A DNA stretch of 59,800 nucleotides, from the NCBI GenBank assembly GCA_001898255.1, contig MKTK01000008.1, forward strand, positions 1-59,800, read 5' to 3'. Source of the DNA: Chryseobacterium sp. 39-10 (GTDB taxonomy: Bacteria > Bacteroidota > Bacteroidia > Flavobacteriales > Weeksellaceae). Shown piece after piece: positions 1 to 59,800 of this stretch. The first letter of the stretch is position 1, and each line of letters opens with the position of its first letter. The position numbers were made by a program, and so were the translations under genes. The notes beneath the pieces were generated by a model. The model did not search any database. It was given only the letters and a program-made list of their open reading frames with translations, and was not told the origin of the DNA.

Positions 1-268
1 ATAGATTTTAGGATAATCAAAAAAATGAAAAATAAAAATCGTGCTTAAGCAAAGCGAAAGCAAATGTATACTTGTTCGAGCGCTGATCAAAATAGCACAT
101 GGATAACAAAACCATACTCCATAGATAGAGCATAGATAAAGCATGGATAAAGCATGGATAGTGCATGAATTAAGTTTTGTTTCAAAGTGAGTACATCAAT
201 AAAAATCATTTCCATTATCATCCGCATTATGCAGTATGAGAATTCTAAAACGCATAAAAAAAGTACTT

Positions 269-412
269 CTACTCGCAAAATTTAAATGGAATAGTAATAA
301 TTATTTTTTTGGCCAAATCTTCGTGCGTTCCCCAATCCACAATTTCCCCATGATCCTTGACGATGATGTGGTCGGCATGGCGCACGATGTATAATCGGTG
401 AGCAATCGTCAT
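269..412 (-). pseudogene. C-terminal remnant of an ABC exporter ATPase
   Basis: The minus strand reads MTIAHRL, then ADHIIVKDHGEIVDWGTHEDL, then a stop. This is the H-loop (switch histidine) and C-terminal end of an ABC-transporter nucleotide-binding domain of the exporter (MsbA-like) type. Walker A, the signature motif, Walker B and the membrane domain are all absent, because the sequence directly upstream on the minus strand belongs to an unrelated broken gene. It is therefore a 3' fragment with no function expected. Family identification is from the motif and is firm; the parent gene is unknown. Confidence 0.75.
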
Positions 413-464
413 GCTAGTACTTTATTCATCGATGCATTGTATGCTACGAATTCGAAGATCTTGA

Positions 465-681
465 TTATTCTTCAAAATAGTCTAAAACATAATTAATCCA
501 ATCTTTTTTCTAAAATATCCAAAAACGGGCTATAGGCATACAGTTCATGTTCATCTAGTCTCATAACCTGTGCAAGTGGCTACGGTTGCAAAGGAAATTT
601 ATAACTTCCTTCGCCCTGCTAGTTAGTAAACAATTCATTTGTTTTCTGATTAAAATTATAAAGATAAACACAATGTGCCAT
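465..681 (-). pseudogene. Decayed small hypothetical gene
   Basis: A minus-strand reading frame begins MAHCVYLYNFNQKTNELFTN and would continue through GEGSYKFPLQ, AQVMRLDEHELYAY and SPFLDILEK. It is cut by two in-frame TAG codons. After the second block it shifts frame into DWINYVLDYFEE followed by a stop. The residues read like real protein in all three pieces, so this looks like a recently broken gene and not random sequence. I do not recognise the family. It lies next to the ABC remnant. Confidence 0.5.
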
Positions 682-826
682 GACGTAAAATTAGGATATT
701 ATAAAAACTAATAATATCCCTCTTTGCAGTGGTTTTCATCTTTTCAATTCATTCCTATGCGTTCCGAAATTATAATCGCTGAGGAATGCCTACGATCATT
801 TTTTATATTTTATACTAGTATTTGTA

Positions 827-1449
827 ATGAAAACACTTTTCTTAACTTCTTCTTTTTCAGATGTTGCCCACTATTTCGAGGAATTTGTAGGTCATGCAGT
901 ACACGGCAAATCGGTCACTTTTATCACCACCGCATCCGTTCCCGAAGAATTTACTGGATATATAAATGATGATAAAAATGCTTTTGAACAATTGGGGATT
1001 AGCATCGAAGAATTGGATGTTACTGGAAAAACAGAAAGCGAAATCAAAAAAATGTTTGCCAAAAACGACTTTATATATGTTTCGGGAGGAAATACCTTTT
1101 ACCTGCTTCAGGAACTGAAAAAATCAGGCGCAGACCAATTGCTCACAGCAGAAATTGAAAAAGGAAAAATCTACATCGGAGTTTAGGCAGGAACAATGAT
1201 ACTCTCTCCAGATATTACCTACGCACAAATGATGGATGACAGCACCAAAGCGCCCGAACTCATCGATTTTACCGGATTGGGAATAGTTCCGTTCTATCCA
1301 TTGCCCCATTTCAAAAGCGAGCCATTTGCTGATGTTGCAGATACGGTATTGAAACGCTATCAAAATCAACTTTCTTTAATTCCTATGAGCAACACTCAGG
1401 CGATTGAAGTGCTGGGTAATCAGCAGAAGATTGTTGGTATATTAAAGAA
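827..1449 (+). pseudogene. Dipeptidase E-like (S51) gene with a stop at the catalytic serine
   Basis: The frame opens MKTLFLTSSFSDVAHYFEEF and carries YVSGGNTFYLLQEL, which fits the Asp-dipeptidase E / peptidase S51 group (about 200 aa, class I glutamine amidotransferase-like fold). Where the family has G-x-S-A-G, the nucleophile elbow, the sequence here reads GV-stop-AG: codon 1184-1186 is TAG where a serine codon (TCG or TCA) is expected. The same frame resumes at 1187 and keeps the rest of the domain (AGTMILSPD, FYPLPHF, MSNTQAIEV). One base change would therefore explain the break. Downstream the frame runs without a stop into a glyoxalase fragment. A sequencing error is an alternative. 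Confidence 0.7.
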
Positions 1450-1654
1450 AGAAAAAACAAATCCTGCTGTTTATTTTGAAATTCCTGTGACGGATATGGA
1501 ACGGGCAATAGCCTTCTATGAAGCAGTGTTTTCATTTGAATTTGAGCGGGAAGAGTTTGATGGTTACGATATGGCTTTTTTCCCTTTATCAGAAGATAAA
1601 ACCGGCATAACAGGAGCACTGGTAGAAGACGACATTTATAAACCTACTACCTGA
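1450..1654 (+). pseudogene. VOC/glyoxalase-like fragment fused in frame
   Basis: From NPAVYFEIPVTDMERAIAFY onward the residues are the first half of a vicinal-oxygen-chelate (glyoxalase/bleomycin-resistance) domain, usually about 120 aa. The copy stops after YKPTT at a TGA, so the second beta-alpha-beta-beta-beta unit is missing. The 5' side is joined in frame to the end of the peptidase E pseudogene with no start codon of its own. Both edges look like deletion joints: the right one runs almost directly into the next gene start at 1670. Confidence 0.65.
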
Positions 1655-1669
1655 TTCCATAAATTATCA

Positions 1670-1897
1670 ATGATACAGCACAGCGAAATGTCCGGTAGCG
1701 ATTTGCATTACAAACTCTATCAGCACTAAATCCGTTTTGGTCTCAATTTTAAATTAAAAATTTATCGAACTTTGTCTTGTGCTTCAGGCAAGAAAATCAA
1801 ACGTGAAAACCGCACTTTATTTTCATCGGCAAACGAAGCCATTAAAAAAGGTGTTTGTCCTTGCGGACATTGTACGAAAGTCGAATATCAAAAATGA
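1670..1897 (+). pseudogene. Ada-type metal-binding domain gene with internal stop
   Basis: Starting at ATG 1670 the frame reads MIQHSEMSGSDL, then a TAA at 1727-1729, then IRFGLNFKLKIYRTLSCASGKK and ends VCPCGHCTKVEYQK. The blocks LSCASGKKIKRENRTLFSS and CPCGHC match the small Ada zinc-binding (Me-Ada) domain that holds metal through four cysteines. The TAA sits where a lysine codon (AAA) would fit, so one substitution broke the gene. The stop codon lies 4 bases before the start of the AlkB-like gene, so the two were probably a translationally linked pair for alkylation damage. Confidence 0.65.
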
Positions 1898-1901
1898 AAG
1901 A

Positions 1902-2516
1902 ATGGATTTATTTAACCAAACTATAGATAAAAATAAAAATTGGCTTCCTTACGAGGGAACGGTAAACTATTTCGGCAAATTATTCAGTCAAAAAGAAGCC
2001 GACAACTATTTTGAAAAATTGCTCAACACTATTGAATGGAGAAACGATGAAGCAATTATCTTCGGAAAGAAAATCATTACCAAACGAAAAGTAGCATGGT
2101 ATGGCGACAAGACTTTCAAATACACGTATTCCAACACAACCAAATATGCTTTGGCGTGGACAAAAGAACTATTGAAGCTCAAAACCGCGATAGAAAAAGA
2201 AACAGGTGAAACCTTTAATTCCTGTTTGTTGAATTTGTATCATAACGGAGAAGAGGGAATGGCTTGGCACAGCGACGCAGAAACCGATTTAAAAAAGAAC
2301 GCAGCTATCGGCTCACTGACTTTTGGGGCAGAACGAAAATTTGCTTTCAAACACAAACAGACAGGCGAAAAAGTAGAGTTGCTTTTGGAACATGGTAGCT
2401 TGTTGGTTATGAAAGACACCACACAAACCCACTGGTTACATCGTTTACCACCAACAAAACGTATCACAAAACCGAGAGTAAATCTGACGTTCAGAACGAT
2501 TGAAGAATACAAGTAG
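1902..2516 (+). CDS. AlkB-like 2-oxoglutarate/Fe(II) oxygenase
   Basis: The 204-residue product belongs to the AlkB-like family, which oxidatively removes alkyl groups from DNA or RNA bases. It carries YHNGEEGMAWHSDAE (the H-x-D iron ligands), a second histidine in THWLHRLPPT, and KPRVNLTFR, where the arginine binds 2-oxoglutarate. Size fits the short ALKBH2/3-type bacterial proteins. I chose ATG 1902 (MDLFNQTIDKN) because an upstream GTG extension in the same frame overlaps the Ada-domain pseudogene and reads as its shadow. The gene appears intact although its neighbour is broken. A palindromic element follows immediately. Confidence 0.8.
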   Translation: MDLFNQTIDKNKNWLPYEGTVNYFGKLFSQKEADNYFEKLLNTIEWRNDEAIIFGKKIITKRKVAWYGDKTFKYTYSNTTKYALAWTKELLKLKTAIEKETGETFNSCLLNLYHNGEEGMAWHSDAETDLKKNAAIGSLTFGAERKFAFKHKQTGEKVELLLEHGSLLVMKDTTQTHWLHRLPPTKRITKPRVNLTFRTIEEYK

Positions 2517-2625
2517 CCGCTAACAAGGTGTTTGAAAGAGAAAGGAAGCGGTGCTTCAACCGATTTTTGTGCTAAAAATCTAATCTAATGCAAGCTGCAA
2601 ATCTTTCAAATAACTAACGACAAAT
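2517..2625 (+). repeat. attC-like imperfect palindrome behind the AlkB-like gene
   Basis: Directly after the stop codon the sequence GCTAACAAGG is followed by TTTGAAAGA near 2532. About 65-70 bases later come the complement TCTTTCAAA and AACTAACGAC. The pair gives a long imperfect stem with GCGGTGCTTC and GCAAGCTGC as inner partial complements. Position and shape recall integron attC sites, but I see no full attC core pair and no integrase, so this is only an analogy. Confidence 0.4.
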
Positions 2626-3002
2626 TGAAAATACTAACAAATTGGAACTTCCAAAGTATTCCATAAAACATAAAATAAAATCATATTAGGTGAAGATGAA
2701 ATTTAGCGTTTCTCTTATTTAAAAACTCATAGCATAAATGAGCCAGACCAGAAAGAACTAACGATCTGTACCTTAGCAAAGTTCAAATCAATTTAGTAAA
2801 TATATTACATTGCACCGCCGACTTTCCACAGCCAAATTGTTCCAGCATAATATGAAAAGTAAATACCCCAAGGTGATCCTTAAGATAGTCAACTAAGAAA
2901 AAAACATTATTCTTAAATTGCTAAACAATTTCTTGGATACGAACCAAAAAATGATCAACCTATTGCCCTAAATAACAAACCATTCTATAGAAAGTAAATA
3001 AA
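2626..3002. other. Non-coding stretch, no gene recognised
   Basis: This AT-rich interval has short out-of-frame peptide stretches only. No family, repeat or clear promoter could be recognised. It may be decayed sequence, as in the rest of this zone. Confidence 0.5.
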
Positions 3003-3674
3003 ATGAATAACATAGAAATTTTTGAAAACGAAAGAGCGGCTGGCTACAATCAATTTGTTGAAACGTGGATACCAAACTATCACAATTTTTTAGACTGTTT
3101 GCCCCAACTTTTACGCAAAAATACCAAACCGAGAGATTTGTTGGTAGTCGGTTGCGGAACGGGAAACGAAATAGAAAGGTTTGCAAAAGCGCCCGAAAAG
3201 TGGATGATAACAGGTATTGATCCATCACCTGCAATGATAAAACAAGCAAACGAAAAACTTCAAAATTCCGACAGCGTGACTTTAATTGAAGGTTTGGTTT
3301 CCGACCTTGAGGTTGATAAAAAATATAGTGCAGCGACACTCCTGCTTGTCCTGCATTTTCTTGAAGATAATGGTAATAAATTAAATTTATTAAAAGACAT
3401 TTCCGACAGGTTGTTGTCGGGTGCGACTTTTGTAATGCTTGACATAACTGGCGATAAAAAACAAATCAAACAAAATCTCAATGTGCTCAGACTTCTTTTG
3501 CCGGATGGCTTAGATGAAGAAATGATAAATTTTCGAATGAACAGAATAGAAAATGAACTTTTTGCCATATCAGAACAACGACTTTCGGAATTGTTGCAAG
3601 AAGCAGGTTTTGAAGCACCAATTCGTTTTTTTCAGTCGTCAGTTTATGTAGGTTGGATAACAAAAAAGAAATGA
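3003..3674 (+). CDS. Class I SAM-dependent methyltransferase
   Basis: The 223-aa protein has a Rossmann methyltransferase core. LLVVGCGTGNEIERFA (about residues 43-58) is the glycine-rich SAM motif I, ITGIDPSPAMIKQAN holds the acidic residue that binds the SAM ribose, and LLVLHFLEDN is post-motif. No signal peptide or membrane segment is present, so it acts in the cytoplasm. The substrate cannot be told from sequence: relatives methylate small molecules, tRNA or ubiquinone-like compounds. It stands alone with non-coding DNA on both sides, as expected for a singly acquired gene. Confidence 0.75.
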   Translation: MNNIEIFENERAAGYNQFVETWIPNYHNFLDCLPQLLRKNTKPRDLLVVGCGTGNEIERFAKAPEKWMITGIDPSPAMIKQANEKLQNSDSVTLIEGLVSDLEVDKKYSAATLLLVLHFLEDNGNKLNLLKDISDRLLSGATFVMLDITGDKKQIKQNLNVLRLLLPDGLDEEMINFRMNRIENELFAISEQRLSELLQEAGFEAPIRFFQSSVYVGWITKKK

Positions 3675-3882
3675 ACGCCGCTATCCTGTGGAAGCTGCCC
3701 AAAACACAGCACGTTTAGTAAGCATAATGAACAGCACGCAAACTTTGATTTAAAAAAGCTTTTTGTAAAATATTGAAGCAAAGTTACCGCACCATTGCAC
3801 CGTATGGTCAAAAATTAAAATTTATAACCATTTGATTATCATTATATAAAATTAACAATAGTCAGAATATTATAAAAACTCT
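3675..3882. other. Intergenic region with inverted repeat
   Basis: Between two single-gene units lies a region with AACTTTG near 3739 and its complement CAAAGTT about 40 bases later (near 3780), flanking an AAAGCTTTTT stretch. It may be the palindromic tail of the methyltransferase unit. It is not a copy of the 5-kb element. Confidence 0.3.
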
Positions 3883-4947
3883 ATGAAACAATTTAAACGT
3901 ATAATTACCACTATTTCTCTAATAGTTTCAGCAAATATTTTCTCTCAAACATATAAATATGAAAATCTAAATAAATTTCTAAAATATATTGAAAATAATA
4001 ATTTGGGTGTAGGAAGTGTATCAATATGTAAGAATAACAAAGTAATTTATAATAAAAATTTTGGGCAAAAGAACATAAAAAATCTGAAATTTAATAACAA
4101 TACAAAATATCATGTTGGCTCGGTAACCAAAATGATAACGGCTACATTAATTTTTAAACTAATTGAAAATAAACAGTTAAAATTAGAAGATAAACTATCT
4201 GATTTTTATCCACAAATTCCTAATTCTGAGATAATAACTATTAAAAATTTACTTGAACACAGTAGTGGTTTAGGAAGTTATGTTGTAAAAGATGGAGATG
4301 TGTGGGTAACAAAGAAAGTTCCTGAGAACGAAATTTTTGATTTAATAATAAAGCAAGGTGTCAATTTCCAACCTAATGAACAAATAAAATATTCAAATTC
4401 CGCTTATTATTTGTTGACAAAAATTCTTGAACAAAAGTATAGTAAATCTTACGATAAAATCTTTAGTGAAGAAATAGCAAAACCATTAAATTTAAAAAAC
4501 ACCTTTTCAATAAAATCGAATCCTAAAAACATATTCGATCCTTATAAGTTTATTAACAATGAATGGACTAAATTAAAAGAAGAAATTTATTTTCCAAATG
4601 TTATTGGTGTAGGTGATATAGTTTCGACTCCAAATGATTTAAATATTTTCATCAATAGTTTATTTAAAAACAAAATAGTAAAAAAAGAAACATTAGAAAC
4701 AATGACGCCTATTTTGGGGAAAGAAAATTGGGGAAGAGGTATGTCAGTTTGGGACTTTGATGGGCGTATTTTTTATGGACATGGCGGAGACACTTTGGGT
4801 TCTCATGCTCTAATCATTTATAATGTAGAAAATAATTTATCTATTTCTTACAATACTAACGGAGAACGGATTCCCAAAGAAGAATTTATAAAATATATTG
4901 TTTATTCACTTTTTGGTAATGATTTTAAATTCCCTGAAATAAAATAA
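3883..4947 (+). CDS. Secreted serine hydrolase, beta-lactamase/PBP4* family
   Basis: The 354-aa protein starts with a Sec signal (MKQFKRIITTISLIVSANIFSQ). It carries the three class C beta-lactamase/DD-peptidase motifs: SVTK (nucleophile Ser and Lys), YSNSAYYLL (Tyr-x-Asn), and GHGGDTLG (H-x-G in place of KTG). Members hydrolyse beta-lactams, D-amino acid peptides or esters; the H-G-G form is more typical of esterases and peptidases than of true AmpC enzymes, so resistance should not be assumed. The gene is very AT-rich compared with the amylase region and is followed by the 5-kb palindromic element. Confidence 0.8.
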   Translation: MKQFKRIITTISLIVSANIFSQTYKYENLNKFLKYIENNNLGVGSVSICKNNKVIYNKNFGQKNIKNLKFNNNTKYHVGSVTKMITATLIFKLIENKQLKLEDKLSDFYPQIPNSEIITIKNLLEHSSGLGSYVVKDGDVWVTKKVPENEIFDLIIKQGVNFQPNEQIKYSNSAYYLLTKILEQKYSKSYDKIFSEEIAKPLNLKNTFSIKSNPKNIFDPYKFINNEWTKLKEEIYFPNVIGVGDIVSTPNDLNIFINSLFKNKIVKKETLETMTPILGKENWGRGMSVWDFDGRIFYGHGGDTLGSHALIIYNVENNLSISYNTNGERIPKEEFIKYIVYSLFGNDFKFPEIK

Positions 4948-4960
4948 CAATACGGGTAGC

Positions 4961-5205
4961 ACAATATTGGCAAAATCTAACGAAGTGGTTCGACGACCGA
5001 AGGGAACTCAAATGCGGGGAAAGCGTTGAAGTGGGGGAATTAGAAATATTTCGACCCCAATATTTTTCAATTCCACATTTTATTAATAAATTAGTTTCAT
5101 TGAAAAAACACGATCTGCTCTTGGTCGAAATTGAACATTTCTTCCAATTTGTCCGGCAATTGGCGAAGCCGAAGCTTCGATTTCGTCAATACTTTTTCCG
5201 TTATC
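4961..5205 (+). repeat. Long palindromic element, copy A
   Basis: This ~245-bp element starts near ATTGGCAAAATCTAACGAAG and ends near AATACTTTTTCCGTTAT. It shares long near-identical blocks with copies at 31783-32030 and 33078-33296 on the other strand. The blocks include AACGAAGTGGTTCGACGACC, TTTTTCAATTCCACATTT, TTAGTTTCATTGAAAAAA, GGTCGAAATTGAAC and CAATACTTTTTCCGTT. It contains internal hairpins and follows the serine hydrolase gene. A short open frame at 5031-5234 runs through it but has no counterpart reading frame in the other copies, so I do not call it a gene. Confidence 0.75.
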
Positions 5206-5273
5206 GTAAATCGGTTCCAAAATTATGTTTTTAAATGTTCATTTCTTAAATTTGAATTTAAATCTGAAAAATC

Positions 5274-5699
5274 ATGAATTTATACCTTGAAAATTTGATA
5301 AATGAAATTGAAAATGATTTTGATTGTGGAATGAAAGTATTCATCAATAAAACAAATTTTAAAATAATTAGTTTGCCAAACTTTGATGACAGTTTTTTTG
5401 AAGAAAATGAAGCGTGGAATGAACAAGTAAATGAATTGAATAGAGATGGGGAAAGTTATGTAGAAATCAACATTTGGGATTCTTCATTTTCATATGAAAT
5501 TATGAAATCTTTTGCTGAAAATGTTTGCGAAAATCCATTGAAAAACAAACTTTTAAAAGCATTGGATAAAAAGAAACCTTTTCAAGAATTTAAATATGTC
5601 ATCAATTTCGAAAATGAAAATCGCCAAAAATGGTTTGAATACAAGAAAATGAAGCAAAAAAATTATGTTGAAAGGGAATTGAATCAATTAACAAGATAA
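5274..5699 (+). CDS. UPF0158-like protein
   Basis: A 141-aa acidic, soluble protein of unknown function. The C-terminal half (LLKALDKKKPFQEFKYVINFENENRQKWFEYKKMK, in part) has the pattern AL-x-KKPF-x-F-K-x-x-(L/I)...W-F-x-(F/Y) of the UPF0158 family, which is the basis for the call. No catalytic motif is evident. It sits between the palindromic element and a broken WYL regulator, and its stop codon overlaps the remnant frame of that regulator. Confidence 0.5.
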   Translation: MNLYLENLINEIENDFDCGMKVFINKTNFKIISLPNFDDSFFEENEAWNEQVNELNRDGESYVEINIWDSSFSYEIMKSFAENVCENPLKNKLLKALDKKKPFQEFKYVINFENENRQKWFEYKKMKQKNYVERELNQLTR

Positions 5700-6091
5700 A
5701 ATCGGTTCTACGAATCAATACCAAAGATAAAGCCGACCTGCTTTCCCACCGGATGGTATTCAGACAAAACGCAGATCAAAACAGAACAAGCAACGACCTA
5801 TCCACATTGCAATTAGCCCTGACCAACTTTAAGCTGGTTAAAATAAACTATCATTCACCTGAAACCAACGAAACAACTGAGAGAACCATTGAACCTTTTG
5901 CAATGTACAGCACACAGGACAATTGGCTGCTCATCGCTTTTTGTTTGTTAAGAAAAGATTTCAGAACATTTCGTTTGGATTGAATTCTTAACCTCATTGC
6001 CCTCAGTGAACACTCTGAACCCCACAAAATAACCTTGCAGCAATACTTTGAGATCTGCAGGGAAAAATATTTTTCATCACCCTTGACATAG
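5696..6091 (+). pseudogene. WYL-domain (YafY-type) regulator, 5' truncated with a stop
   Basis: The frame reads SVLRINTKDKADLLSHRMVF, LQLALTNFKLVKINYHSPE, TERTIEPFAMYSTQDNWLLI and RKDFRTFRLD, then a TGA at about 5981-5983. The same frame continues LNLIALSEH and ITLQQYFEICREKYF to a TAG at 6089-6091. This is the C-terminal WYL ligand-sensing domain of a YafY-type regulator: the helix-turn-helix is missing and the TGA stands where an arginine fits. The intact GyrI-like gene just downstream was probably its partner, a common arrangement for YafY-type regulators. Confidence 0.7.
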
Positions 6092-6118
6092 GGTTTTCAA
6101 AAAACCGTCTTAATTTTG
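6083..6118 (+). promoter_or_regulatory. Promoter of the GyrI-like gene
   Basis: TAATTTTG at 6111-6118 matches the Bacteroidota -7 element TAnnTTTG, with a TTG at 6083-6085 about 25 bases upstream, slightly wider than the usual spacing. It lies 25 bases before the start codon at 6144 and overlaps the end of the regulator remnant. Confidence 0.4.
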
Positions 6119-6143
6119 TGGGCTAACTAAAAAACAGTGCAAA

Positions 6144-6602
6144 ATGAACAAAGTAAAAATTGAACCTTTTAAAGTGATCGGTATTGCGGTAAGAACAACC
6201 AACGAAAACAATCAGGCAGCAAAAGATATTGGTAATTTATGGAGTCAATTTATGAATGAGAACGTCCTAGATCTCATCCCCAACAAAATAGACCCTACAA
6301 TCTATTGCATATACACGGATTATGAAAGTGACCACACCAAACCCTACACCACTCTATTGGGTTGCAAGGTGGAAAACCTAAACGAAATTCCCAATGGAAT
6401 GATGGGTCAATCCTTTGATGGAGGAAACTATGTGAAATTTTCGGCCAAAGGAGATCTGTCAAAAGAACTGATCATCGATCAATGGAAAAAGATTTGGGAA
6501 ATGGATTTAGACCGGACATTTACGGCAGACTTTGAAGTGTTTGGTGCGAAAGCTCAAAATCCGGCAGATGCGGAGATTGACATTTTAATTGCTGTAAAGT
6601 AG
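6144..6602 (+). CDS. GyrI-like / AraC effector-binding domain protein
   Basis: The 152-aa protein fits a stand-alone GyrI-like small-molecule binding domain (SHS2 fold; the effector domain of AraC- and BmrR-type regulators). The pattern FKVIGIAVRTTNENN near the start, YCIYTDYESDHTKPYTTLLGCKV in the middle and IDQWKKIWEMDLDRTFTADFEVF near the end is typical. No DNA-binding domain is present. Such proteins bind or sequester drugs and hydrophobic compounds, and some have hydrolase activity. It follows a broken WYL regulator, so its normal control may be lost. Confidence 0.7.
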   Translation: MNKVKIEPFKVIGIAVRTTNENNQAAKDIGNLWSQFMNENVLDLIPNKIDPTIYCIYTDYESDHTKPYTTLLGCKVENLNEIPNGMMGQSFDGGNYVKFSAKGDLSKELIIDQWKKIWEMDLDRTFTADFEVFGAKAQNPADAEIDILIAVK

Positions 6603-7169
6603 TTACTTAAAGAACTCCATCATTGCCATCCGAGTAAACAATAGCCCAACAGGAGCTACGCGCTTTCATTAAGGAAAATCATCGTCAAGCAGGATACAGA
6701 TAGTACTGAAGCACGGAATTGGGGCAATGCCCTCCTTCTGCTGTAAGATAAAAAATTTGTTATGTGCGGACAGAAAGAAACGCATGAACCCTGTATTCTT
6801 ATGGTGGAAGGAAAATACCAGAACCACCCCAAATGAGAAGAGGTCAATCTAAAAAGAATGATGACTTTCAGGGTGAATCCAAACAGTGATTTAGCCATAA
6901 AAAGCATTGAAAACATTTTATAGGAAGTACTGTTTTTATGCAGGAGTTTCGCAATAAAAGAAAATGAAGAACAGGCAGTAATTAGTCATTCATACTTATT
7001 GTCTGAAACTCAGAAAAGAAAACGACAGATCCTCCGCATTTATTCCTATTTTTAACCATTACATAGAAATGGTTTATAAGTCCAAAAGTTAATTGTAAAT
7101 AACGAAACTTAACAATCTTGGCAAGCAATTTTCATGGTACTTTTTTCTAATTAAAAATAAGATTCCGTT
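6603..7169. other. Non-coding stretch with possible decayed gene
   Basis: Short plus-strand peptides such as LRAFIKENHRQAGYR and MMTFRVNPNSDLAIKSIENIL look protein-like but lie in broken frames. I cannot name a family. The last ~80 bases before 7170 must hold the amylase promoter, but no clear TAnnTTTG element is visible there. Confidence 0.4.
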
Positions 7170-8645
7170 ATGAACAACACCTTGATTCAATATTTCCACT
7201 GGTACAGCGAAGGCAACGGGCAACTGTATTCGGAATTGGCATCCAATGCAGCCCATCTTGAAGAGTTAGGCATCACTGCCGTTTGGCTTCCGCCAGCTTA
7301 CAAAAGTGCAGGTGGAGGATATTCTGTGGGCTACGATCCTTATGATTTGTATGATTTGGGTGAGTTTGATCAAAAGGGCGGCATCCCGACAAAATATGGC
7401 ACAAAAGAGTCTTATCTTGAGGCCATCAAAACCATTAAAGAACATCATATTCAATTGATTGTTGATGTGGTACTCAATCATAAAGCAGGTGGCGATGAGC
7501 TGGAAAAATTCAACGCGATTATGGTGAATGAAGACAATAGGGATGAAACGGTTTCGGAGCCCTTCGAAATTGAAAGTTATACCAAGTTTACTTTTGCTGG
7601 CAGAGGAACTCAGTACTCCGATTTCGTTTGGGATTTCAATTGTTTTTCAGGCGTGGATTATGCCGAAGGGCAACCCAAAGCTATTTACCGCGTGCTGAAC
7701 GAATATACGGAAAAAGGTTGGGATCAGATGATCAGCAATGAAAAAGGAAACTATGATTACCTCATGTACAACGATATTGAACATCGAAATCCATTTGTAA
7801 GAGAAGAACTGAACCACTGGGGAAAATGGTATTTCGATACCACTGATTTCGATGGCGTACGGTTGGATGCGGTGAAACATGTTGGTTTCGACTTTTTCAA
7901 AGAGTGGCTAACCCTGTTAAGATCAAACACAGGCAAGAACATTTTTGCCGTCGGTGAATATTGGGCTCCGGGACAGCTCGATCTTTTACAAAACTACATC
8001 GCCTCCACTGAAGGCAGTATGAGTCTTTTCGATAGCTGTTTACAGCATAACTTTTATGAAGCGTCTCACCAAGGGGGAAACTATGATTTGCGCACCATTT
8101 TCGATAATACGTTAACCCAGCACGATCCTTTGCATGCTGTAACCGTCGTTGGTAATCACGATACCCAGCCGCTTCAGGCCTTGGAAGCAGAAGTGCAGGC
8201 TTGGTTCAAACCGATTGCCTACGCTTTAATACTCCTTCGTAAAGATGGCTATCCATGCATATTCTATCCTGATTTATTTGGAGCGCATTACCAAGAAGGT
8301 GATCACGAAATTTTTCTTGAAAAAGCTTATGGCATAGAAACTTTGATTAAAGCCAGAAAAGACCATGCTTACGGAGATCAGAAAGACTATTTCGAAGATG
8401 CAAATTGCTTAGGTTGGATAAGATTTGGAGATAACGATCACAAAGCTTGCGCCGTTACGTTAAGCAACAAAGACGCGTACGAAAAACCAATGGAAATTGG
8501 TGAGTTATACCAGGGGCAATCATTCTGTGATGTTATGGGACATTTTCCGGATCACGAAGTGATCATTGACGACCAAGGTTGGGGCCAATTTCCTGTTCCT
8601 GCAGGCAATGTAAGTGTATGGATTCCCAAAAATGCACAATCGTAA
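7170..8645 (+). CDS. Cytoplasmic alpha-amylase (GH13_5 type)
   Basis: The 491-aa protein hydrolyses internal alpha-1,4-glucosidic bonds of starch, glycogen or maltodextrins. The four GH13 regions are present: DVVLNH (99-104), RLDAVKH (231-237, nucleophile Asp233), GEYW (acid/base Glu263) and NHD (329-331, transition-state Asp331). The length and the opening MNNTLIQYFHWY without a signal peptide match the cytoplasmic AmyS-type enzymes, so it probably acts on stored glycogen or imported maltodextrin. It is a single transcription unit, closed by a terminator at 8670, and is not part of the neighbouring polysaccharide locus on the other strand. Confidence 0.9.
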   Translation: MNNTLIQYFHWYSEGNGQLYSELASNAAHLEELGITAVWLPPAYKSAGGGYSVGYDPYDLYDLGEFDQKGGIPTKYGTKESYLEAIKTIKEHHIQLIVDVVLNHKAGGDELEKFNAIMVNEDNRDETVSEPFEIESYTKFTFAGRGTQYSDFVWDFNCFSGVDYAEGQPKAIYRVLNEYTEKGWDQMISNEKGNYDYLMYNDIEHRNPFVREELNHWGKWYFDTTDFDGVRLDAVKHVGFDFFKEWLTLLRSNTGKNIFAVGEYWAPGQLDLLQNYIASTEGSMSLFDSCLQHNFYEASHQGGNYDLRTIFDNTLTQHDPLHAVTVVGNHDTQPLQALEAEVQAWFKPIAYALILLRKDGYPCIFYPDLFGAHYQEGDHEIFLEKAYGIETLIKARKDHAYGDQKDYFEDANCLGWIRFGDNDHKACAVTLSNKDAYEKPMEIGELYQGQSFCDVMGHFPDHEVIIDDQGWGQFPVPAGNVSVWIPKNAQS

Positions 8646-8669
8646 CTTAATAATACTACATAAAAGAAG

Positions 8670-8703
8670 AGGCGACATTGAATATTCAGCGTCGCCTGTT
8701 TTA
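8670..8703 (+). terminator. Rho-independent terminator after the amylase gene
   Basis: AGGCGAC at 8670-8676 pairs with GTCGCCT at 8691-8697 and is followed by GTTTTA. It lies 25 bases after the amylase stop codon. Confidence 0.7.
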
Positions 8704-8736
8704 TATGATTAATAGGAATAAAGGATTAAATCTCCC

Positions 8737-8844
8737 TCTTTCTTCTTTCTTCTTTCTTCTTTCTTCTTTCTTCTTTCTTCTTTCTTCTTTCCTCTTTCTT
8801 CTTTCCTCTTTCCTCTTTCCTCTTTCCTCTTTCCTCTTTCTTCT
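8737..8844. repeat. Heptanucleotide microsatellite (TTTCTTC/TTTCCTC)n
   Basis: About 15 tandem copies of a 7-bp unit, first mainly TCTTCTT-type and then mainly TCCTCTT-type, fill the gap between two convergent genes and end at the stop codon of the minus-strand gene. It is one long pyrimidine tract. Seven is not a multiple of three, but the repeat is intergenic, so slippage would not change a reading frame except possibly at the very 3' end of the neighbouring gene. Confidence 0.95.
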
Positions 8845-9669
8845 CTAAAACCTCAACTCCGTGAAAACGGGAAAATGATCTGAAGGATACAGTAGATTCT
8901 CTCTCCTATCGTTAATGTGGCGGTGAGATTTTACCTTAAAACCCTTCACGAAAATATAATCAATTCTTTCTTTAGGCACTACGTTCACGTTGAAATCGGT
9001 GAAAGTTCCTGCAGGACCATAATGTTGCTTTTCGGAATGGTAGAAGGTATCAGAAAGACTGTTGGATAAAATTTTTATGGGCTCCGTTTCTTCAGTTAAA
9101 TTGAAATCACCACTTAAAACCACGGGTAAATTCTGGGGATTCAGCTCCTTCATTTTTTTAAGAATCAGGTCTGCTGATTTTACCCTGGCAACATTACCGA
9201 TATGATCAAAATGAACATTCATGGCCAAAAACTTTTTTGAAGATTTCTTATCTTTGAATAAAGCATAGGTACAAACCCTGTTGTAAGCAGCATCCCACCC
9301 TTTTGAAGGTTTTTCTGGCGTCTCAGACAGCCAAAAGGTTCCGGAGCGTAACACTTCAAGTTGACGTGTGTCATAAAACAACGCAGAAAACTCTCCTTTT
9401 TCTTTCCCATCGTCTCTGCCTACTCCAACATAATTGTAGTTTTTTAAGCCATTTTTAATATCTCTCATTTGTTCAGGAACTGCCTCCTGTACACCAAAGT
9501 AATCCGGCTGATAATAGCTAAGCAGATCAATAGCTTCCTTTTTACGGTGGGTCCAAGAATTTTCTTTATCAGAATCCAAACTCAGTCTGATGTTGAACGA
9601 CATCACTTTTAAACTTTGAGAAAAACTCAAGGTAAAAATAAATAAGAGCAGTGTCGAAAATTTTAAATT
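8845..9669 (-). CDS. Secreted endonuclease/exonuclease/phosphatase family protein
   Basis: The ~274-aa protein has a Sec signal (MNLKFSTLLLFIFTLSFSQ) and an EEP (DNase I-like/inositol phosphatase) fold. MSFNIR carries the metal-site Asn, FGVQEA the catalytic Glu, SGDFN the Asp/Asn pair, and SDHFPVF the terminal Asp-His. Members cleave phosphodiesters or phosphomonoesters (DNA, sphingomyelin, phosphoinositides); secreted Bacteroidota forms often lie near sugar loci. ATG 9669 is preferred because it starts a clean signal peptide; an ATG at 9705 would add a short charged tail. It is separated from the beta-glucosidase gene by a terminator, so it is not in that operon. Confidence 0.8.
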   Translation of the reverse strand, partial: NLKFSTLLLFIFTLSFSQSLKVMSFNIRLSLDSDKENSWTHRKKEAIDLLSYYQPDYFGVQEAVPEQMRDIKNGLKNYNYVGVGRDDGKEKGEFSALFYDTRQLEVLRSGTFWLSETPEKPSKGWDAAYNRVCTYALFKDKKSSKKFLAMNVHFDHIGNVARVKSADLILKKMKELNPQNLPVVLSGDFNLTEETEPIKILSNSLSDTFYHSEKQHYGPAGTFTDFNVNVVPKERIDYIFVKGFKVKSHRHINDRRENLLYPSDHFPVFTELRF

Positions 9670-9705
9670 CATTATCATCTTAATTTTAAATTTAATAGGT
9701 ATCAC

Positions 9706-10100
9706 AAAAAAATTCTTCTTCCGAAAATTCTTATGATGGTTTCTTTAAATGGCAGCATTTCTATGGCCATTTGGATGGAAAAATTGTGAAAAAAAATCAT
9801 TGTTTACAGCTCTTTCAGAAAAACTTGGTGCCGGAGAATCATTTTGAACCATCACGCTTACACTTTTCCCACAAAAATCTGCTTTTTTAAACACAATCAT
9901 TTTTAGAAACTGTTTAGATTTTATTTCTTTTGATTTCGGAGAAATTTTGAGATGGATTTTTTGCTTTTTATTTGAAGATTTAGCGGGCTCAATCGAAAAT
10001 GAAAAGTGAAAAATACGCTCAAAAGAATCCGAAAGCATAGAAAAAACGATTAATTTACATTCTAAGAAATCGTAGTTGGTAAAAACTAAACAGTTTCTTC
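9706..10100. other. Intergenic region with one weak 97-codon frame
   Basis: A minus-strand open frame at 9745-10038 (MLSDSFERIF...) has a lysine- and serine-rich composition, no domain and no recognisable relatives. It could be a small orphan protein or chance. Nothing else was found here. Confidence 0.25.
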
Positions 10101-10133
10101 ATATTAAAAAGCCGCCCCCGGTTGAAGGCGGCT
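10101..10133 (-). terminator. Terminator of the glucan locus operon
   Basis: AGCCGCC (10110-10116) and GGCGGCT (10127-10133) form a GC-rich stem. On the minus strand it is followed by TTTTTAATAT. It lies 18 bases after the stop of the GH3 gene and closes the minus-strand operon. Confidence 0.8.
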
Positions 10134-10150
10134 GTAGCAGAAGCACTGTT

Positions 10151-12478
10151 TTATTTACTCCAGTTTATTTTTTCAGTTTTTACGTCTTGCGAGTTGGTTC
10201 CAATCATAATATTAAAATCACCTGGCTCCCAATCGTATTTTAAATGATTATCGTAAAATTTCAAATCATCAGGTGAAATAGTAAACGTTACCTTTTTACT
10301 TTCTCCTTTTTTCAAGAATATTTTTTGGAACCCTTTCAGTTCTTTTACAGGTCTTGTGTTGCTTCCCACAAGATCTCTGATGTACAGCTGCACAACCTCT
10401 GCTCCATCAAAATTCCCTGTATTGGAAACGGTTACCGATGCTTGGATGGTTTGATTTCCTTTCGGATTAACATTGGAAATTGAAAGTGGTGAATAACCGA
10501 ATGTAGTATAGCTCAATCCGTAACCGAACGGAAACAAAGGCGTATTGCACTCGTCCATATAATTAGAGCGAAATCTTTCGTACTCGCACTTATCTGTTTT
10601 TTCCGCACTTAGAGGTCTTCCTGTATTCTTATGGTTGTAAAAGATGGGAACCTGACCTAAACTTCTTGGGAAAGTCATCGGCAGTTTTCCTGATGGATTT
10701 ACCGCTCCAAACAAAACATCAGCAATTGCATTCCCTGCTTCTGAACCTGCAAACCATGTATTCAAAATAGCATCTGGCGCATCTTTCATGTTGGTAAGCG
10801 CCAAAGGTCTTCCTGTGAAAAGTACCACAGCTATTGGTTTTCCTGTTTTTTTGAGCTCGTTCAACAGATCAATTTGGGACTGCGGAATTTCAATATTGGC
10901 TCTGGAAGAGGACTCTCCACTCATTTCTGCGGCTTCACCGATGGCAAGAACAATCACATCCGATTGGTTGGCGACGTTCACAGCTTCTTTTAATAATACT
11001 TCTTTAGGTCGGTTATCTCGGTCGGTTAACTTACCGTGAGCAGCGTAAATGGTCTCCAACTTTTCGCTATAATCGATGTTGGCACCTTTTGCTGATAGAA
11101 ACTTCACTTCTTTGCCGTAGGTGTCTTGAAGTCCTTTTACCAGAGAGATGGCTTCTTTACCCTTGCTGGCAACACTCCAGGTTCCTGGCATGTTGAGTGA
11201 ATTGTTGACTAGTGGTCCGATTACCGCCACTGTACCCGATTTCTTTAAAGGGAGTACATTTTTATCGTTTTTCAAGAGAACCATCGAGTGGGCAGCAATT
11301 GTCCTTGCCACTGCTCTATTCTCTTTACTGAATACTTCTTTTGCTTCCCATTTCGGATCACCATACTTATAAGGATCGTCAAACAATCCTAAATCGTATT
11401 TGGCTTCTAAAATTCTTTTTGCGGCTAAAGTAATTTCTGCTTCGGTCACCTTACCTTCAGCCAAAGATTTTTTTAAAGTGGTTAAAAATCCTTCACCCAC
11501 CATATCCATATCAATGCCTGCCTTTAAGGCCAAAGTAGAAACCTCCTGTAAATCGCCCATACCGTGATCAATCATTTCATTGATTCCCGTATAATCCGTT
11601 ACAATAAATCCACCGAATTTCCACTGATCTCTTAAAACATCGGTCATAAGCCATTTGTTTCCCGTGGCAGGTATTCCGTCCACTTCATTAAATGAAGCCA
11701 TTACCGAAGCCACGCCGGCATCTACCGCAGCTTTATATGGAGGGAAATATTCGTTGAACATTCGGGTATGGCTCATGTCCACTGTGTTGTAATCTTTACC
11801 GCTTTCCGACGCACCGTACAAAGCAAAGTGTTTTACACAGGCGAGAATGGTATTTTTATCTGCCAGATTTTTACCCTGATAACCGTACACCATCGCTTTT
11901 GCAACTTCACTTCCTAAATAAGGATCTTCTCCTGATCCTTCAGAAACCCTTCCCCATCGCGGTTCGCGCGAAATATCAACCATCGGCGAAAACGTCCAGT
12001 TGATTCCTGCAGATGCAGCTTCTCTCGCCGCAATCTGTGCCGATTTTTGTACCATGTCCATATCCCATGTGGCCGCCAAACCTAATGGAATGGGAAAAGT
12101 GGTTTCGTAACCATGAATCACATCCATCCCGAAAAGCATAGGAATTTTTAACCTTGATTTTTCAACGGCCACCTTTTGTACTGCACGGATTTTTTCAGCG
12201 CCTTTAATGTTGAACAATCCACCGACAAGACCTTGCTCCACTTTCTTGCCGATACCGGAGCTCTGTGCTTGGCCTGTTGTGAAATCGCCTGCAGTAGGAA
12301 GATTCATTTGACCAATTTTTTCATCGAGGGTCATCTTCGACAAAAGATTTTCCACAAAAGCCTTCTTCTGGGTTTGGTATTGTGCAGTTTGAAAGTGCTG
12401 AACCGGCTGATGAACCAATTCCTGCGCGGAGAATGCATTGGATAAAAGCAGTGATGCTATTAAAACGACTCGTTTCAT
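10151..12478 (-). CDS. bglX: GH3 beta-glucosidase (BglX type)
   Basis: The 775-aa protein is full length for periplasmic BglX and has a signal peptide (MKRVVLIASLLLSNAFSAQ). The order is GH3 N-terminal TIM barrel (about 35-390), GH3 C-terminal sandwich (about 420-650) and a fibronectin-like C-terminal domain. The nucleophile is Asp295 in FIVTDYTG; KHFALYGASESGKDYN and SFNEVDGIPATGN line the active site. It releases glucose from the non-reducing end of beta-gluco-oligosaccharides. As the last gene of a SusC/SusD/GH144 operon it would finish the degradation; GH3 enzymes in beta-1,2-glucan loci act on sophorose and longer 1,2-linked oligomers. The linkage is inferred from context. Confidence 0.9.
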   Translation of the reverse strand: MKRVVLIASLLLSNAFSAQELVHQPVQHFQTAQYQTQKKAFVENLLSKMTLDEKIGQMNLPTAGDFTTGQAQSSGIGKKVEQGLVGGLFNIKGAEKIRAVQKVAVEKSRLKIPMLFGMDVIHGYETTFPIPLGLAATWDMDMVQKSAQIAAREAASAGINWTFSPMVDISREPRWGRVSEGSGEDPYLGSEVAKAMVYGYQGKNLADKNTILACVKHFALYGASESGKDYNTVDMSHTRMFNEYFPPYKAAVDAGVASVMASFNEVDGIPATGNKWLMTDVLRDQWKFGGFIVTDYTGINEMIDHGMGDLQEVSTLALKAGIDMDMVGEGFLTTLKKSLAEGKVTEAEITLAAKRILEAKYDLGLFDDPYKYGDPKWEAKEVFSKENRAVARTIAAHSMVLLKNDKNVLPLKKSGTVAVIGPLVNNSLNMPGTWSVASKGKEAISLVKGLQDTYGKEVKFLSAKGANIDYSEKLETIYAAHGKLTDRDNRPKEVLLKEAVNVANQSDVIVLAIGEAAEMSGESSSRANIEIPQSQIDLLNELKKTGKPIAVVLFTGRPLALTNMKDAPDAILNTWFAGSEAGNAIADVLFGAVNPSGKLPMTFPRSLGQVPIFYNHKNTGRPLSAEKTDKCEYERFRSNYMDECNTPLFPFGYGLSYTTFGYSPLSISNVNPKGNQTIQASVTVSNTGNFDGAEVVQLYIRDLVGSNTRPVKELKGFQKIFLKKGESKKVTFTISPDDLKFYDNHLKYDWEPGDFNIMIGTNSQDVKTEKINWSK

Positions 12479-12540
12479 ATAGTGTATATTTTAATTTTTA
12501 TTTAATTGTGCTGCAATATAATCTTGCAAATGATCTATTT

Positions 12541-13242
12541 TTAATTTAACTTTTGAGAAAACATCCATTCGTACAATTTCGGATCAGAATAGGTGGAGTC
12601 CCATGAATTATGATTATCATTAGGAAAAATAATAAGTTCCGCCTTTGGGTTGACTGGATGAAGTTTCTGATAAAAATTAAATGCATTTTCCGGTAAAACA
12701 ACATCGTCCATACCTCCATGAAACACCTTGATGTTTAAATTTTTATAGTTCTGAATATTGGCTACCATCACCCGATCTGTCGGTGCGCATACCGAAGCTA
12801 CTGCTGCAAACATCTCAGGATGTTCCCCGGCAAGCTTCAAAGTGCCCCAACCACCCATCGATAGACCCGTAAGGTAGATTCTGGATTCATCAATATTATA
12901 CTTCTTCTGAATATCTTGGATTAAATGATAGATGGCATCGGTGTCCCACCATGTGTTGGCAGGACATTGAGGGGCTAAAATTGCCACCGGCTCTTTCATG
13001 GCATCCCTATATTTGAAAGGTCCGTTTGCTTTCACTTTTTCCAGATCGTTTCCCCGTTCTCCGGAACCGTGAAGAAAAACCATTAGTGGCACCTTTCCCT
13101 TCGCCTCTTTAGGATAATCAAGAATATAAGAAATCTTTTTAACTTCTTTTATTTCTTTGCTGAATTCAGCTTTAATTTCTTGGGCAAAAGAAAGAGAAAA
13201 CCCAAAGAAAACAAGAGGAAGATATTTTAATCTAAAGTTCAT
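12541..13242 (-). CDS. Secreted alpha/beta-hydrolase (esterase-like)
   Basis: The 233-aa protein has a Sec signal (MNFRLKYLPLVFFGFSLSFAQ) and a compact alpha/beta-hydrolase core. FLHGSGERGNDLEK is the oxyanion region, YLTGLSMGGWGT holds the nucleophile Ser in G-x-S-x-G, GGMDDVV holds the Asp, and NDNHNSW the His. It belongs to the prolyl-oligopeptidase/dienelactone hydrolase-like group often found in polysaccharide loci, where members remove acyl groups from sugars. It lies between a GH144-like gene and bglX, on the same strand with short gaps. A role in removing succinyl or acyl groups from natural glucans is possible but only inferred. Confidence 0.75.
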   Translation of the reverse strand: MNFRLKYLPLVFFGFSLSFAQEIKAEFSKEIKEVKKISYILDYPKEAKGKVPLMVFLHGSGERGNDLEKVKANGPFKYRDAMKEPVAILAPQCPANTWWDTDAIYHLIQDIQKKYNIDESRIYLTGLSMGGWGTLKLAGEHPEMFAAVASVCAPTDRVMVANIQNYKNLNIKVFHGGMDDVVLPENAFNFYQKLHPVNPKAELIIFPNDNHNSWDSTYSDPKLYEWMFSQKLN

Positions 13243-13292
13243 TGTTTGTATTTATAAATTGTTTAACGTTGGAAAACTCAATATGTTCAGAC

Positions 13293-14675
13293 TTATTTTA
13301 TTCCGTAAGTTGTTGATTTGAAATCTAATTTTTTTAATCCTTGTTGAATTTCAGGCGCGTTCATGAAAAGTTTCCACAGAAATCCTGTTCGGTAATTCTC
13401 GATCATGGGAGCAATAGTTCCCTGATCAATGGCCAAATACCGATTGGTGAACCAATTATCGTAATGGATAGAAGTTGCATCATAGGGACCGGCAGATCCA
13501 ACAAATTCAGGTTTTTGAGTGTAGATAAATTTTAGAAAATCCATTGATTCCTTTGGGGTATAAGGAAAACTGCTTAATGCTGCGGTTGGGGTAATCACGC
13601 CGACATCTTCCGTGGGTTGATGTGCCCTGTAGCCCACGCTTCCGTCTTCATTTCTACTGTAACTTGCGGTAAGTCCCCAGTAATTGGGCCCATAACCTTT
13701 CCAATGTTTTGGGTTTTCCACACAGTAATTGTAATCGATAAGAACATGATTCTTGTTCAAATCGAAATAATTGCTAATCTGCCTATCCGATAAACCTCGG
13801 GGATCTAGTCCGATATAAGAATACTGAGCCCAAAAAAGTGGTCCGCCATATTCTAAAGCATAATTGTGCTTTACGTACAATGGTAAACCATATTTTGTTT
13901 GATCGGTAGTATAGGTTCCGTTCCTCGTCCATCCTTTATAATAGGTTTCTGCATCAATGGAATAGGTGGGCGAAGAGGCGGCCAGAATATAGGTAATTAA
14001 ACATTCGTTGTATCCTTCTAAAGGAAAGTTCATTTCCCATTGATAGTTGGGAGACCAATGCCAATACAATACTTTTTCACCACCTTTTGTGTACCAGTTC
14101 CACTCTATTCCTTTCCAAAGTTCGTCACATTTTTTGGCTAGTGCTTGTTCCTCTGCATTTCCATTTTTAAAATATTCGCGCACCATAAGAATTCCTGAAG
14201 TAAGAAATGCAGTCTCAACAAGATCACCACCATTATCTTTCTTCCCAAAAGGGACTACTCTTCCGTTTTCACCATTGATCCAATGCGGCCATGCACCATG
14301 AAAACGATCGGCTTGTCCTAGAAAATCCATCATGTGAGATAAACGTTTTACGGCTTCCTTTCTTGGAATAAATCCACGTTCTACACCAACCAAAAGGGTA
14401 GCAAGGCCAAATCCTGAACCTCCGGTAGTAACGACATGAGGATCTTTTTCAGGATAAACTCCGTCCTCATGGTACCGCTCTCTTCCTAATAGCGACTGAG
14501 GTTCTGCATATTCCCAGAAATACTTCAGCGCATCTTGCTGCACTTTATCTAAAAGTTGCTGGTCCGTCAGGTTCTGTATAGGGTTCTCTGTTGAATTGGC
14601 TTTTACCGGCTTTGGAGCTGTACAACTTAGCGTAAGCCCCAGTAAAAGGCAAGAATTAAGGAAGGTATTTTTCAT
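13293..14675 (-). CDS. GH144-type glucoamylase-family lipoprotein, copy 2
   Basis: The 460-aa protein is a lipoprotein (lipobox LTLSC). It belongs to the glucoamylase family (COG5368), whose Bacteroidota members founded GH144, the endo-beta-1,2-glucanases with an (alpha/alpha)6 barrel. Family-typical blocks are ALKYFWEYAEPQSLLGRERY, TTGGSGFGLATLLVG, RFHGAWPHWING, KKDNGGDLVETAFL, WHWSPNYQWEMN and YRAHQPTEDVGVITPTAALS. It shares this whole pattern with the gene upstream on the operon, so the two are tandem paralogues. The upstream gap is about 108 bp, the widest within the operon. Starch activity suggested by the family name is unlikely in this context. Confidence 0.8.
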   Translation of the reverse strand: MKNTFLNSCLLLGLTLSCTAPKPVKANSTENPIQNLTDQQLLDKVQQDALKYFWEYAEPQSLLGRERYHEDGVYPEKDPHVVTTGGSGFGLATLLVGVERGFIPRKEAVKRLSHMMDFLGQADRFHGAWPHWINGENGRVVPFGKKDNGGDLVETAFLTSGILMVREYFKNGNAEEQALAKKCDELWKGIEWNWYTKGGEKVLYWHWSPNYQWEMNFPLEGYNECLITYILAASSPTYSIDAETYYKGWTRNGTYTTDQTKYGLPLYVKHNYALEYGGPLFWAQYSYIGLDPRGLSDRQISNYFDLNKNHVLIDYNYCVENPKHWKGYGPNYWGLTASYSRNEDGSVGYRAHQPTEDVGVITPTAALSSFPYTPKESMDFLKFIYTQKPEFVGSAGPYDATSIHYDNWFTNRYLAIDQGTIAPMIENYRTGFLWKLFMNAPEIQQGLKKLDFKSTTYGIK

Positions 14676-14783
14676 GTTTAAATAATTGTTGTGTTGGGGA
14701 TTTTATCTGCTGAGATGATCTTCATCAGAGTTTTTTAGGAAAACTGTAAAAGATTTCTCACTTAATTAAATTTATTCATTACA

Positions 14784-16199
14784 TCAAAAACCGTGTTGCG
14801 TCGAATGAAATCCCAGTTTAAGCAATCCCGACCGAATTTCGGGTGCATTCATAAAAAGGTTCCAGAGGAATTGTGATTTTTGATTCTCGATCATAGGTGA
14901 AATCGTTCCCTGATCAATCGCCAAATATCTTGGAGTAACCCAATTGCGAGCAACAGAATAGGCATCGTAGGGCCCTGCTACTCCAACATAATCATTCTTT
15001 TTTTCATTATAGATAAAACGTAAAACATTCATGCTTTCTGTTGGAGTAAAGGGCATGCTTGATAAAGCTGCCGTAGGCGATATGACTCCTAAATCTTTAT
15101 TTGGCTGATGTGCATAATAACCGGTACTGCCATCCTCATTTCTGGTGTAACTAGCTGTCAAACCCCAGTTTTTAGAACTATATCCTTGCCATCCCATTGG
15201 ATTGGCGACACAATACTTATACATAATCCTCGCATGGTTGGTTGTGGCATCTCCGTAGTTAACAAAACCGTCGGTAAGTCCTCGAGGATCTAAAGCTAGA
15301 AACGAATAATGAGAAAAAAACATGGGACCAACAGTACCCGAAGCGCCATTATGATTCACCACCAGAGGAATTCCGTATTGATCTCCAAATGATTTAATAG
15401 AACCATTTCTGGCCCATCCACTGGTGTACACTTCTTTTTCGATGGAATACGTTGGAGATGCAGCTGCCATGACATAGGCCAATAACGTTTCATCGTATCC
15501 TCTCAACTGATGATTCATCTCAAAATTGTAATTGGGCGACCAATGCCAATATAAAACGTTTTCTCCTTTGGTGTACCAACTCCACTCTACACCTTTCCAT
15601 AGTTCATCTGCTTTAGAAGCCAGCGAAGTTTCCGAAGATAGGGTCGAGTCTTTAAAATATTCACGAATACAAAGTAGCCCTTGGGCTAAGAAAGCTGTTT
15701 CCACAATATCGCCACCATCATCTTTTGTGCTAAACGGGATCACTCTACCACTTGCTCCGTTAATCCAATGAGGCCAGGCACCATGAAATCGTTGTGCATT
15801 TTGTAAAAAATTGAGAGCGGTGGTTAACCTGGATACTGCTTCAGCTCTTGTAATATCACCGTTCTTAATCCCTACTAAAATCGTCATCAACCCAAAACCT
15901 GAACCACCAACAGAAATCGTATTTTGATCATAATACGGATCGTCGGTATGGTAACGTTCTCTCGCTAACTTAGAATTAAATTCCGCATAATCCCAAAAAT
16001 ATTTTAGCACATCGCTCTGTACCATTTTGACAAGTTCCTGATCGGTATAATTATTGGGTGGAGCTGGTGGATTATTTGGATTGGCGGGTGTTGTCGGAAC
16101 TGTATTTGTGTTAACATCAGTACCTGCATTAGAACAACTGCCACACAAAAATAGTGTGACAGTTGCCAAAATGAATCTTGATATTTTTTTGATAGTCAT
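14784..16199 (-). CDS. GH144-type glucoamylase-family lipoprotein, copy 1
   Basis: The 471-aa lipoprotein (MTIKKISRF..., lipobox LCGSC) is followed by a Pro/Asn/Thr linker of about 25 residues, then the same (alpha/alpha)6 domain as its downstream paralogue: VLKYFWDYAEFNSKLARERY, SVGGSGFGLMTILVG, RFHGAWPHWING, KDDGGDIVETAFL, WHWSPNYNFEMN and HQPNKDLGVISPTAALSSMP. The linker may hold it away from the outer membrane surface. It starts 15 bases after the SusD gene, so it is the first enzyme of the operon and a candidate surface endo-beta-1,2-glucanase that cuts long chains before import. Confidence 0.8.
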   Translation of the reverse strand: MTIKKISRFILATVTLFLCGSCSNAGTDVNTNTVPTTPANPNNPPAPPNNYTDQELVKMVQSDVLKYFWDYAEFNSKLARERYHTDDPYYDQNTISVGGSGFGLMTILVGIKNGDITRAEAVSRLTTALNFLQNAQRFHGAWPHWINGASGRVIPFSTKDDGGDIVETAFLAQGLLCIREYFKDSTLSSETSLASKADELWKGVEWSWYTKGENVLYWHWSPNYNFEMNHQLRGYDETLLAYVMAAASPTYSIEKEVYTSGWARNGSIKSFGDQYGIPLVVNHNGASGTVGPMFFSHYSFLALDPRGLTDGFVNYGDATTNHARIMYKYCVANPMGWQGYSSKNWGLTASYTRNEDGSTGYYAHQPNKDLGVISPTAALSSMPFTPTESMNVLRFIYNEKKNDYVGVAGPYDAYSVARNWVTPRYLAIDQGTISPMIENQKSQFLWNLFMNAPEIRSGLLKLGFHSTQHGF

Positions 16200-16214
16200 C
16201 TAAAAAATATAAAA

Positions 16215-17636
16215 TTACCAGTTAGGATTTTGGCCAATACCTGGAGTCTGAATGATTTGATCATTAGGAATAGGAAATAATTCGTGTTTGCCAACAACGA
16301 AGGTTTTACCATCTGCAGACATAGCGGCTTGACCTTGCCCCGTACGTACAATATCGAACCAACGATCATGCTCAAATGCCAATTCCAATCTTCTCTCATT
16401 CCAAACATCTTGTTTGGTTGGGCTCGAGATTGCAGGCAAGTTAACTCTGGCTCGAACCAAGTTTAATGGGGTAGCTGCATCTGCTCCGATGTGTGTAGCC
16501 GCTTCAGCGCGAATCAATAGAATTTCGGCATATCGAAGCACCCGGATGTTTTTGTCTCCATCAGCATCACCAAGGTTAGCACTGGAATATGCTTTTTCAT
16601 TGTACATCGGGTTTTCAACAGTTGCCGGAACAACTTTACCGTCATAAAGCGTTTCGCCTCGGAAAATAATAGTTGCATCTCTACGAATATTGTCGCCGGC
16701 AGCATTAAAGGCGTTCAGCAGGTTTTGAGAAGGAACGTTGAATCCCCAACCCCATCCTCCGGTACCACGGGCACCCTGAGTTTGAGAATACTGATGTACA
16801 CCATGCGCGATCGATGTTCCTCTCGCTTGAACTTCGAATAAAGATTCAACTCCATTTTCACCGTCTAATCTCCAAATCTTGGCATAATCTGGCTCCAGAC
16901 CGTATTGTCCTGAATTCATAACAGCACCAGCCATATCATACGCTTGCTGCCATTTTTCTTCGTAAAGATAGACTTTGGACAGCAATCCTTGGGCAGCTCC
17001 TTTGGTAGCACGGCCCAAATCTGCAGCAGCATATTGGCTTTTTGTTGGTAATACCTGAATGGCATCGGTCAAGTCTTTTTCAATGTAAGCGTAAACATCT
17101 GCTTTTGGCTTTCTTGTAATCCAAGATGTTGGATCGTCCAGATCCTGAATAGGGACATCTCCAAACATTCTTACCAGCCAAAAATAATGGAGTGCACGTA
17201 AAAATTTAGCTTCTCCTATTAATCTGTTTTTGTAAGACTCATCAGTAAGCCCAAACTTCTCGGTATATCTTATGGACTGATTTGCCCTACCAATGGTTTT
17301 ATAAAAACGAGTCCACATTGCTCCTATAGAGCCGGATGAGCTTGTGTGTTGAAGATCATCCAAAATCAACTTATCGCCTCCTCCATCAGTAGGCGAGCTT
17401 CCTTTATCTGCATTATCAGAAATAATTTCTGTAACGCCCAACCAGGAGAACGCATAATCCCAATCGGTCATCATCCCATAAGTACCATTAACAAACATAA
17501 CGGGATCATACACCGTAGTGGCATCTACCGCATCAATATGCTCTCTGGAATCAACATTAAGAAAATCATTTCCACAGGAAGATAAACCTATTAGCATACT
17601 TCCCGCTATTAAATATTTATATATATTATTTTTCAT
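16215..17636 (-). CDS. SusD/RagB-family glycan-binding lipoprotein
   Basis: The 473-aa surface lipoprotein (MKNNIYKYLIAGSMLIGLSSC, lipobox LSSC) has the SusD layout: the NDFLNVDSREH start, tetratricopeptide-like helices in the first half (GEAKFLRALHYFWLVRMFGDVP is the family hallmark) and the C-terminal RLELAFEHDRWFDIVRTG block. SusD proteins sit as a lid on SusC and capture oligosaccharides for import. It lies 14 bases after the SusC gene. Ligand specificity cannot be read from sequence; the enzymes downstream point to a beta-glucan. Confidence 0.9.
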   Translation of the reverse strand: MKNNIYKYLIAGSMLIGLSSCGNDFLNVDSREHIDAVDATTVYDPVMFVNGTYGMMTDWDYAFSWLGVTEIISDNADKGSSPTDGGGDKLILDDLQHTSSSGSIGAMWTRFYKTIGRANQSIRYTEKFGLTDESYKNRLIGEAKFLRALHYFWLVRMFGDVPIQDLDDPTSWITRKPKADVYAYIEKDLTDAIQVLPTKSQYAAADLGRATKGAAQGLLSKVYLYEEKWQQAYDMAGAVMNSGQYGLEPDYAKIWRLDGENGVESLFEVQARGTSIAHGVHQYSQTQGARGTGGWGWGFNVPSQNLLNAFNAAGDNIRRDATIIFRGETLYDGKVVPATVENPMYNEKAYSSANLGDADGDKNIRVLRYAEILLIRAEAATHIGADAATPLNLVRARVNLPAISSPTKQDVWNERRLELAFEHDRWFDIVRTGQGQAAMSADGKTFVVGKHELFPIPNDQIIQTPGIGQNPNW

Positions 17637-17650
17637 TTTTTACTATTTTT

Positions 17651-20548
17651 TTAAAATTCAACATTTACACCCAGTATAAAGCTTTTCAAATTTGGATAAG
17701 CTGATAATTCAACACCTGTAGTTCCATAAGGATTTCCATCAGAATTTAATTCTGGACTGTATCCTTTGAACTTGGTGAAAATAAACGGATTCTGTGCGGT
17801 GACGTATAATCTCAAATTACGTAGCCCTTCAATTTGATCTTTAAAGCTGTAACCTAAGGTAATGTTGTTGATTCTAAAATAATCGCCATCTTCCAGATAG
17901 TAATTGGATGCCTCAACGTCTCTGCGGGCACCTGGACCCGAGGTGGTAGAGCCCGCACCTGTCCATCGGTTGTCAAACATGTATTTGGAAACGTTTTCAC
18001 CTCCTAAACGTGTACTATTCAGCCCATTGTATATTTTATTCCCTCCGGAGCCATATCCGTCAATGCTGAAATCAATACTCTTATAATTAAATCCAACATG
18101 AACACTATAGTTGTAGGTCGGCAGATAGCTTCCCATGAACACCTTATCTTTATCATCAATCACGCCGTCTCCATTTTGGTCCTTATATCTCAAATATCCA
18201 GGTTTAGTACCTGCGATATTTGCACTACTATTGATCTCCGCCTGATTTTGATAAACCCCTTCAACTTCGTACATCCACCATGCCCCGAGCGGTTGCCCTA
18301 CTTCGAGTCTCTTGGTGATTTTTCCATTTCCCAAAGAACCTCCAGTCATTCCTCCGTAAGCTGGCTTAACTTCTGTAACTTCGTTGTGATTCTTATTAAA
18401 CGTAACTCCTATATCGTAAGAAAAATCTCCGGAAGCAGAAAAATCTTTCCATTTTAATGCGGCTTCCCAACCCTTGTTCATCACTACTCCACCATGGTCA
18501 AAAAAATCTTCATCGTAAGGACTTGTTCCTAAAGGTCTAATTTTTAGGATGGTATTGGTATTTTTCTTCTGGTAATAATCAAAAGATCCTGATAGACGAT
18601 TATTGAGTAACGTAAAATCAGATCCTACACTCCACTCTTTAGTGATTTCCCATCCTAAAGGTAGAGCTGGTGATCCATAATAAGCGCCGAAGATTAAATC
18701 CTGTCCAGGACCAAAAACATAGTTGTAATTTTGACTGCCTCCACCAGATTTCACAGAGGAATAATTGATAGCACCGGTATTATCATTTCCTAATGTACCC
18801 CAACCTCCACGAAGTTTCAAGAAATTGATAACTGAATTACCTTTCAAGAAATCTTCATTAGAGATATTCCACCCTGCACTAACGGATGGAAAAGTATCCC
18901 AGTACATTGCGTCTTTTTTGAATCTGCTGGTACCATCGCGCCGTACAATACCGGACACAAAATACCTTTTGTCATAGTCATATTGCACTCTTCCAAAGTA
19001 AGAGGCATATCGTATGGGCGTGTAATACAATTGTCCTACTTCCTTAAGCAGATCACTCGATGTACTGTTATCTAAACTCCAATATTGGCTTTTGGAAGGA
19101 ACATTATACGCTGTACCACTCATCTTTCCACCAACACCTACTTCTTCGGCAGACATCCCAGCTACAACGGTCAGACTATGGTTGCCAAATTTTTTATTGT
19201 AAGTAGCATAGTTCTCCCATTGCCAGCGGAAAGTATCAATATTTTCTAAAGCAAATGAGTTGTCTGCATAACTTGTATTTTTGGGGTTTGCTTTTCTCAG
19301 TACCAAAAATTCAGCTTCCGTTCTTGTTGGATTTCCTGCCAGCCATTGCTCTTTTGTAGCAGAAAAGGTTTCTTTTGTATACCAGTATTTAGTAGTACCA
19401 ATTCTTGAAGTAAAAACAAGATCTTTAAAAACATCTATATCTGCCTGCAGAAATGCTTGCAGCGTATTCGTTTTGGCCACTTCATTCGCAAAATATATTG
19501 CTGCCACCGGATTACCATGAGAATTGAGCTGCGATCCCGGATACGTTGTCTGCCCTGTATTTTCATTCCAATATGGCAATCCCCATTTCCCATTATCATA
19601 TTTTACAGGTACAACAGGAGCTTGTCTGTGTGCGGTATCAAAAGCACCAAGAGGTTTAATATTTTCCTTGGTATTAGAGAAACTTACGTTCTGAGAAAGA
19701 CGTACCTTATTATTAAACAATTTATAGATATTATTATTTCTAATCGTTGTTCGTCTATAGTCCTGTCCCGATAAAATGCCATCTTCTGTAAAGTGATCCA
19801 CTCCTAAGAAATAGGTTACGTTTTCGCCACCACCACTCAAGGTAACGTTATTATCTTGAACGACACCCGTTCTGGTAATTTCTTTTAACCAGTCGGTGTT
19901 GTATTGCTGGTTGGGTGATAGAAACTTATCTTTACCGTTGGCCAGTCGTTCTTCATTAAAGTATTGAACGTATTGACTAGCATCTAACATCTCTACTCTA
20001 TTAAGGATCGTTTTAAATCCGTAATAAGCATCATAAGTTACTTTAGTTTTTCCTCTTTTACCGGTTTTTGTCGTCACAATTACAACACCGTTCGCTGCTC
20101 TAATTCCGTAGATAGCGGTGGATGCGGCATCTTTCAAAACGTCGATCGATTCGATATCTCGTGGGTTAATATTGGTGATATTGGGCACCAACATACCGTC
20201 AACCACGTAAAGAGGATCTCTTCCTGCCAACGCCGTTCCTAATCCCCGAATAATAACACTCGGTGTGGCTCCTGGTTGGTCGGTGTTTACAATCGTTACA
20301 CCTCCAAGTTTTCCTTGTAGCGACTGCATAGCGGTTGTCGATGGTTGTTTGGTAATGTCCTCGGCCTTCACCGAAGCAATGGCAGAAGTTAAATCACCTC
20401 TCTTTTGCTTTCCATAGCCAATCATGACCACTTCTTCAATCCTCTGTTCTTTGACAACAGTGTCTTTCGATGCTCTTTGTGCCATTGCATCATTTCCAAA
20501 ATAGAAAACGGCAATGAGACAGGAGACTTTCAAACTTGTTTTTCTCAT
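17651..20548 (-). CDS. SusC/RagA-family TonB-dependent transporter
   Basis: The 965-aa outer-membrane transporter has a signal peptide ending near AMAQ, a TonB-box-like EEVVMIGYG (about residues 38-46), the plug domain (LQGKLGGVTIVN, VIIRGLG, PLYVVDGM, IESIDVLKDAASTAIYG, ANGVVIVTTK) and a C-terminal barrel ending in aromatic residues (VNVEF). It imports oligosaccharides with TonB-ExbBD energy. It lacks the usual ~80-residue carboxypeptidase-regulatory-like domain between signal and TonB box. As first gene of the operon it follows an 800-bp intergenic region. Confidence 0.9.
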   Translation of the reverse strand: MRKTSLKVSCLIAVFYFGNDAMAQRASKDTVVKEQRIEEVVMIGYGKQKRGDLTSAIASVKAEDITKQPSTTAMQSLQGKLGGVTIVNTDQPGATPSVIIRGLGTALAGRDPLYVVDGMLVPNITNINPRDIESIDVLKDAASTAIYGIRAANGVVIVTTKTGKRGKTKVTYDAYYGFKTILNRVEMLDASQYVQYFNEERLANGKDKFLSPNQQYNTDWLKEITRTGVVQDNNVTLSGGGENVTYFLGVDHFTEDGILSGQDYRRTTIRNNNIYKLFNNKVRLSQNVSFSNTKENIKPLGAFDTAHRQAPVVPVKYDNGKWGLPYWNENTGQTTYPGSQLNSHGNPVAAIYFANEVAKTNTLQAFLQADIDVFKDLVFTSRIGTTKYWYTKETFSATKEQWLAGNPTRTEAEFLVLRKANPKNTSYADNSFALENIDTFRWQWENYATYNKKFGNHSLTVVAGMSAEEVGVGGKMSGTAYNVPSKSQYWSLDNSTSSDLLKEVGQLYYTPIRYASYFGRVQYDYDKRYFVSGIVRRDGTSRFKKDAMYWDTFPSVSAGWNISNEDFLKGNSVINFLKLRGGWGTLGNDNTGAINYSSVKSGGGSQNYNYVFGPGQDLIFGAYYGSPALPLGWEITKEWSVGSDFTLLNNRLSGSFDYYQKKNTNTILKIRPLGTSPYDEDFFDHGGVVMNKGWEAALKWKDFSASGDFSYDIGVTFNKNHNEVTEVKPAYGGMTGGSLGNGKITKRLEVGQPLGAWWMYEVEGVYQNQAEINSSANIAGTKPGYLRYKDQNGDGVIDDKDKVFMGSYLPTYNYSVHVGFNYKSIDFSIDGYGSGGNKIYNGLNSTRLGGENVSKYMFDNRWTGAGSTTSGPGARRDVEASNYYLEDGDYFRINNITLGYSFKDQIEGLRNLRLYVTAQNPFIFTKFKGYSPELNSDGNPYGTTGVELSAYPNLKSFILGVNVEF

Positions 20549-21349
20549 AAAAAAAATAAAATATTAGGGATTTTTATTTCTATACTATGAATCTTAACTT
20601 TCTCAAATGTTAAAAGATTCAAAATATATTATCTCAAATTTAGAAAATAATTTGACATGTGTAGTTTTTTTTTAAAAAATGTTAAAAAATTATAAAATTC
20701 ACAATTCATTTTTCATCTCCATTTTTGAAAGAATGGAACGGTAATATAATTGGAAATCATTGAAACAAAGCTTCTGACATTGAAACATTAATATTTTACC
20801 CATATTTTATGAGAGTAAAATAAGACAAAAAAAAGTTGATGCAAGAGCTTCTGAAATTCGTATTAAATGATTTTTTTCGATGTTTTTATGCTATAAATGA
20901 AAATTATTTTTCCCCAAAATCGGTGGCAAGAATAAGAATTACCCGAATATTATGCTGAGACCAATATTTTATTATGAAAATTTATCATAATGCAAATTGA
21001 AAATAGGTAGACATCGTTTGCCCACTGTAGAGTAAAAATGACAATAGATCTTGACCAGCAGAACACAGTGGTTTACGCCACAAAAACACAGCAAGAAACC
21101 GCAGAATTGAAGTCATCAAGTCATCTTCCCCAGAATCAGAGGATCAAATAAATAACTAGCTAAAAAGTAATTTCTCAAATTCTTCGCGTAGTTTTGATAG
21201 TGATGATTTTAAGCATATTAGGTAAATCATTATGTGAAATTTCAGCAAATCAGAATGGTCAAAGCCGTTTAACAACAATTAATTGGCATCAATATAGTGT
21301 CTGTTTACATTTTATATAAACTCTATCATCAAGAATTAAATTTTAGGAC
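20549..21349. other. Long AT-rich divergent intergenic region
   Basis: The region between the SusC gene (minus) and topoisomerase IB (plus) is unusually long. On the minus strand a -7-like TAAATTTG lies at 20635-20642, giving a leader of about 80 bases for the SusC transcript; I do not see a good -33 element. A 37-codon plus-strand frame at 21038-21151 (MTIDLDQQNTVVYATKTQQE...) reads as plausible protein but has no ribosome-binding site I trust and no known family. No regulator gene lies here, so control of the operon must come from elsewhere. Confidence 0.4.
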
Positions 21350-22333
21350 ATGTATTACAGAAAGAAAGCGGGCAAAAAATTCACCTATGTTAGCGGTGAA
21401 GGCACAACGGTTACAGAAAAACAATTAATCAGTTATTTTAAAACGCTGGTAATTCCTCCGGCTTGGACCCATGTTGAAATTAACGCTTCACCACGAGCAA
21501 AAATTTGTGCTACAGGTTACGATGCAAAGGGCCGAAAACAATACATCTATAACCCCAAATTTAGAGAAAAGCGAGAAGACCTCAAGTTCAAAAAACTGAT
21601 TGATTTTGGCGATCGGTTGTGCGAGATGAGGAAAAACATGGCAATCCATCTTAGAAAAAAGAAAATGGGTCGCGCCAAAGTTTTAGCCGCAATGGTTCGC
21701 ATGATGGAAGTGGCCTACTTTAGACCGGGCAACGACTTGTACACCCTGCAAAATGAAAGCTTTGGACTAACGACATTACAGCGCAAACACCTCGCCATCA
21801 AGGGAAGCAACCTGCAATTCAACTACCTGGGAAAGTCTGGGAAATTACAAGAGAAATCGGTGAAAGATGTTGCACTTTCAAAAATAATTAAGGAACTAGC
21901 GGCAATGCCCGGAAAAGAAATTTTCAAATTTATTGATCAAAACAATAAAATCCACGATGTAAAATCCAGACATCTTAACCAGTATATTCATCAAAACATG
22001 GGTCCCGATTTCTCTGCAAAAGATTTCCGTACTTGGGGCGGCTCGGTATTAGCATCGAAATTTTTAGATGAATCGGGAGCAGCAGGCAACAAAACCGCAA
22101 CCGGCAAAAACATTCGGGAAGCAATAAAGGCAGTGAGCGAAAAGTTAGGAAACACACCAGCTGTCGCTAGAAAATCGTATATAAATCCATGCGTTTTTAA
22201 ACATTATGAGAAAGGAAAAACGCTCACCCATTTCCAGAAAGAAGCCATCAAACTGGCCAAGAAACAAAAAGAACTTTCTTTAGACGAATCTGCATTTCTG
22301 TGCATGATGAAAACAAAACCTGGAAAAAAATAA
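21350..22333 (+). CDS. DNA topoisomerase IB
   Basis: The 327-aa protein is a bacterial/poxvirus-type topoisomerase IB, which relaxes supercoils through a 3'-phosphotyrosyl intermediate. The N-terminal DNA-binding domain opens with FTYVSGEGTTV and includes IPPAWTHVEI. The catalytic domain carries FRPGN (Arg125), DFRTWGGS (Arg227) and the nucleophile Tyr277 in ARKSYINP. Length matches bacterial members (about 320-350). It is a single gene, convergent with ferritin. Such genes are scattered in Bacteroidota and are not essential. Confidence 0.9.
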   Translation: MYYRKKAGKKFTYVSGEGTTVTEKQLISYFKTLVIPPAWTHVEINASPRAKICATGYDAKGRKQYIYNPKFREKREDLKFKKLIDFGDRLCEMRKNMAIHLRKKKMGRAKVLAAMVRMMEVAYFRPGNDLYTLQNESFGLTTLQRKHLAIKGSNLQFNYLGKSGKLQEKSVKDVALSKIIKELAAMPGKEIFKFIDQNNKIHDVKSRHLNQYIHQNMGPDFSAKDFRTWGGSVLASKFLDESGAAGNKTATGKNIREAIKAVSEKLGNTPAVARKSYINPCVFKHYEKGKTLTHFQKEAIKLAKKQKELSLDESAFLCMMKTKPGKK

Positions 22334-22394
22334 TTTTCTCCAGGTTTAGCGTCTGTTTAAATTTTAAACACGTTCTAAAATTCATTAAAAATAA

Positions 22395-22946
22395 TCAAGG
22401 ATTAGTGCCGGTCGCGTCCCGGGCAGATTCTGCTTCATCAGGCATCACTCCCAAAGTTTTATCCAAGTTAAACAGTGATTCATCAGTCGCGCGATCTCCA
22501 CCTGCAATTTTCAACTTATCAATTAAGTCCATCGCCAAGGTTTCTTCCTCTATTTGCTCCTGTACAAACCACTGCAGAAAATTCCACGTCGCCCAGTCTT
22601 TCTCAGCCATCGCCATGTCGACCAACTCGTAAATTTTTTGCGTATTGTCAACCTCGTGCTGAAAAACCAGATTAAAACAGTCCGTTAAACTTTTAGGATC
22701 CTTTCCGGGTGAAGGTAGTGCTTCCACCTTAGGTTTCCCTCCCCTGTTCAGTATATATTGCATAAACTTAATGGCATGATCACGCTCTTCCTGAGCATGC
22801 CTAAACAAAAAATTGGCAATACCTTCGTAACCTTCATCACTTGCCCAAATGCCGTATGAGAGGTAAACATGCGATTGCAAATCTTCAACATTCATTTGTG
22901 CGCTCAGCGCTTTTTCTAATTTTGCGGATAATCTTTTGGTGTCCAT
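22395..22946 (-). CDS. ftnA: Non-haem ferritin
   Basis: The 183-aa protein is a 24-mer iron-storage ferritin. The ferroxidase ligands are recognisable in the four-helix bundle: Glu in MNVEDLQSH, E-E-x-x-H in HAQEERDHAIKFMQY, Glu in FQHEVDNTQKIYEL and the Q-x-x-E pattern in FVQEQIEEE. The C-terminus has an extra tail of about 20 residues (DKTLGVMPDEAESARDATGTNP, in part), slightly longer than E. coli FtnA. It is monocistronic and lies back to back with the sensor kinase gene, 170-200 bp away. Iron or peroxide control is likely but no Fur or PerR box was identified. Confidence 0.9.
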   Translation of the reverse strand: MDTKRLSAKLEKALSAQMNVEDLQSHVYLSYGIWASDEGYEGIANFLFRHAQEERDHAIKFMQYILNRGGKPKVEALPSPGKDPKSLTDCFNLVFQHEVDNTQKIYELVDMAMAEKDWATWNFLQWFVQEQIEEETLAMDLIDKLKIAGGDRATDESLFNLDKTLGVMPDEAESARDATGTNP

Positions 22947-23116
22947 AACATTTTAATTTTCACTAACACATCAAAAACGATTCCACTACCTGAATTGCAA
23001 TTGGATCTCCAGAAAACCTTCGGATTAATTTTAAAATCTTAACTGCGGGAATAATCAATTTATGCAGAAGTGAAACAGTCTCAAAAAAACGGCTGCCAAA
23101 TACACACTTATTTCTT

Positions 23117-23124
23117 TACATTTG
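23117..23124 (+). promoter_or_regulatory. -7 promoter element of the sensor kinase gene
   Basis: TACATTTG matches TAnnTTTG. It overlaps the first possible TTG start codon (23122), which argues that translation begins at the later TTG at 23152. Confidence 0.4.
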
Positions 23125-23151
23125 CTTCAAAACTATTCCATTATTCAGAAA

Positions 23152-26100
23152 TTGCGGCTTCATACTATTCTATTATGTTTATCTTTTATCCTCTTTGGTT
23201 CAAAAATCAAGGCACAGGTAAATTTTGATTACTTTTCGGTCAATAAATTAACACAGGATGATGGGCTTTCGCAGGGGTCCAATTATTTTCGGTTTGAAGA
23301 CAGTCGAGGTTTTATTTGGATTACGGGCAATGATGCAGTTAACCGGTACGACGGTTCTTCCGTAAAGGTGTATAATCTCAAACATTACTTTAAAAACTGT
23401 ACCACATTACAGCAGGGATATGGTTTTACCGAGGACAATAACTATTTGTATATAGGAAGTACACGTGGTCTATATCAGTATAATTATAAAAAGGATGAAT
23501 TTACCTTAATAGACGTTTTCCGACATTCACGAACAAAGACAGCAATACCCATTGGTTTTTCTCATGGCAAAATCTGGTGTTTCAATGAAGATTGGCAACT
23601 CGCAAGCTTAGATGTAAAAACGGCAAAAGTAACATTGGAAGTTCAAATTCCTTTGCCTCCTATAAGATCTGTTCATATCTATGATAATCAAGGTAATGTT
23701 TTTTATTGGCGAATGCCTTTTATCGACAGAAATTCAAACATTTTCTTTACAGGGAAAGAAAATGCAATGTTCTATAATATCCCCAAACACAAAATTAATT
23801 TTCCCCTCCAGAATTTTCCGATATTTAAAAATGTAACTTTTGCCTCTTGTGCCTACGATAAAGAAAATGGCAATGTAATTTTTGGAACCTTAAGTAATGG
23901 TATTATTATTTTGAAAAACCAATATCAAAAGGTTGAGAACTTTTATCCAAATGACGACAATATTTCGAATGTTGCCGTAGGAAAAGACAGAATAATTTAC
24001 AGAACAGAAAGAAAAGGAACTTTCCTTCTGGATAAAAATTTCAGGAAAATGAAAACCCTTAATAAAGGATTCGAGAGAACTTTTTCTTTCGGATTCGACA
24101 AAATGGGAAGACTTTGGTTGTGCGACGATGGTCAGGGGCAGGTTATATTGGACTTTAAAGGTACATTACTGAAAAAATCTTCCGATGTTGACAATGAAAA
24201 AATAAAAAACACTTCCGTATTCGGAACCAATAATTTTGCAGACCTCACAGATGGAAATGTACTTATCCAAGGGCTCATATTCAATCCGAACAACTATACT
24301 ACAACCAATTTACTTGGAAAGTATTCCAGTTGTAGTGCCTATTCCGATCATAAGAAAAATCAGCTTTGGATATTAAACCTATTGAAAGACGATACAGTTG
24401 AAATTTCTCTCATGGATCAGAATCGAAAAATGCTCAAAAAATTCAATGTGTCATTAAAGAAAATAGGGGATCTAAAACACTTCCAAACGTTTGACAACAA
24501 TTACCCAATGATTTCCTCAACAGAAGGTCTATTCTGGCTCAACACCGACAGTGGTAATTTAGAAAAAATGACTTCGATAAAAAGCAATTCACCTTTTTAC
24601 ATCAATAAAATCAGTAATAGCAGAATCATCATTAGTGATCTCGGTGGCGATGCGGTGTTGGCGCAAATGAAACCTCAAGGAAAAGTAGAATTTTTGCAAA
24701 ATGTATTGCCAAAAGTAAAGTCGTTCTACTTTCAGGAAGATAAAGATAACGGGCAAATCTGGGCAGGAACCAATGAAGGTATCTTTTTAATGAATAAAAA
24801 CTTCAAGGTTCTGAAAAAATTTGATAGTAATAATGGCCTGGCCGGAACATATATTTATGGCTTAATCATTGATGACTTTGGGAAAATCTGGTGCAGCCAT
24901 CAACACGGATTAAGCAGTATTGACACGAAAAATTACAGCATCATTAATTTTGATAAAGACGACGGAATACAACACTGGGATTTTAACAACCGTGGATTTT
25001 ACAAAACAGAGGATGGAAATCTATTTTTTGGCGGAGTGAACGGTTTCAACTTTTTTAAACCACCATTAAAATTGAATACCTTTTACAAACCCGAGATTTA
25101 CTTTGACGAAATTAAAATCAATAACATAAGGTGGAAAGCGGATAAGGGCGTTAATCAATTATCAGAAATCAATCTCAACAACAAAGGAAACAACATCTCT
25201 ATCAAGGCGCTCATAAAAGATCTGGAAAACGGAAAACGACAGCGGCTGATGTATAGGTTTGCGAATATAGACAGCAGATGGAGACCCATCATGCATAAAA
25301 GCCCACTGGTTCTCAGCAGTCTTTCTTCAGGAAAATATGAATTGGAATTTGGGATTTACAATAAATTCGACCAGAAAATAACCATCCAGAAAAAACTGTT
25401 GTTAAACATTAAAAAGGCCTTTTATCAAACTTTTTGGTTCTGGGCATTGCTGGGTGGTTGGGTCATCGGAATAGCTTTCTTTATTTTCACCCGCTGGAAA
25501 TTATTGAAACAGAAAAACTATTACCGTCAGCAATTGGCTTTAGAAGAACAACGCAACAAGATTACCGCAGATCTGCATGATGATATTGGCGCAACGCTCA
25601 GCAGTCTACAAATCAATTCTGCAGTGGCATCCCTCTATTTGCAGAAAAACAATCTGGCGGAAACCCAATCCATTCTTGATAAAATACAGCAACAATCTCA
25701 AAAATTATCCGAAAACATAGGTGATATCGTGTGGAGTTTGAGGCCTAACCAAGATGCTCTAATGACACTCAGCACGCGAATTCGCAATGTTGCTAATGAA
25801 ATACTGGTAAATACTTCTATCAATTATCATATCGCGATTGATGACCAAATCGACGATGAAATTACTGATTTTGGTATCAGGAAAAATATCATCCTCATAG
25901 TAAAAGAAGCGCTTAACAATGCCGCTAAATATAGTGAAGCAAACGAAGTTCTCATTCAGTTCAAAATCATAGATCAGGATTATTTGCTGGAAATCTGCGA
26001 CAACGGAATTGGCTTCAACCCTCAGAAGAAAAAAGGTAACGGACTGGAGAATATGAAAAAAAGAACCTCCGAAATGAATGGAAAATTTGAGATTTCCACA

Positions 26101-26154
26101 GAGAATGGGACATGCGTCAAGATCCACATCCATAAATCTAGGGATTGTAAATAA
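23152..26154 (+). CDS. Sensor histidine kinase with periplasmic beta-propeller
   Basis: The ~1000-aa membrane sensor has a signal peptide, a long periplasmic part of propeller repeats (GSNYFRFEDSRGFIWIT, GKIWCSHQHGL) ending in a Y_Y_Y-like Ig domain (RYRFAN-type MYRFANIDSRW), one membrane helix (FWFWALLGGWVIGIAFFIF) and a NarX-like kinase. The phospho-accepting His lies in ITADLHDDIGATLSS (about residue 809 from this start) and the ATPase has ALNNAAKYSEA and DNGIGF. There is no in-frame ATG before residue ~180: TTG 23152 gives a clean signal (MRLHTILLCLSFILFG), while TTG 23122 overlaps the -7 box. The response regulator follows after 39 bases. The signal is unknown. Confidence 0.85.
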   Translation: MRLHTILLCLSFILFGSKIKAQVNFDYFSVNKLTQDDGLSQGSNYFRFEDSRGFIWITGNDAVNRYDGSSVKVYNLKHYFKNCTTLQQGYGFTEDNNYLYIGSTRGLYQYNYKKDEFTLIDVFRHSRTKTAIPIGFSHGKIWCFNEDWQLASLDVKTAKVTLEVQIPLPPIRSVHIYDNQGNVFYWRMPFIDRNSNIFFTGKENAMFYNIPKHKINFPLQNFPIFKNVTFASCAYDKENGNVIFGTLSNGIIILKNQYQKVENFYPNDDNISNVAVGKDRIIYRTERKGTFLLDKNFRKMKTLNKGFERTFSFGFDKMGRLWLCDDGQGQVILDFKGTLLKKSSDVDNEKIKNTSVFGTNNFADLTDGNVLIQGLIFNPNNYTTTNLLGKYSSCSAYSDHKKNQLWILNLLKDDTVEISLMDQNRKMLKKFNVSLKKIGDLKHFQTFDNNYPMISSTEGLFWLNTDSGNLEKMTSIKSNSPFYINKISNSRIIISDLGGDAVLAQMKPQGKVEFLQNVLPKVKSFYFQEDKDNGQIWAGTNEGIFLMNKNFKVLKKFDSNNGLAGTYIYGLIIDDFGKIWCSHQHGLSSIDTKNYSIINFDKDDGIQHWDFNNRGFYKTEDGNLFFGGVNGFNFFKPPLKLNTFYKPEIYFDEIKINNIRWKADKGVNQLSEINLNNKGNNISIKALIKDLENGKRQRLMYRFANIDSRWRPIMHKSPLVLSSLSSGKYELEFGIYNKFDQKITIQKKLLLNIKKAFYQTFWFWALLGGWVIGIAFFIFTRWKLLKQKNYYRQQLALEEQRNKITADLHDDIGATLSSLQINSAVASLYLQKNNLAETQSILDKIQQQSQKLSENIGDIVWSLRPNQDALMTLSTRIRNVANEILVNTSINYHIAIDDQIDDEITDFGIRKNIILIVKEALNNAAKYSEANEVLIQFKIIDQDYLLEICDNGIGFNPQKKKGNGLENMKKRTSEMNGKFEISTENGTCVKIHIHKSRDCK

Positions 26155-26193
26155 ATCCTGCCTTCTGCTATTTTTGTATAGAAAAGTAATGAT

Positions 26194-26814
26194 ATGATCC
26201 GAATATTTGCATACGACGACAACCCGGAAAGACTTGCGAGTCTGAAAGCGCTCATCACCCTGAATCACAATATGCAATATTTGGGAGATGCGGAAAACTG
26301 CGAGCAGGTGTTGCAGGAAATGCAAAAATATCAACCAGATGTTGTGCTGATGGACATCAACATGCCGGTGGTCAATGGAATTGAAGGCCTAATAATAATT
26401 AAAACTCATTTTCCCCACATCAACGTTTTGATCCAAACTGCTTTTGATGACAGCGAAAAAATATTCACCAGTATTTCTAACGGAGCAAGCGGATACATCC
26501 TCAAAAGCGATCAGCCAACACGCATTCTTCAGGCAATACAAGAGGTAGATGAAGGCGGCGCGTCGATGAATCCAGCAATTGCCAAAAAAGTATTGGAATA
26601 TTTTATACCAAATCAGGATACCAGGATACTTACTGCAAAAGAAAATGAAGTGCTCAAATTTCTCGCCGACGGGTTAAGCTATAAAATGATTGCCGATAAG
26701 CTTGCAATTGGCTATTCCACAGTCAATACCCACATCAAGCACATCTACGAAAAGCTCCACATTTCTTCCCTTGGCGAAGCGGTCGCTTGGTATTATAAGC
26801 ATCTTAAAAAATAA
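26194..26814 (+). CDS. NarL/FixJ-family response regulator
   Basis: The 206-aa regulator has a receiver domain with acidic pair AYDDN (Asp8, Asp9), phosphoacceptor Asp54 in VLMDINMP, Thr82 in IQTAF and Lys104 in YILKSD. A LuxR-type helix-turn-helix follows (LTAKENEVLKFLADGLSYKMIADKL and STVNTHIKHIYEKL). It pairs with the NarX-like kinase encoded immediately upstream and is presumably phosphorylated by it. A terminator follows, so the T9SS cargo gene downstream is a separate unit though it may be a target. Confidence 0.9.
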   Translation: MIRIFAYDDNPERLASLKALITLNHNMQYLGDAENCEQVLQEMQKYQPDVVLMDINMPVVNGIEGLIIIKTHFPHINVLIQTAFDDSEKIFTSISNGASGYILKSDQPTRILQAIQEVDEGGASMNPAIAKKVLEYFIPNQDTRILTAKENEVLKFLADGLSYKMIADKLAIGYSTVNTHIKHIYEKLHISSLGEAVAWYYKHLKK

Positions 26815-26841
26815 TCACCATTGCTCCTTGTTCATACGAGT

Positions 26842-26865
26842 ATCCCTATTATTAGGGATTTTTTT
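26842..26865 (+). terminator. Terminator of the two-component operon
   Basis: ATCCCTA (26842-26848) pairs with TAGGGAT (26853-26859) around a 4-base loop, followed by a run of seven T. Confidence 0.8.
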
Positions 26866-26912
26866 GTGTTATGTTTTAGCGGAATTTTGAAAAATCAACT
26901 TAAAAATATCCA

Positions 26913-27635
26913 ATGAAAACCAAAATCACATTCTTTATGCTCTTCTTACTGGCGGCAAACAGCTTTTCATATGCCCAGGACACCGATGGAGACGGTATTG
27001 TAGATACCATAGACAACTGTAGACTGACATATAATCCCGATCAGGCAGATCTGGACAGCGATGGCATTGGCGATGCCTGCGATTGTGATATGAGCACGGC
27101 CAATCCCGGCGGGCAACGGAAGCCTGCGATTATCATCTCGGCTTCTCCTTCTACCATCATTGCTGCAGGAACTTCAGTTACGTTCAGTACAACTATAGAC
27201 GCGGGAGGAACTTCGCCCATTTTTCAATGGAAAAAGAACGGAAACAATGTGGGAACCAACCTTCCCACCTATATAGACAATACTTTGATGAATGGAGATA
27301 TCATCAGCTGCAGTCTTACAAGCGATGTCATTTGCATCACAGGAAACGCTGCTACAAGCAATTATCTAACGATTTCAATCACCACCTTATCCACTTCGGA
27401 AAACAGTGCCGATAAAATACAGCTGTTTCCCAACCCGGCAAAGGATTTTATTCAGATCAAAAACCTTAAAAACAACAGTAAAATTAGCATCTACAATTAT
27501 AGTGGAAGGCGTGTCAATACAAACCTGCTCAATGGAAACAGAATCAATATTTCTACACTACCCAAAGGAATTTACATCCTAGAAATAATGGATCAAACTG
27601 GAAAACCCCAAAGCATGAAGTTCATTAAAAACTAA
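26913..27635 (+). CDS. T9SS-secreted protein with thrombospondin type 3 repeat
   Basis: The 240-aa protein has a Sec signal ([22 protein letters not shown]) and then calcium-binding DxDxDG-type loops ([14 protein letters not shown] and [14 protein letters not shown]) of the thrombospondin type 3 kind. An Ig-like domain follows ([29 protein letters not shown]). The C-terminal ~75 residues ([29 protein letters not shown]) are a type A sorting domain for the type IX secretion system. It is therefore exported and probably attached to the cell surface. Substrate and role are unknown. Confidence 0.85.
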
Positions 27636-27679
27636 TTTACAAAACGAAAAAGTCCGTTCAATTTTCAAAATCCATTATT

Positions 27680-29104
27680 ATGAAAAAACTACTAATCTTT
27701 ATGTTACTAATCAATATCAATAATGCATTTGCTTATTCTTACACTATTTATTGTAATACATGGTATAATGTCGTTATGTCAAAATGGGAGGTGAATTGTT
27801 ACATTGCCGATTTCGGTTGCAATGTTGTTCCCCACGCCTATTTTTGTCAAGAATATAATGCAATCAAAACTAACCCGAACATCTTTGTAGATCCCCAAGG
27901 CGTAGCCGTATTAGCAGATGGCGACCGAATTATCCGCATCGAATCCGATGATTTAAAGAATTTCCATCTCAAAAACAAAGATGGGGTAAAGAGCAATCGA
28001 ATATCGAAACAGCAATTTCAAGAAAATCTACACTCTTTTTTAAAAACGGATAACGGGAAAATCTCCTACGAACGATTGAAGACCATCGCTAAAGATTTTA
28101 ATGCCAGCATAGTCCCAGTAAACAAAATTCCCGAAACCAACTATTGCCCTGCTTGTCAAGTAATTGATGCTGGTAGTCCGCAAAGTAAAAATAGCGGTGT
28201 CGCGGCAGCATCAATCACAAGACCACTCAAGAAAGACAATGCTTTACAACTATCACTGGCTGCAGGCATGATGATGCCAACTTCTGATTTCAAAACAGCT
28301 AATAATATGGGCAACGCTACTGATTATAGTCTTAATGCTTATCTTCCGGTTTGGCAATATGGCGGTGCAAGTGGCGGTGTAGTCAACTATGGTGGTGCTA
28401 CAGGCGGCGTTATCAGTTTTGGCTTTAATGCCGGTATAGCGTATTTTAGTGGCAATAAAGATTATGCTACCTCTGGATATTTGCCTTACAATATTACCGG
28501 GCAAACAGGTTCGCCAACCATAGCGGCAAGAGGAACCGGCAGTCCGAAGCAAGCGGGTTTTAAAACCGAAGCGGGGGTACAAGCCAATTTTAGTTTTGGT
28601 TCTTATACTATTTCGCCCATCTTAAATGCGGCTTATATTAATTTTAAACAAGAGGCATTCTCGGTTACACAAAACAGTTCGGTAAATGGACAGAACTATG
28701 ATTACAACCTTTACAGCCAGTCAAAAAGCACAACATCGGGTTTCGCCTTTGCAGCCAAATTGAGACATCAATATAAGTTAGGCAAACAAAGCCAATTCAG
28801 TGTTTTTGCAGAAACGGGCTACATGCTTGGTCCTAAAATAGCGGTGCAATCTACCTATTTGTTGCCTGAAGGCCAACCAAAGGATAACGGCAATTACAGT
28901 CTCAATCAAATAAATAATGCCACCAGAGCGGTATCCGAGTCTACTGCAAATTTTAATGGATGGATGGTGAATGCAGGTGTTATTTTTTCCTTTCGAGGCC
29001 AAGCAAGGGCCGTGTGCTCATGCTGCGGAAAAATGGTCAATCCGGAAACTCATAACAAATTACTATGCTGCGAACTAAAACCAACACCCAAAAAACCAAA
29101 ATGA
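27680..29104 (+). CDS. Secreted protein with barrel-like C-terminal half and Cys-rich tail
   Basis: The 474-aa product has a signal peptide (MKKLLIFMLLININNAFAYS), a cysteine-containing N-terminal part (residues ~20-165, including YCPACQ) and then alternating amphipathic strands (LQLSLAAGMMMP, YSLNAYLPVW, VISFGFNAGIAYFSG, FKTEAGVQANFSFG, FSVFAETGYMLG, WMVNAGVIFSF) like an outer-membrane beta-barrel. It ends in a Cys-rich tail, CSCCGKMVNPETHNKLLCCE. Such a tail after a barrel is unusual. The gene starts 44 bases after the T9SS cargo gene, so the two may be co-transcribed. No family is recognised. Confidence 0.65.
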   Translation: MKKLLIFMLLININNAFAYSYTIYCNTWYNVVMSKWEVNCYIADFGCNVVPHAYFCQEYNAIKTNPNIFVDPQGVAVLADGDRIIRIESDDLKNFHLKNKDGVKSNRISKQQFQENLHSFLKTDNGKISYERLKTIAKDFNASIVPVNKIPETNYCPACQVIDAGSPQSKNSGVAAASITRPLKKDNALQLSLAAGMMMPTSDFKTANNMGNATDYSLNAYLPVWQYGGASGGVVNYGGATGGVISFGFNAGIAYFSGNKDYATSGYLPYNITGQTGSPTIAARGTGSPKQAGFKTEAGVQANFSFGSYTISPILNAAYINFKQEAFSVTQNSSVNGQNYDYNLYSQSKSTTSGFAFAAKLRHQYKLGKQSQFSVFAETGYMLGPKIAVQSTYLLPEGQPKDNGNYSLNQINNATRAVSESTANFNGWMVNAGVIFSFRGQARAVCSCCGKMVNPETHNKLLCCELKPTPKKPK

Positions 29105-29249
29105 ATGGCCACCATTGTCACAAATAAGCCGAAAATCCAACATGAACTCACCATCATTTAACTGCCACAAGATGTGTATCGACGCACAGTCCCCAATATG
29201 TTGTTGAGGCCTATTCCACTTTCAAAAATATTACATATCTCACTTGTAA

Positions 29250-29460
29250 AACCCCTGCCCTCACGTAGAAAACTTCCACCCGCATTTAGAAAACTCCCAT
29301 CCGTATTTAGAAAACTCGCACCCTCATTTAGAAAACTTCCATCCGCATTTAGAAAACTTGCATCCGCCTTTAGAAAACTCGCACCCGCATTTAGAAAACT
29401 TCCATCCGCATTTAGAAAACTCGCACCCCTAGTTAGAAAACCAACGTCCTGTTTTGTATT
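29250..29460. repeat. 21-bp minisatellite
   Basis: About nine tandem copies of a 21-bp unit close to TTAGAAAACTCGCACCCGCAT, varying mainly at the two bases after AAAACT and at the CAC/CAT positions. Twenty-one is seven codons, so both strands stay open: plus reads a KLPSAFR heptad and minus an SFLNADG heptad. Variation falls in all codon positions and neither frame has a clear start region, so I treat it as a DNA repeat first. Confidence 0.9.
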
Positions 29461-30021
29461 TATCGCACCTTTCATCACACAAAAAACAGAAAAGCTCCAC
29501 TAACAGAGAGAACTAACCCAAGAACTAACGAACTCAAACGCACTTCAAAACGTTTAATTAAAAAAATTGACAATAATTATTTGGCCATCAATATCGACCT
29601 AAAAATTCAAAAATAAAAACATCCTACAATAATCAAGTTTTCGCTTTCGCCCCGCTCCATTCGCACAATCTTCTAATCATGCTGCCTGCAACACAATAAA
29701 TCAAGGTACTTCGAACAGAACCATCATTAGCAATGAAGAATTATAGAGTTCTCGCGGCTTAGTTGTAGGAAACCAAGGCAGCCCATTAAGATTCACATGG
29801 TTATTACAATATTCCTTCGGATCGATATTGTTTTTGTGGTGTCTCCGGCGATACAGCGCTTTAGTGAATAATTGCAATTTACAAACAACGATTCATCAAA
29901 TGGATAACGGACATCCCTTCATCATACCATTCTTCACCTCATAAAGCCGTTTTGGAATGAGGAATAACTCCCTTTCATAGACGAATAGAGAACCGGATAA
30001 GCTGCAAAGGTTTGAATACAG
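29461..30021. other. Non-coding stretch, nothing recognised
   Basis: About 560 bp with stops in all frames and no clear gene remnant, promoter or terminator. It lies between the minisatellite and the pRiA4b ORF-3-like gene. Confidence 0.5.
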
Positions 30022-30585
30022 TTAAACTGCAGCTACCTCCTTTTGTGCTTTATGCAAATCAAAAGAACTTTTGTCCCACGTTTCTCCTTCATCCATTCCC
30101 ATCCAGTTGCGCATATCATCATGTTCGGGATGGTAGGTATTATTCACGGCATCCACTAAATTATCATAGCCCCAAACGCCTCCGCAATCTTCCGGCGGGC
30201 AGGCACCTTTTCCTGAAACAAGCGTTGCTCTGATGGCTTTTTCATCAGTAACATCTTCCAATTGTAAGCTATGCACCCAATCATCACCAAAATCATAGAC
30301 ATAAGAAAACGTCATCCCTTTTGTTGTCAATATTTTAGAGATTTTTATTTTGCTACTGTCAAGTATTTCCGTGTCCATCCACCCTCCTTCATCTGGCACA
30401 CCAATTTGAGGAACCGAGCCATAACCCGCTGGTGAAAAGGCATAACAATGAGAATCAGACCATCCAAATGCGGCCTGAATTACCTGATGCAAACGTTCGA
30501 ATGTAAAATGATCCGGCACCAAAACCTTGCGCCATACTGGTGGTTTAGAAATTCCCTCTATCTGGATCTTCAGTTGTAACAGCAT
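30022..30585 (-). CDS. Plasmid pRiA4b ORF-3 family protein
   Basis: The ~187-aa protein matches the pRiA4b ORF-3-like family: LKIQIEGISKPPVWRKVLVPDHFTFERLHQVIQAAFGW is the family start, WSDSHCYAF, FSYVYDFGDDWVHSLQLE and CPPEDCGGVWGYDNL are conserved blocks. The function is unknown; the family occurs on plasmids and in mobile regions. I prefer ATG 30585 (MLLQLKIQIEG), where the family homology begins; ATG 30621 would add 12 residues. It is close to an IS110 remnant. Confidence 0.85.
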   Translation of the reverse strand: MLLQLKIQIEGISKPPVWRKVLVPDHFTFERLHQVIQAAFGWSDSHCYAFSPAGYGSVPQIGVPDEGGWMDTEILDSSKIKISKILTTKGMTFSYVYDFGDDWVHSLQLEDVTDEKAIRATLVSGKGACPPEDCGGVWGYDNLVDAVNNTYHPEHDDMRNWMGMDEGETWDKSSFDLHKAQKEVAAV

Positions 30586-30823
30586 ACATTTATGTTGATT
30601 TATTGCTCGTGGATACAGCAAAATTCACAACAAGAACAAAGTACATCGTGTTTGAAATGCCACAGGTGGATTGATATTAAAGTATTGTGCGATTAGAAGC
30701 TCTTCGAGCACTCAAATAACTTGTCATCAAATTGATTTCAATTTTGAGTATCTTTGAGATATCACACCACAAACAAAGCAAAGACTTACGACAAGCTATA
30801 TCTGGCACATCATTCCAAAAAAA

Positions 30824-30964
30824 AATCGTACTCTGCTAATACGGTCGGGTTGTAAATCTTTAAATGAGCACATCAGAGGCAAAGGCAAGAGCGGAAAAGT
30901 TGCATTAATAGTGGTTTGCAGCAAGCTGCTCAAAAAATCTTTCGGAATCCTGAAATCAGGATAA
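30824..30964 (+). pseudogene. IS110-family transposase C-terminal remnant
   Basis: The plus strand reads NRTLLIRSGCKSLNEHIRGK, then GKSGKVALIVVCSKLLKKSF, GILKSG and a stop. The pattern G-K-x-x-K-V-A-L-x-x-x-x-x-K-L-L is the C-terminal end of IS110/IS116/IS902 transposases. The RuvC-like N-terminal domain is absent. It is a fossil of an insertion near the accessory genes to its right. Confidence 0.6.
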
Positions 30965-31041
30965 CCGCATCGTGAAAATTTTTCGCTAATTTCGGTATAG
31001 AGAATTTGGGGGTTACCCTAGTTCTATATTAGCTGCAGTAA

Positions 31042-31776
31042 TTATTTATTTTTCATATAAACAATCAATTCAGAAGCGTCATTTACTACTTTTCTTATTA
31101 TTCCATTTTCAATTACAAAATGAGTGGGGAAAATATCTGATTCCAGTTTAGTTCTTATAAATTCTTCTTGGTCAGGGACAAAATGATATTTATAATGCTT
31201 ATTTTTTAAATAATTTTTTAGTTTTTTTTCATCATCTAACGCTAAACTCAAGAAAATGACATTGGGACTGTTCTTTTCAGCGACAAACTTATTCAGTTCA
31301 GGCATTTCTTTGTTGCAAGCTTGACAATTTGTATAATAAGTTTTAAGAAGTACAGTTTTATTTTTCGTATTCTCCTTTGTATAATTATTTCCGGATAAAT
31401 CTGTAAAATTGAATTCAGGTATTTCTTTTCCTTCCCAGGATAAATTAAAAAGTTGGATTTCAGTTACTTGTTTTATTGTTGAAGTTATAGATTCATCATT
31501 ACTTTTATTCTTTTGTAAGTAATACGTATTTGTTTTACTATGATGTTTTATTGGTAAATAATTTCCAGTTTTTAGGGAATCTAAAAATTGCTTTTTTGAA
31601 ATTTCATTTTCTTCTGAACCAAGTGCTTGAAAATTAGAGGACAAATGAATTTCATTATTATAGTATTTCCACCATTCCATGTAATCTGTGAACAGAATTT
31701 CTTTATTCTCTGAATTATTTTTTGAGCAGCAAGTCAGTGAAATTGTAAATAAAATTAAAATGTATAACGTTCTCAT
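31042..31776 (-). CDS. TlpA-like thioredoxin-fold lipoprotein
   Basis: The ~244-aa protein is a lipoprotein (MRTLYILILFTISLTC, followed by a second Cys) with a C-terminal thioredoxin domain of the AhpC/TlpA kind: LLKTYYTNCQACNKEMPELN carries the redox C-x-x-C, and SDIFPTHFVIENGIIRKV the cis-proline loop. It would act as a thiol-disulphide reductase in the periplasm or at the inner face of the outer membrane. I set the start at ATG 31776. A longer frame from 31860 runs through palindromic element B and adds residues that are only the translation of that repeat. Confidence 0.8.
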   Translation of the reverse strand: MRTLYILILFTISLTCCSKNNSENKEILFTDYMEWWKYYNNEIHLSSNFQALGSEENEISKKQFLDSLKTGNYLPIKHHSKTNTYYLQKNKSNDESITSTIKQVTEIQLFNLSWEGKEIPEFNFTDLSGNNYTKENTKNKTVLLKTYYTNCQACNKEMPELNKFVAEKNSPNVIFLSLALDDEKKLKNYLKNKHYKYHFVPDQEEFIRTKLESDIFPTHFVIENGIIRKVVNDASELIVYMKNK

Positions 31777-31782
31777 AGTATT

Positions 31783-32030
31783 GCGCATAACAGAAAAAGC
31801 TTTGGAGAAATCGAAGATTCGGCTTTGCCAATTGCCGGCTAAAATGAACTGAAAGTTCAATTTCGACCCAACGGAGCCAATATTTTTTCAATGAAACTAA
31901 ATTATCAAAAAAATGTGGAATTGAAAAATATTGGCGGATTAATATCTCAAATTTTGAAATTCAACACCTCAGCCCGCATTTGAGTTCCCTTCGGTCGTCG
32001 AACCACTTCGTTAGGTTTTGCCAATACAAT
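31783..32030 (-). repeat. Long palindromic element, copy B
   Basis: On the minus strand it begins near GTATTGGCAAAACCTAACG just after the Fic stop codon and ends near TTTTTCTGTTATGCGCAATAC. It shares all main blocks with copies A and C. Its two ends are imperfect inverted repeats of each other (GTATTGGC/GCGCAATAC and TAACG/GTTAT). It contains the small hairpin TGAACTTTCAGTTCA. It occupies the whole gap between the Fic gene and the TlpA-like gene. Confidence 0.8.
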
Positions 32031-32043
32031 GTTTTACACAGTA

Positions 32044-32997
32044 TTATTGTTTTCTGTATGTTGTTGTTTTTTTATCTCCATTTTTTATGGTTAGATTATT
32101 TTCAACTGCATTTTTCAAATCTCGGCTTGCTGTAGCGGATGAAATATCTTTGAAATAATTCAAATAATCTTTTCTTGTGAATTCATTTTCATTTTGCTCA
32201 AGAAAGATTTGCACTCGATCTTCATCAGAAAGTTTTTTTCTCGAATTCTCAAGCAATTCAGAAAGAGAATTGTCAATTACTTTAAGCATGTATTCAATAA
32301 ATTTTGTTGATTTTCCTTCTTTGTCTGACTGAGATAATGCTTTATAATATTCTTCTTGATTTTTAGAAATCAAAGTTTCAAAAGGAAGAAACTCAAAAAT
32401 AGGATAATCTTGCATTAAAATCAGAGTTTGCCACAATCTTCCCATTCTTCCATTTCCATCCAAAAAAGGATGAATGAATTCCATTTCATAATGAAAAACA
32501 CAACTCTTTATTAAAGTCAATTCTGATTTGTCCTTTAAACATTTGAACAAATCTTTCATTAAGTAAGGTATATTTTCGAAAGGTGGCGCAATATGTTCAA
32601 CTTTGGAACCTTTTACAATTCCAACTCCTTGATTTCGATATTTTCCAGGATTATGAATTAGTTTCTGAAGTAATAATTTATGAGCATTTAGAAAATCCTT
32701 TTCATTATCTGGTTTTAATTTGTTGATGTTTTTGTAAACTTCCAAAGCATTCAAAACTTCAAGAATATCTTTTTCAGGACCAACAACTCTTTTATTTTCC
32801 AAAATCGCTATAATCTGTTCTTCCGTCAAAGTATTTCCTTCAATGCTTAATGAAGAATGAATTGTTTTAATTTGATTTTGTTTTCTTAAAGTTGGATTCG
32901 ATTTGATTAAAAATTTAGCATTTACTTCTCCAATTTTCTCTGAAATTGAAGAGATAAATTTTAAAATTTCGGTGGTTATTTCGTACGGTGGTTTCAT
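32044..32997 (-). CDS. Fic-domain protein with N-terminal inhibitory motif
   Basis: The 317-aa protein has the full Fic active-site motif HPFLDGNGRMGR (176-187), which transfers AMP or another nucleotide group to target hydroxyls. Residues 49-54 (SLSIEG) match the inhibitory helix pattern S/T-x-x-x-E-G/N, so this is a self-inhibited class II Fic protein. The C-terminal ~70 residues (FTRKDYLNYFKDISSATASRDL) form a winged-helix-like DNA-binding domain. Target is unknown. It is a single gene followed by element B and preceded by element C. Confidence 0.9.
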   Translation of the reverse strand: MKPPYEITTEILKFISSISEKIGEVNAKFLIKSNPTLRKQNQIKTIHSSLSIEGNTLTEEQIIAILENKRVVGPEKDILEVLNALEVYKNINKLKPDNEKDFLNAHKLLLQKLIHNPGKYRNQGVGIVKGSKVEHIAPPFENIPYLMKDLFKCLKDKSELTLIKSCVFHYEMEFIHPFLDGNGRMGRLWQTLILMQDYPIFEFLPFETLISKNQEEYYKALSQSDKEGKSTKFIEYMLKVIDNSLSELLENSRKKLSDEDRVQIFLEQNENEFTRKDYLNYFKDISSATASRDLKNAVENNLTIKNGDKKTTTYRKQ

Positions 32998-33077
32998 TTT
33001 ATGATACTATCATTTGATACTATCACAAAGGTAAAATTTAATTTGGCATTGAAGCGTAATGTTGAGTAAATATTGCG

Positions 33078-33296
33078 GACAACGGAAAAAGTATTGGCGA
33101 AGTGCGGGCTAAAATGAACTGAAAGTTCAATTTCGACCAAACGTAGCCAATATTTTTTCAATGAAACTAAATTACAAAAAAATGTGGAATTGAAAAATAT
33201 AGGTTGATCAACACCTTAGACTTTTCAATTCCACACTTTCACTCTGCATAAGAATTTACTACGGTCGTAGAACCATTTCGTTAAGTTTTGTGAATA
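33078..33296 (-). repeat. Long palindromic element, copy C
   Basis: On the minus strand it starts near CACAAAACTTAACGAAATGG and ends near AATACTTTTTCCGTTGTCCG, directly after the MBL/MoaF-like gene. Compared with A and B it lacks part of the right arm (the GGCAAAGCCGAA-type segment) but has a perfect-looking internal hairpin: GTGGAATTGAAAA and TTTTCAATTCCAC. It is about 85% similar to B by eye over the shared blocks. Confidence 0.75.
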
Positions 33297-33320
33297 TCCT
33301 GTTAAATGCAGTGATTCAAT

Positions 33321-34133
33321 TTAGTCTTTTATTTTTAATGTTCCTTTTAGATGAATAAAACTTCCATCAGGATTGGCAATATTGGTATACACTTCATGGG
33401 TATTCCAATTTTGTACATGAACCACATTTGCTTTCGTGCTTGCTTCACTCCAATACACCATATATACGTTCGGGCTTACTTCTACCGCTGTGTATCGTAC
33501 TAATTCAGCTAGATTTTTATTGGCTGCAGTAGTTCCAGTGAATCGCATTTGCTGGTTATCGATAAAATTTAAGTCAAATTGAAAATCTTTACCAAAATCT
33601 ACCAGTACATGATTCCCTATTGCTGGATACGGTGATTTTAGTTCCCATTCCATTTCGCCTTTAAAAACCTTTGCTCCCATTTTTAGATTATCAACACCTC
33701 CTAATTTCGGATATTTAGCGATCATTTTTTCTGACAATTCATCACCTGTTTTACTGGATTCTGCAGCAGCTTTGTAGTTTACTAAATACTCTCTTACAAA
33801 ATCAAGTACTTTTGGAGAATCGTTCGATTTCAAGTAATGCGAAGCAATCACTTTGGAAGGATGTAGTGCTTTCATCTTATCTATCTGACCCACCCATTTG
33901 TCAATTCCATCATACCCCTTGGTATCGGCCATCCAAAGATGTGTATCTATACTTACGGAAATTCCACCCGCAATCGTCTTTAAAGAAGGAATCCAGACAA
34001 AACTATGAGCAGGATCATTTGCAGTCGTGATGATTTCCAATTTGTGACCCTCTACATCCGGAATAGAAGTTACTGCCTTGGGGATTATGATTTCGGACGG
34101 AGCATCGGACTTCAACTGAGGAGTACATCTCAT
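33321..34133 (-). pseudogene. MBL-fold hydrolase fused to MoaF-like domain, 5' truncated
   Basis: The readable product (about 270-300 aa) starts inside a metallo-beta-lactamase-fold domain: LKSDAPSEIIIPKAV, HSFVWIPSLKTIAGGISVS and KVIASHYLKSND belong to its second half. The H-x-H-x-D-H metal motif that should precede them is missing. The C-terminal ~100 residues (YPAIGNHVLVDFGKDFQFDL, VYMVYWSE, VVHVQNWNTHEVYTNIANPDG) resemble the MoaF-like lipocalin domain. An ATG at 34229 extends the frame by 32 unrelated residues. The loss of the 5' part close to the island boundary at 34266 suggests a rearrangement there. It could still make a MoaF-like protein. Confidence 0.65.
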
Positions 34134-34153
34134 ACTTTTAAGAACATTGAGGT

Positions 34154-34168
34154 GTACAGTAGATGTAC
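34154..34168. promoter_or_regulatory. GTACA-N5-TGTAC inverted repeat
   Basis: GTACA (34154-34158) and TGTAC (34164-34168) flank five bases. A minus-strand -7-like TATATTTG (34169-34176) touches it. It looks like an operator upstream of the ATG at 34133. A related palindrome lies at 34327. Confidence 0.4.
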
Positions 34169-34265
34169 CAAATATACAAACAAAGGACAATATACGAAAA
34201 GAAAATAATCGTAAATTATTGATTATCAAATAAAAGAAAATAAAGGAAACTAAAAGAAAACAAAT

Positions 34266-34283
34266 TTATTTCCCAATACAGAA
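34266..34283 (-). other. Distal copy of the mnmE 3' end (candidate att site)
   Basis: TTATTTCCCAATACAGAA, read on the minus strand, encodes F-C-I-G-K-stop. It matches 16 of 18 bases with the end of mnmE at 48922-48939, in the same orientation. The final 18 bp of mnmE (trmE/thdF) are the known attachment site of SGI1-type elements in enterobacteria. No mnmE body lies upstream of this copy. Confidence 0.75.
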
Positions 34284-34326
34284 TCTAAAGATTGCTTTGT
34301 TTATAGTACTTTGAACCACGTCGAAT

Positions 34327-34343
34327 TGTACAAAAGTGGTACA
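34327..34343. promoter_or_regulatory. TGTAC-N7-GTACA inverted repeat
   Basis: TGTACAAAAGTGGTACA has 5-bp arms around seven bases and sits between the island edge and the WYL gene end. It resembles the site at 34154-34168 and may be an operator left over from the gene that lost its 5' part. Confidence 0.35.
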
Positions 34344-34367
34344 TAAAAACTAATCGAATTAATTTTC

Positions 34368-35363
34368 CTATATCTCGTAATTCCCCATTGCATTCTTTAA
34401 ATTTCTCTTGATGCTCCTTTTCAATTCTTTTGGTGCAAGAACCGTCATACTTTTTCCAAAACCTAAAATCAGTCTTTCTAATTCGTAATTATGTTGAACT
34501 TGAATTTCAAAAATATGCGAACCATCTTGCAATTTTTCAACTGTTTTTTGGGAATGATGAAAAGGCTTTGTAATTACATACGGCGAATTAGTTCTATCTA
34601 CTTTGAAAATAACGGTTTGTGGAGTTGCATTTGATACAGTAACTCCAATTACTTTTTCAAAATACGAATCACCGTCAATATTTTTATCAATATAATTTTC
34701 TTTTGAAGATTCAATAGTTACTATTCTATCCAAAGCGAGATTAAGCATTTTATTTTCGCACCAACACACCAAAAACCAACGATTGTTGAACTCTTTTAAA
34801 AGTTGTGGCGAAACAGTGTAAGTAATACTATTTCTCGAATTAAAAGATTGGTATTCAATACAAATCACTTTTCTATTGATGATGGATTGATACAAAATAT
34901 CAATAAATTCTAAACCTTTTAAGCGTTCGTTTTTATCTAAATGAATCACGGATTTTTGCTTAACAGAAGAAATAGAATCTTCCAACTTTTGCAAAACTCC
35001 ATTCATTTCCTGAAAAACCGAAAAGTCTTTGAATTGCTTTAAAAGTTGAACAGCATCATTCATCACTTTCAAATCATTTTCATTGACTGGAATATTTTTT
35101 ATGCTGTAATTAGAATCTGAATATCTATAAAATTTTCTCTGAAAAACTTCAATTGGCGCATTATAGCCTAACTTTTCGCTTCTCATAGTTTGGATATCGA
35201 GCTGAACAGTTCTCTTGCTTACCAAATCGTATTTCCCTTCATATTCATACAAAGCATCAGAACAAGCGTCCATCAAATCCTCCAAAGTCCAGTCTTTTGT
35301 GCGGTTTCTGAAGCACTTGTCTAAAGTATGATACCGAATCAAAGCATTTTTATTCGAAGCCAT
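34368..35363 (-). CDS. WYL-domain transcriptional regulator
   Basis: The 331-aa regulator has an N-terminal winged helix (ALIRYHTLDKCFRNRTKDW, VSKRTVQLDIQTMRSEKLGYNAPIE) and a central WYL domain (VICIEYQSFNSRNSITYTVSP, RWFLVCWCENKMLNLALDRI) with a C-terminal WCX extension (ELERLILGFGKSMTVL). WYL domains bind nucleic acid ends or nucleotide ligands and often control defence and RNA-damage genes. It is transcribed away from rtcB with 95 bp between the starts, which contain a 19-bp palindrome. It probably controls itself and rtcB. Confidence 0.85.
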   Translation of the reverse strand: MASNKNALIRYHTLDKCFRNRTKDWTLEDLMDACSDALYEYEGKYDLVSKRTVQLDIQTMRSEKLGYNAPIEVFQRKFYRYSDSNYSIKNIPVNENDLKVMNDAVQLLKQFKDFSVFQEMNGVLQKLEDSISSVKQKSVIHLDKNERLKGLEFIDILYQSIINRKVICIEYQSFNSRNSITYTVSPQLLKEFNNRWFLVCWCENKMLNLALDRIVTIESSKENYIDKNIDGDSYFEKVIGVTVSNATPQTVIFKVDRTNSPYVITKPFHHSQKTVEKLQDGSHIFEIQVQHNYELERLILGFGKSMTVLAPKELKRSIKRNLKNAMGNYEI

Positions 35364-35389
35364 TTTGAAAATTTTTCAGAAAAATATAA

Positions 35390-36841
<1,452 letters not shown>

Positions 36842-36853
36842 ATTTTCAAATAA

Positions 36854-36887
36854 ACAGAAGCAAATTTATTTTGCTTCTGTTTTTTTA
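36854..36887 (+). terminator. Terminator of rtcB
   Basis: ACAGAAGCAAA (36854-36864) pairs with TTTGCTTCTGT (36870-36880), followed by a run of T. Confidence 0.85.
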
Positions 36888-36917
36888 TTAATACGTAAAC
36901 AGACCTAACTTAGAATA

Positions 36918-38150
36918 CTATTTAAATGTAAGTAGAGACTTTTGAATGATTTCACAAATGGATTGACTAACGCCAAATTCTTTTGATAATTCTGACCAAG
37001 TAGAAAGTGCAGAACGAGTTTGCTCCATCACATTGTCAATGAATTCTTTTGATAGTTTAGCTTCCATACCTAGCTTTTTTAGATGTTTTGCGGTAATATT
37101 CTTACCCTCTCCCATTACTATTGTGCTCTGTTCTCCACCTGGGCCAGATGAGAAAGTAAGGTCGTAAGCAGGTGATAATTTCCATTCTCCAAATTCATTC
37201 ATTAGAAAAGAAAAATTCTTAGCATGATCGTCTCGATTGTGCGCCATCACATTGAAAACGGCTAACCGAAACATTTTTTCTACCTCGCGAATATCTTTGG
37301 TTAAAGCACCTGTCAATGCTAATAAGTCCTCATAATCAAGAGATGGCAATCTAAAATTGCTGTGAACAAGTCCACTCACCGTATGCATATGAAAACGCTT
37401 ATTTCCCTCTCTATCAAAACGTTTTACAGCAAAGTATCCATTCCCTTTCTGTGAGTGAAACAAATGCACATCAGGCATTTTAACTCCTGCGTCTAAAGCC
37501 ATTAAAGCATAAATATATTCTATTGCTCCAGCATCTTTTCCATCTTGAGCATTAGGAAATTTCACCATCCAATGTTCTAAACCACCACTCAGCTGATCTG
37601 TACCATACGTTATTTTTGTTCGATCAGTGTTAACACCAATCATTGCTTTTGGTCGTGCTCCTGCGGAAGATCCATTCAAAGCCAAAAGTTCGTCAATTAC
37701 GTCGTCTGAATCACCTTCCAAAACCTCTTCGGTTTGTGTTGCCAAAATATCCAAATCAATCATCTCATTACTAGTATCTGGACTTTGATCTGGTTCATAA
37801 ACCAAAGCGCCCATACCTTGCAATCCAACGTACGCTAAACGGTCAAGTGGTGAAATATCCGATGGTAAAATCCCTTCTGACCGTAACATACGATCAAAAA
37901 GTAATCTTCCCCAACCGTCGGGCAAACTATCATTGAAAACACCAGCCAAACCTTCAAAAGGATCTCTTGGAAGCGCTATTACGTCCCGTTGCAAAGGAAG
38001 TCTTATCGGTGAAATTTCGATATTGGCTTGCAGAAATTCTTCATCGTATTGAAAGTAGATGATACCGTCACGAATTGCCAGACGACCTACGTGTTGAATC
38101 CCTGAATCAAAATTCAATCCTACTTTTATTTCATTAATGCCTATTCTCAT
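36918..38150 (-). CDS. hipA: HipA-family serine/threonine kinase toxin
   Basis: The 410-aa protein is a full-length HipA kinase. The N-terminal subdomain (DGIIYFQYDEEFL, SPIRLPLQ) is present. The activation segment LNGSSAGARPKAMI (about 155-168) holds the Ser/Gly loop, HNRDDHAKNFSFL (about 300) the catalytic Asp and Asn, and SPAYDLTFSSG the metal-binding Asp. HipA toxins phosphorylate aminoacyl-tRNA synthetases (GltX in E. coli) and cause dormancy. Its start overlaps the end of the antitoxin gene by 4 bases (ATGA), the normal order antitoxin-toxin. Confidence 0.9.
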   Translation of the reverse strand: MRIGINEIKVGLNFDSGIQHVGRLAIRDGIIYFQYDEEFLQANIEISPIRLPLQRDVIALPRDPFEGLAGVFNDSLPDGWGRLLFDRMLRSEGILPSDISPLDRLAYVGLQGMGALVYEPDQSPDTSNEMIDLDILATQTEEVLEGDSDDVIDELLALNGSSAGARPKAMIGVNTDRTKITYGTDQLSGGLEHWMVKFPNAQDGKDAGAIEYIYALMALDAGVKMPDVHLFHSQKGNGYFAVKRFDREGNKRFHMHTVSGLVHSNFRLPSLDYEDLLALTGALTKDIREVEKMFRLAVFNVMAHNRDDHAKNFSFLMNEFGEWKLSPAYDLTFSSGPGGEQSTIVMGEGKNITAKHLKKLGMEAKLSKEFIDNVMEQTRSALSTWSELSKEFGVSQSICEIIQKSLLTFK

Positions 38151-38452
38151 TTTCTGCTTCCTCGTTTTTTAATTGGTTTTTCCTCTGATTTTAGTACATC
38201 ATCAATAGATTTAAAACGCTGTTCCTCCGGTTTTAAAACATCAACCATTTCTTCTAAACCACCAATTACAGAAAGAATTTTCAAGAATGATTCTAAAGAA
38301 ATCACTCCTTTTTGTTCAAATTTCCTTAAAGTAGGTAACGGAACACCCGATCTTTCTGCCAATCCTTCCTGTGTTAGATTCATTTGCAATCGTCTTTCAC
38401 GGAGATGTGCTACTAGTTTTTTTTGTATTTTAGATAATGAATTAAATAACAT
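38147..38452 (-). CDS. hipB: HipB-like XRE-family antitoxin
   Basis: The 101-aa protein has one helix-turn-helix of the Cro/C1 type (LVAHLRERRLQMNLTQEGLAERSGVPLPTLRKFEQKGV, in part) and a charged C-terminal tail that would contact HipA. It neutralises the kinase and represses its own operon. The tail ends KKRGSRK, longer than in E. coli HipB (88 aa). Two operator-like repeats lie in front of and over its start codon. Confidence 0.85.
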   Translation of the reverse strand: MLFNSLSKIQKKLVAHLRERRLQMNLTQEGLAERSGVPLPTLRKFEQKGVISLESFLKILSVIGGLEEMVDVLKPEEQRFKSIDDVLKSEEKPIKKRGSRK

Positions 38453-38467
38453 AATGGTATTATTTAA
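38442..38467. promoter_or_regulatory. hipBA operator 1, over the start codon
   Basis: TTAAATAA (38442-38449) and TTATTTAA (38460-38467) form an inverted repeat around ATAACATAATGG-type sequence. It contains the hipB start codon (complement of 38450-38452). The same TTAAATAACATwATkGTATTA core recurs at 38483. Confidence 0.55.
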
Positions 38468-38482
38468 TGAGGATATTTGATT

Positions 38483-38511
38483 TTAAATAACATTATTGTA
38501 TTACAAATATA
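38483..38511. promoter_or_regulatory. hipBA operator 2 and -7 promoter element
   Basis: A second copy of TTAAATAACATTATTGTATTA starts at 38483. Its right edge overlaps a minus-strand -7 box TATATTTG (38504-38511). Binding of HipB here would block the promoter directly. Confidence 0.55.
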
Positions 38512-38540
38512 GTGAATTTTTAACAAATGACTGAAGTGAA

Positions 38541-38577
38541 AACAAAAACAGATAATCGGAAATTTTTCGATTATCTG
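38541..38577 (-). terminator. Terminator of the mcrBC/hsd operon
   Basis: CAGATAATCG (38549-38558) pairs with CGATTATCTG (38568-38577). On the minus strand it is followed by TGTTTTTGTTTT. It lies about 60 bases after the mcrC stop codon. Confidence 0.6.
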
Positions 38578-38636
38578 CTTGGGATTTGACAAGAAATGAT
38601 ATATCATTTTCAACAATTAAATTTCTTTCTCATGTT

Positions 38637-39875
38637 TTAAGAAAGAAAACTAATATCAATAAATTCAACTAATTTATTTTGCCATTCTTTAACTTGAGAA
38701 TGAGTTGATATATAAATTACGCTACAAAATTTATCTGACAATGTAGTATGATCTTTGATATTTGTATAAAATCCATCAATAATTTTTGAATTTTCACCAG
38801 GATATAATAATGCAGTCTTCTCTGCTTGAAAGTAATGATGATAGGTGAACATTTGCCTAAGATCATCTGGAGAAGGATTATATCCATTTAAGTTTTTCCA
38901 CTTCGTATCTAATACAAAATTAGTATTTGAATCTTTATGAGTCATCACAATATCTGGACGCATCTTTGAGTGGTTTCCTTTACTTGGTTTCCAGAAGTTT
39001 TTTGATATCTGAGAATTTACATGGTAACTTTTAAATTTCTTTTTCAATGTTACGAAAACAAATTGTTCCCATAAATTGTTCATATCAAACATTAAAGCCA
39101 AAACATGATTGGATCCTTTGGAAATATCTGGATGATAATTTAGTAATAACAATTTTGCAATCTCAATGGATGTCTTATATGAAATCGATTTTCTATCAAA
39201 ATGAAGCCTTTCAAAGGAAGTTTCCGAAATTCTAATATTTTGCATTTCTGGAAACTTAAGAAATAAATTTCCTATTCTACTTTTTAACAAAGGATTTGTA
39301 TTAATCTGACCAACTAATTTTAATGCCTTAAAAAGAATTTGATTGAATACATGTTCAAACCTATACTCGGTGCTTTTAACGTAGAAAAGTTCCTGATGTG
39401 TACAATTTTTAGAAATATGTTTTGAAAACTCAATTGCGCCTTTCAGATATGTTCGGTTCCCTTCCTCTTTTCTATATTTTTTGATGAGTCCTTTATGAAG
39501 TAAAAGTTCAACTTCTTTTATAAAAAGTTCAATGTATAAATCAAGTATAGAATTGTTCTTTATTTTAAGAGAAGAAGTTCCAGAAGACTTCACATCAAAT
39601 CCCCAAACTTCTTTCAGCATATCAATTAAGATTGTTCGCCATCTTTCTGCTCCAAATTGATCAGCTTTCGGTAAAACTTCAATGGTAATTTCTCCAACCT
39701 GAATAATGCCTACAAAAGAATTAAACTGAACGCCATTTTTTATCAAAGTAAAATAAGGAGAATAATGACCATAATAATTTTCCAACGCATCCAAAATCTC
39801 CCTCTCTTCCTTTTTTTGAGGATTGAAAAGAATTTTCTTGTGTTCAAAAACCGTTATGGTATTGTTTACGATCAT
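38637..39875 (-). CDS. mcrC: McrC nuclease subunit
   Basis: The 412-aa protein is the nuclease partner of the McrBC restriction complex that cuts DNA containing modified cytosine. The PD-(D/E)xK centre is visible as RPDIVMTHKD (about residue 304) and FVLDTKWKNL (about 318). The N-terminal part (VGIIQVGEITIEVLPKAD) is the McrB-contacting region of the family. It starts one base after the mcrB stop codon, so translation is coupled. The modification recognised depends on McrB and is not known. Confidence 0.85.
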   Translation of the reverse strand: MIVNNTITVFEHKKILFNPQKKEEREILDALENYYGHYSPYFTLIKNGVQFNSFVGIIQVGEITIEVLPKADQFGAERWRTILIDMLKEVWGFDVKSSGTSSLKIKNNSILDLYIELFIKEVELLLHKGLIKKYRKEEGNRTYLKGAIEFSKHISKNCTHQELFYVKSTEYRFEHVFNQILFKALKLVGQINTNPLLKSRIGNLFLKFPEMQNIRISETSFERLHFDRKSISYKTSIEIAKLLLLNYHPDISKGSNHVLALMFDMNNLWEQFVFVTLKKKFKSYHVNSQISKNFWKPSKGNHSKMRPDIVMTHKDSNTNFVLDTKWKNLNGYNPSPDDLRQMFTYHHYFQAEKTALLYPGENSKIIDGFYTNIKDHTTLSDKFCSVIYISTHSQVKEWQNKLVEFIDISFLS

Positions 39876-39876
39876 C

Positions 39877-41820
39877 TTATTTTTTCATCAAAGTCTGAAG
39901 TGCAAATTTAAAACCTGCTGGATCATCTTTATGATTAATAATTTCAAATATTTCTTTCTGATCATATTGTGAAGAATCGGAATAATCAAAATCAGCAAAA
40001 ACAGATTCCTTCTCCAACTTCTGAACAAAACCTGATCCTAGAATCAAACCAATTTTACCATAATCACAAAAAAAGTATTCTTGTAAAAGCGGAATAATGT
40101 TTCGATAAAAAGAATCAATAATTGTCGTTGCATCTTTGCCAATAAAATAAGCATGACCAATGGAATGATCTCTATCCAAAAGTTTTTCTATTCTACTATT
40201 GATTGTTTTCAAAATATCGGATACTTGAAAGTCATATAAGGTATAATCCAATTCCTTTAAATCGTAATCTGGCAGTATTTCTTCAAACACAAATCTTCTT
40301 CTAAGTGCAGAATCTAATGCTTCAACACTTTTATCAGCAGTGTTCATCGTACCGATGATATATAGATTGGGAGGAACACCAAATTTTTCATCCTTACTGT
40401 ACGGAAGATTCAATTCAATTCTTTCATCTTCCCCTAATCTTTTATCTGGTTCAATTAATGTAATTAACTCTCCAAAAATCTGAGATACATTGCCTCTATT
40501 TATCTCATCTATTATTAAAACAAAATTCTTGAAGAATTCAACCTCCTGACCTTTATTAGAATACATTTGTAGTTTATCCAGAATTGGAGGATAGTAAATT
40601 CCTACTCCTTTAGAAGTAATTTCACGTTCACCATAAAATAGTTCTCTCAGTGTATTAATACTTAAAGTGTGCCCAGTTCCTCCACTTGCTTTCTTAAATG
40701 AAATAGATTTGCTAGAAAAACCCATGATTGTAAATTCGTTCCCATCCCTTTTCATGGAGAATTTCATACTATTATCTTCTTCCCATTCATCCTTCAGTCT
40801 TTCAAATGATGCTTCAAATGAAAGTTTACCCTTTTTGAATTGATTACTAATCCAATTGTCTTTTGCTTTGTCCGAAATCAACTTGAATAATCCATCTTTC
40901 ACATCATAAATAACTCTTCCTTCTTTGGTTTCAGGCTTTATTCCTTCCACAAAATCTTCATAAGACATACTTTGGTGAAATGTGGTAAACATAATCTGCC
41001 CAGCTTTTACCAAACGTTGGTATTCTTCTTTTACACCTTTTCTTGGTTGATTAATATTAAAATCAGGATTGGCAATTCTTACAGCTTTACTAATAGTAGT
41101 GTATGTTTTTCCTGTTCCAGGAGGACCATAGAGAATTTGATTAAGGGGTGGACGAAAATCTTCGGGTTCTGCAGTACCATCAAATTCTTCATCTTCCTCC
41201 AACTCGTTTTCTAAATCTTCTACAATCTTATAGCGCTTAAAACGATCATGCATTTTTTGAAGCATATTTTCTTGTTCATTTGATGTAAAACGGTGTGCAA
41301 CAAAATCTGGATGTATATTTTTAAGACTTTTTATTTCTTCATCAACAATCGGAATTATTTCTGATATCATCACCTCTAAATCAGGCAACAAGTCTTGAAA
41401 ACTTGAGTATTTTGGCGTTGAATACACTCCGAAAAACTCCATCTTATTATTTTCTGAACCTGCATATACATGCTCAAACCTGTCCCCTATCTTATCCTTT
41501 ATATTTTTAATGAGTTCAAGTGCGTAAGAATTTTGTGAATCCTGTGGATCTCTCGTTTGGTTCAATTGGAAAAAAAATTCAATACCACTTTTCTTCCTGA
41601 GATCGAAAACTAAACTGAGTAGATCTCCTGAAGAACCTGGATATGATACAGGAACAAACCAAAATGTGGTTGCAAAATATTTACTTTTCTCAGTACCAAT
41701 AAAATAATTGAGTTCTGCACCTTTCGATGCTTTTTGGCGCACAGAAAATGTAAAACTATTGTCTTGATCGTATTTGGATTTCAACCACTCAAAAACCTCA
41801 ATCTGGAGTTGTTTGTACAT
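39877..41820 (-). CDS. mcrB: McrB-like AAA+ GTPase
   Basis: The 647-aa motor subunit has an N-terminal ~200-residue domain unlike E. coli McrB that should read the DNA modification, a charged acidic linker, and a McrB-type AAA+ domain. GPPGTGKTYT (about 231-240) is Walker A, LIIDEINRGN (about 433) Walker B, and GTMNTADKSVEALDSALRRRF (about 490, in part) the McrB consensus loop and sensor region. It forms the GTP-driven ring that activates McrC. It lies downstream of the hsd genes on the same strand, the same company mcrBC keeps with hsd in the E. coli immigration control region. Confidence 0.85.
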   Translation of the reverse strand: MYKQLQIEVFEWLKSKYDQDNSFTFSVRQKASKGAELNYFIGTEKSKYFATTFWFVPVSYPGSSGDLLSLVFDLRKKSGIEFFFQLNQTRDPQDSQNSYALELIKNIKDKIGDRFEHVYAGSENNKMEFFGVYSTPKYSSFQDLLPDLEVMISEIIPIVDEEIKSLKNIHPDFVAHRFTSNEQENMLQKMHDRFKRYKIVEDLENELEEDEEFDGTAEPEDFRPPLNQILYGPPGTGKTYTTISKAVRIANPDFNINQPRKGVKEEYQRLVKAGQIMFTTFHQSMSYEDFVEGIKPETKEGRVIYDVKDGLFKLISDKAKDNWISNQFKKGKLSFEASFERLKDEWEEDNSMKFSMKRDGNEFTIMGFSSKSISFKKASGGTGHTLSINTLRELFYGEREITSKGVGIYYPPILDKLQMYSNKGQEVEFFKNFVLIIDEINRGNVSQIFGELITLIEPDKRLGEDERIELNLPYSKDEKFGVPPNLYIIGTMNTADKSVEALDSALRRRFVFEEILPDYDLKELDYTLYDFQVSDILKTINSRIEKLLDRDHSIGHAYFIGKDATTIIDSFYRNIIPLLQEYFFCDYGKIGLILGSGFVQKLEKESVFADFDYSDSSQYDQKEIFEIINHKDDPAGFKFALQTLMKK

Positions 41821-41841
41821 ATGTTATTTATGTTTTTAGTT

Positions 41842-41910
41842 TTAATTCACCTTCACCTGCCCATTCATCAACATCGGTAATAGCCAATCACTTAACGAAG
41901 CGAATTTTGT
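41842..41910 (-). repeat. Duplicated 3' tail of hsdS
   Basis: On the minus strand this 69-bp piece reads TKFASLSDWLLPMLMNGQVKVN and a stop. It matches the end of the hsdS gene (ATLRDWLLPMLMNGQVKVG, 42565-42633), at DNA level closely. The zinc-ribbon lipoprotein gene lies exactly between the two copies. It marks either insertion of the lipoprotein gene into the hsdS 3' end or loss of a second hsdS. Confidence 0.8.
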
Positions 41911-41924
41911 ATGTTATTGTTTTA

Positions 41925-42551
41925 CTATTCCTCTTCCTCCCTTCTTTTGCAATTATTACAAAGATCATCAAATGATGAAAATTTGTAACCGCCACAACTG
42001 GTGCAGGTATGTTCTATTTTGTTTTGTCTTTCTTGCTCTTCATCTTCTATTTTTCTTTTACAAGAATTGCAATATGTGTCATATTCATCTTTTTCATCTC
42101 CGCATTTTGGACAAGTGGTATTTTCTACATCTTCATTTACAGCATTTTGCAATCTTCTACCGTCGCTGTAACAACCGCCTCCTTTTTCTCCCAAAGTTAC
42201 AGTGTATTGATATCCTCGATCACTTGTAAAGGAACATTCTCCGCTAGAAATATCTTCACTGCTAAAGTGAGTTTCATCTAGCCAACCACCATTTGGCCAA
42301 TCAATTTGAACCAAATATCCATTTTCTACTTCAACATCCAGTTCGTATGTACTTCTTGTTCCTGTGCTGGGATTGTAGTATTCCACTTCTGCGCAATACG
42401 TTCCATTAAGATCCTCGTCATCGTTCAAAATAAAATCATCATTACTGCTCCATAAAGAAGTTGACGAAGAATCTGTAGAGTCTGTTGTACTGCTTTTTTT
42501 ACAGCCTAGTAAAATGAGCAATAGGAATAAAAAGTAAATTTTTTTCATCAT
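41925..42551 (-). CDS. Zinc-ribbon lipoprotein of unknown function
   Basis: The 208-aa protein is a lipoprotein (MMKKIYFLFLLLILLGC) with a Ser/Thr/Asp-rich linker, a middle domain with Cys residues (GTYCAEVEYY, GECSFTSDRGYQYTVTLGEKGGGCYSDGRR) and two C-terminal zinc ribbons: CPKCGDEKDEYDTYCNSC and CTSCGGYKFSSFDDLCNNC. The last part is highly charged. Lipid-anchored proteins with paired C-x-x-C ribbons are unusual because zinc ribbons are more typical of the cytoplasm. It is carried between hsdS and the duplicated hsdS tail. No function is assigned. Confidence 0.6.
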   Translation of the reverse strand: MMKKIYFLFLLLILLGCKKSSTTDSTDSSSTSLWSSNDDFILNDDEDLNGTYCAEVEYYNPSTGTRSTYELDVEVENGYLVQIDWPNGGWLDETHFSSEDISSGECSFTSDRGYQYTVTLGEKGGGCYSDGRRLQNAVNEDVENTTCPKCGDEKDEYDTYCNSCKRKIEDEEQERQNKIEHTCTSCGGYKFSSFDDLCNNCKRREEEE

Positions 42552-42564
42552 AAATTCTTGTATT

Positions 42565-43875
42565 TTACCCTACTTTCACCTGCCCATTCATCAACATTGG
42601 CAACAACCAATCCCGTAAAGTTGCGAGCTCTTGGTTTTGTTTTAGATTGGATTGCCTTTTTTTCTCCAAATCGGAGGCAACTGCATTAAATTTCTTCGCC
42701 AATTCTTTATCAGGCCTTACAATATAATATGATTCCATAAAAGAGTCAAATTGGAAATTTTTAATTCCACTTGTTTTCCCTTCATATCCAAAGAAAATTC
42801 CTGCCTCGTATAATCTTTGCCATTCTTGTTGAAAGTTGAAAGCAAAAATGTCATCCTTCAATGTCACCGCTTTACAAAAATTGGAACATACAACATCTGT
42901 ATCAAATCTTGTAAATGATTCTTTGGTTAAATGGGCAATTCTTGCTGTTGACTGAGTAGGGCTGCCTCCTGATATTTCGATAATAAAATCATTAGGTTCA
43001 AGCTTTTTAGAAAGATTATTTTTTAGAATAAATCTTTCAGGAGCTTTAACTTCTCCTTTGCCATTTAAACCATTAATATCTGCGCCTCTCACACAATATA
43101 CTCTCTCTGTATAATTGCCTTCAATTTTATCCTTTCCCCAATCTCCTGTCTTTGTATTTTTAATCCAATCATTAAATACTGAAACCTCCCAACCTTCAGG
43201 AATTTCTCTTTTTAGAGTTTCGTTAAAAATCATTCTTCCGCCTGAAGATTTATAAGGCTTTCCATCGGGATTTGGAAACTCAAACTGTACAAACCAATAA
43301 TCATACAGCGTTTTTGCCATCGCTTCCAACTCGGTGTTAATCTTATTGTTCAACTCGATTTTATCATCCAATGCTGATAATACGGATGCTATTTTTTGTT
43401 GGGTGGGAATATCTGGAACATCAATTCTGGTTTTTTTTATAATATCCAAAGGTGGCAAATTAGGGATAACAGAATCTCCATTAATACCAGAAATCATCTT
43501 AATTATGTGGTATTTAAAATAATACTTAAAAAAGCTAGTATCTACAACATTATTATTGACTCTAATTCTTATTAATGCTTGATTAATTACAGCTGGAAAA
43601 CTTAAATTATTAATTTCATATAGTTTTCCAAGTGTACCAGCTCCAGTAATTAATATATCTCCATTCTTTACTATAAATCTTTTAAGTTTTTTTTCTACAT
43701 ATTCTTTTTCCAAATAATAATTTCCAATTGAAATATCTCTATTGATCACTACAGATTGTTCTAGAACTTTATAAGAATCAGATTGTCTTGGAATAAACAA
43801 TGCCTTTTTTACGTCACCTCCAAACGGCCCTTTAATCATTCCGTCCTTTTCAACAATTAAATCATTAAATATCAT
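42565..43875 (-). CDS. hsdS: Type I restriction specificity subunit HsdS
   Basis: The 436-aa protein sets the DNA target of the HsdRMS complex. It has two target-recognition domains: TRD1 (about 1-165, ending PLDIIKKTRIDVPDIPTQQK) and TRD2 (about 210-400), separated by the conserved helix IASVLSALDDKIELNNKIN and closed by the second helix LEKKRQSNLKQNQELATLRDWLLPML. These helices fix the spacing between the half-sites. Its start overlaps the hsdM stop by 11 bases. The N-terminus is rather short (starts MIFNDLIVEKDG). Confidence 0.9.
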   Translation of the reverse strand: MIFNDLIVEKDGMIKGPFGGDVKKALFIPRQSDSYKVLEQSVVINRDISIGNYYLEKEYVEKKLKRFIVKNGDILITGAGTLGKLYEINNLSFPAVINQALIRIRVNNNVVDTSFFKYYFKYHIIKMISGINGDSVIPNLPPLDIIKKTRIDVPDIPTQQKIASVLSALDDKIELNNKINTELEAMAKTLYDYWFVQFEFPNPDGKPYKSSGGRMIFNETLKREIPEGWEVSVFNDWIKNTKTGDWGKDKIEGNYTERVYCVRGADINGLNGKGEVKAPERFILKNNLSKKLEPNDFIIEISGGSPTQSTARIAHLTKESFTRFDTDVVCSNFCKAVTLKDDIFAFNFQQEWQRLYEAGIFFGYEGKTSGIKNFQFDSFMESYYIVRPDKELAKKFNAVASDLEKKRQSNLKQNQELATLRDWLLPMLMNGQVKVG

Positions 43876-45484
43876 ACCTCAACCCTTTTAATTGGTTCTG
43901 AATCTCCGCATCCAAACGCTTGCCTTCTGCAAATAAATCTGCCAATCGGTTTTCAAAACCTTGCATTTTTTCGGCAAATTCCGTTGGGGTAATGTCCACA
44001 TATTCGATCTTCACTTCAAAGTATTGTCCTGCCGAGAAACTATAGTTTTTGGCTTTAACTTCTTCACTGTTCACTACAACAGAAAAATCATCCATTGCCG
44101 TTTTAGTATTCATTGCAGAAATAATCTGTTCTTCTTCTTCTTTGGTTAAAACGGTGCGTTGGTTTTTACCTTCCTTCACCGTTTCACCTAATTTGGAAGC
44201 ATCTACCAATACAATGTGTTCATTATCCGCTTTTTTATCAAAAAACAGAATCGAAACATTAGTTCCTGTACTCGCAAAAATATTACTCGGCATACTCACC
44301 ACACCACGCAACCAACCACGAGTAATTAACTCTTCTCGTATTTTCTTTTCAATACCACTTTGAGCCGTTATAAATCCTGTCGGAACAACAATAGCCGCTT
44401 TTCCTTTCTCCGAAAGGCTGTACATAATGTGTTGTACAAACAACAGATAGATTGCCATTCCATCTTTTTTTGCATTCGGGATTTTCGGTACACCCGCAAA
44501 AAAACGAGCTTTATAGCTGTCGGATAAAAGCTTCGCTTGATAATCCGAAAAATCTAATTTGAAAGGCGGGTTTGAAACAATATAATCGAATTTTTCTTGC
44601 AGATAATTCGGGTTCAAAATCGTATTACCTTTCACAATATTCGGAATAGAGTGCGACAAGCTGTTTATGATTAGGTTCAATCTCAGCATATTGGCAGATT
44701 TTTGAGAAATATCTTCCGAATAAATACTGCAATTTTTTTCACCAATAGCATGCGCAATATTCATCAAAAGCGTTCCTGATCCCGCACTAGGATCGTATGC
44801 CTTAACACCATTGTCTTTTTCTGTCACCAATATCGCTGCCATAATTCTGGCAACTGCATGCGGCGTATAATATTCCGCATATTTCCCACCAGAATCGGAG
44901 TTGTAATCTTTAATTAAGTATTCGAAAATCGTAGAGAAAAAATCATATTTTTCCGAGAACATTTTCTCGAAGCTTACATCTACAATTTTACTCAATAAAG
45001 CTCTTGCAAAAGCATCTCTTTGCGATGCATCTCGGATGTACTGACTAAGATCATCAAACATCTTTTCCTTTCCACCACCTTCAGACTTTACAGCATACAA
45101 ATGCTCGTTATCCGCATTCAAGCTTCTAAGCGTTCCATCAAAATAAATGTCGGCAAAATTCTCTGAGTTATTCTTGTTATAAACATACGAAATCATCTGT
45201 TCAGGCTTCATTTTAGCAGCCTTTGTTCCGATTCTTGCTAACAAAAATTTTTGTTCGTTCTCTGATAATGCTTCATAAGCATCTTGAAATTTTTCAGCTT
45301 TTGCTAATTTTGGATCCGATTTTTTAGCTTCGTATATAAACTTATCATTTAGATATTTATATAAAAAAACTTGAGTAATAATATTAAATTCGCTTGCATC
45401 ATTCCCTAAACCATAGTTAGCACAAACACTTTTAAGTCCGTCAATTAATAATTTGGTTTTGGTTACAAATTCTTGGTCTGTCAT
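43865..45484 (-). CDS. hsdM: Type I restriction methyltransferase HsdM
   Basis: The 539-aa protein is an N6-adenine methyltransferase: AYDPSAGSGTLLMNIAHA (about 224-241) is the SAM motif and IVSNPPFKLDF (about 298-308) the N-P-P-F catalytic motif. The N-terminal helical domain (KLLIDGLKSVCANYGLG) belongs to the HsdM family. With two copies per HsdS it protects host DNA at the target. It starts 5 bases after the hsdR stop codon on the minus strand. Confidence 0.95.
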   Translation of the reverse strand: MTDQEFVTKTKLLIDGLKSVCANYGLGNDASEFNIITQVFLYKYLNDKFIYEAKKSDPKLAKAEKFQDAYEALSENEQKFLLARIGTKAAKMKPEQMISYVYNKNNSENFADIYFDGTLRSLNADNEHLYAVKSEGGGKEKMFDDLSQYIRDASQRDAFARALLSKIVDVSFEKMFSEKYDFFSTIFEYLIKDYNSDSGGKYAEYYTPHAVARIMAAILVTEKDNGVKAYDPSAGSGTLLMNIAHAIGEKNCSIYSEDISQKSANMLRLNLIINSLSHSIPNIVKGNTILNPNYLQEKFDYIVSNPPFKLDFSDYQAKLLSDSYKARFFAGVPKIPNAKKDGMAIYLLFVQHIMYSLSEKGKAAIVVPTGFITAQSGIEKKIREELITRGWLRGVVSMPSNIFASTGTNVSILFFDKKADNEHIVLVDASKLGETVKEGKNQRTVLTKEEEEQIISAMNTKTAMDDFSVVVNSEEVKAKNYSFSAGQYFEVKIEYVDITPTEFAEKMQGFENRLADLFAEGKRLDAEIQNQLKGLRYDI

Positions 45485-45489
45485 TTTAT

Positions 45490-48400
45490 TTATTGATAGT
45501 TAAATTGATTAAGATACTCATTAACAATCAGATGGTTAATCTTCTCGGTGGTATCAAAATCCAGTTTCATTTTTTGTTGATCGATAAATTGATCGATAAC
45601 GATACTCATTACTTCTTCTTTAAAGTATTCGTCATTTTGCATTAAGTTGATATTTTTTAAGAAAATACCATCAACAACGCTTCTTGTCTGCATCAATGCA
45701 TCATAAATCTGAGCTTCTTTAGCAGAAACTGTGTTTTTTTCTAGTAATCTTTTGTGGATTCTTACATATTTTTCATCACCGTCATATTTTTCTCGCAAGT
45801 TATTATTTTTACGATTGAGTTCTTTTACTTCATCATAAATTCTTGATAATACAACGATGTTGTCTCGCATATCTTCTTGCGAAACTTCGTCAAGATTTTT
45901 ATTTTTAAAAATCCGTTCAAGTTCTTCACGTAAAGAGATAAACTCTGGTGACGATTGATCAAAATTGCGTTGCAACTCTTCTCTTGTTTTTCTCAATTGA
46001 TCTTTCAACTTATCCGCAAGAATCATTTCTTCTTCCGAAACCTTTTCGAATTGGAAAAAAATATCTTCTAAAGCAATATTCAAGAGATTTGAAGTTGCAG
46101 CATCTGAATTGATCTCTTCTACTAAATTCAAAGTATCCAGTCGTGCTTGAGCAACTTTAAGTAACTGATTAAGCTTATTAAAATCTAAAGCATTTAATAG
46201 ATCGGTTTCATCTTGGAATCGAATAATATTTTTTAATTCTCTAGCAGTATTAAGAAGTTTTACTAATTCGACTAACTGAGCTTTATCCTTAATCTCGTCC
46301 GTCTGCAATCTGAAGTTTTCTGCATTTTTAATATCGAACTGGAAAAGCTTGTCCTTGATGTTGCTGATGTCGGTTTCAATTTCTTCTCTAGTCTTGAAGA
46401 GATTACTGTAAGATTGCATCTCGTCACCAAGTTCTTCTTGTAGCTCTTCAAAGTAATTTTGATTGGTTTCTTTAAACTCTTTGGTAATATCTGCGAAATC
46501 GACAACATGACCATATCGGTACTTTTTATAGGGTCTATTTACCCTTGTCAATGTCTGCAGAAGGTTATGATTTTTTACGACTCTAGCCAGATACAATTTC
46601 TTCAATCGCTTGGCATCAAAACCTGTCAAAAGCATATTGTAAACAAATAGGATATCTATTTTCCCTAGTTTATAGGCAGAGATTAGATCTTTTCGGATCA
46701 GTTTGTCGTTTTCATCATGAAGAATTAACGAAGCCTTAAGATTCGGACGATTTTCGACTTTGTATGATGCTCTGGATTCAGCAACAAGTTTTACAGATTC
46801 CGTTTCTTGCTTTCCAAATTTCTTTTCAAAAAACTTAAACAATTCTCTTGCTTGATCTGCGCTGTCACATACCACCATTCCCCCTAAAGAATCATCTTGC
46901 CAATATTCTCTGAAAGAGTACAAATCCTCCAAAATATAATCCAACATCGGCTCTGCAAATTTTGAATGAGCAAAGATTTCACTCTTAGAAATATCACCTT
47001 TCAAAACCTTGATTTGATCAATGATATCCTTCATCTGCATGCTATACTTGGTAGCAATAGCTTCGCGAATTAATCTTAAAGTATAACCATCTGCGATAGA
47101 AGAATTGTAGTAGTATTTGTGAATGTAATCTCCAAAAATTAATTTGGAGTCATATTGCTTTGCAACTTCTTTTAGCAAAGGCGTTCCTGTAAGGGCAATC
47201 TTCACCGAATCTTGGTCAGACTTCAATAAATTGACCAGGTAACTGCCTTTCGGGTTGTAGCTTCTATGTGCTTCGTCAATAAAAAATACTCGTTGAATGT
47301 TGAGATCATAATCGATCTTCTCAATTACAGTACTGTCTTCTGTGAATTTTTGAATATTAACGACGGTAATTTCTAATTCACCTGAATTATTCTGCAATGC
47401 ACCGACTTTTTTCATGTCTGCGACGAATTCAGCACGGGAATTCACCATCTTAACTAAAAGTCCTCGCTTCGAAAATTCATTATTCGCTTGAATAGCAAGA
47501 TCCAAACGATCGACAATGAAATAGAATTTTGGAATCGTATTTTTCTTTTGGTAATAATCCGTCAGAAATTTAACATTGTAAAATGCCAAGGCTGTTTTTC
47601 CTGAACCTTGTGTATGCCAAATAATTCCTTTTTTAACATCCTCGTCCAATTTTCTTGCAATCGCTTTTGTTGCAAAAATCTGAGGATAACGCATGATATG
47701 CTTTTGAATTTCCTTTGTACCATCAGCCTTTTCTTCATCCAAATAGGCAATTGTGTATTGTAGGATAAATGCCAATCTCTCTTTAGAAAGCAATGAAGTT
47801 AGGATTCTATTGGTCGGTTTATTATAATCCTTATTGGTAATAAATTCGTCTGTATGCTTAATGGCAACAATGTTATTATCTTTAAGAATTAAGTTTTCTA
47901 AGTCTTGATTTTCAGGCTGTAATAATCGTGTAAGATCTAAATTTTCTTCTTCTCTAAAGTAGTTAAAATGAACATCTTCTTTGGAAGGTGTACCATAATA
48001 AGCTCCCATAATAGGCTCTACAACACCATCTTCATATTCCATATTATTGGAGAAGATCATGAGCTGCGTGATATTAGTGAAAACATTGAAAGCTTTTAAA
48101 CTAAAACGCTTATTAATACGCTTTCTTTCAGCTAAAACCCCATCTTTATTATTTGGCTTTTTAACTTCGATAAAGACTAAAGGCATTCCATTAATGAGAA
48201 TCGTAATATCTGGACGAAATTCTTCATCACCATTTTTACACGTTAGCTCTGTTGTTACGTGAAAGCTGTTGTTATTGAAATTATCAAAGTCAATAAGTTT
48301 AATTCCTGAAGTGTTTACTAAACTTTTGTAAAATTCACGACCTAGGTCATTATACTTAAGTTTTAAGCTTACTTCATCTAAAACTTTTTGTACTTCTTGT

Positions 48401-48567
48401 TCAGAAAGATTCCCGTTAATCTTACTTATGCTATTCAAGAATAATTCAGGGAAAATATTATTTTCTTCAATTCTATCTTGTTGACTTCTCGGAATATATT
48501 GATAACCAAGCCTACACAAATGTAAAATTGCGGGTATCTTGACTCTTGAATCTTCGTTAAACGCCAT
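45490..48567 (-). CDS. hsdR: Type I restriction endonuclease subunit HsdR
   Basis: The 1025-aa motor-nuclease has an N-terminal PD-(D/E)xK domain (RPDITILINGMPLVFIEVKKPNN, about 118-140, in part), two helicase domains with Walker A HTQGSGKTALAF (about 316) and the DEAH box FIDEAHRSYNP (about 430), LTGTPL motif III and TRVNRPYK motif VI, then a long helical C-terminal part that docks on HsdM. It translocates DNA and cuts unmodified DNA far from the target. It is the first gene of the minus-strand run hsdR-hsdM-hsdS and appears complete. Confidence 0.95.
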   Translation of the reverse strand: MAFNEDSRVKIPAILHLCRLGYQYIPRSQQDRIEENNIFPELFLNSISKINGNLSEQEVQKVLDEVSLKLKYNDLGREFYKSLVNTSGIKLIDFDNFNNNSFHVTTELTCKNGDEEFRPDITILINGMPLVFIEVKKPNNKDGVLAERKRINKRFSLKAFNVFTNITQLMIFSNNMEYEDGVVEPIMGAYYGTPSKEDVHFNYFREEENLDLTRLLQPENQDLENLILKDNNIVAIKHTDEFITNKDYNKPTNRILTSLLSKERLAFILQYTIAYLDEEKADGTKEIQKHIMRYPQIFATKAIARKLDEDVKKGIIWHTQGSGKTALAFYNVKFLTDYYQKKNTIPKFYFIVDRLDLAIQANNEFSKRGLLVKMVNSRAEFVADMKKVGALQNNSGELEITVVNIQKFTEDSTVIEKIDYDLNIQRVFFIDEAHRSYNPKGSYLVNLLKSDQDSVKIALTGTPLLKEVAKQYDSKLIFGDYIHKYYYNSSIADGYTLRLIREAIATKYSMQMKDIIDQIKVLKGDISKSEIFAHSKFAEPMLDYILEDLYSFREYWQDDSLGGMVVCDSADQARELFKFFEKKFGKQETESVKLVAESRASYKVENRPNLKASLILHDENDKLIRKDLISAYKLGKIDILFVYNMLLTGFDAKRLKKLYLARVVKNHNLLQTLTRVNRPYKKYRYGHVVDFADITKEFKETNQNYFEELQEELGDEMQSYSNLFKTREEIETDISNIKDKLFQFDIKNAENFRLQTDEIKDKAQLVELVKLLNTARELKNIIRFQDETDLLNALDFNKLNQLLKVAQARLDTLNLVEEINSDAATSNLLNIALEDIFFQFEKVSEEEMILADKLKDQLRKTREELQRNFDQSSPEFISLREELERIFKNKNLDEVSQEDMRDNIVVLSRIYDEVKELNRKNNNLREKYDGDEKYVRIHKRLLEKNTVSAKEAQIYDALMQTRSVVDGIFLKNINLMQNDEYFKEEVMSIVIDQFIDQQKMKLDFDTTEKINHLIVNEYLNQFNYQ

Positions 48568-48921
48568 TAATATTCTCAGTTTTTAAGAGGTTAAAGATAA
48601 CAAAACACTAACAAAGGAAAAAAGTAAAAACATAATTAATATTCTACTGGAATTCCCAAAAATAACTGCTTAATCACAATATGTTTATTATAAAAACTCT
48701 ATTTTTGCTATAGTAAATAAAAAACAACGTAAAGTGTAAGCTATCGTATTGGGTAAAGAAAACCGCTAATTTTCAAAACAATCCAAATTCGATACTTACG
48801 CCCATGTCATCTTATGGCTTGGGCTCTAAGTTCTATCTGGATTTTGTGTTTTCGCAGACGATCAACATTTCCTATATTAATGCGGATTGTATAGTAGAAA
48901 TATGGTATTAGAAATCAGCGA
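48568..48921. other. Non-coding island edge
   Basis: About 350 bp between hsdR and mnmE. No integrase or other gene, and no convincing TAnnTTTG element for hsdR, was seen. It must contain the hsdR promoter. Confidence 0.5.
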
Positions 48922-48939
48922 TTATTTCCCAATGCAAAA
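48922..48939 (-). other. Proximal mnmE 3' end (candidate att site)
   Basis: TTATTTCCCAATGCAAAA is the complement of the last six codons of mnmE (F-C-I-G-K-stop). The related copy is at 34266-34283. Confidence 0.75.
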
Positions 48940-50364
48940 CTTCGAGAAAATATTCCCCAGTACTTCATCATTGGTAAACTCACCGGAAATTTCACCTAAA
49001 TGTTCCAGTGCATTCCGAAGCTCGTAAGAAAGAAGCTCTGTGGTGAGCTGCGCATGAACCGCTTCTTCTACCTGCTCTACCGATGCCAGCGACTGCCTCA
49101 ATGCTTCATAATGCCGTTGGTTGGTGATGACGACGTTGCTTTCTTCGCTTTTTAAAAGCTCTACGTAAGAAGATAATTCGTTTTTGAGATCGTGAAGGTG
49201 CATATCCTCCAATGCCGAAATAGGAATAAAATCAAATTCGCGCGCAAGGTTTCCTCTAAGTTTCTCTTCAAAACCTTCCATCACTGTCGGCAAAACTTCA
49301 TCCATTTTGGTGGCACAGATAATCAGCTTCAAATCGGCCCGAAGTATGGACTCCAACAGTTTAAAATCTTCAGAAAAATCCTTAGTGGCAGCATCAATTA
49401 AGTAAATCAAAACCTCTGCGTTTTCAACTTTTTCCTTGGCTTTCCGTACCCCGATGGCTTCTATTTCATCATTCGTTTCACGCAGCCCCGCAGTATCGAT
49501 CAACCGAAAAGGATGCCCTTTGATGTGCAATACTTCCTCGATGGTGTCGCGCGTTGTGCCTGCAATGTCCGAAACAATTGCTCTTTCTTCTTTCAACAGA
49601 GCATTCAACAGTGTAGACTTCCCCGCATTAGGCTGCCCGATAATGGCCACCGCCGTTCCGTTCTTCAATGCATTGCCATAATGAAAACTGTCCAGTAAAA
49701 CCTGTAATTTCTCTTTAAGTCGGAAAATCAGCATATTCAACGCACTACGATCGGCAAACTCCACATCTTCCTCAGCAAAGTCGAGTTCGAGCTCGATCAG
49801 CGAAGTAAAATTAAGCAGATCGTTTCTCAACAATGAAATTTCATTGGTAATGCCTCCTTTTAATTGGTTTAATGCCACCTTGCGCGACGTTTCGTTTTCG
49901 GATGCAATCAGATCAGCAATAGATTCGGCCTGGCTCAGGTCAATTCGTCCATTCATAAAGGCACGCATCGTAAACTCCCCTGCTTTCGCCATTCTTGCAC
50001 CGTTTTTAATCAAAACCTCCAAAATTCTTTTGGCAATAAACGGTGAACCGTGAAACGAGATCTCTACTGAATTTTCAGTCGTAAACGTCTTCGGCGCCTT
50101 GAAAACCGAAACCATCACCTCATCGATCACTTCTTGGCTGTCGGTTGTTGGTTGTTGGCTCTCGGTTTCCTTATTCTTTATTCTTTGGTCTTTGTTCTCA
50201 ACTACAAAACCGTAATGCACCGTGTGCGACTTCACTTTCGTCAGATCTTTTCCTTCAAAAATCTTATTCACAATTTCCAAGGACTGTACTCCCGAAACTC
50301 TGATGATTCCGATCGCTCCTATCCCGTTCGCAGTGGCTAATGCACAAATAGTATCCTGATTCAT
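48922..50364 (-). CDS. mnmE: tRNA modification GTPase MnmE
   Basis: The 480-aa protein with MnmG modifies U34 of tRNAs (cmnm5U) in a GTP-dependent way. The N-terminal folate domain starts DTICALATANGIGAIGIIRVSG, the G domain has G1 GQPNAGKST (about 241), G3 DTAGL and G4 TKMD, and the C-terminus ends in the invariant CIGK. Residues ~57-78 are an extra polar segment (ENKDQRIKNKETESQQPTTD, in part) inserted before EVIDEV, where other MnmE proteins have a short turn. At 50369-50376 a minus-strand -7-like TAAATTTG lies only 4 bases before the ATG. Confidence 0.95.
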   Translation of the reverse strand: MNQDTICALATANGIGAIGIIRVSGVQSLEIVNKIFEGKDLTKVKSHTVHYGFVVENKDQRIKNKETESQQPTTDSQEVIDEVMVSVFKAPKTFTTENSVEISFHGSPFIAKRILEVLIKNGARMAKAGEFTMRAFMNGRIDLSQAESIADLIASENETSRKVALNQLKGGITNEISLLRNDLLNFTSLIELELDFAEEDVEFADRSALNMLIFRLKEKLQVLLDSFHYGNALKNGTAVAIIGQPNAGKSTLLNALLKEERAIVSDIAGTTRDTIEEVLHIKGHPFRLIDTAGLRETNDEIEAIGVRKAKEKVENAEVLIYLIDAATKDFSEDFKLLESILRADLKLIICATKMDEVLPTVMEGFEEKLRGNLAREFDFIPISALEDMHLHDLKNELSSYVELLKSEESNVVITNQRHYEALRQSLASVEQVEEAVHAQLTTELLSYELRNALEHLGEISGEFTNDEVLGNIFSKFCIGK

Positions 50365-50542
50365 GTTGCAAATTTAACAAATATCGCAAAGATGTTGGCG
50401 GGAAGCGAAATCCATTAAAAATAAAGCGAAATAAACACTACGTACCCCTTGAATTCCTCGATGATTACAATTGAGTTTTGGTGCAACAAAAGGATCAATC
50501 ACAGGGAAAATCCATCACTACCACCAACAATTTTTATGACAT

Positions 50543-50574
50543 TGTTGGTCTTTCGCCAAAATTATTATCTTTGT
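50543..50574 (+). promoter_or_regulatory. Promoter of the E1 dehydrogenase gene
   Basis: TATCTTTG (50567-50574) is a perfect TAnnTTTG -7 element, with TTG (50543-50545) 21 bases upstream. The start codon at 50580 is only 5 bases after the element, so the transcript would be nearly leaderless. Confidence 0.6.
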
Positions 50575-50579
50575 TTGCA

Positions 50580-52655
50580 ATGGAAACAACAACAGAAAAC
50601 CGTATCGTTCAGGATGTTTTGCTTCGGGCTTTTAGTCACATGATGATGGCAAAAGCAATGGCTGATTTTTATGAAGAAAACCGTGCGGCAATCAAATATG
50701 TTCACAGCACCTCCCGTGGTCATGAAGCCATACAACTGGCCACTGCCTATCAGCTGACCGAAGACGACTGGGTATCGCCTTATTACCGTGACGACGCCCT
50801 GCTGCTAGGACTTGGTTTTGAACCCTACCAGTTAATGCTGCAATTGCTCGCAAAAGCTGACGATCCTTTTTCTGGTGGCAGATCCTATTATTCGCATCCT
50901 TCCAGTGTGGAAAAGGGGTTTCCAAAGATCATTCACCAAAGCTCTGCCACGGGCATGCAGGCGATACCAACCACAGGTATTGCACAAGGCATCAAGTATA
51001 TTCAGGAGTTTAATTTAAAGACGTATAAAAATAACCCGGTGGTTGTATGTTGTTTAGGCGATAATTCGGTAACTGAAGGTGAAGTGGCAGAAGCTTTTCA
51101 GTTTGCCGCTCTTCATCAGTTGCCCATCCTTTTTCTGGTGCAGGATAACGAATGGGGAATTTCAGTAACCAAGGAAGAGGCAAGAACCAGCGATGCTTAC
51201 GACTATGCTGCGGGGTTTGTTGGGTTAGAAAGAATGCGCGTCGATGGCACCGATTTCTCAGCGAGTTTCCTAGCGATGCAAGAAGCGGTGAACTTTGTGC
51301 GCACCGAGCGACGGCCGATCGTGGTCTGCGCAAAAACAGTATTGATTGGCCATCACACTTCAGGGGTTCGCCGCGAGTTCTATCGTGATGATGCCGATTT
51401 GGAAAAACACCGTTCCAAAGATCCGGGACCAATGCTGCGAAAAAAACTTTTGGAAGATGGATGGGACGAAGAGCTCCTTAGACAAATAGAAAAAAAAGCG
51501 CGTTTGGAAACGCAAGCCGCCTTCCAAAAAGCCATGAATGCCGCCGACCCACAACCCGAAACAGTTGAACAGTTTGTATTTGCGCCCACGCCCATTGTGA
51601 AAGAAACAGGAACTCGATTTCCCACTGGTGCAAAGGAAAGGATTGTAATGGTGGATGCCGCCATTCATGCCATTCAGGAAATCATGTGGAAACACCCTGA
51701 AGCTTTACTTTATGGGCAGGATGTGGGCGAAAGAATTGGCGGCGTCTTCCGCGAAACGGTAACTTTGGGGACTAAATTTGGAAAAAAAAGGGTTTTCAAC
51801 ACCGCCATTCAGGAGGCCTATATCATTGGTTCTACGGTGGGGATGAGCGCCGTGGGGCTAAAACCTATTGTTGAAGTTCAGTTTGCAGATTATATTTATC
51901 CGGCCATTAATCAACTGATTACAGAAATTTCAAAATCATGTTATCTAAGCCATGGAAAGTTCCCTGTATCCAACATTATCCGAGTTCCAACCGGTGCATA
52001 CGGTGGTGGCGGACCTTATCACAGCGGAAGCGTAGAAAGCATTTTGGCGAATATTAAAGGAATTAAAATTGCATACCCAAGCAATGCGGCCGATTTTAAA
52101 GGATTATTTAAAGCCGCCTATTACGATCCAAATCCCGTGGTGATGCTGGAACATAAAGGATTGTATTGGAGTAAAGTCCCCGGAACGGAAGCGGCAAAAA
52201 CCATAGAACCGGCGGAAGACTACATACTCCCTTTTGGAAAAGCTAACATCGTGCTGCAGCCAGATTCTTCGGAAGTCGAAAAAGGAAGAACACTTGTCGT
52301 CGTCACGTACGGTATGGGTGTATTTTGGGCACAGGAGGCAGCAAAATTGTTCCCGGGACAGGTTGAAATTATTGATTTGCGTACGCTCATTCCGTTGGAT
52401 GAAAACCTGGTCTTTGAACGCGTAAAATTACACGGCAGATGCTTGGTGCTAACGGAGGAACAAATTCAGAACTCCTTTGCCGAAGCTTTGGCGTTTAGAA
52501 TAACGAATGAATGTTTTAAACATCTTGATGCACCCGTAGAAGCATTAGGTTCTCTAAATGTACCGGCAGTCCCCATTAATGTTGTACTGGAGCAGACAAT
52601 GCTGCCCAATCCTCAGAAAGTGGCAGAAAAAATTCAAAAATTATTCGAGTTTTAA
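50580..52655 (+). CDS. Fused alpha/beta 2-oxo acid dehydrogenase E1 component
   Basis: The 691-aa protein joins E1-alpha (about 1-330) and E1-beta (about 355-691) in one chain. The thiamine-diphosphate motif spans GDNSVTEGEVAEAF to VQDNEWG; SGGRSYYSHP and GIAQGIKYIQ are typical of E1-alpha, and GQDVGERIGGVF, EAYIIGSTVGMSAVGLKPIVEVQFADY and VPTGAYGGGGPYHSGSVE of E1-beta. It most resembles branched-chain 2-oxoacid (2-oxoisovalerate) dehydrogenase E1. I chose ATG 50580 (METTTENRIVQD); a longer frame from 50478 runs through the promoter. E2 and E3 genes are not in the window. Confidence 0.85.
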   Translation: METTTENRIVQDVLLRAFSHMMMAKAMADFYEENRAAIKYVHSTSRGHEAIQLATAYQLTEDDWVSPYYRDDALLLGLGFEPYQLMLQLLAKADDPFSGGRSYYSHPSSVEKGFPKIIHQSSATGMQAIPTTGIAQGIKYIQEFNLKTYKNNPVVVCCLGDNSVTEGEVAEAFQFAALHQLPILFLVQDNEWGISVTKEEARTSDAYDYAAGFVGLERMRVDGTDFSASFLAMQEAVNFVRTERRPIVVCAKTVLIGHHTSGVRREFYRDDADLEKHRSKDPGPMLRKKLLEDGWDEELLRQIEKKARLETQAAFQKAMNAADPQPETVEQFVFAPTPIVKETGTRFPTGAKERIVMVDAAIHAIQEIMWKHPEALLYGQDVGERIGGVFRETVTLGTKFGKKRVFNTAIQEAYIIGSTVGMSAVGLKPIVEVQFADYIYPAINQLITEISKSCYLSHGKFPVSNIIRVPTGAYGGGGPYHSGSVESILANIKGIKIAYPSNAADFKGLFKAAYYDPNPVVMLEHKGLYWSKVPGTEAAKTIEPAEDYILPFGKANIVLQPDSSEVEKGRTLVVVTYGMGVFWAQEAAKLFPGQVEIIDLRTLIPLDENLVFERVKLHGRCLVLTEEQIQNSFAEALAFRITNECFKHLDAPVEALGSLNVPAVPINVVLEQTMLPNPQKVAEKIQKLFEF

Positions 52656-52668
52656 TGAAATGAAAAGA

Positions 52669-52688
52669 GTTAGCTTTTTCAAGCTAAC
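52669..52688. terminator. Hairpin between convergent genes
   Basis: GTTAGCTT (52669-52676) pairs with AAGCTAAC (52681-52688). It lies between the E1 gene and the convergent phosphoesterase operon and probably ends transcription from one or both sides. T-runs are weak on both strands. Confidence 0.5.
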
Positions 52689-52725
52689 CCTCCGTTAAAA
52701 TAAAATAGTAAAAAGTAAAATTTGA

Positions 52726-54312
52726 TTAAGGAATTATTTTAACGTCTTCCACACTAAATGTTCGTTTCGCTGCATGTTTATTTCCAAACTGATCGGTAGC
52801 TCTTACTTCAACGGTATGTTGCCCTTTTTCAAGTTTTTTTGAAAACCTTGCAGACCAAATATGCTTGGATACTTCGGGATTGCTCGGACGGTTTCCCTGG
52901 AATAACTTATCGGTAAAATCCCATTCTAAGACAGATGCCGTATAAGCAGGATCAAAGGTTTCGGTGTATTTCATGTTTTTCCAGTTGCCATCATCAATTC
53001 TGTACTCCACCATGCTATTCTTCTCACCGATGAAAAAATTGGCGAAAATTTCCGCAGTGGTATCGACGGGATATGGCAGTACTTTAGGAATGTGAATGTT
53101 AATTTGAAAATCTTCCGGCTGACCTGCCACTTTGTATTTAATATTGTACTGATTGTCTTTAAAATCGATAAATGAATACCCTCTAAAAGTACCATCCCTC
53201 ATGGTTGATAAAGGAACTCCGATAGCATCGGCTCTGCCGGAATACCAATCTCCCGAAGTAGTTCCTGCATTGTATTCATGAAGTTTTTTGATACCGTCCC
53301 AACCCTCTTTTTTGCCGTAAAACAGCTGCGTTTGTTTGTGCGTGTGCGCCGACATCATCAAAACATTGGGATAAGGTTGTAAGATATCGAAAAGTCGTTG
53401 ACGGTCTTCCATCCTGAAGTGATCATCCTCAGGGTTTTCGGGCGTAAGCTGGATGTGAAAAGCCAAAACAACAAGTTTGTTTTTATCTATATTTTTGAGG
53501 TCATTTTCAACGAAGTCCAGTTGCTCTTTTCTAAATCCGCCCCAATAGCCCTTTCCGTCTCTTGGGTCGGGATACAAGATGTCATCTAAGACAATAAAAT
53601 GGACATGAGCATAATTAAATGCATAATTTGCTGGTCCGAAATGGGATTCAAAGGTCTCGTCGGATTGCGAATCTTCTTTGGCATCATAATTCATATCATG
53701 ATTACCAATCACATTGTACCAAGGCAATCCCAACTGCTTGACAGAAGCGATGTAATCTGGATGAAGATTCAAATCATCCCCCACCAAATCGCCCAAGCTG
53801 ATCCCGAAAACGGCTTGCTTTTTATTGTTCTTCACCTCATTGATGATACCTCTTCTGAAATAATCTATCTCTTTTTTCGTGTACGATTGCGGATCCCCAA
53901 ACACCAATATCTGAAAGTTTGGATCCTCCTTTTTTGCATAGAGTGGGAAATTTATTTCTTTCGGAAGATCTCCCGTGGGCGCAACACCTTTGTATTTGAA
54001 ATTTGCGGGTGAACCTGCCGGTTTGTAGTTATAATAGAACTTGGGAAGTTGATTTTCGTCGATCGCGGTGCCGTAATTGGCGGGTTTTATAACGAAAATA
54101 ATATTGTCGCTTTGTATTGGCAGCGTGTACCTTCCGTTTTTGTCAGTCAGTACAACGTCTGCTCCATTGGAAACGGATACGTTTGCAATTCCTTTTTCAT
54201 TTCGATCGATAATTCCGTTTTTGTTAAGATCTTCGAATACGGTACCTGTCGCATGCTGTTGTGAAAATACCAAAACTGAAAATAGCGAAAATGGCACTAA
54301 ATATTTATTCAT
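52726..54312 (-). CDS. Secreted calcineurin-like phosphoesterase
   Basis: The 528-aa protein has a signal peptide (MNKYLVPFSLFSVLVFSQ), an N-terminal beta-sandwich (GTVFEDLNKNGIIDRNEKGI, TDKNGRYTLPI), a calcineurin-type core and a C-terminal beta domain. The metal motifs are GDPQSY, GDLVGDD, GNHDMNY and MSAHTHKQ. Its three-domain layout is that of secreted Bacteroidota metallophosphoesterases. It is the last gene of a SusC-SusD-GDPD operon, 2 bases after the GDPD stop, and would hydrolyse phosphomonoesters or diesters released from a larger substrate. Confidence 0.85.
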   Translation of the reverse strand: MNKYLVPFSLFSVLVFSQQHATGTVFEDLNKNGIIDRNEKGIANVSVSNGADVVLTDKNGRYTLPIQSDNIIFVIKPANYGTAIDENQLPKFYYNYKPAGSPANFKYKGVAPTGDLPKEINFPLYAKKEDPNFQILVFGDPQSYTKKEIDYFRRGIINEVKNNKKQAVFGISLGDLVGDDLNLHPDYIASVKQLGLPWYNVIGNHDMNYDAKEDSQSDETFESHFGPANYAFNYAHVHFIVLDDILYPDPRDGKGYWGGFRKEQLDFVENDLKNIDKNKLVVLAFHIQLTPENPEDDHFRMEDRQRLFDILQPYPNVLMMSAHTHKQTQLFYGKKEGWDGIKKLHEYNAGTTSGDWYSGRADAIGVPLSTMRDGTFRGYSFIDFKDNQYNIKYKVAGQPEDFQINIHIPKVLPYPVDTTAEIFANFFIGEKNSMVEYRIDDGNWKNMKYTETFDPAYTASVLEWDFTDKLFQGNRPSNPEVSKHIWSARFSKKLEKGQHTVEVRATDQFGNKHAAKRTFSVEDVKIIP

Positions 54313-54314
54313 GT

Positions 54315-55064
54315 TTATTTTTTAAGAAGTTGATCGGGAATATCGGTGGTTACAAAATCGACTCCCAAATCTTTAAGTTGTTGGTAGATGGCAGGATCAT
54401 TCACCGTCCAAGCATTGGTAATAAGCCCGAGTTGTTTTGCCTGGGCAAGCCAATCTTTGTGTTTCTCCAGAAAAACGGAATAATGATAATCAATGCCGTC
54501 AATTCCCAGATTTTTGATCTCCGCAGGAGACAGTTCGCCCTTCAGGTACTGCACTTTTACAGTAGCATCTTGCTTTTTTAATTCTTTACAAATATGCAGA
54601 CTGAATGAAATGTAGTCCACCTGATTTTCCAGTTTCAGACCTTTAATCATTTGCAGCGCCTTTCCTACCATTTCTGTTTCACGAAACTCCGATTTTAAGG
54701 GTTTCAATTCTACAATCAATTTAACAGAAGAATCTTTTTTTCCCGTACTTAGATAACTTTCCAATGTAGGAATTGTTTCTCCATTTGACAATTTTTGCGA
54801 CTTTAACTCGCTGTAGGTCGTTTCTGCAATTTCCACATTATTGATGTGTTCATCATGATTAACAACCAATACGCCGTCTTTTGTCATTTGCACATCAAAT
54901 TCACTTCCGTACACTTTGATCTTCTGTGCATTTTCCAGCGAAGCAATGGAATTTTTGGCTGTTTTGGGGTCGGCATTCCAGAAACCACGGTGGGCAATAA
55001 TTTGAGTTTGCCCGAATAGCATAGCACCTACTGATAATGCTGTAATGTTGAGAATCTTTTTCAT
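54315..55064 (-). CDS. Glycerophosphodiester phosphodiesterase, secreted
   Basis: The ~249-aa protein is a GDPD TIM barrel with a signal peptide (MKKILNITALSVGAMLFGQ). IIAHRGFW holds the first catalytic His, GSEFDVQMTKDGVLVVNHD the metal-binding Glu/Asp and second His, and LIVELKP a further metal Glu. It releases sn-glycerol 3-phosphate from glycerophosphodiesters (deacylated phospholipids, possibly glycerol teichoic acid). I chose ATG 55064; a frame from 55106 overlaps the SusD gene. It follows SusD by 4 bases. Confidence 0.85.
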   Translation of the reverse strand: MKKILNITALSVGAMLFGQTQIIAHRGFWNADPKTAKNSIASLENAQKIKVYGSEFDVQMTKDGVLVVNHDEHINNVEIAETTYSELKSQKLSNGETIPTLESYLSTGKKDSSVKLIVELKPLKSEFRETEMVGKALQMIKGLKLENQVDYISFSLHICKELKKQDATVKVQYLKGELSPAEIKNLGIDGIDYHYSVFLEKHKDWLAQAKQLGLITNAWTVNDPAIYQQLKDLGVDFVTTDIPDQLLKK

Positions 55065-55068
55065 TGTT

Positions 55069-56517
55069 TTAAGGTTTATTCCACCACATAAGGGTATTAA
55101 TATCATCGCCTCCCATCGATTGTACGGCTTGTTGATAATTTTGCGGATTCATAACACGCGGCAAACTAGGATACATAAATCGCTGCGGCATTTTTCCATC
55201 ATTAAGCAATCCGCCATTATTTGGTAGTATAGGAAGCCCGGTTCTGCGCTGCTCATACCACTGCTGATGATCGACAAAGAATAAAGATACATATTTTTGC
55301 AGCATAATTCTCTCTAATGTATTATTGTATGCAACTTTAGGATTATTAAAATAATCTGCAGGAACCGTATTTCCCCATTGTTCGATGATGGACGAAACTC
55401 CTTTTTTATAATAGTTTTCTGTATTCCCTGCGATAATTCCTTTAAAAGAAAGCTCTGCCAGGATGAATTGCAATTCAGAATACGTCATCACCAAAATTCT
55501 TAAAGGCGCCTTGGCAAGGTTCTGATTAAGGTTAGATGGCGTGTAATTGAAAACAGTACCCAATGCATAGCCGGAAGGTGCTCCTTTATAACCAAGATCT
55601 TGGTTACTGAGATCTTTTGCCTGGGTAAAGAATTTACTAAGTCGGGGGTCATTATTATCCACCAGCGTTTGTACGAAAAAATCTCCTGCTGCACGATACG
55701 AGGTAAAATCCTGAGGTCGCGGAATGGGCGGAAGAAAAGGGGCAACCCCGGAAATATCCAGCCCTGCTCCATCGGCATTACTTTCAAAAATGGGATAAAC
55801 GGTAGGATTGTTGACAATTTCCTGAATTCGGGCATTCACATTAATTTCGCCGTTTCTTTTTAATATGCGCGTAAGCAAACGAAGAGAAAGCGAGTTGCCA
55901 AACTTCTTCCATTTCACAATTCCTGCAACATCCGTGTTGGCGTTGTAGAAAATATCAGATTCGGATAAAGTTTTTGTGGTGTCAAAAAGCTGATTGGCAT
56001 CTTTCAAATCATTAAGAATTTGGGTATAGATGTCTTTTTGCTTATCAAATTTCGGCGTCATTATTTCTTTCTCCATTGATAACGCTTCAGAATAAGGTAC
56101 ATCTCCAAAAGCATCGGTGAGGTTCGCCGTCAACCAAGCATTAAGCACCTTTGCAATGGCCTGATAATTTCTGTTTTGCTCTTTGTCTGCGGCAATCTGT
56201 AGGTTTTTCACCTGCTTAAGCCACTTGTAAGATGAATTCCAGTAGCCGCTTCCGCTACCTTCTGTTAAATAATATCGACTGTAAGTATTGCCTTCACTGG
56301 GAAAATCGAGCGCCACCTGCATAATGTCAAAAGAAAAATCGTTGGCTCGTTGGTATCCGTACGTTGCCATTTCATACTGAATGGGAACCAAAAGACTGCC
56401 TACCGACGGATTGGTTAATTTACTGGTATTGGTATTGATTTCTTCAAAATCTCTACTGCAGGAATGGACTGCAACAGCGGAAGAAACGATGCTGATATAG
56501 AATATGATTTTTTTCAT
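55069..56517 (-). CDS. SusD/RagB-family lipoprotein (second locus)
   Basis: The 482-aa protein has a lipid-type signal (MKKIIFYISIVSSAVAVHSC) and the SusD-like-2 pattern: DFEEINTNTSKLTNPSVGSLL, IAKVLNAWLTANLTDAFGDVPYSEAL (family hallmark), FGNSLSLRLLTRI and SFKGIIAGNTENYYKKGV near the end. It is the surface binding partner of the SusC encoded just upstream. Only 11 bases separate it from SusC. Confidence 0.9.
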   Translation of the reverse strand: MKKIIFYISIVSSAVAVHSCSRDFEEINTNTSKLTNPSVGSLLVPIQYEMATYGYQRANDFSFDIMQVALDFPSEGNTYSRYYLTEGSGSGYWNSSYKWLKQVKNLQIAADKEQNRNYQAIAKVLNAWLTANLTDAFGDVPYSEALSMEKEIMTPKFDKQKDIYTQILNDLKDANQLFDTTKTLSESDIFYNANTDVAGIVKWKKFGNSLSLRLLTRILKRNGEINVNARIQEIVNNPTVYPIFESNADGAGLDISGVAPFLPPIPRPQDFTSYRAAGDFFVQTLVDNNDPRLSKFFTQAKDLSNQDLGYKGAPSGYALGTVFNYTPSNLNQNLAKAPLRILVMTYSELQFILAELSFKGIIAGNTENYYKKGVSSIIEQWGNTVPADYFNNPKVAYNNTLERIMLQKYVSLFFVDHQQWYEQRRTGLPILPNNGGLLNDGKMPQRFMYPSLPRVMNPQNYQQAVQSMGGDDINTLMWWNKP

Positions 56518-56528
56518 TTTTCTGAGTA

Positions 56529-59507
56529 TTAAAATTTAACATTAAACTGAAAGCCGATGGTTTTCGCAGAAGGTAATTGGCCCATCTCAACGCCCGGTGT
56601 AATGGTTGCGTTATCCAGGGTAGCCACTTCCGGGTCAAACAATGGAAATTTCGTCCACATCCAAAGGTTTTTCCCAAATACGGCAACGGTGAAATCTTCC
56701 AAACCTAAAGGTTGAATGAGTTTTTTAGAGAACGAATAGGCAATTCGGACATCACGAAGCTTGATGAAATCGGTGCTAAACGTATTGGTTTCCACGTTGG
56801 CTCTTCTGTAATAATCGTCGTAATAGGCAGAAACGGCAACTTGCTTGGTGTTAGGGCTATAGCTGCCATCCGCATTTTTCACAACGCCTTCTCCTACCAC
56901 CATTCCATTGGGATTGTCTCTTCCCCAAAGTGTATTACGCAATTTTCCTTGTTCCGACATTTTGTGGTGCGATTGCGAATAGGCAACACCTCCGTATTGT
57001 CCGTCAAATGAAAAACTAACAGTAAAATTCTTAATTCTAAAATCATTTTGAAGCCCTGCACGCCATTTTGGGAAGGCATTTCCTACTTTTTCCACATCGG
57101 CAGGTCTGTCAGGAAGACCATTGCTTCGGTAAACAACTTGACCGTTGTCATTTCTTAGCAGTTTATACCCGTAAATATCGCCCAGCGATCCACCAACTAC
57201 TGCATTGAAGAATACCACACCTCCAACATTACTCATTGTAAAAGGTTTACCATTGAACTCTTCAGGCAGTGTCATGATTTGGTTTTCGTTGAATGACCAG
57301 TTCGCGCCCACCTTCCAAGAAAAATGCTTGGTCTTGAAGGGTGAGGCATCCAAAGAAATTTCCGCTCCTCGGTTTCTTATTTTTCCGCCATTGATTACAC
57401 GGTAAGCGTATCCTGTTTCCCACAAAGTGGTGACGGGGAAAATCTCATCGACTGTATAATTTTGATATAACGTAAAGTTCAAATTAATTCGGCTTTTCAT
57501 CAAGCCAAAATCCATACCCGCTTCAATATTGGTATTTTGTTTTGGTCTAAGGTTAGGGTTTGCATAGGTGTTAGGAGAGTTAACGCTTCCTGGAAAATCG
57601 CTTACATCATAATAGTTCTCCAATTGGTAGGGAGGTCCGTCGATTCCCACTTTGGCCCAAGAACCTCGCAGCTTCCAATAATTAAATACTGAACTTTTAA
57701 TATTAAAAATATCAGATAAAATAAAACTTGTGCTCACGGAAGGGTAAAAAAATGAACGATTCGCTTTGGGAAGTGTGGAACTCCAGTCGTTTCTTCCGGT
57801 GATGTCCACAAATATCTTATTGTCGTACGCTAAATTCACCAATCCATACAAACTATTTACTTGCTTATCGTAAGGACTTGGTACCTTTGTGATCAGGGAA
57901 ATTGCATTGGTAAGCTGATACAAGCCTGCTGTTTTCAATCCTTCAGCACGATAATCGGTCATGATGTATTCATTGTACCGAATACTTCCTCCGGCAGAGG
58001 CAGAGATGGAGAACTTGTTTACTTCCCCTTTATAACTCAATAAAACATCGTTGTTGTATTCCTGATTTTTAATGTATTGCTCTCTATAAAAACCCTTGGC
58101 GTAATTGGCGGAACTCCAAGGTCTTTTAGTAGTTCGGTTTTCATTGAGCCATTCAACCCCCGAACGCAGCATTAAACTGAAGTTTTTGTTGAATTGATAA
58201 TCGGCGGTAATATTGCCGAAAATATTTCTCTTGTCGACGCCATTCAGCATTTCGTAAGCAATAAGATAAGGATTGTCAATGTATGAACTAAAAGGATGAA
58301 TCTGATCCAATTGCTGTTGTCCGGATTTCCAGATCGGTTTATACCACGACAAATCCACATTGGGATTTTGAAAAATCATGAAGTAAGAAATCGACTGATT
58401 ATTGTATCCTGTGGCAGGCAGGTTATCACTATTGGTCCGGTTGAAGGTGAGTTTGGTAGAGATCCTCAATTTATCCGTCACTTTATGACTAAAAGATAAT
58501 GCCACATTGAAACGATTGAATCCCGTGTTAGGCATCATCCACTCATTGGTAAGGTAGGTAAGCGACGTTCTAAAATTAGTTCTGTCGTTTGATGCTTCTA
58601 TTGCAACACTGTTGGAGTAAGTTGAACCGACTTCCCAGAAATCTTTTACATTGTTTTCATAAGCTCTCCACAGCTGTCTTTGCAAGCTCTGTCCTTGCAC
58701 CGTTGGATCGTACTGAAAATAATACTGACCGTTAAATTTTGGACCAAAAGCACTACTTGTTCCTCCCGTACTTACGCCATCTGCCGAAGCGCCGTAGGAA
58801 TAATAGAACTGTCCATTTTTATCTTTTGTCATGGTTCCTTGTCCATACTCATACTGCCAATCCGGCCACTTTAATACGGTATCAAAACTGGAATATGAGT
58901 TGAAGGTAACACTTACTTTTCCCTTCTTGCTTTTCCCGGACTTTGTTGTAATCATCAATGCGCCATTTGCAGCTCGGGATCCGTAAAGAGCGGCAGCGGA
59001 TGCTCCTTTTAAAACCGTTACCGATTCAATATCGTCGGGGTTAATGCTATTCAGTCCATTTCCTAAATCTATAGGAAGATCACCCCCCGATCCCGCGCCA
59101 TATGCAGGCGTTCCTGTTCCGGTAGTCGAATTTCCCAGGGGAATACCGTCCACCACAATGAGCGCAAAATTCTCATTCATGTTCATCGATTTTTCTCCCC
59201 GAATGGTAATCCTAGAAGTTCCCAAAGGTCCCGCTCCCGCAGTTTGAATTTTTACACCGGCCACTTTTCCTTCCAGTGCCTGAGACCAGTTGTTGTTTTG
59301 GGTTTCTTCAAAAACTTCAGAACCCACTTTTTCCGCGACGTATCCTAAAGATTTATCCTGCCTTTTAATTCCCAAGGCGGTTACCACCACTTCGTCAATG
59401 TTCTTAATGGTATCCCTCTTTTGTCTGGTTTGTTGAGCAGTTAAATTAGAAAAACTAACAACCCCTAAAACAGATAACAGAATGATCTGCTGAGTTTTCT
59501 TATGCAT
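56529..59507 (-). CDS. SusC/RagA-family transporter (second locus)
   Basis: The 992-aa TonB-dependent outer-membrane transporter has a signal peptide ending LTAQ, the TonB-box-like NIDEVVVTALGIKRQDKSLG, the plug (ALEGKVAGVKIQT, SRITIRGEKSMN, LIVVDGIPLGN, IESVTVLKGASAAALYG, NGALMITTKSGK) and a barrel ending FNVKF. Like the first SusC it lacks the N-terminal carboxypeptidase-regulatory-like domain. It heads a tight four-gene operon with SusD, GDPD and a metallophosphoesterase, so its cargo is probably an organic phosphate compound and not a plain polysaccharide. Confidence 0.9.
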   Translation of the reverse strand: MHKKTQQIILLSVLGVVSFSNLTAQQTRQKRDTIKNIDEVVVTALGIKRQDKSLGYVAEKVGSEVFEETQNNNWSQALEGKVAGVKIQTAGAGPLGTSRITIRGEKSMNMNENFALIVVDGIPLGNSTTGTGTPAYGAGSGGDLPIDLGNGLNSINPDDIESVTVLKGASAAALYGSRAANGALMITTKSGKSKKGKVSVTFNSYSSFDTVLKWPDWQYEYGQGTMTKDKNGQFYYSYGASADGVSTGGTSSAFGPKFNGQYYFQYDPTVQGQSLQRQLWRAYENNVKDFWEVGSTYSNSVAIEASNDRTNFRTSLTYLTNEWMMPNTGFNRFNVALSFSHKVTDKLRISTKLTFNRTNSDNLPATGYNNQSISYFMIFQNPNVDLSWYKPIWKSGQQQLDQIHPFSSYIDNPYLIAYEMLNGVDKRNIFGNITADYQFNKNFSLMLRSGVEWLNENRTTKRPWSSANYAKGFYREQYIKNQEYNNDVLLSYKGEVNKFSISASAGGSIRYNEYIMTDYRAEGLKTAGLYQLTNAISLITKVPSPYDKQVNSLYGLVNLAYDNKIFVDITGRNDWSSTLPKANRSFFYPSVSTSFILSDIFNIKSSVFNYWKLRGSWAKVGIDGPPYQLENYYDVSDFPGSVNSPNTYANPNLRPKQNTNIEAGMDFGLMKSRINLNFTLYQNYTVDEIFPVTTLWETGYAYRVINGGKIRNRGAEISLDASPFKTKHFSWKVGANWSFNENQIMTLPEEFNGKPFTMSNVGGVVFFNAVVGGSLGDIYGYKLLRNDNGQVVYRSNGLPDRPADVEKVGNAFPKWRAGLQNDFRIKNFTVSFSFDGQYGGVAYSQSHHKMSEQGKLRNTLWGRDNPNGMVVGEGVVKNADGSYSPNTKQVAVSAYYDDYYRRANVETNTFSTDFIKLRDVRIAYSFSKKLIQPLGLEDFTVAVFGKNLWMWTKFPLFDPEVATLDNATITPGVEMGQLPSAKTIGFQFNVKF

Positions 59508-59523
59508 GCGTTTAATTTTCGTG

Positions 59524-59531
59524 CAAAGGTA
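59524..59531 (-). promoter_or_regulatory. -7 promoter element of the second SusC operon
   Basis: CAAAGGTA is the complement of TACCTTTG, a perfect TAnnTTTG. It lies 17 bases upstream of the SusC start codon. Confidence 0.5.
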
Positions 59532-59717
59532 GTTTCAGCAGCCCACCGGCAGTTTAAGAAAAAATTAACGTTTTTTTAAATAAATGCTGCAATGGTGTTA
59601 AATTAAAGTTAATGCTTTATTTATTGACCACTAAGCCAGAATAGTAGGTGGTATTACCAATTTTTAATTTTGATAGCTGGATCTGACCTGCTATTTTTTA
59701 AATGGAAAAACATTAAT

Positions 59718-59725
59718 TATTTTTG
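59718..59725 (+). promoter_or_regulatory. -7 promoter element of ligA
   Basis: TATTTTTG fits TAnnTTTG and lies 20 bases before the ATG at 59745. Confidence 0.45.
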
Positions 59726-59744
59726 CTTCAAATTCATTCCCACA

Positions 59745-59800
59745 ATGCCTGAAAATATCCAACAAAAAATTGAAGAATTACGTGATGAACTGCATCAGCA
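59745..59800 (+). CDS. ligA: NAD-dependent DNA ligase, 5' end only
   Basis: The last 56 bases encode MPENIQQKIEELRDELHQ and run off the window. The pattern (I-Q-x-K-I-x-x-L-R-x-E-L-H) matches the N-terminal Ia domain of bacterial NAD-dependent ligases. The call rests on 18 residues only. Confidence 0.5.
   Translation, partial: MPENIQQKIEELRDELHQ

Follow-up and report, generated by a model that had tools for sequence, protein, structure and literature searches.

The stretch from 34266 to 48939 of the window (by which we mean the whole 59,800 nucleotides that we analysed) is very probably an integrated mobile element. It appears to belong to a Bacteroidota family of elements at mnmE, to be now without a recombinase, and to stand in tandem with a second element. 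mnmE (also named trmE) is a tRNA-modification gene. The earlier note suggested that an element had targeted this gene in Bacteroidota, and recombinase-bearing relatives, empty sites in other genomes, and the family-type left and right ends in the window all support that idea. The features are, in order from mnmE:

48922..50364, minus strand: mnmE (trmE), the intact target gene (Pfam MnmE_helical, TrmE_N, MMR_HSR1)
48922..48939, minus strand: proximal core (attL-like), the final 18 bases of mnmE, TTTTGCATTGGGAAATAA
48868..48921, minus strand: inner element's left end ("class F"), extending about 54 bp beyond the core and containing CCGCATTAATA (BLAST E 1.3e-11 to the left end of G028)
45490..48567, minus strand: HsdR, type I restriction subunit (Pfam HSDR_N, SWI2_SNF2; PADLOC REase_I)
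43865..45484, minus strand: HsdM, type I methyltransferase (Pfam N6_Mtase; PADLOC MTase_I, E 3e-249)
42565..43875, minus strand: HsdS, type I specificity subunit (Pfam Methylase_S; PADLOC Specificity_I)
41925..42551, minus strand: 208-aa ORF with no match in Pfam, PADLOC, or NCBIfam
39877..41820, minus strand: McrB-like AAA protein (Pfam AAA_5; NCBIfam McrB PRK11331, E 1e-32, under its cut-off)
38637..39875, minus strand: McrC (Pfam McrBC, E 1e-60)
38147..38452, minus strand: HipB-like HTH protein, antitoxin by position (Pfam HTH_3)
36918..38150, minus strand: HipA-like toxin (Pfam HipA_C, Couple_hipA)
35414..36841, plus strand: divergent RtcB-like RNA ligase (Pfam RtcB, E 2e-35; far under the NCBIfam RtcB cut-offs)
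34368..35363, minus strand: WYL/WCX regulator, divergent from the RtcB-like gene (Pfam WCX, WYL)
34284..34345, minus strand: right-end arm of the inner element (arm model, 21.5 bits; similar to 7 other right ends)
34266..34283, minus strand: distal core, the right core of the inner element and the left core of the outer one, TTCTGTATTGGGAAATAA
34123..34265, minus strand: left end of the outer "class B" element, recombinase missing (similar to the left end of G004, locus L067)
33321..34229, minus strand: fused ORF, the C-terminal part of a Vmh-type MBL hydrolase plus a MoaF-like domain

The product of mnmE ends in NIFSKFCIGK, so that the gene closes with F-C-I-G-K-stop. The earlier note reported that these last 18 bases recur 14.66 kb away on the same strand and in the same register, and sequence comparison confirms it: the two copies are identical at 16 of 18 positions, at an offset of 14,656, with orientation and codon register shared. 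Taken alone, the repeat is only suggestive, because 2–9 of 100 dinucleotide shuffles of the window give equally many matches. (When up to 3 mismatches are allowed, a search with the distal copy averages 0.17 matches per shuffle and reaches two in 2 of 100; one with the mnmE copy averages 0.45 and reaches two in 9 of 100.) The case for the repeat is strong because the core copies and the element ends of relatives agree with it.

We compared the window with 36 genomes of the genus, its own included, and with 320 genomes of the taxonomic family. Its mnmE is 67–78% identical to those of the 35 congeneric genomes. Within 40 kb of mnmE, 16 of the 36 genomes have extra copies of the mnmE tail, 17 in all, and every one lies downstream on the mnmE strand, with none upstream or on the opposite strand (binomial P 6e-11); a reversed control pattern gave 32 matches summed over all 36 genomes. 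Directly behind mnmE, 13 of the 36 loci carry a tyrosine recombinase of one family, F1, which is broken in 4 of them. A distal core copy is present at 11 of these 13 loci versus 5 of the 23 without F1 (Fisher P 4e-4, for genomes that are related rather than independent). In 34 of the 80 named loci, F1 lies downstream of mnmE at a distance of at most 2.5 kb; all 38 matched frames are on the mnmE strand, and none lies upstream in 686 kb. The recombinases beside mnmE that we scanned are of the SAM_5 type, 3 of 4 with Arm-DNA-bind_5; an excisionase-like gene usually accompanies them, and relatives also carry primase/VapE-type genes there. Thus elements with both a tyrosine recombinase and this core, which the earlier note proposed to look for, are found at mnmE in the same genus, the same family, and other Bacteroidota.

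There is no strict pairing of recombinase with site: eight congeneric recombinases away from mnmE fall within the clade of mnmE recombinases, and the G226 recombinase of class F lies outside it. G010 comes closest to having a distal copy but no island: there the mnmE tail recurs after only a lycopene cyclase gene and a small ORF. Another gene family behind mnmE, F6 (six loci), was considered as a second integrase, and we rejected it: the member scanned is a lycopene cyclase. One scan of IMG/VR confirmed no relative of the mnmE recombinase. In a phage collection, the best five matches are 40–42% identical and come from unannotated records of 2.6–13.8 kb. Among four of the phage records examined, MT837961 alone contains the end of an mnmE gene, which lies about 260 bp away from the recombinase; the record reads as a probable piece of chromosome.

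Three occupied sites have empty counterparts, in which the DNA runs on from the core: empty G020 against occupied G033 (91% over 3.9 kb from the core), and empty G018 against occupied G002 (95.4% over 1.3 kb; 97.4% identity in mnmE) and G012 (94.8% over 1.7 kb). So the empty site sought by the earlier note exists for three other elements, but none was found for the window's own species, nor any second strain (the nearest mnmE has 74.9% DNA identity). The window's gene order behind mnmE, which the earlier note suggested looking for in relatives without an insertion, was found in no relative examined.

Both ends of the inner element resemble those of relatives. Its left end is present in 11 of the 320 genomes; the window's copy is 90.4% identical over 73 bp to that of G036 and 79–86% to nine others, a short match (72 bp) that stops at about position 73. 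Because three other elements that share this left end have a recombinase from the mnmE clade, the window's copy has either lost its recombinase or travels without one. The right arm was scored with a model built from 16 sites in relatives, with the window left out and four sites without a visible arm dropped beforehand (G010, the first copy in G032, G002, and G005); it scored poorly on 2 of the 16 when they were left out in turn (L066, -17.0; L163, 0.6). The arm is the top position among 119,536 in the window, and with the core included the right end is 71–75% identical over 78–80 bp to seven others. As the arm is common to several left-end types, it can be assigned to no single type. Against a plasmid collection, 1.2 kb at the right end gave one weak match only.

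As judged from sequence similarity, two elements stand in tandem, with the left end of the second starting at the distal core. The earlier note described an island bounded by two cores. Both borders do carry the core in the mnmE 3' register, but the distal one is a junction with this second left end and not with native chromosome. The outer left end is 76% identical over 166 columns (E 4e-25) to that of G004 and 73–76% to six others, and the similarity stops ahead of the conserved recombinase start (MKI...). At that same point the fused ORF is truncated at its 5' end: its MBL part covers profile positions 127–286 of 286, starting at ORF residue 36, around 34124. Tandem elements also occur in G008, where the two recombinases are open, and in G032, where both are broken; and G263 has the same order as the window, with a complete class-F element, including its recombinase, and then a class-B left end at the distal core (91% over 166 bp to G022). 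We found no outer border of the array inside the window. A 474-aa ORF (27680–29104) was tried as a conserved far-side flank and rejected, as it matches five other genomes only partially (35–40%).

The cargo between the cores is mostly defensive, as the earlier note had it: Pfam identifies HsdR, HsdM, HsdS, McrBC, HipA with an HTH protein, and the RtcB-like and WYL proteins. Such cargo also occurs behind mnmE without visible borders, since G014 has a related HsdRM pair (62–67% identity) and an McrB-like stretch 4–14 kb behind mnmE and no core copy within 40 kb. The absence of an integrase, also reported earlier, holds at three levels: Pfam gives no recombinase match for any of the 10 island ORFs, none of the 11 Phage_integrase matches in the genome is on this contig, and tblastn with relatives' recombinases and excisionases found no recombinase remnant in the window (best match E 0.03, 26% identity). 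With no recombinase or excisionase of its own, the island is a derivative of the mnmE element family, not an autonomous member. The earlier note proposed a comparison of base composition. The island (33.3% GC) is below the mnmE side (41.6%; the far side averages 37.3%), and GC3 is 0.24–0.32 in island genes and 0.47 in mnmE, but composition does not mark the distal border, because 30022–32997, just past the distal core, is likewise AT-rich (32.6%).

We propose that a tyrosine recombinase (Arm-DNA-bind_5, SAM_5, and Phage_integrase) inserts these elements into the final 18 bp of mnmE, which would leave the reading frame intact. Each later element would have recombined at the mnmE-proximal core, pushing the earlier one outwards. 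In the inner element, a deletion beyond the first 72 bp of the left end probably removed the recombinase, and the outer element probably lost its own. (Class-F left ends in relatives break at other points than the window's.) The island may have been kept for its cargo (type I restriction-modification, McrBC, HipBA, and RtcB/WYL), and the arrival of a cognate recombinase in the cell might still mobilise it.

It is possible, although we doubt it, that the island is a passenger, one of a class of recombinase-less defence cassettes with both att regions that are moved in trans by the recombinases of resident or incoming mnmE elements. In the stretch examined, an F1-type recombinase is absent at 7 of the 11 class-F left ends. 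Elements between cores without one recur (G000, G009, G016, G025, G011, and G061, and a core pair in G027), and Pfam scans of ORFs from G009 (6 of 7), G016 (8), G025 (2), G061 (3), G011 (3), and G027 (4) matched no recombinase. The right end of the G011 element scores 35.6 bits. The G061 element, a 3.9-kb unit, encodes a CBASS-like pair: a TIR-STING protein and, next to it, a protein that matches a nucleotidyltransferase below threshold. In each of the 11 class-F left ends, 72 bp or more are preserved, up to and including the CATTAATA motif or a variant, despite differing inner breakpoints, although the search could detect only left ends with such similarity. The inner elements of G009 and G031 differ, but the two genomes have an outer flank in common (97.6% over 3.7 kb). 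There is also a precedent: as described in PMC3191183, the microcin H47 island of E. coli is 13 kb between imperfect direct repeats, has no recombination genes of its own, and relies on functions of its genetic context for excision and integration. Its repeats, host, and cargo differ from those of the window's island, and its mobility was demonstrated, while that of the window's island is hypothetical. On the other hand, we saw no single recombinase-less element in two unlinked locations, the best F1 match in G000 is distant (34% identity), and kept ends are also expected from recent decay; 4 of the 13 F1 genes at mnmE are already broken. A comparison of G025 with G027 for the gain of one cassette gave no clean event.

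It seems rather unlikely that the class-F left end and the right end (34284–34345) come from two tandem elements that were joined by a deletion between them. Tandem elements exist in the window and elsewhere, and the right arm cannot be tied to one left-end type. But a scan for weaker cores that would split the island found none in the window (the next-best position has 1.5 bits versus 46.8), albeit a deletion could have removed one. That the distal 18 bp are accidental and the defence genes ordinary chromosomal accessory genes is very improbable, for although shuffles can match the 18-mer by itself, the best right arm in the window and a class-B left end both adjoin the distal copy and a class-F left end sits at mnmE.

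The mnmE elements have counterparts in Gammaproteobacteria. SGI1 likewise targets the 3' end of trmE and has 18-bp direct repeats. The earlier note held that the same 18 bp serve SGI1-type elements; the target and the repeat length do agree, and the SGI1 repeat, TTCTGTATTGGTAAGTAA as quoted in PMC11237444, is identical to the distal core at 16 of 18 positions. SGI1 differs in host phylum (the Bacteroidota recombinases are those of the SAM_5 type described above) and in its backbone: Pfam and PADLOC scans of the 10 island ORFs (with NCBIfam for part of them) showed no integrase, excisionase, mobilisation, or transfer family, and Pfam found no relaxase. Nor was a relaxase among the 25 of 50 Pfam families listed for 41 ORFs in five recombinase-bearing elements of relatives. 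The sections of PMC9035990 on trmE islands describe GIPmi1, GIPvu1/2, and Vibrio tandem islands at this 3' end, some with integrase, excisionase, and restriction-modification genes; tandem arrays of different islands; and some islands in tandem with SGI1-like elements. These differ from the window in being gammaproteobacterial and, in those described there, in having an integrase. Bacteroidetes IMEs (NBU1, Tn4555, and others) are alike in having a tyrosine recombinase in the family and Bacteroidota hosts, and among the table entries considered in PMC5704250 none is at trmE.

Although mnmE islands and their tandems are already known from Gammaproteobacteria, the Bacteroidota family is apparently unreported in the literature searched: we found only gammaproteobacterial accounts or ones that are unrelated, judging by title and abstract, in a search that largely left out subscription journals. 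Tentatively, and with more doubt than confidence, we suggest that the mnmE 3' end is a docking site across the phylum Bacteroidota, where autonomous elements supply the recombinase and many cassettes, this island included, ride in trans on their att regions and build tandem defence arrays. The mnmE gene end, also used by islands of a distant phylum, would be one fixed address with recognisable ends where Bacteroidota acquire and exchange cargo (restriction, Argonaute-like, STING-type, toxin-antitoxin, and other), so the turnover of defence genes in a large phylum could be measured at one site. And the recombinase-less islands with kept ends would be a test set for asking whether defence islands can parasitise the recombinases of other elements.

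The mnmE gene of the window ends in a core of 18 bases with a second copy at 34266-34283, on the same strand, identical at 16 of 18 positions and with the codon frame kept, just as the earlier note had described.

48922-50364, minus strand, mnmE

In shuffled windows, with up to 3 mismatches allowed, the distal copy as a pattern gave a mean of 0.17 matches and the mnmE copy a mean of 0.45, so the repeat by itself is suggestive only. The island between the copies (34266-48939) encodes HsdR, HsdM, HsdS, a 208-aa ORF for which a search found no family match, McrB, McrC, a HipB/HipA pair, an RtcB-like protein, and a WYL regulator, which is all of the defence cargo that had been proposed (WYL-RtcB, HipBA, McrBC, and HsdRMS). 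The WYL regulator and the RtcB-like ligase form a divergent pair (34368-36841), and the latter scores far below the NCBIfam cut-offs. As for composition, the island is AT-rich relative to the mnmE side (33.3% versus 41.6% GC), but the stretch beyond the distal copy (30022-32997) is equally so, at 32.6%. No recombinase gene was found within the island, again as the note had said.

All 36 genus genomes, the window's own included, contain mnmE, and in every one it ends in FCIGK-stop. We compared stretches of about 20 kb around mnmE from the other 35 (those of G028 and G027 are shortened by the contig end). The DNA behind mnmE varies, although small groups have a gene in common; in four genomes, lycopene cyclase adjoins the 3' end. 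Across the 36 genomes, the tail pattern has 111 matches (36 at mnmE and 75 elsewhere), while a reversed control pattern has 32 in total. Seventeen of the 75 lie within 40 kb downstream of mnmE and on its strand, spread over 16 genomes; none lies within 40 kb upstream or on the opposite strand.

Genomes with a downstream tail copy: G000, G002, G004, G005, G008, G009, G010, G012, G013, G016, G022, G025, G030, G031, G032 (twice), G033

The copy in G010 (locus L059, reversed) is longer, NIFSEFCIGK, and lies 1964 bases behind mnmE, past the lycopene cyclase gene, with neither a recombinase nor the usual right arm. In G018, a partial second copy of the 5' part of mnmE (L041, 2566-2997; 68% identity over query residues 1-163) lies upstream of the complete gene, at a distance of about 4 kb.

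The note had suggested an mnmE-targeting element in Bacteroidota, and a recombinase family supports this. A tyrosine recombinase gene of one family, F1, lies directly behind mnmE in 13 of the 36 genus loci, with internal stops in four of them (G017, G022, G031, and G032). Three of four members scanned have Arm-DNA-bind_5, Phage_int_SAM_5, and Phage_integrase domains, and the fourth has the last two. Ten of the 13 loci also have a small gene, F3; the member compared with both libraries has matches to HTH_17 and to TIGR01764, an excisionase model. A distal core is present in 11 of the 13 F1 loci versus 5 of the 23 remaining loci (Fisher P 4e-4); the exceptions are G028, whose contig stops about 6.5 kb after mnmE, and G017, whose recombinase is broken. 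More widely, we examined 80 named mnmE loci, the top 80 of at least 572; apart from one MAG, all have Bacteroidota names. Downstream of mnmE, 34 of the 80 have F1-type frames no farther than 2.5 kb away, every one on the mnmE strand, and there is one further, more distant match; 686 kb of upstream sequence has none. For 9 of the 80, the downstream sequence is shorter than 2.5 kb. The 34 come from Chryseobacterium, Soonwooa, Epilithonimonas, Elizabethkingia, Cloacibacterium, Flavobacterium, Leeuwenhoekiella, Aquimarina, Marinoscillum, and the Saprospiraceae. Among phage records, MT837961.1 (L203), which is short, unannotated, and derived from human faeces, has an mnmE 3' end at 1615-1632, followed after about 260 bp by an F1-like recombinase; it looks like bacterial chromosome.

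In a tree of 63 recombinases, 43 of the 44 from mnmE elements form one group (support 0.846), which also takes in 8 of the remaining 19 and leaves out 11. Because these eight (L191-L198), open frames of 415-417 aa that do not adjoin mnmE, nest within the group, the preference for mnmE holds for most of it and not all. Eleven genomes have one such open recombinase each (G003, G004, G006, G009, G010, G020, G024, G026, G030, G033, and G035), 40-42% identical to F1. Runs of tyrosine recombinases that resemble one another, each about 330 aa long and several spaced about 3 kb apart, occur in G003 (C1:1320437-1345480 and 1402391-1442187), and runs occur in G029 and G032 as well.

Empty sites, which the note had proposed to look for, were found for three other elements ("empty" means without that particular element; G020 has remnants of restriction-modification genes farther out). 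Past the distal core of the 10.3-kb, F1-bearing element of G033, the sequence matches G020 straight from its mnmE core, at 91% over 3.9 kb. The empty G018 matches the occupied G002 (17.1 kb) at 95.4% over 1.3 kb from the core and the occupied G012 (28.2 kb) at 94.8% over 1.7 kb, with mnmE genes that are 97.4% and 91.9% identical, respectively. But for the window's island there was no such partner among the relatives compared, the nearest of which has an mnmE only 74.9% identical.

The window has recognizable element ends. The first 54 bases past its mnmE match a left-end type, class F, that occurs in 11 of 320 family genomes, the 11 belonging to five genera (E below 1e-10; four more genomes with partial, weaker matches, E 6e-4 to 1e-3, were set aside), each time beginning at the core. 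Four of the 11 (G172, G226, G255, and G263) have an F1-HMM match 0.9-1.6 kb inside, although the G226 recombinase lies outside the mnmE clade; in G000, G011, G028, G036, G061, G081, and G221 there is none within 17.5 kb or to the end of the stretch. At mnmE, the G263 element has its distal core at 17.2 kb and the G255 element at 12.6 kb. Class-F similarity reaches about 72 bp in the window, 188 in G011, 317 in G028, 473 in G061, and at least 600 in G036, while that of G221 and G081 to most others ends at 105 bp; internal deletions of unequal extent would explain these differing break points. The G011 unit is 3.4 kb with a HipA-like protein as cargo. That of G061 is 3.9 kb between mnmE cores and lacks an F1 recombinase; a TIR-STING protein is next to one with a sub-threshold nucleotidyltransferase match (L188, 2912-5812), a CBASS-like pair carried as cargo. 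In another genus (L185, G226), a right-end arm and core are directly preceded by a HipA-like protein with 76% identity to that of the window, and the class-F left end past it leads to a recombinase of a different clade.

At the other end, we modelled the right arm as a 32-base stretch preceding the core, using 16 of 21 non-mnmE core sites (four of the 16 are not near mnmE or are on a different contig: G008 at +139 kb, G027 twice, and G028), leaving out the window and four sites without a visible arm (G010, the first copy in G032, G002, and G005). At 21.5 bits, the window's distal site ranks first of 119,536 positions; arm plus core gives 46.8, versus 1.5 at the next-best window position. When excluded from the model, two of its 16 sites have low scores (L066, -17.0; L163, 0.6). 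By BLAST, elements with differing left ends have in common a right-end module, about 60 bp long, that precedes the core; the window's copy matches seven of theirs with 71-75% identity across 78-80 bp, and an eighth over 23 bp.

Outward from the distal core, the window matches a second left-end type, class B (73-76%, best E 4e-25), so the distal copy is the junction of two elements. Class-B ends lie directly behind mnmE in G004, G030, G033, G022, and G017 and at second cores in G008 and G032. The matches stop at 108-162 bp, ahead of the conserved recombinase start, and there begins an ORF (33321-34229) in which the C-terminal portion of a Vmh-type MBL hydrolase (127-286 of the 286 profile positions) is fused to a MoaF-like domain, an arrangement that fits a deletion. 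Tandems occur in G008, where both recombinases are open, and in G032, where both are broken, and G263 has a complete class-F element followed by a class-B left end, in the same order as the window. Past its distal core, the window also matches the sequence beyond the G263 element, at 73% over 153 bp. The outer border of the array was not found in the window, which begins at the end of contig C8.

These elements would integrate at the mnmE tail by tyrosine recombination and restore the gene. Among the matches listed for 41 ORFs of five recombinase-bearing elements (the best 25 of 50 and the best 25 of 278 families) are type I restriction-modification, other methylases, and Argonaute-, PD-T4-1-, and Tmn-like proteins; primase/VapE-type genes are found next to the recombinase. 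A cluster of an outer-membrane efflux protein, HlyD-like, and MFS genes lies in the recombinase-bearing element of G033 (L056, 8834-12927, plus strand) and in the F1-less one of G016 (L061, 9198-14684, minus strand), where TetR- and CAT-family genes are added and the element also has a Fic gene. A point against the whole mnmE-element reading is G014, which has a related HsdRM pair behind mnmE and no core copies.

The window's island has element ends and cargo without a recombinase, and the window's own genome has no close F1 gene (best match 34% identity). Both decay and mobility in trans fit; we consider the latter less likely than not. A precedent for it is the microcin H47 island, described as lacking recombination genes and as mobilised by functions of its genetic context (PMC3191183). 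The nearest parallel to the island, in G009, has 13.0 kb between cores, type I restriction-modification, HipBA, and no F1-type recombinase; its outer flank is 97.6% identical to that of G031, whose element differs and has a broken recombinase.

SGI1-type islands of Gammaproteobacteria also target the tail of trmE, with 18-bp repeats and tandem arrays, according to published accounts (PMC9035990, PMC8409611, PMC5704250, PMC11237444). Within the literature searched, we found no account of mnmE/trmE elements in Bacteroidota. So this kind of element is already known, while the Bacteroidota family, its breadth, and the frequent absence of the recombinase look new within that literature.
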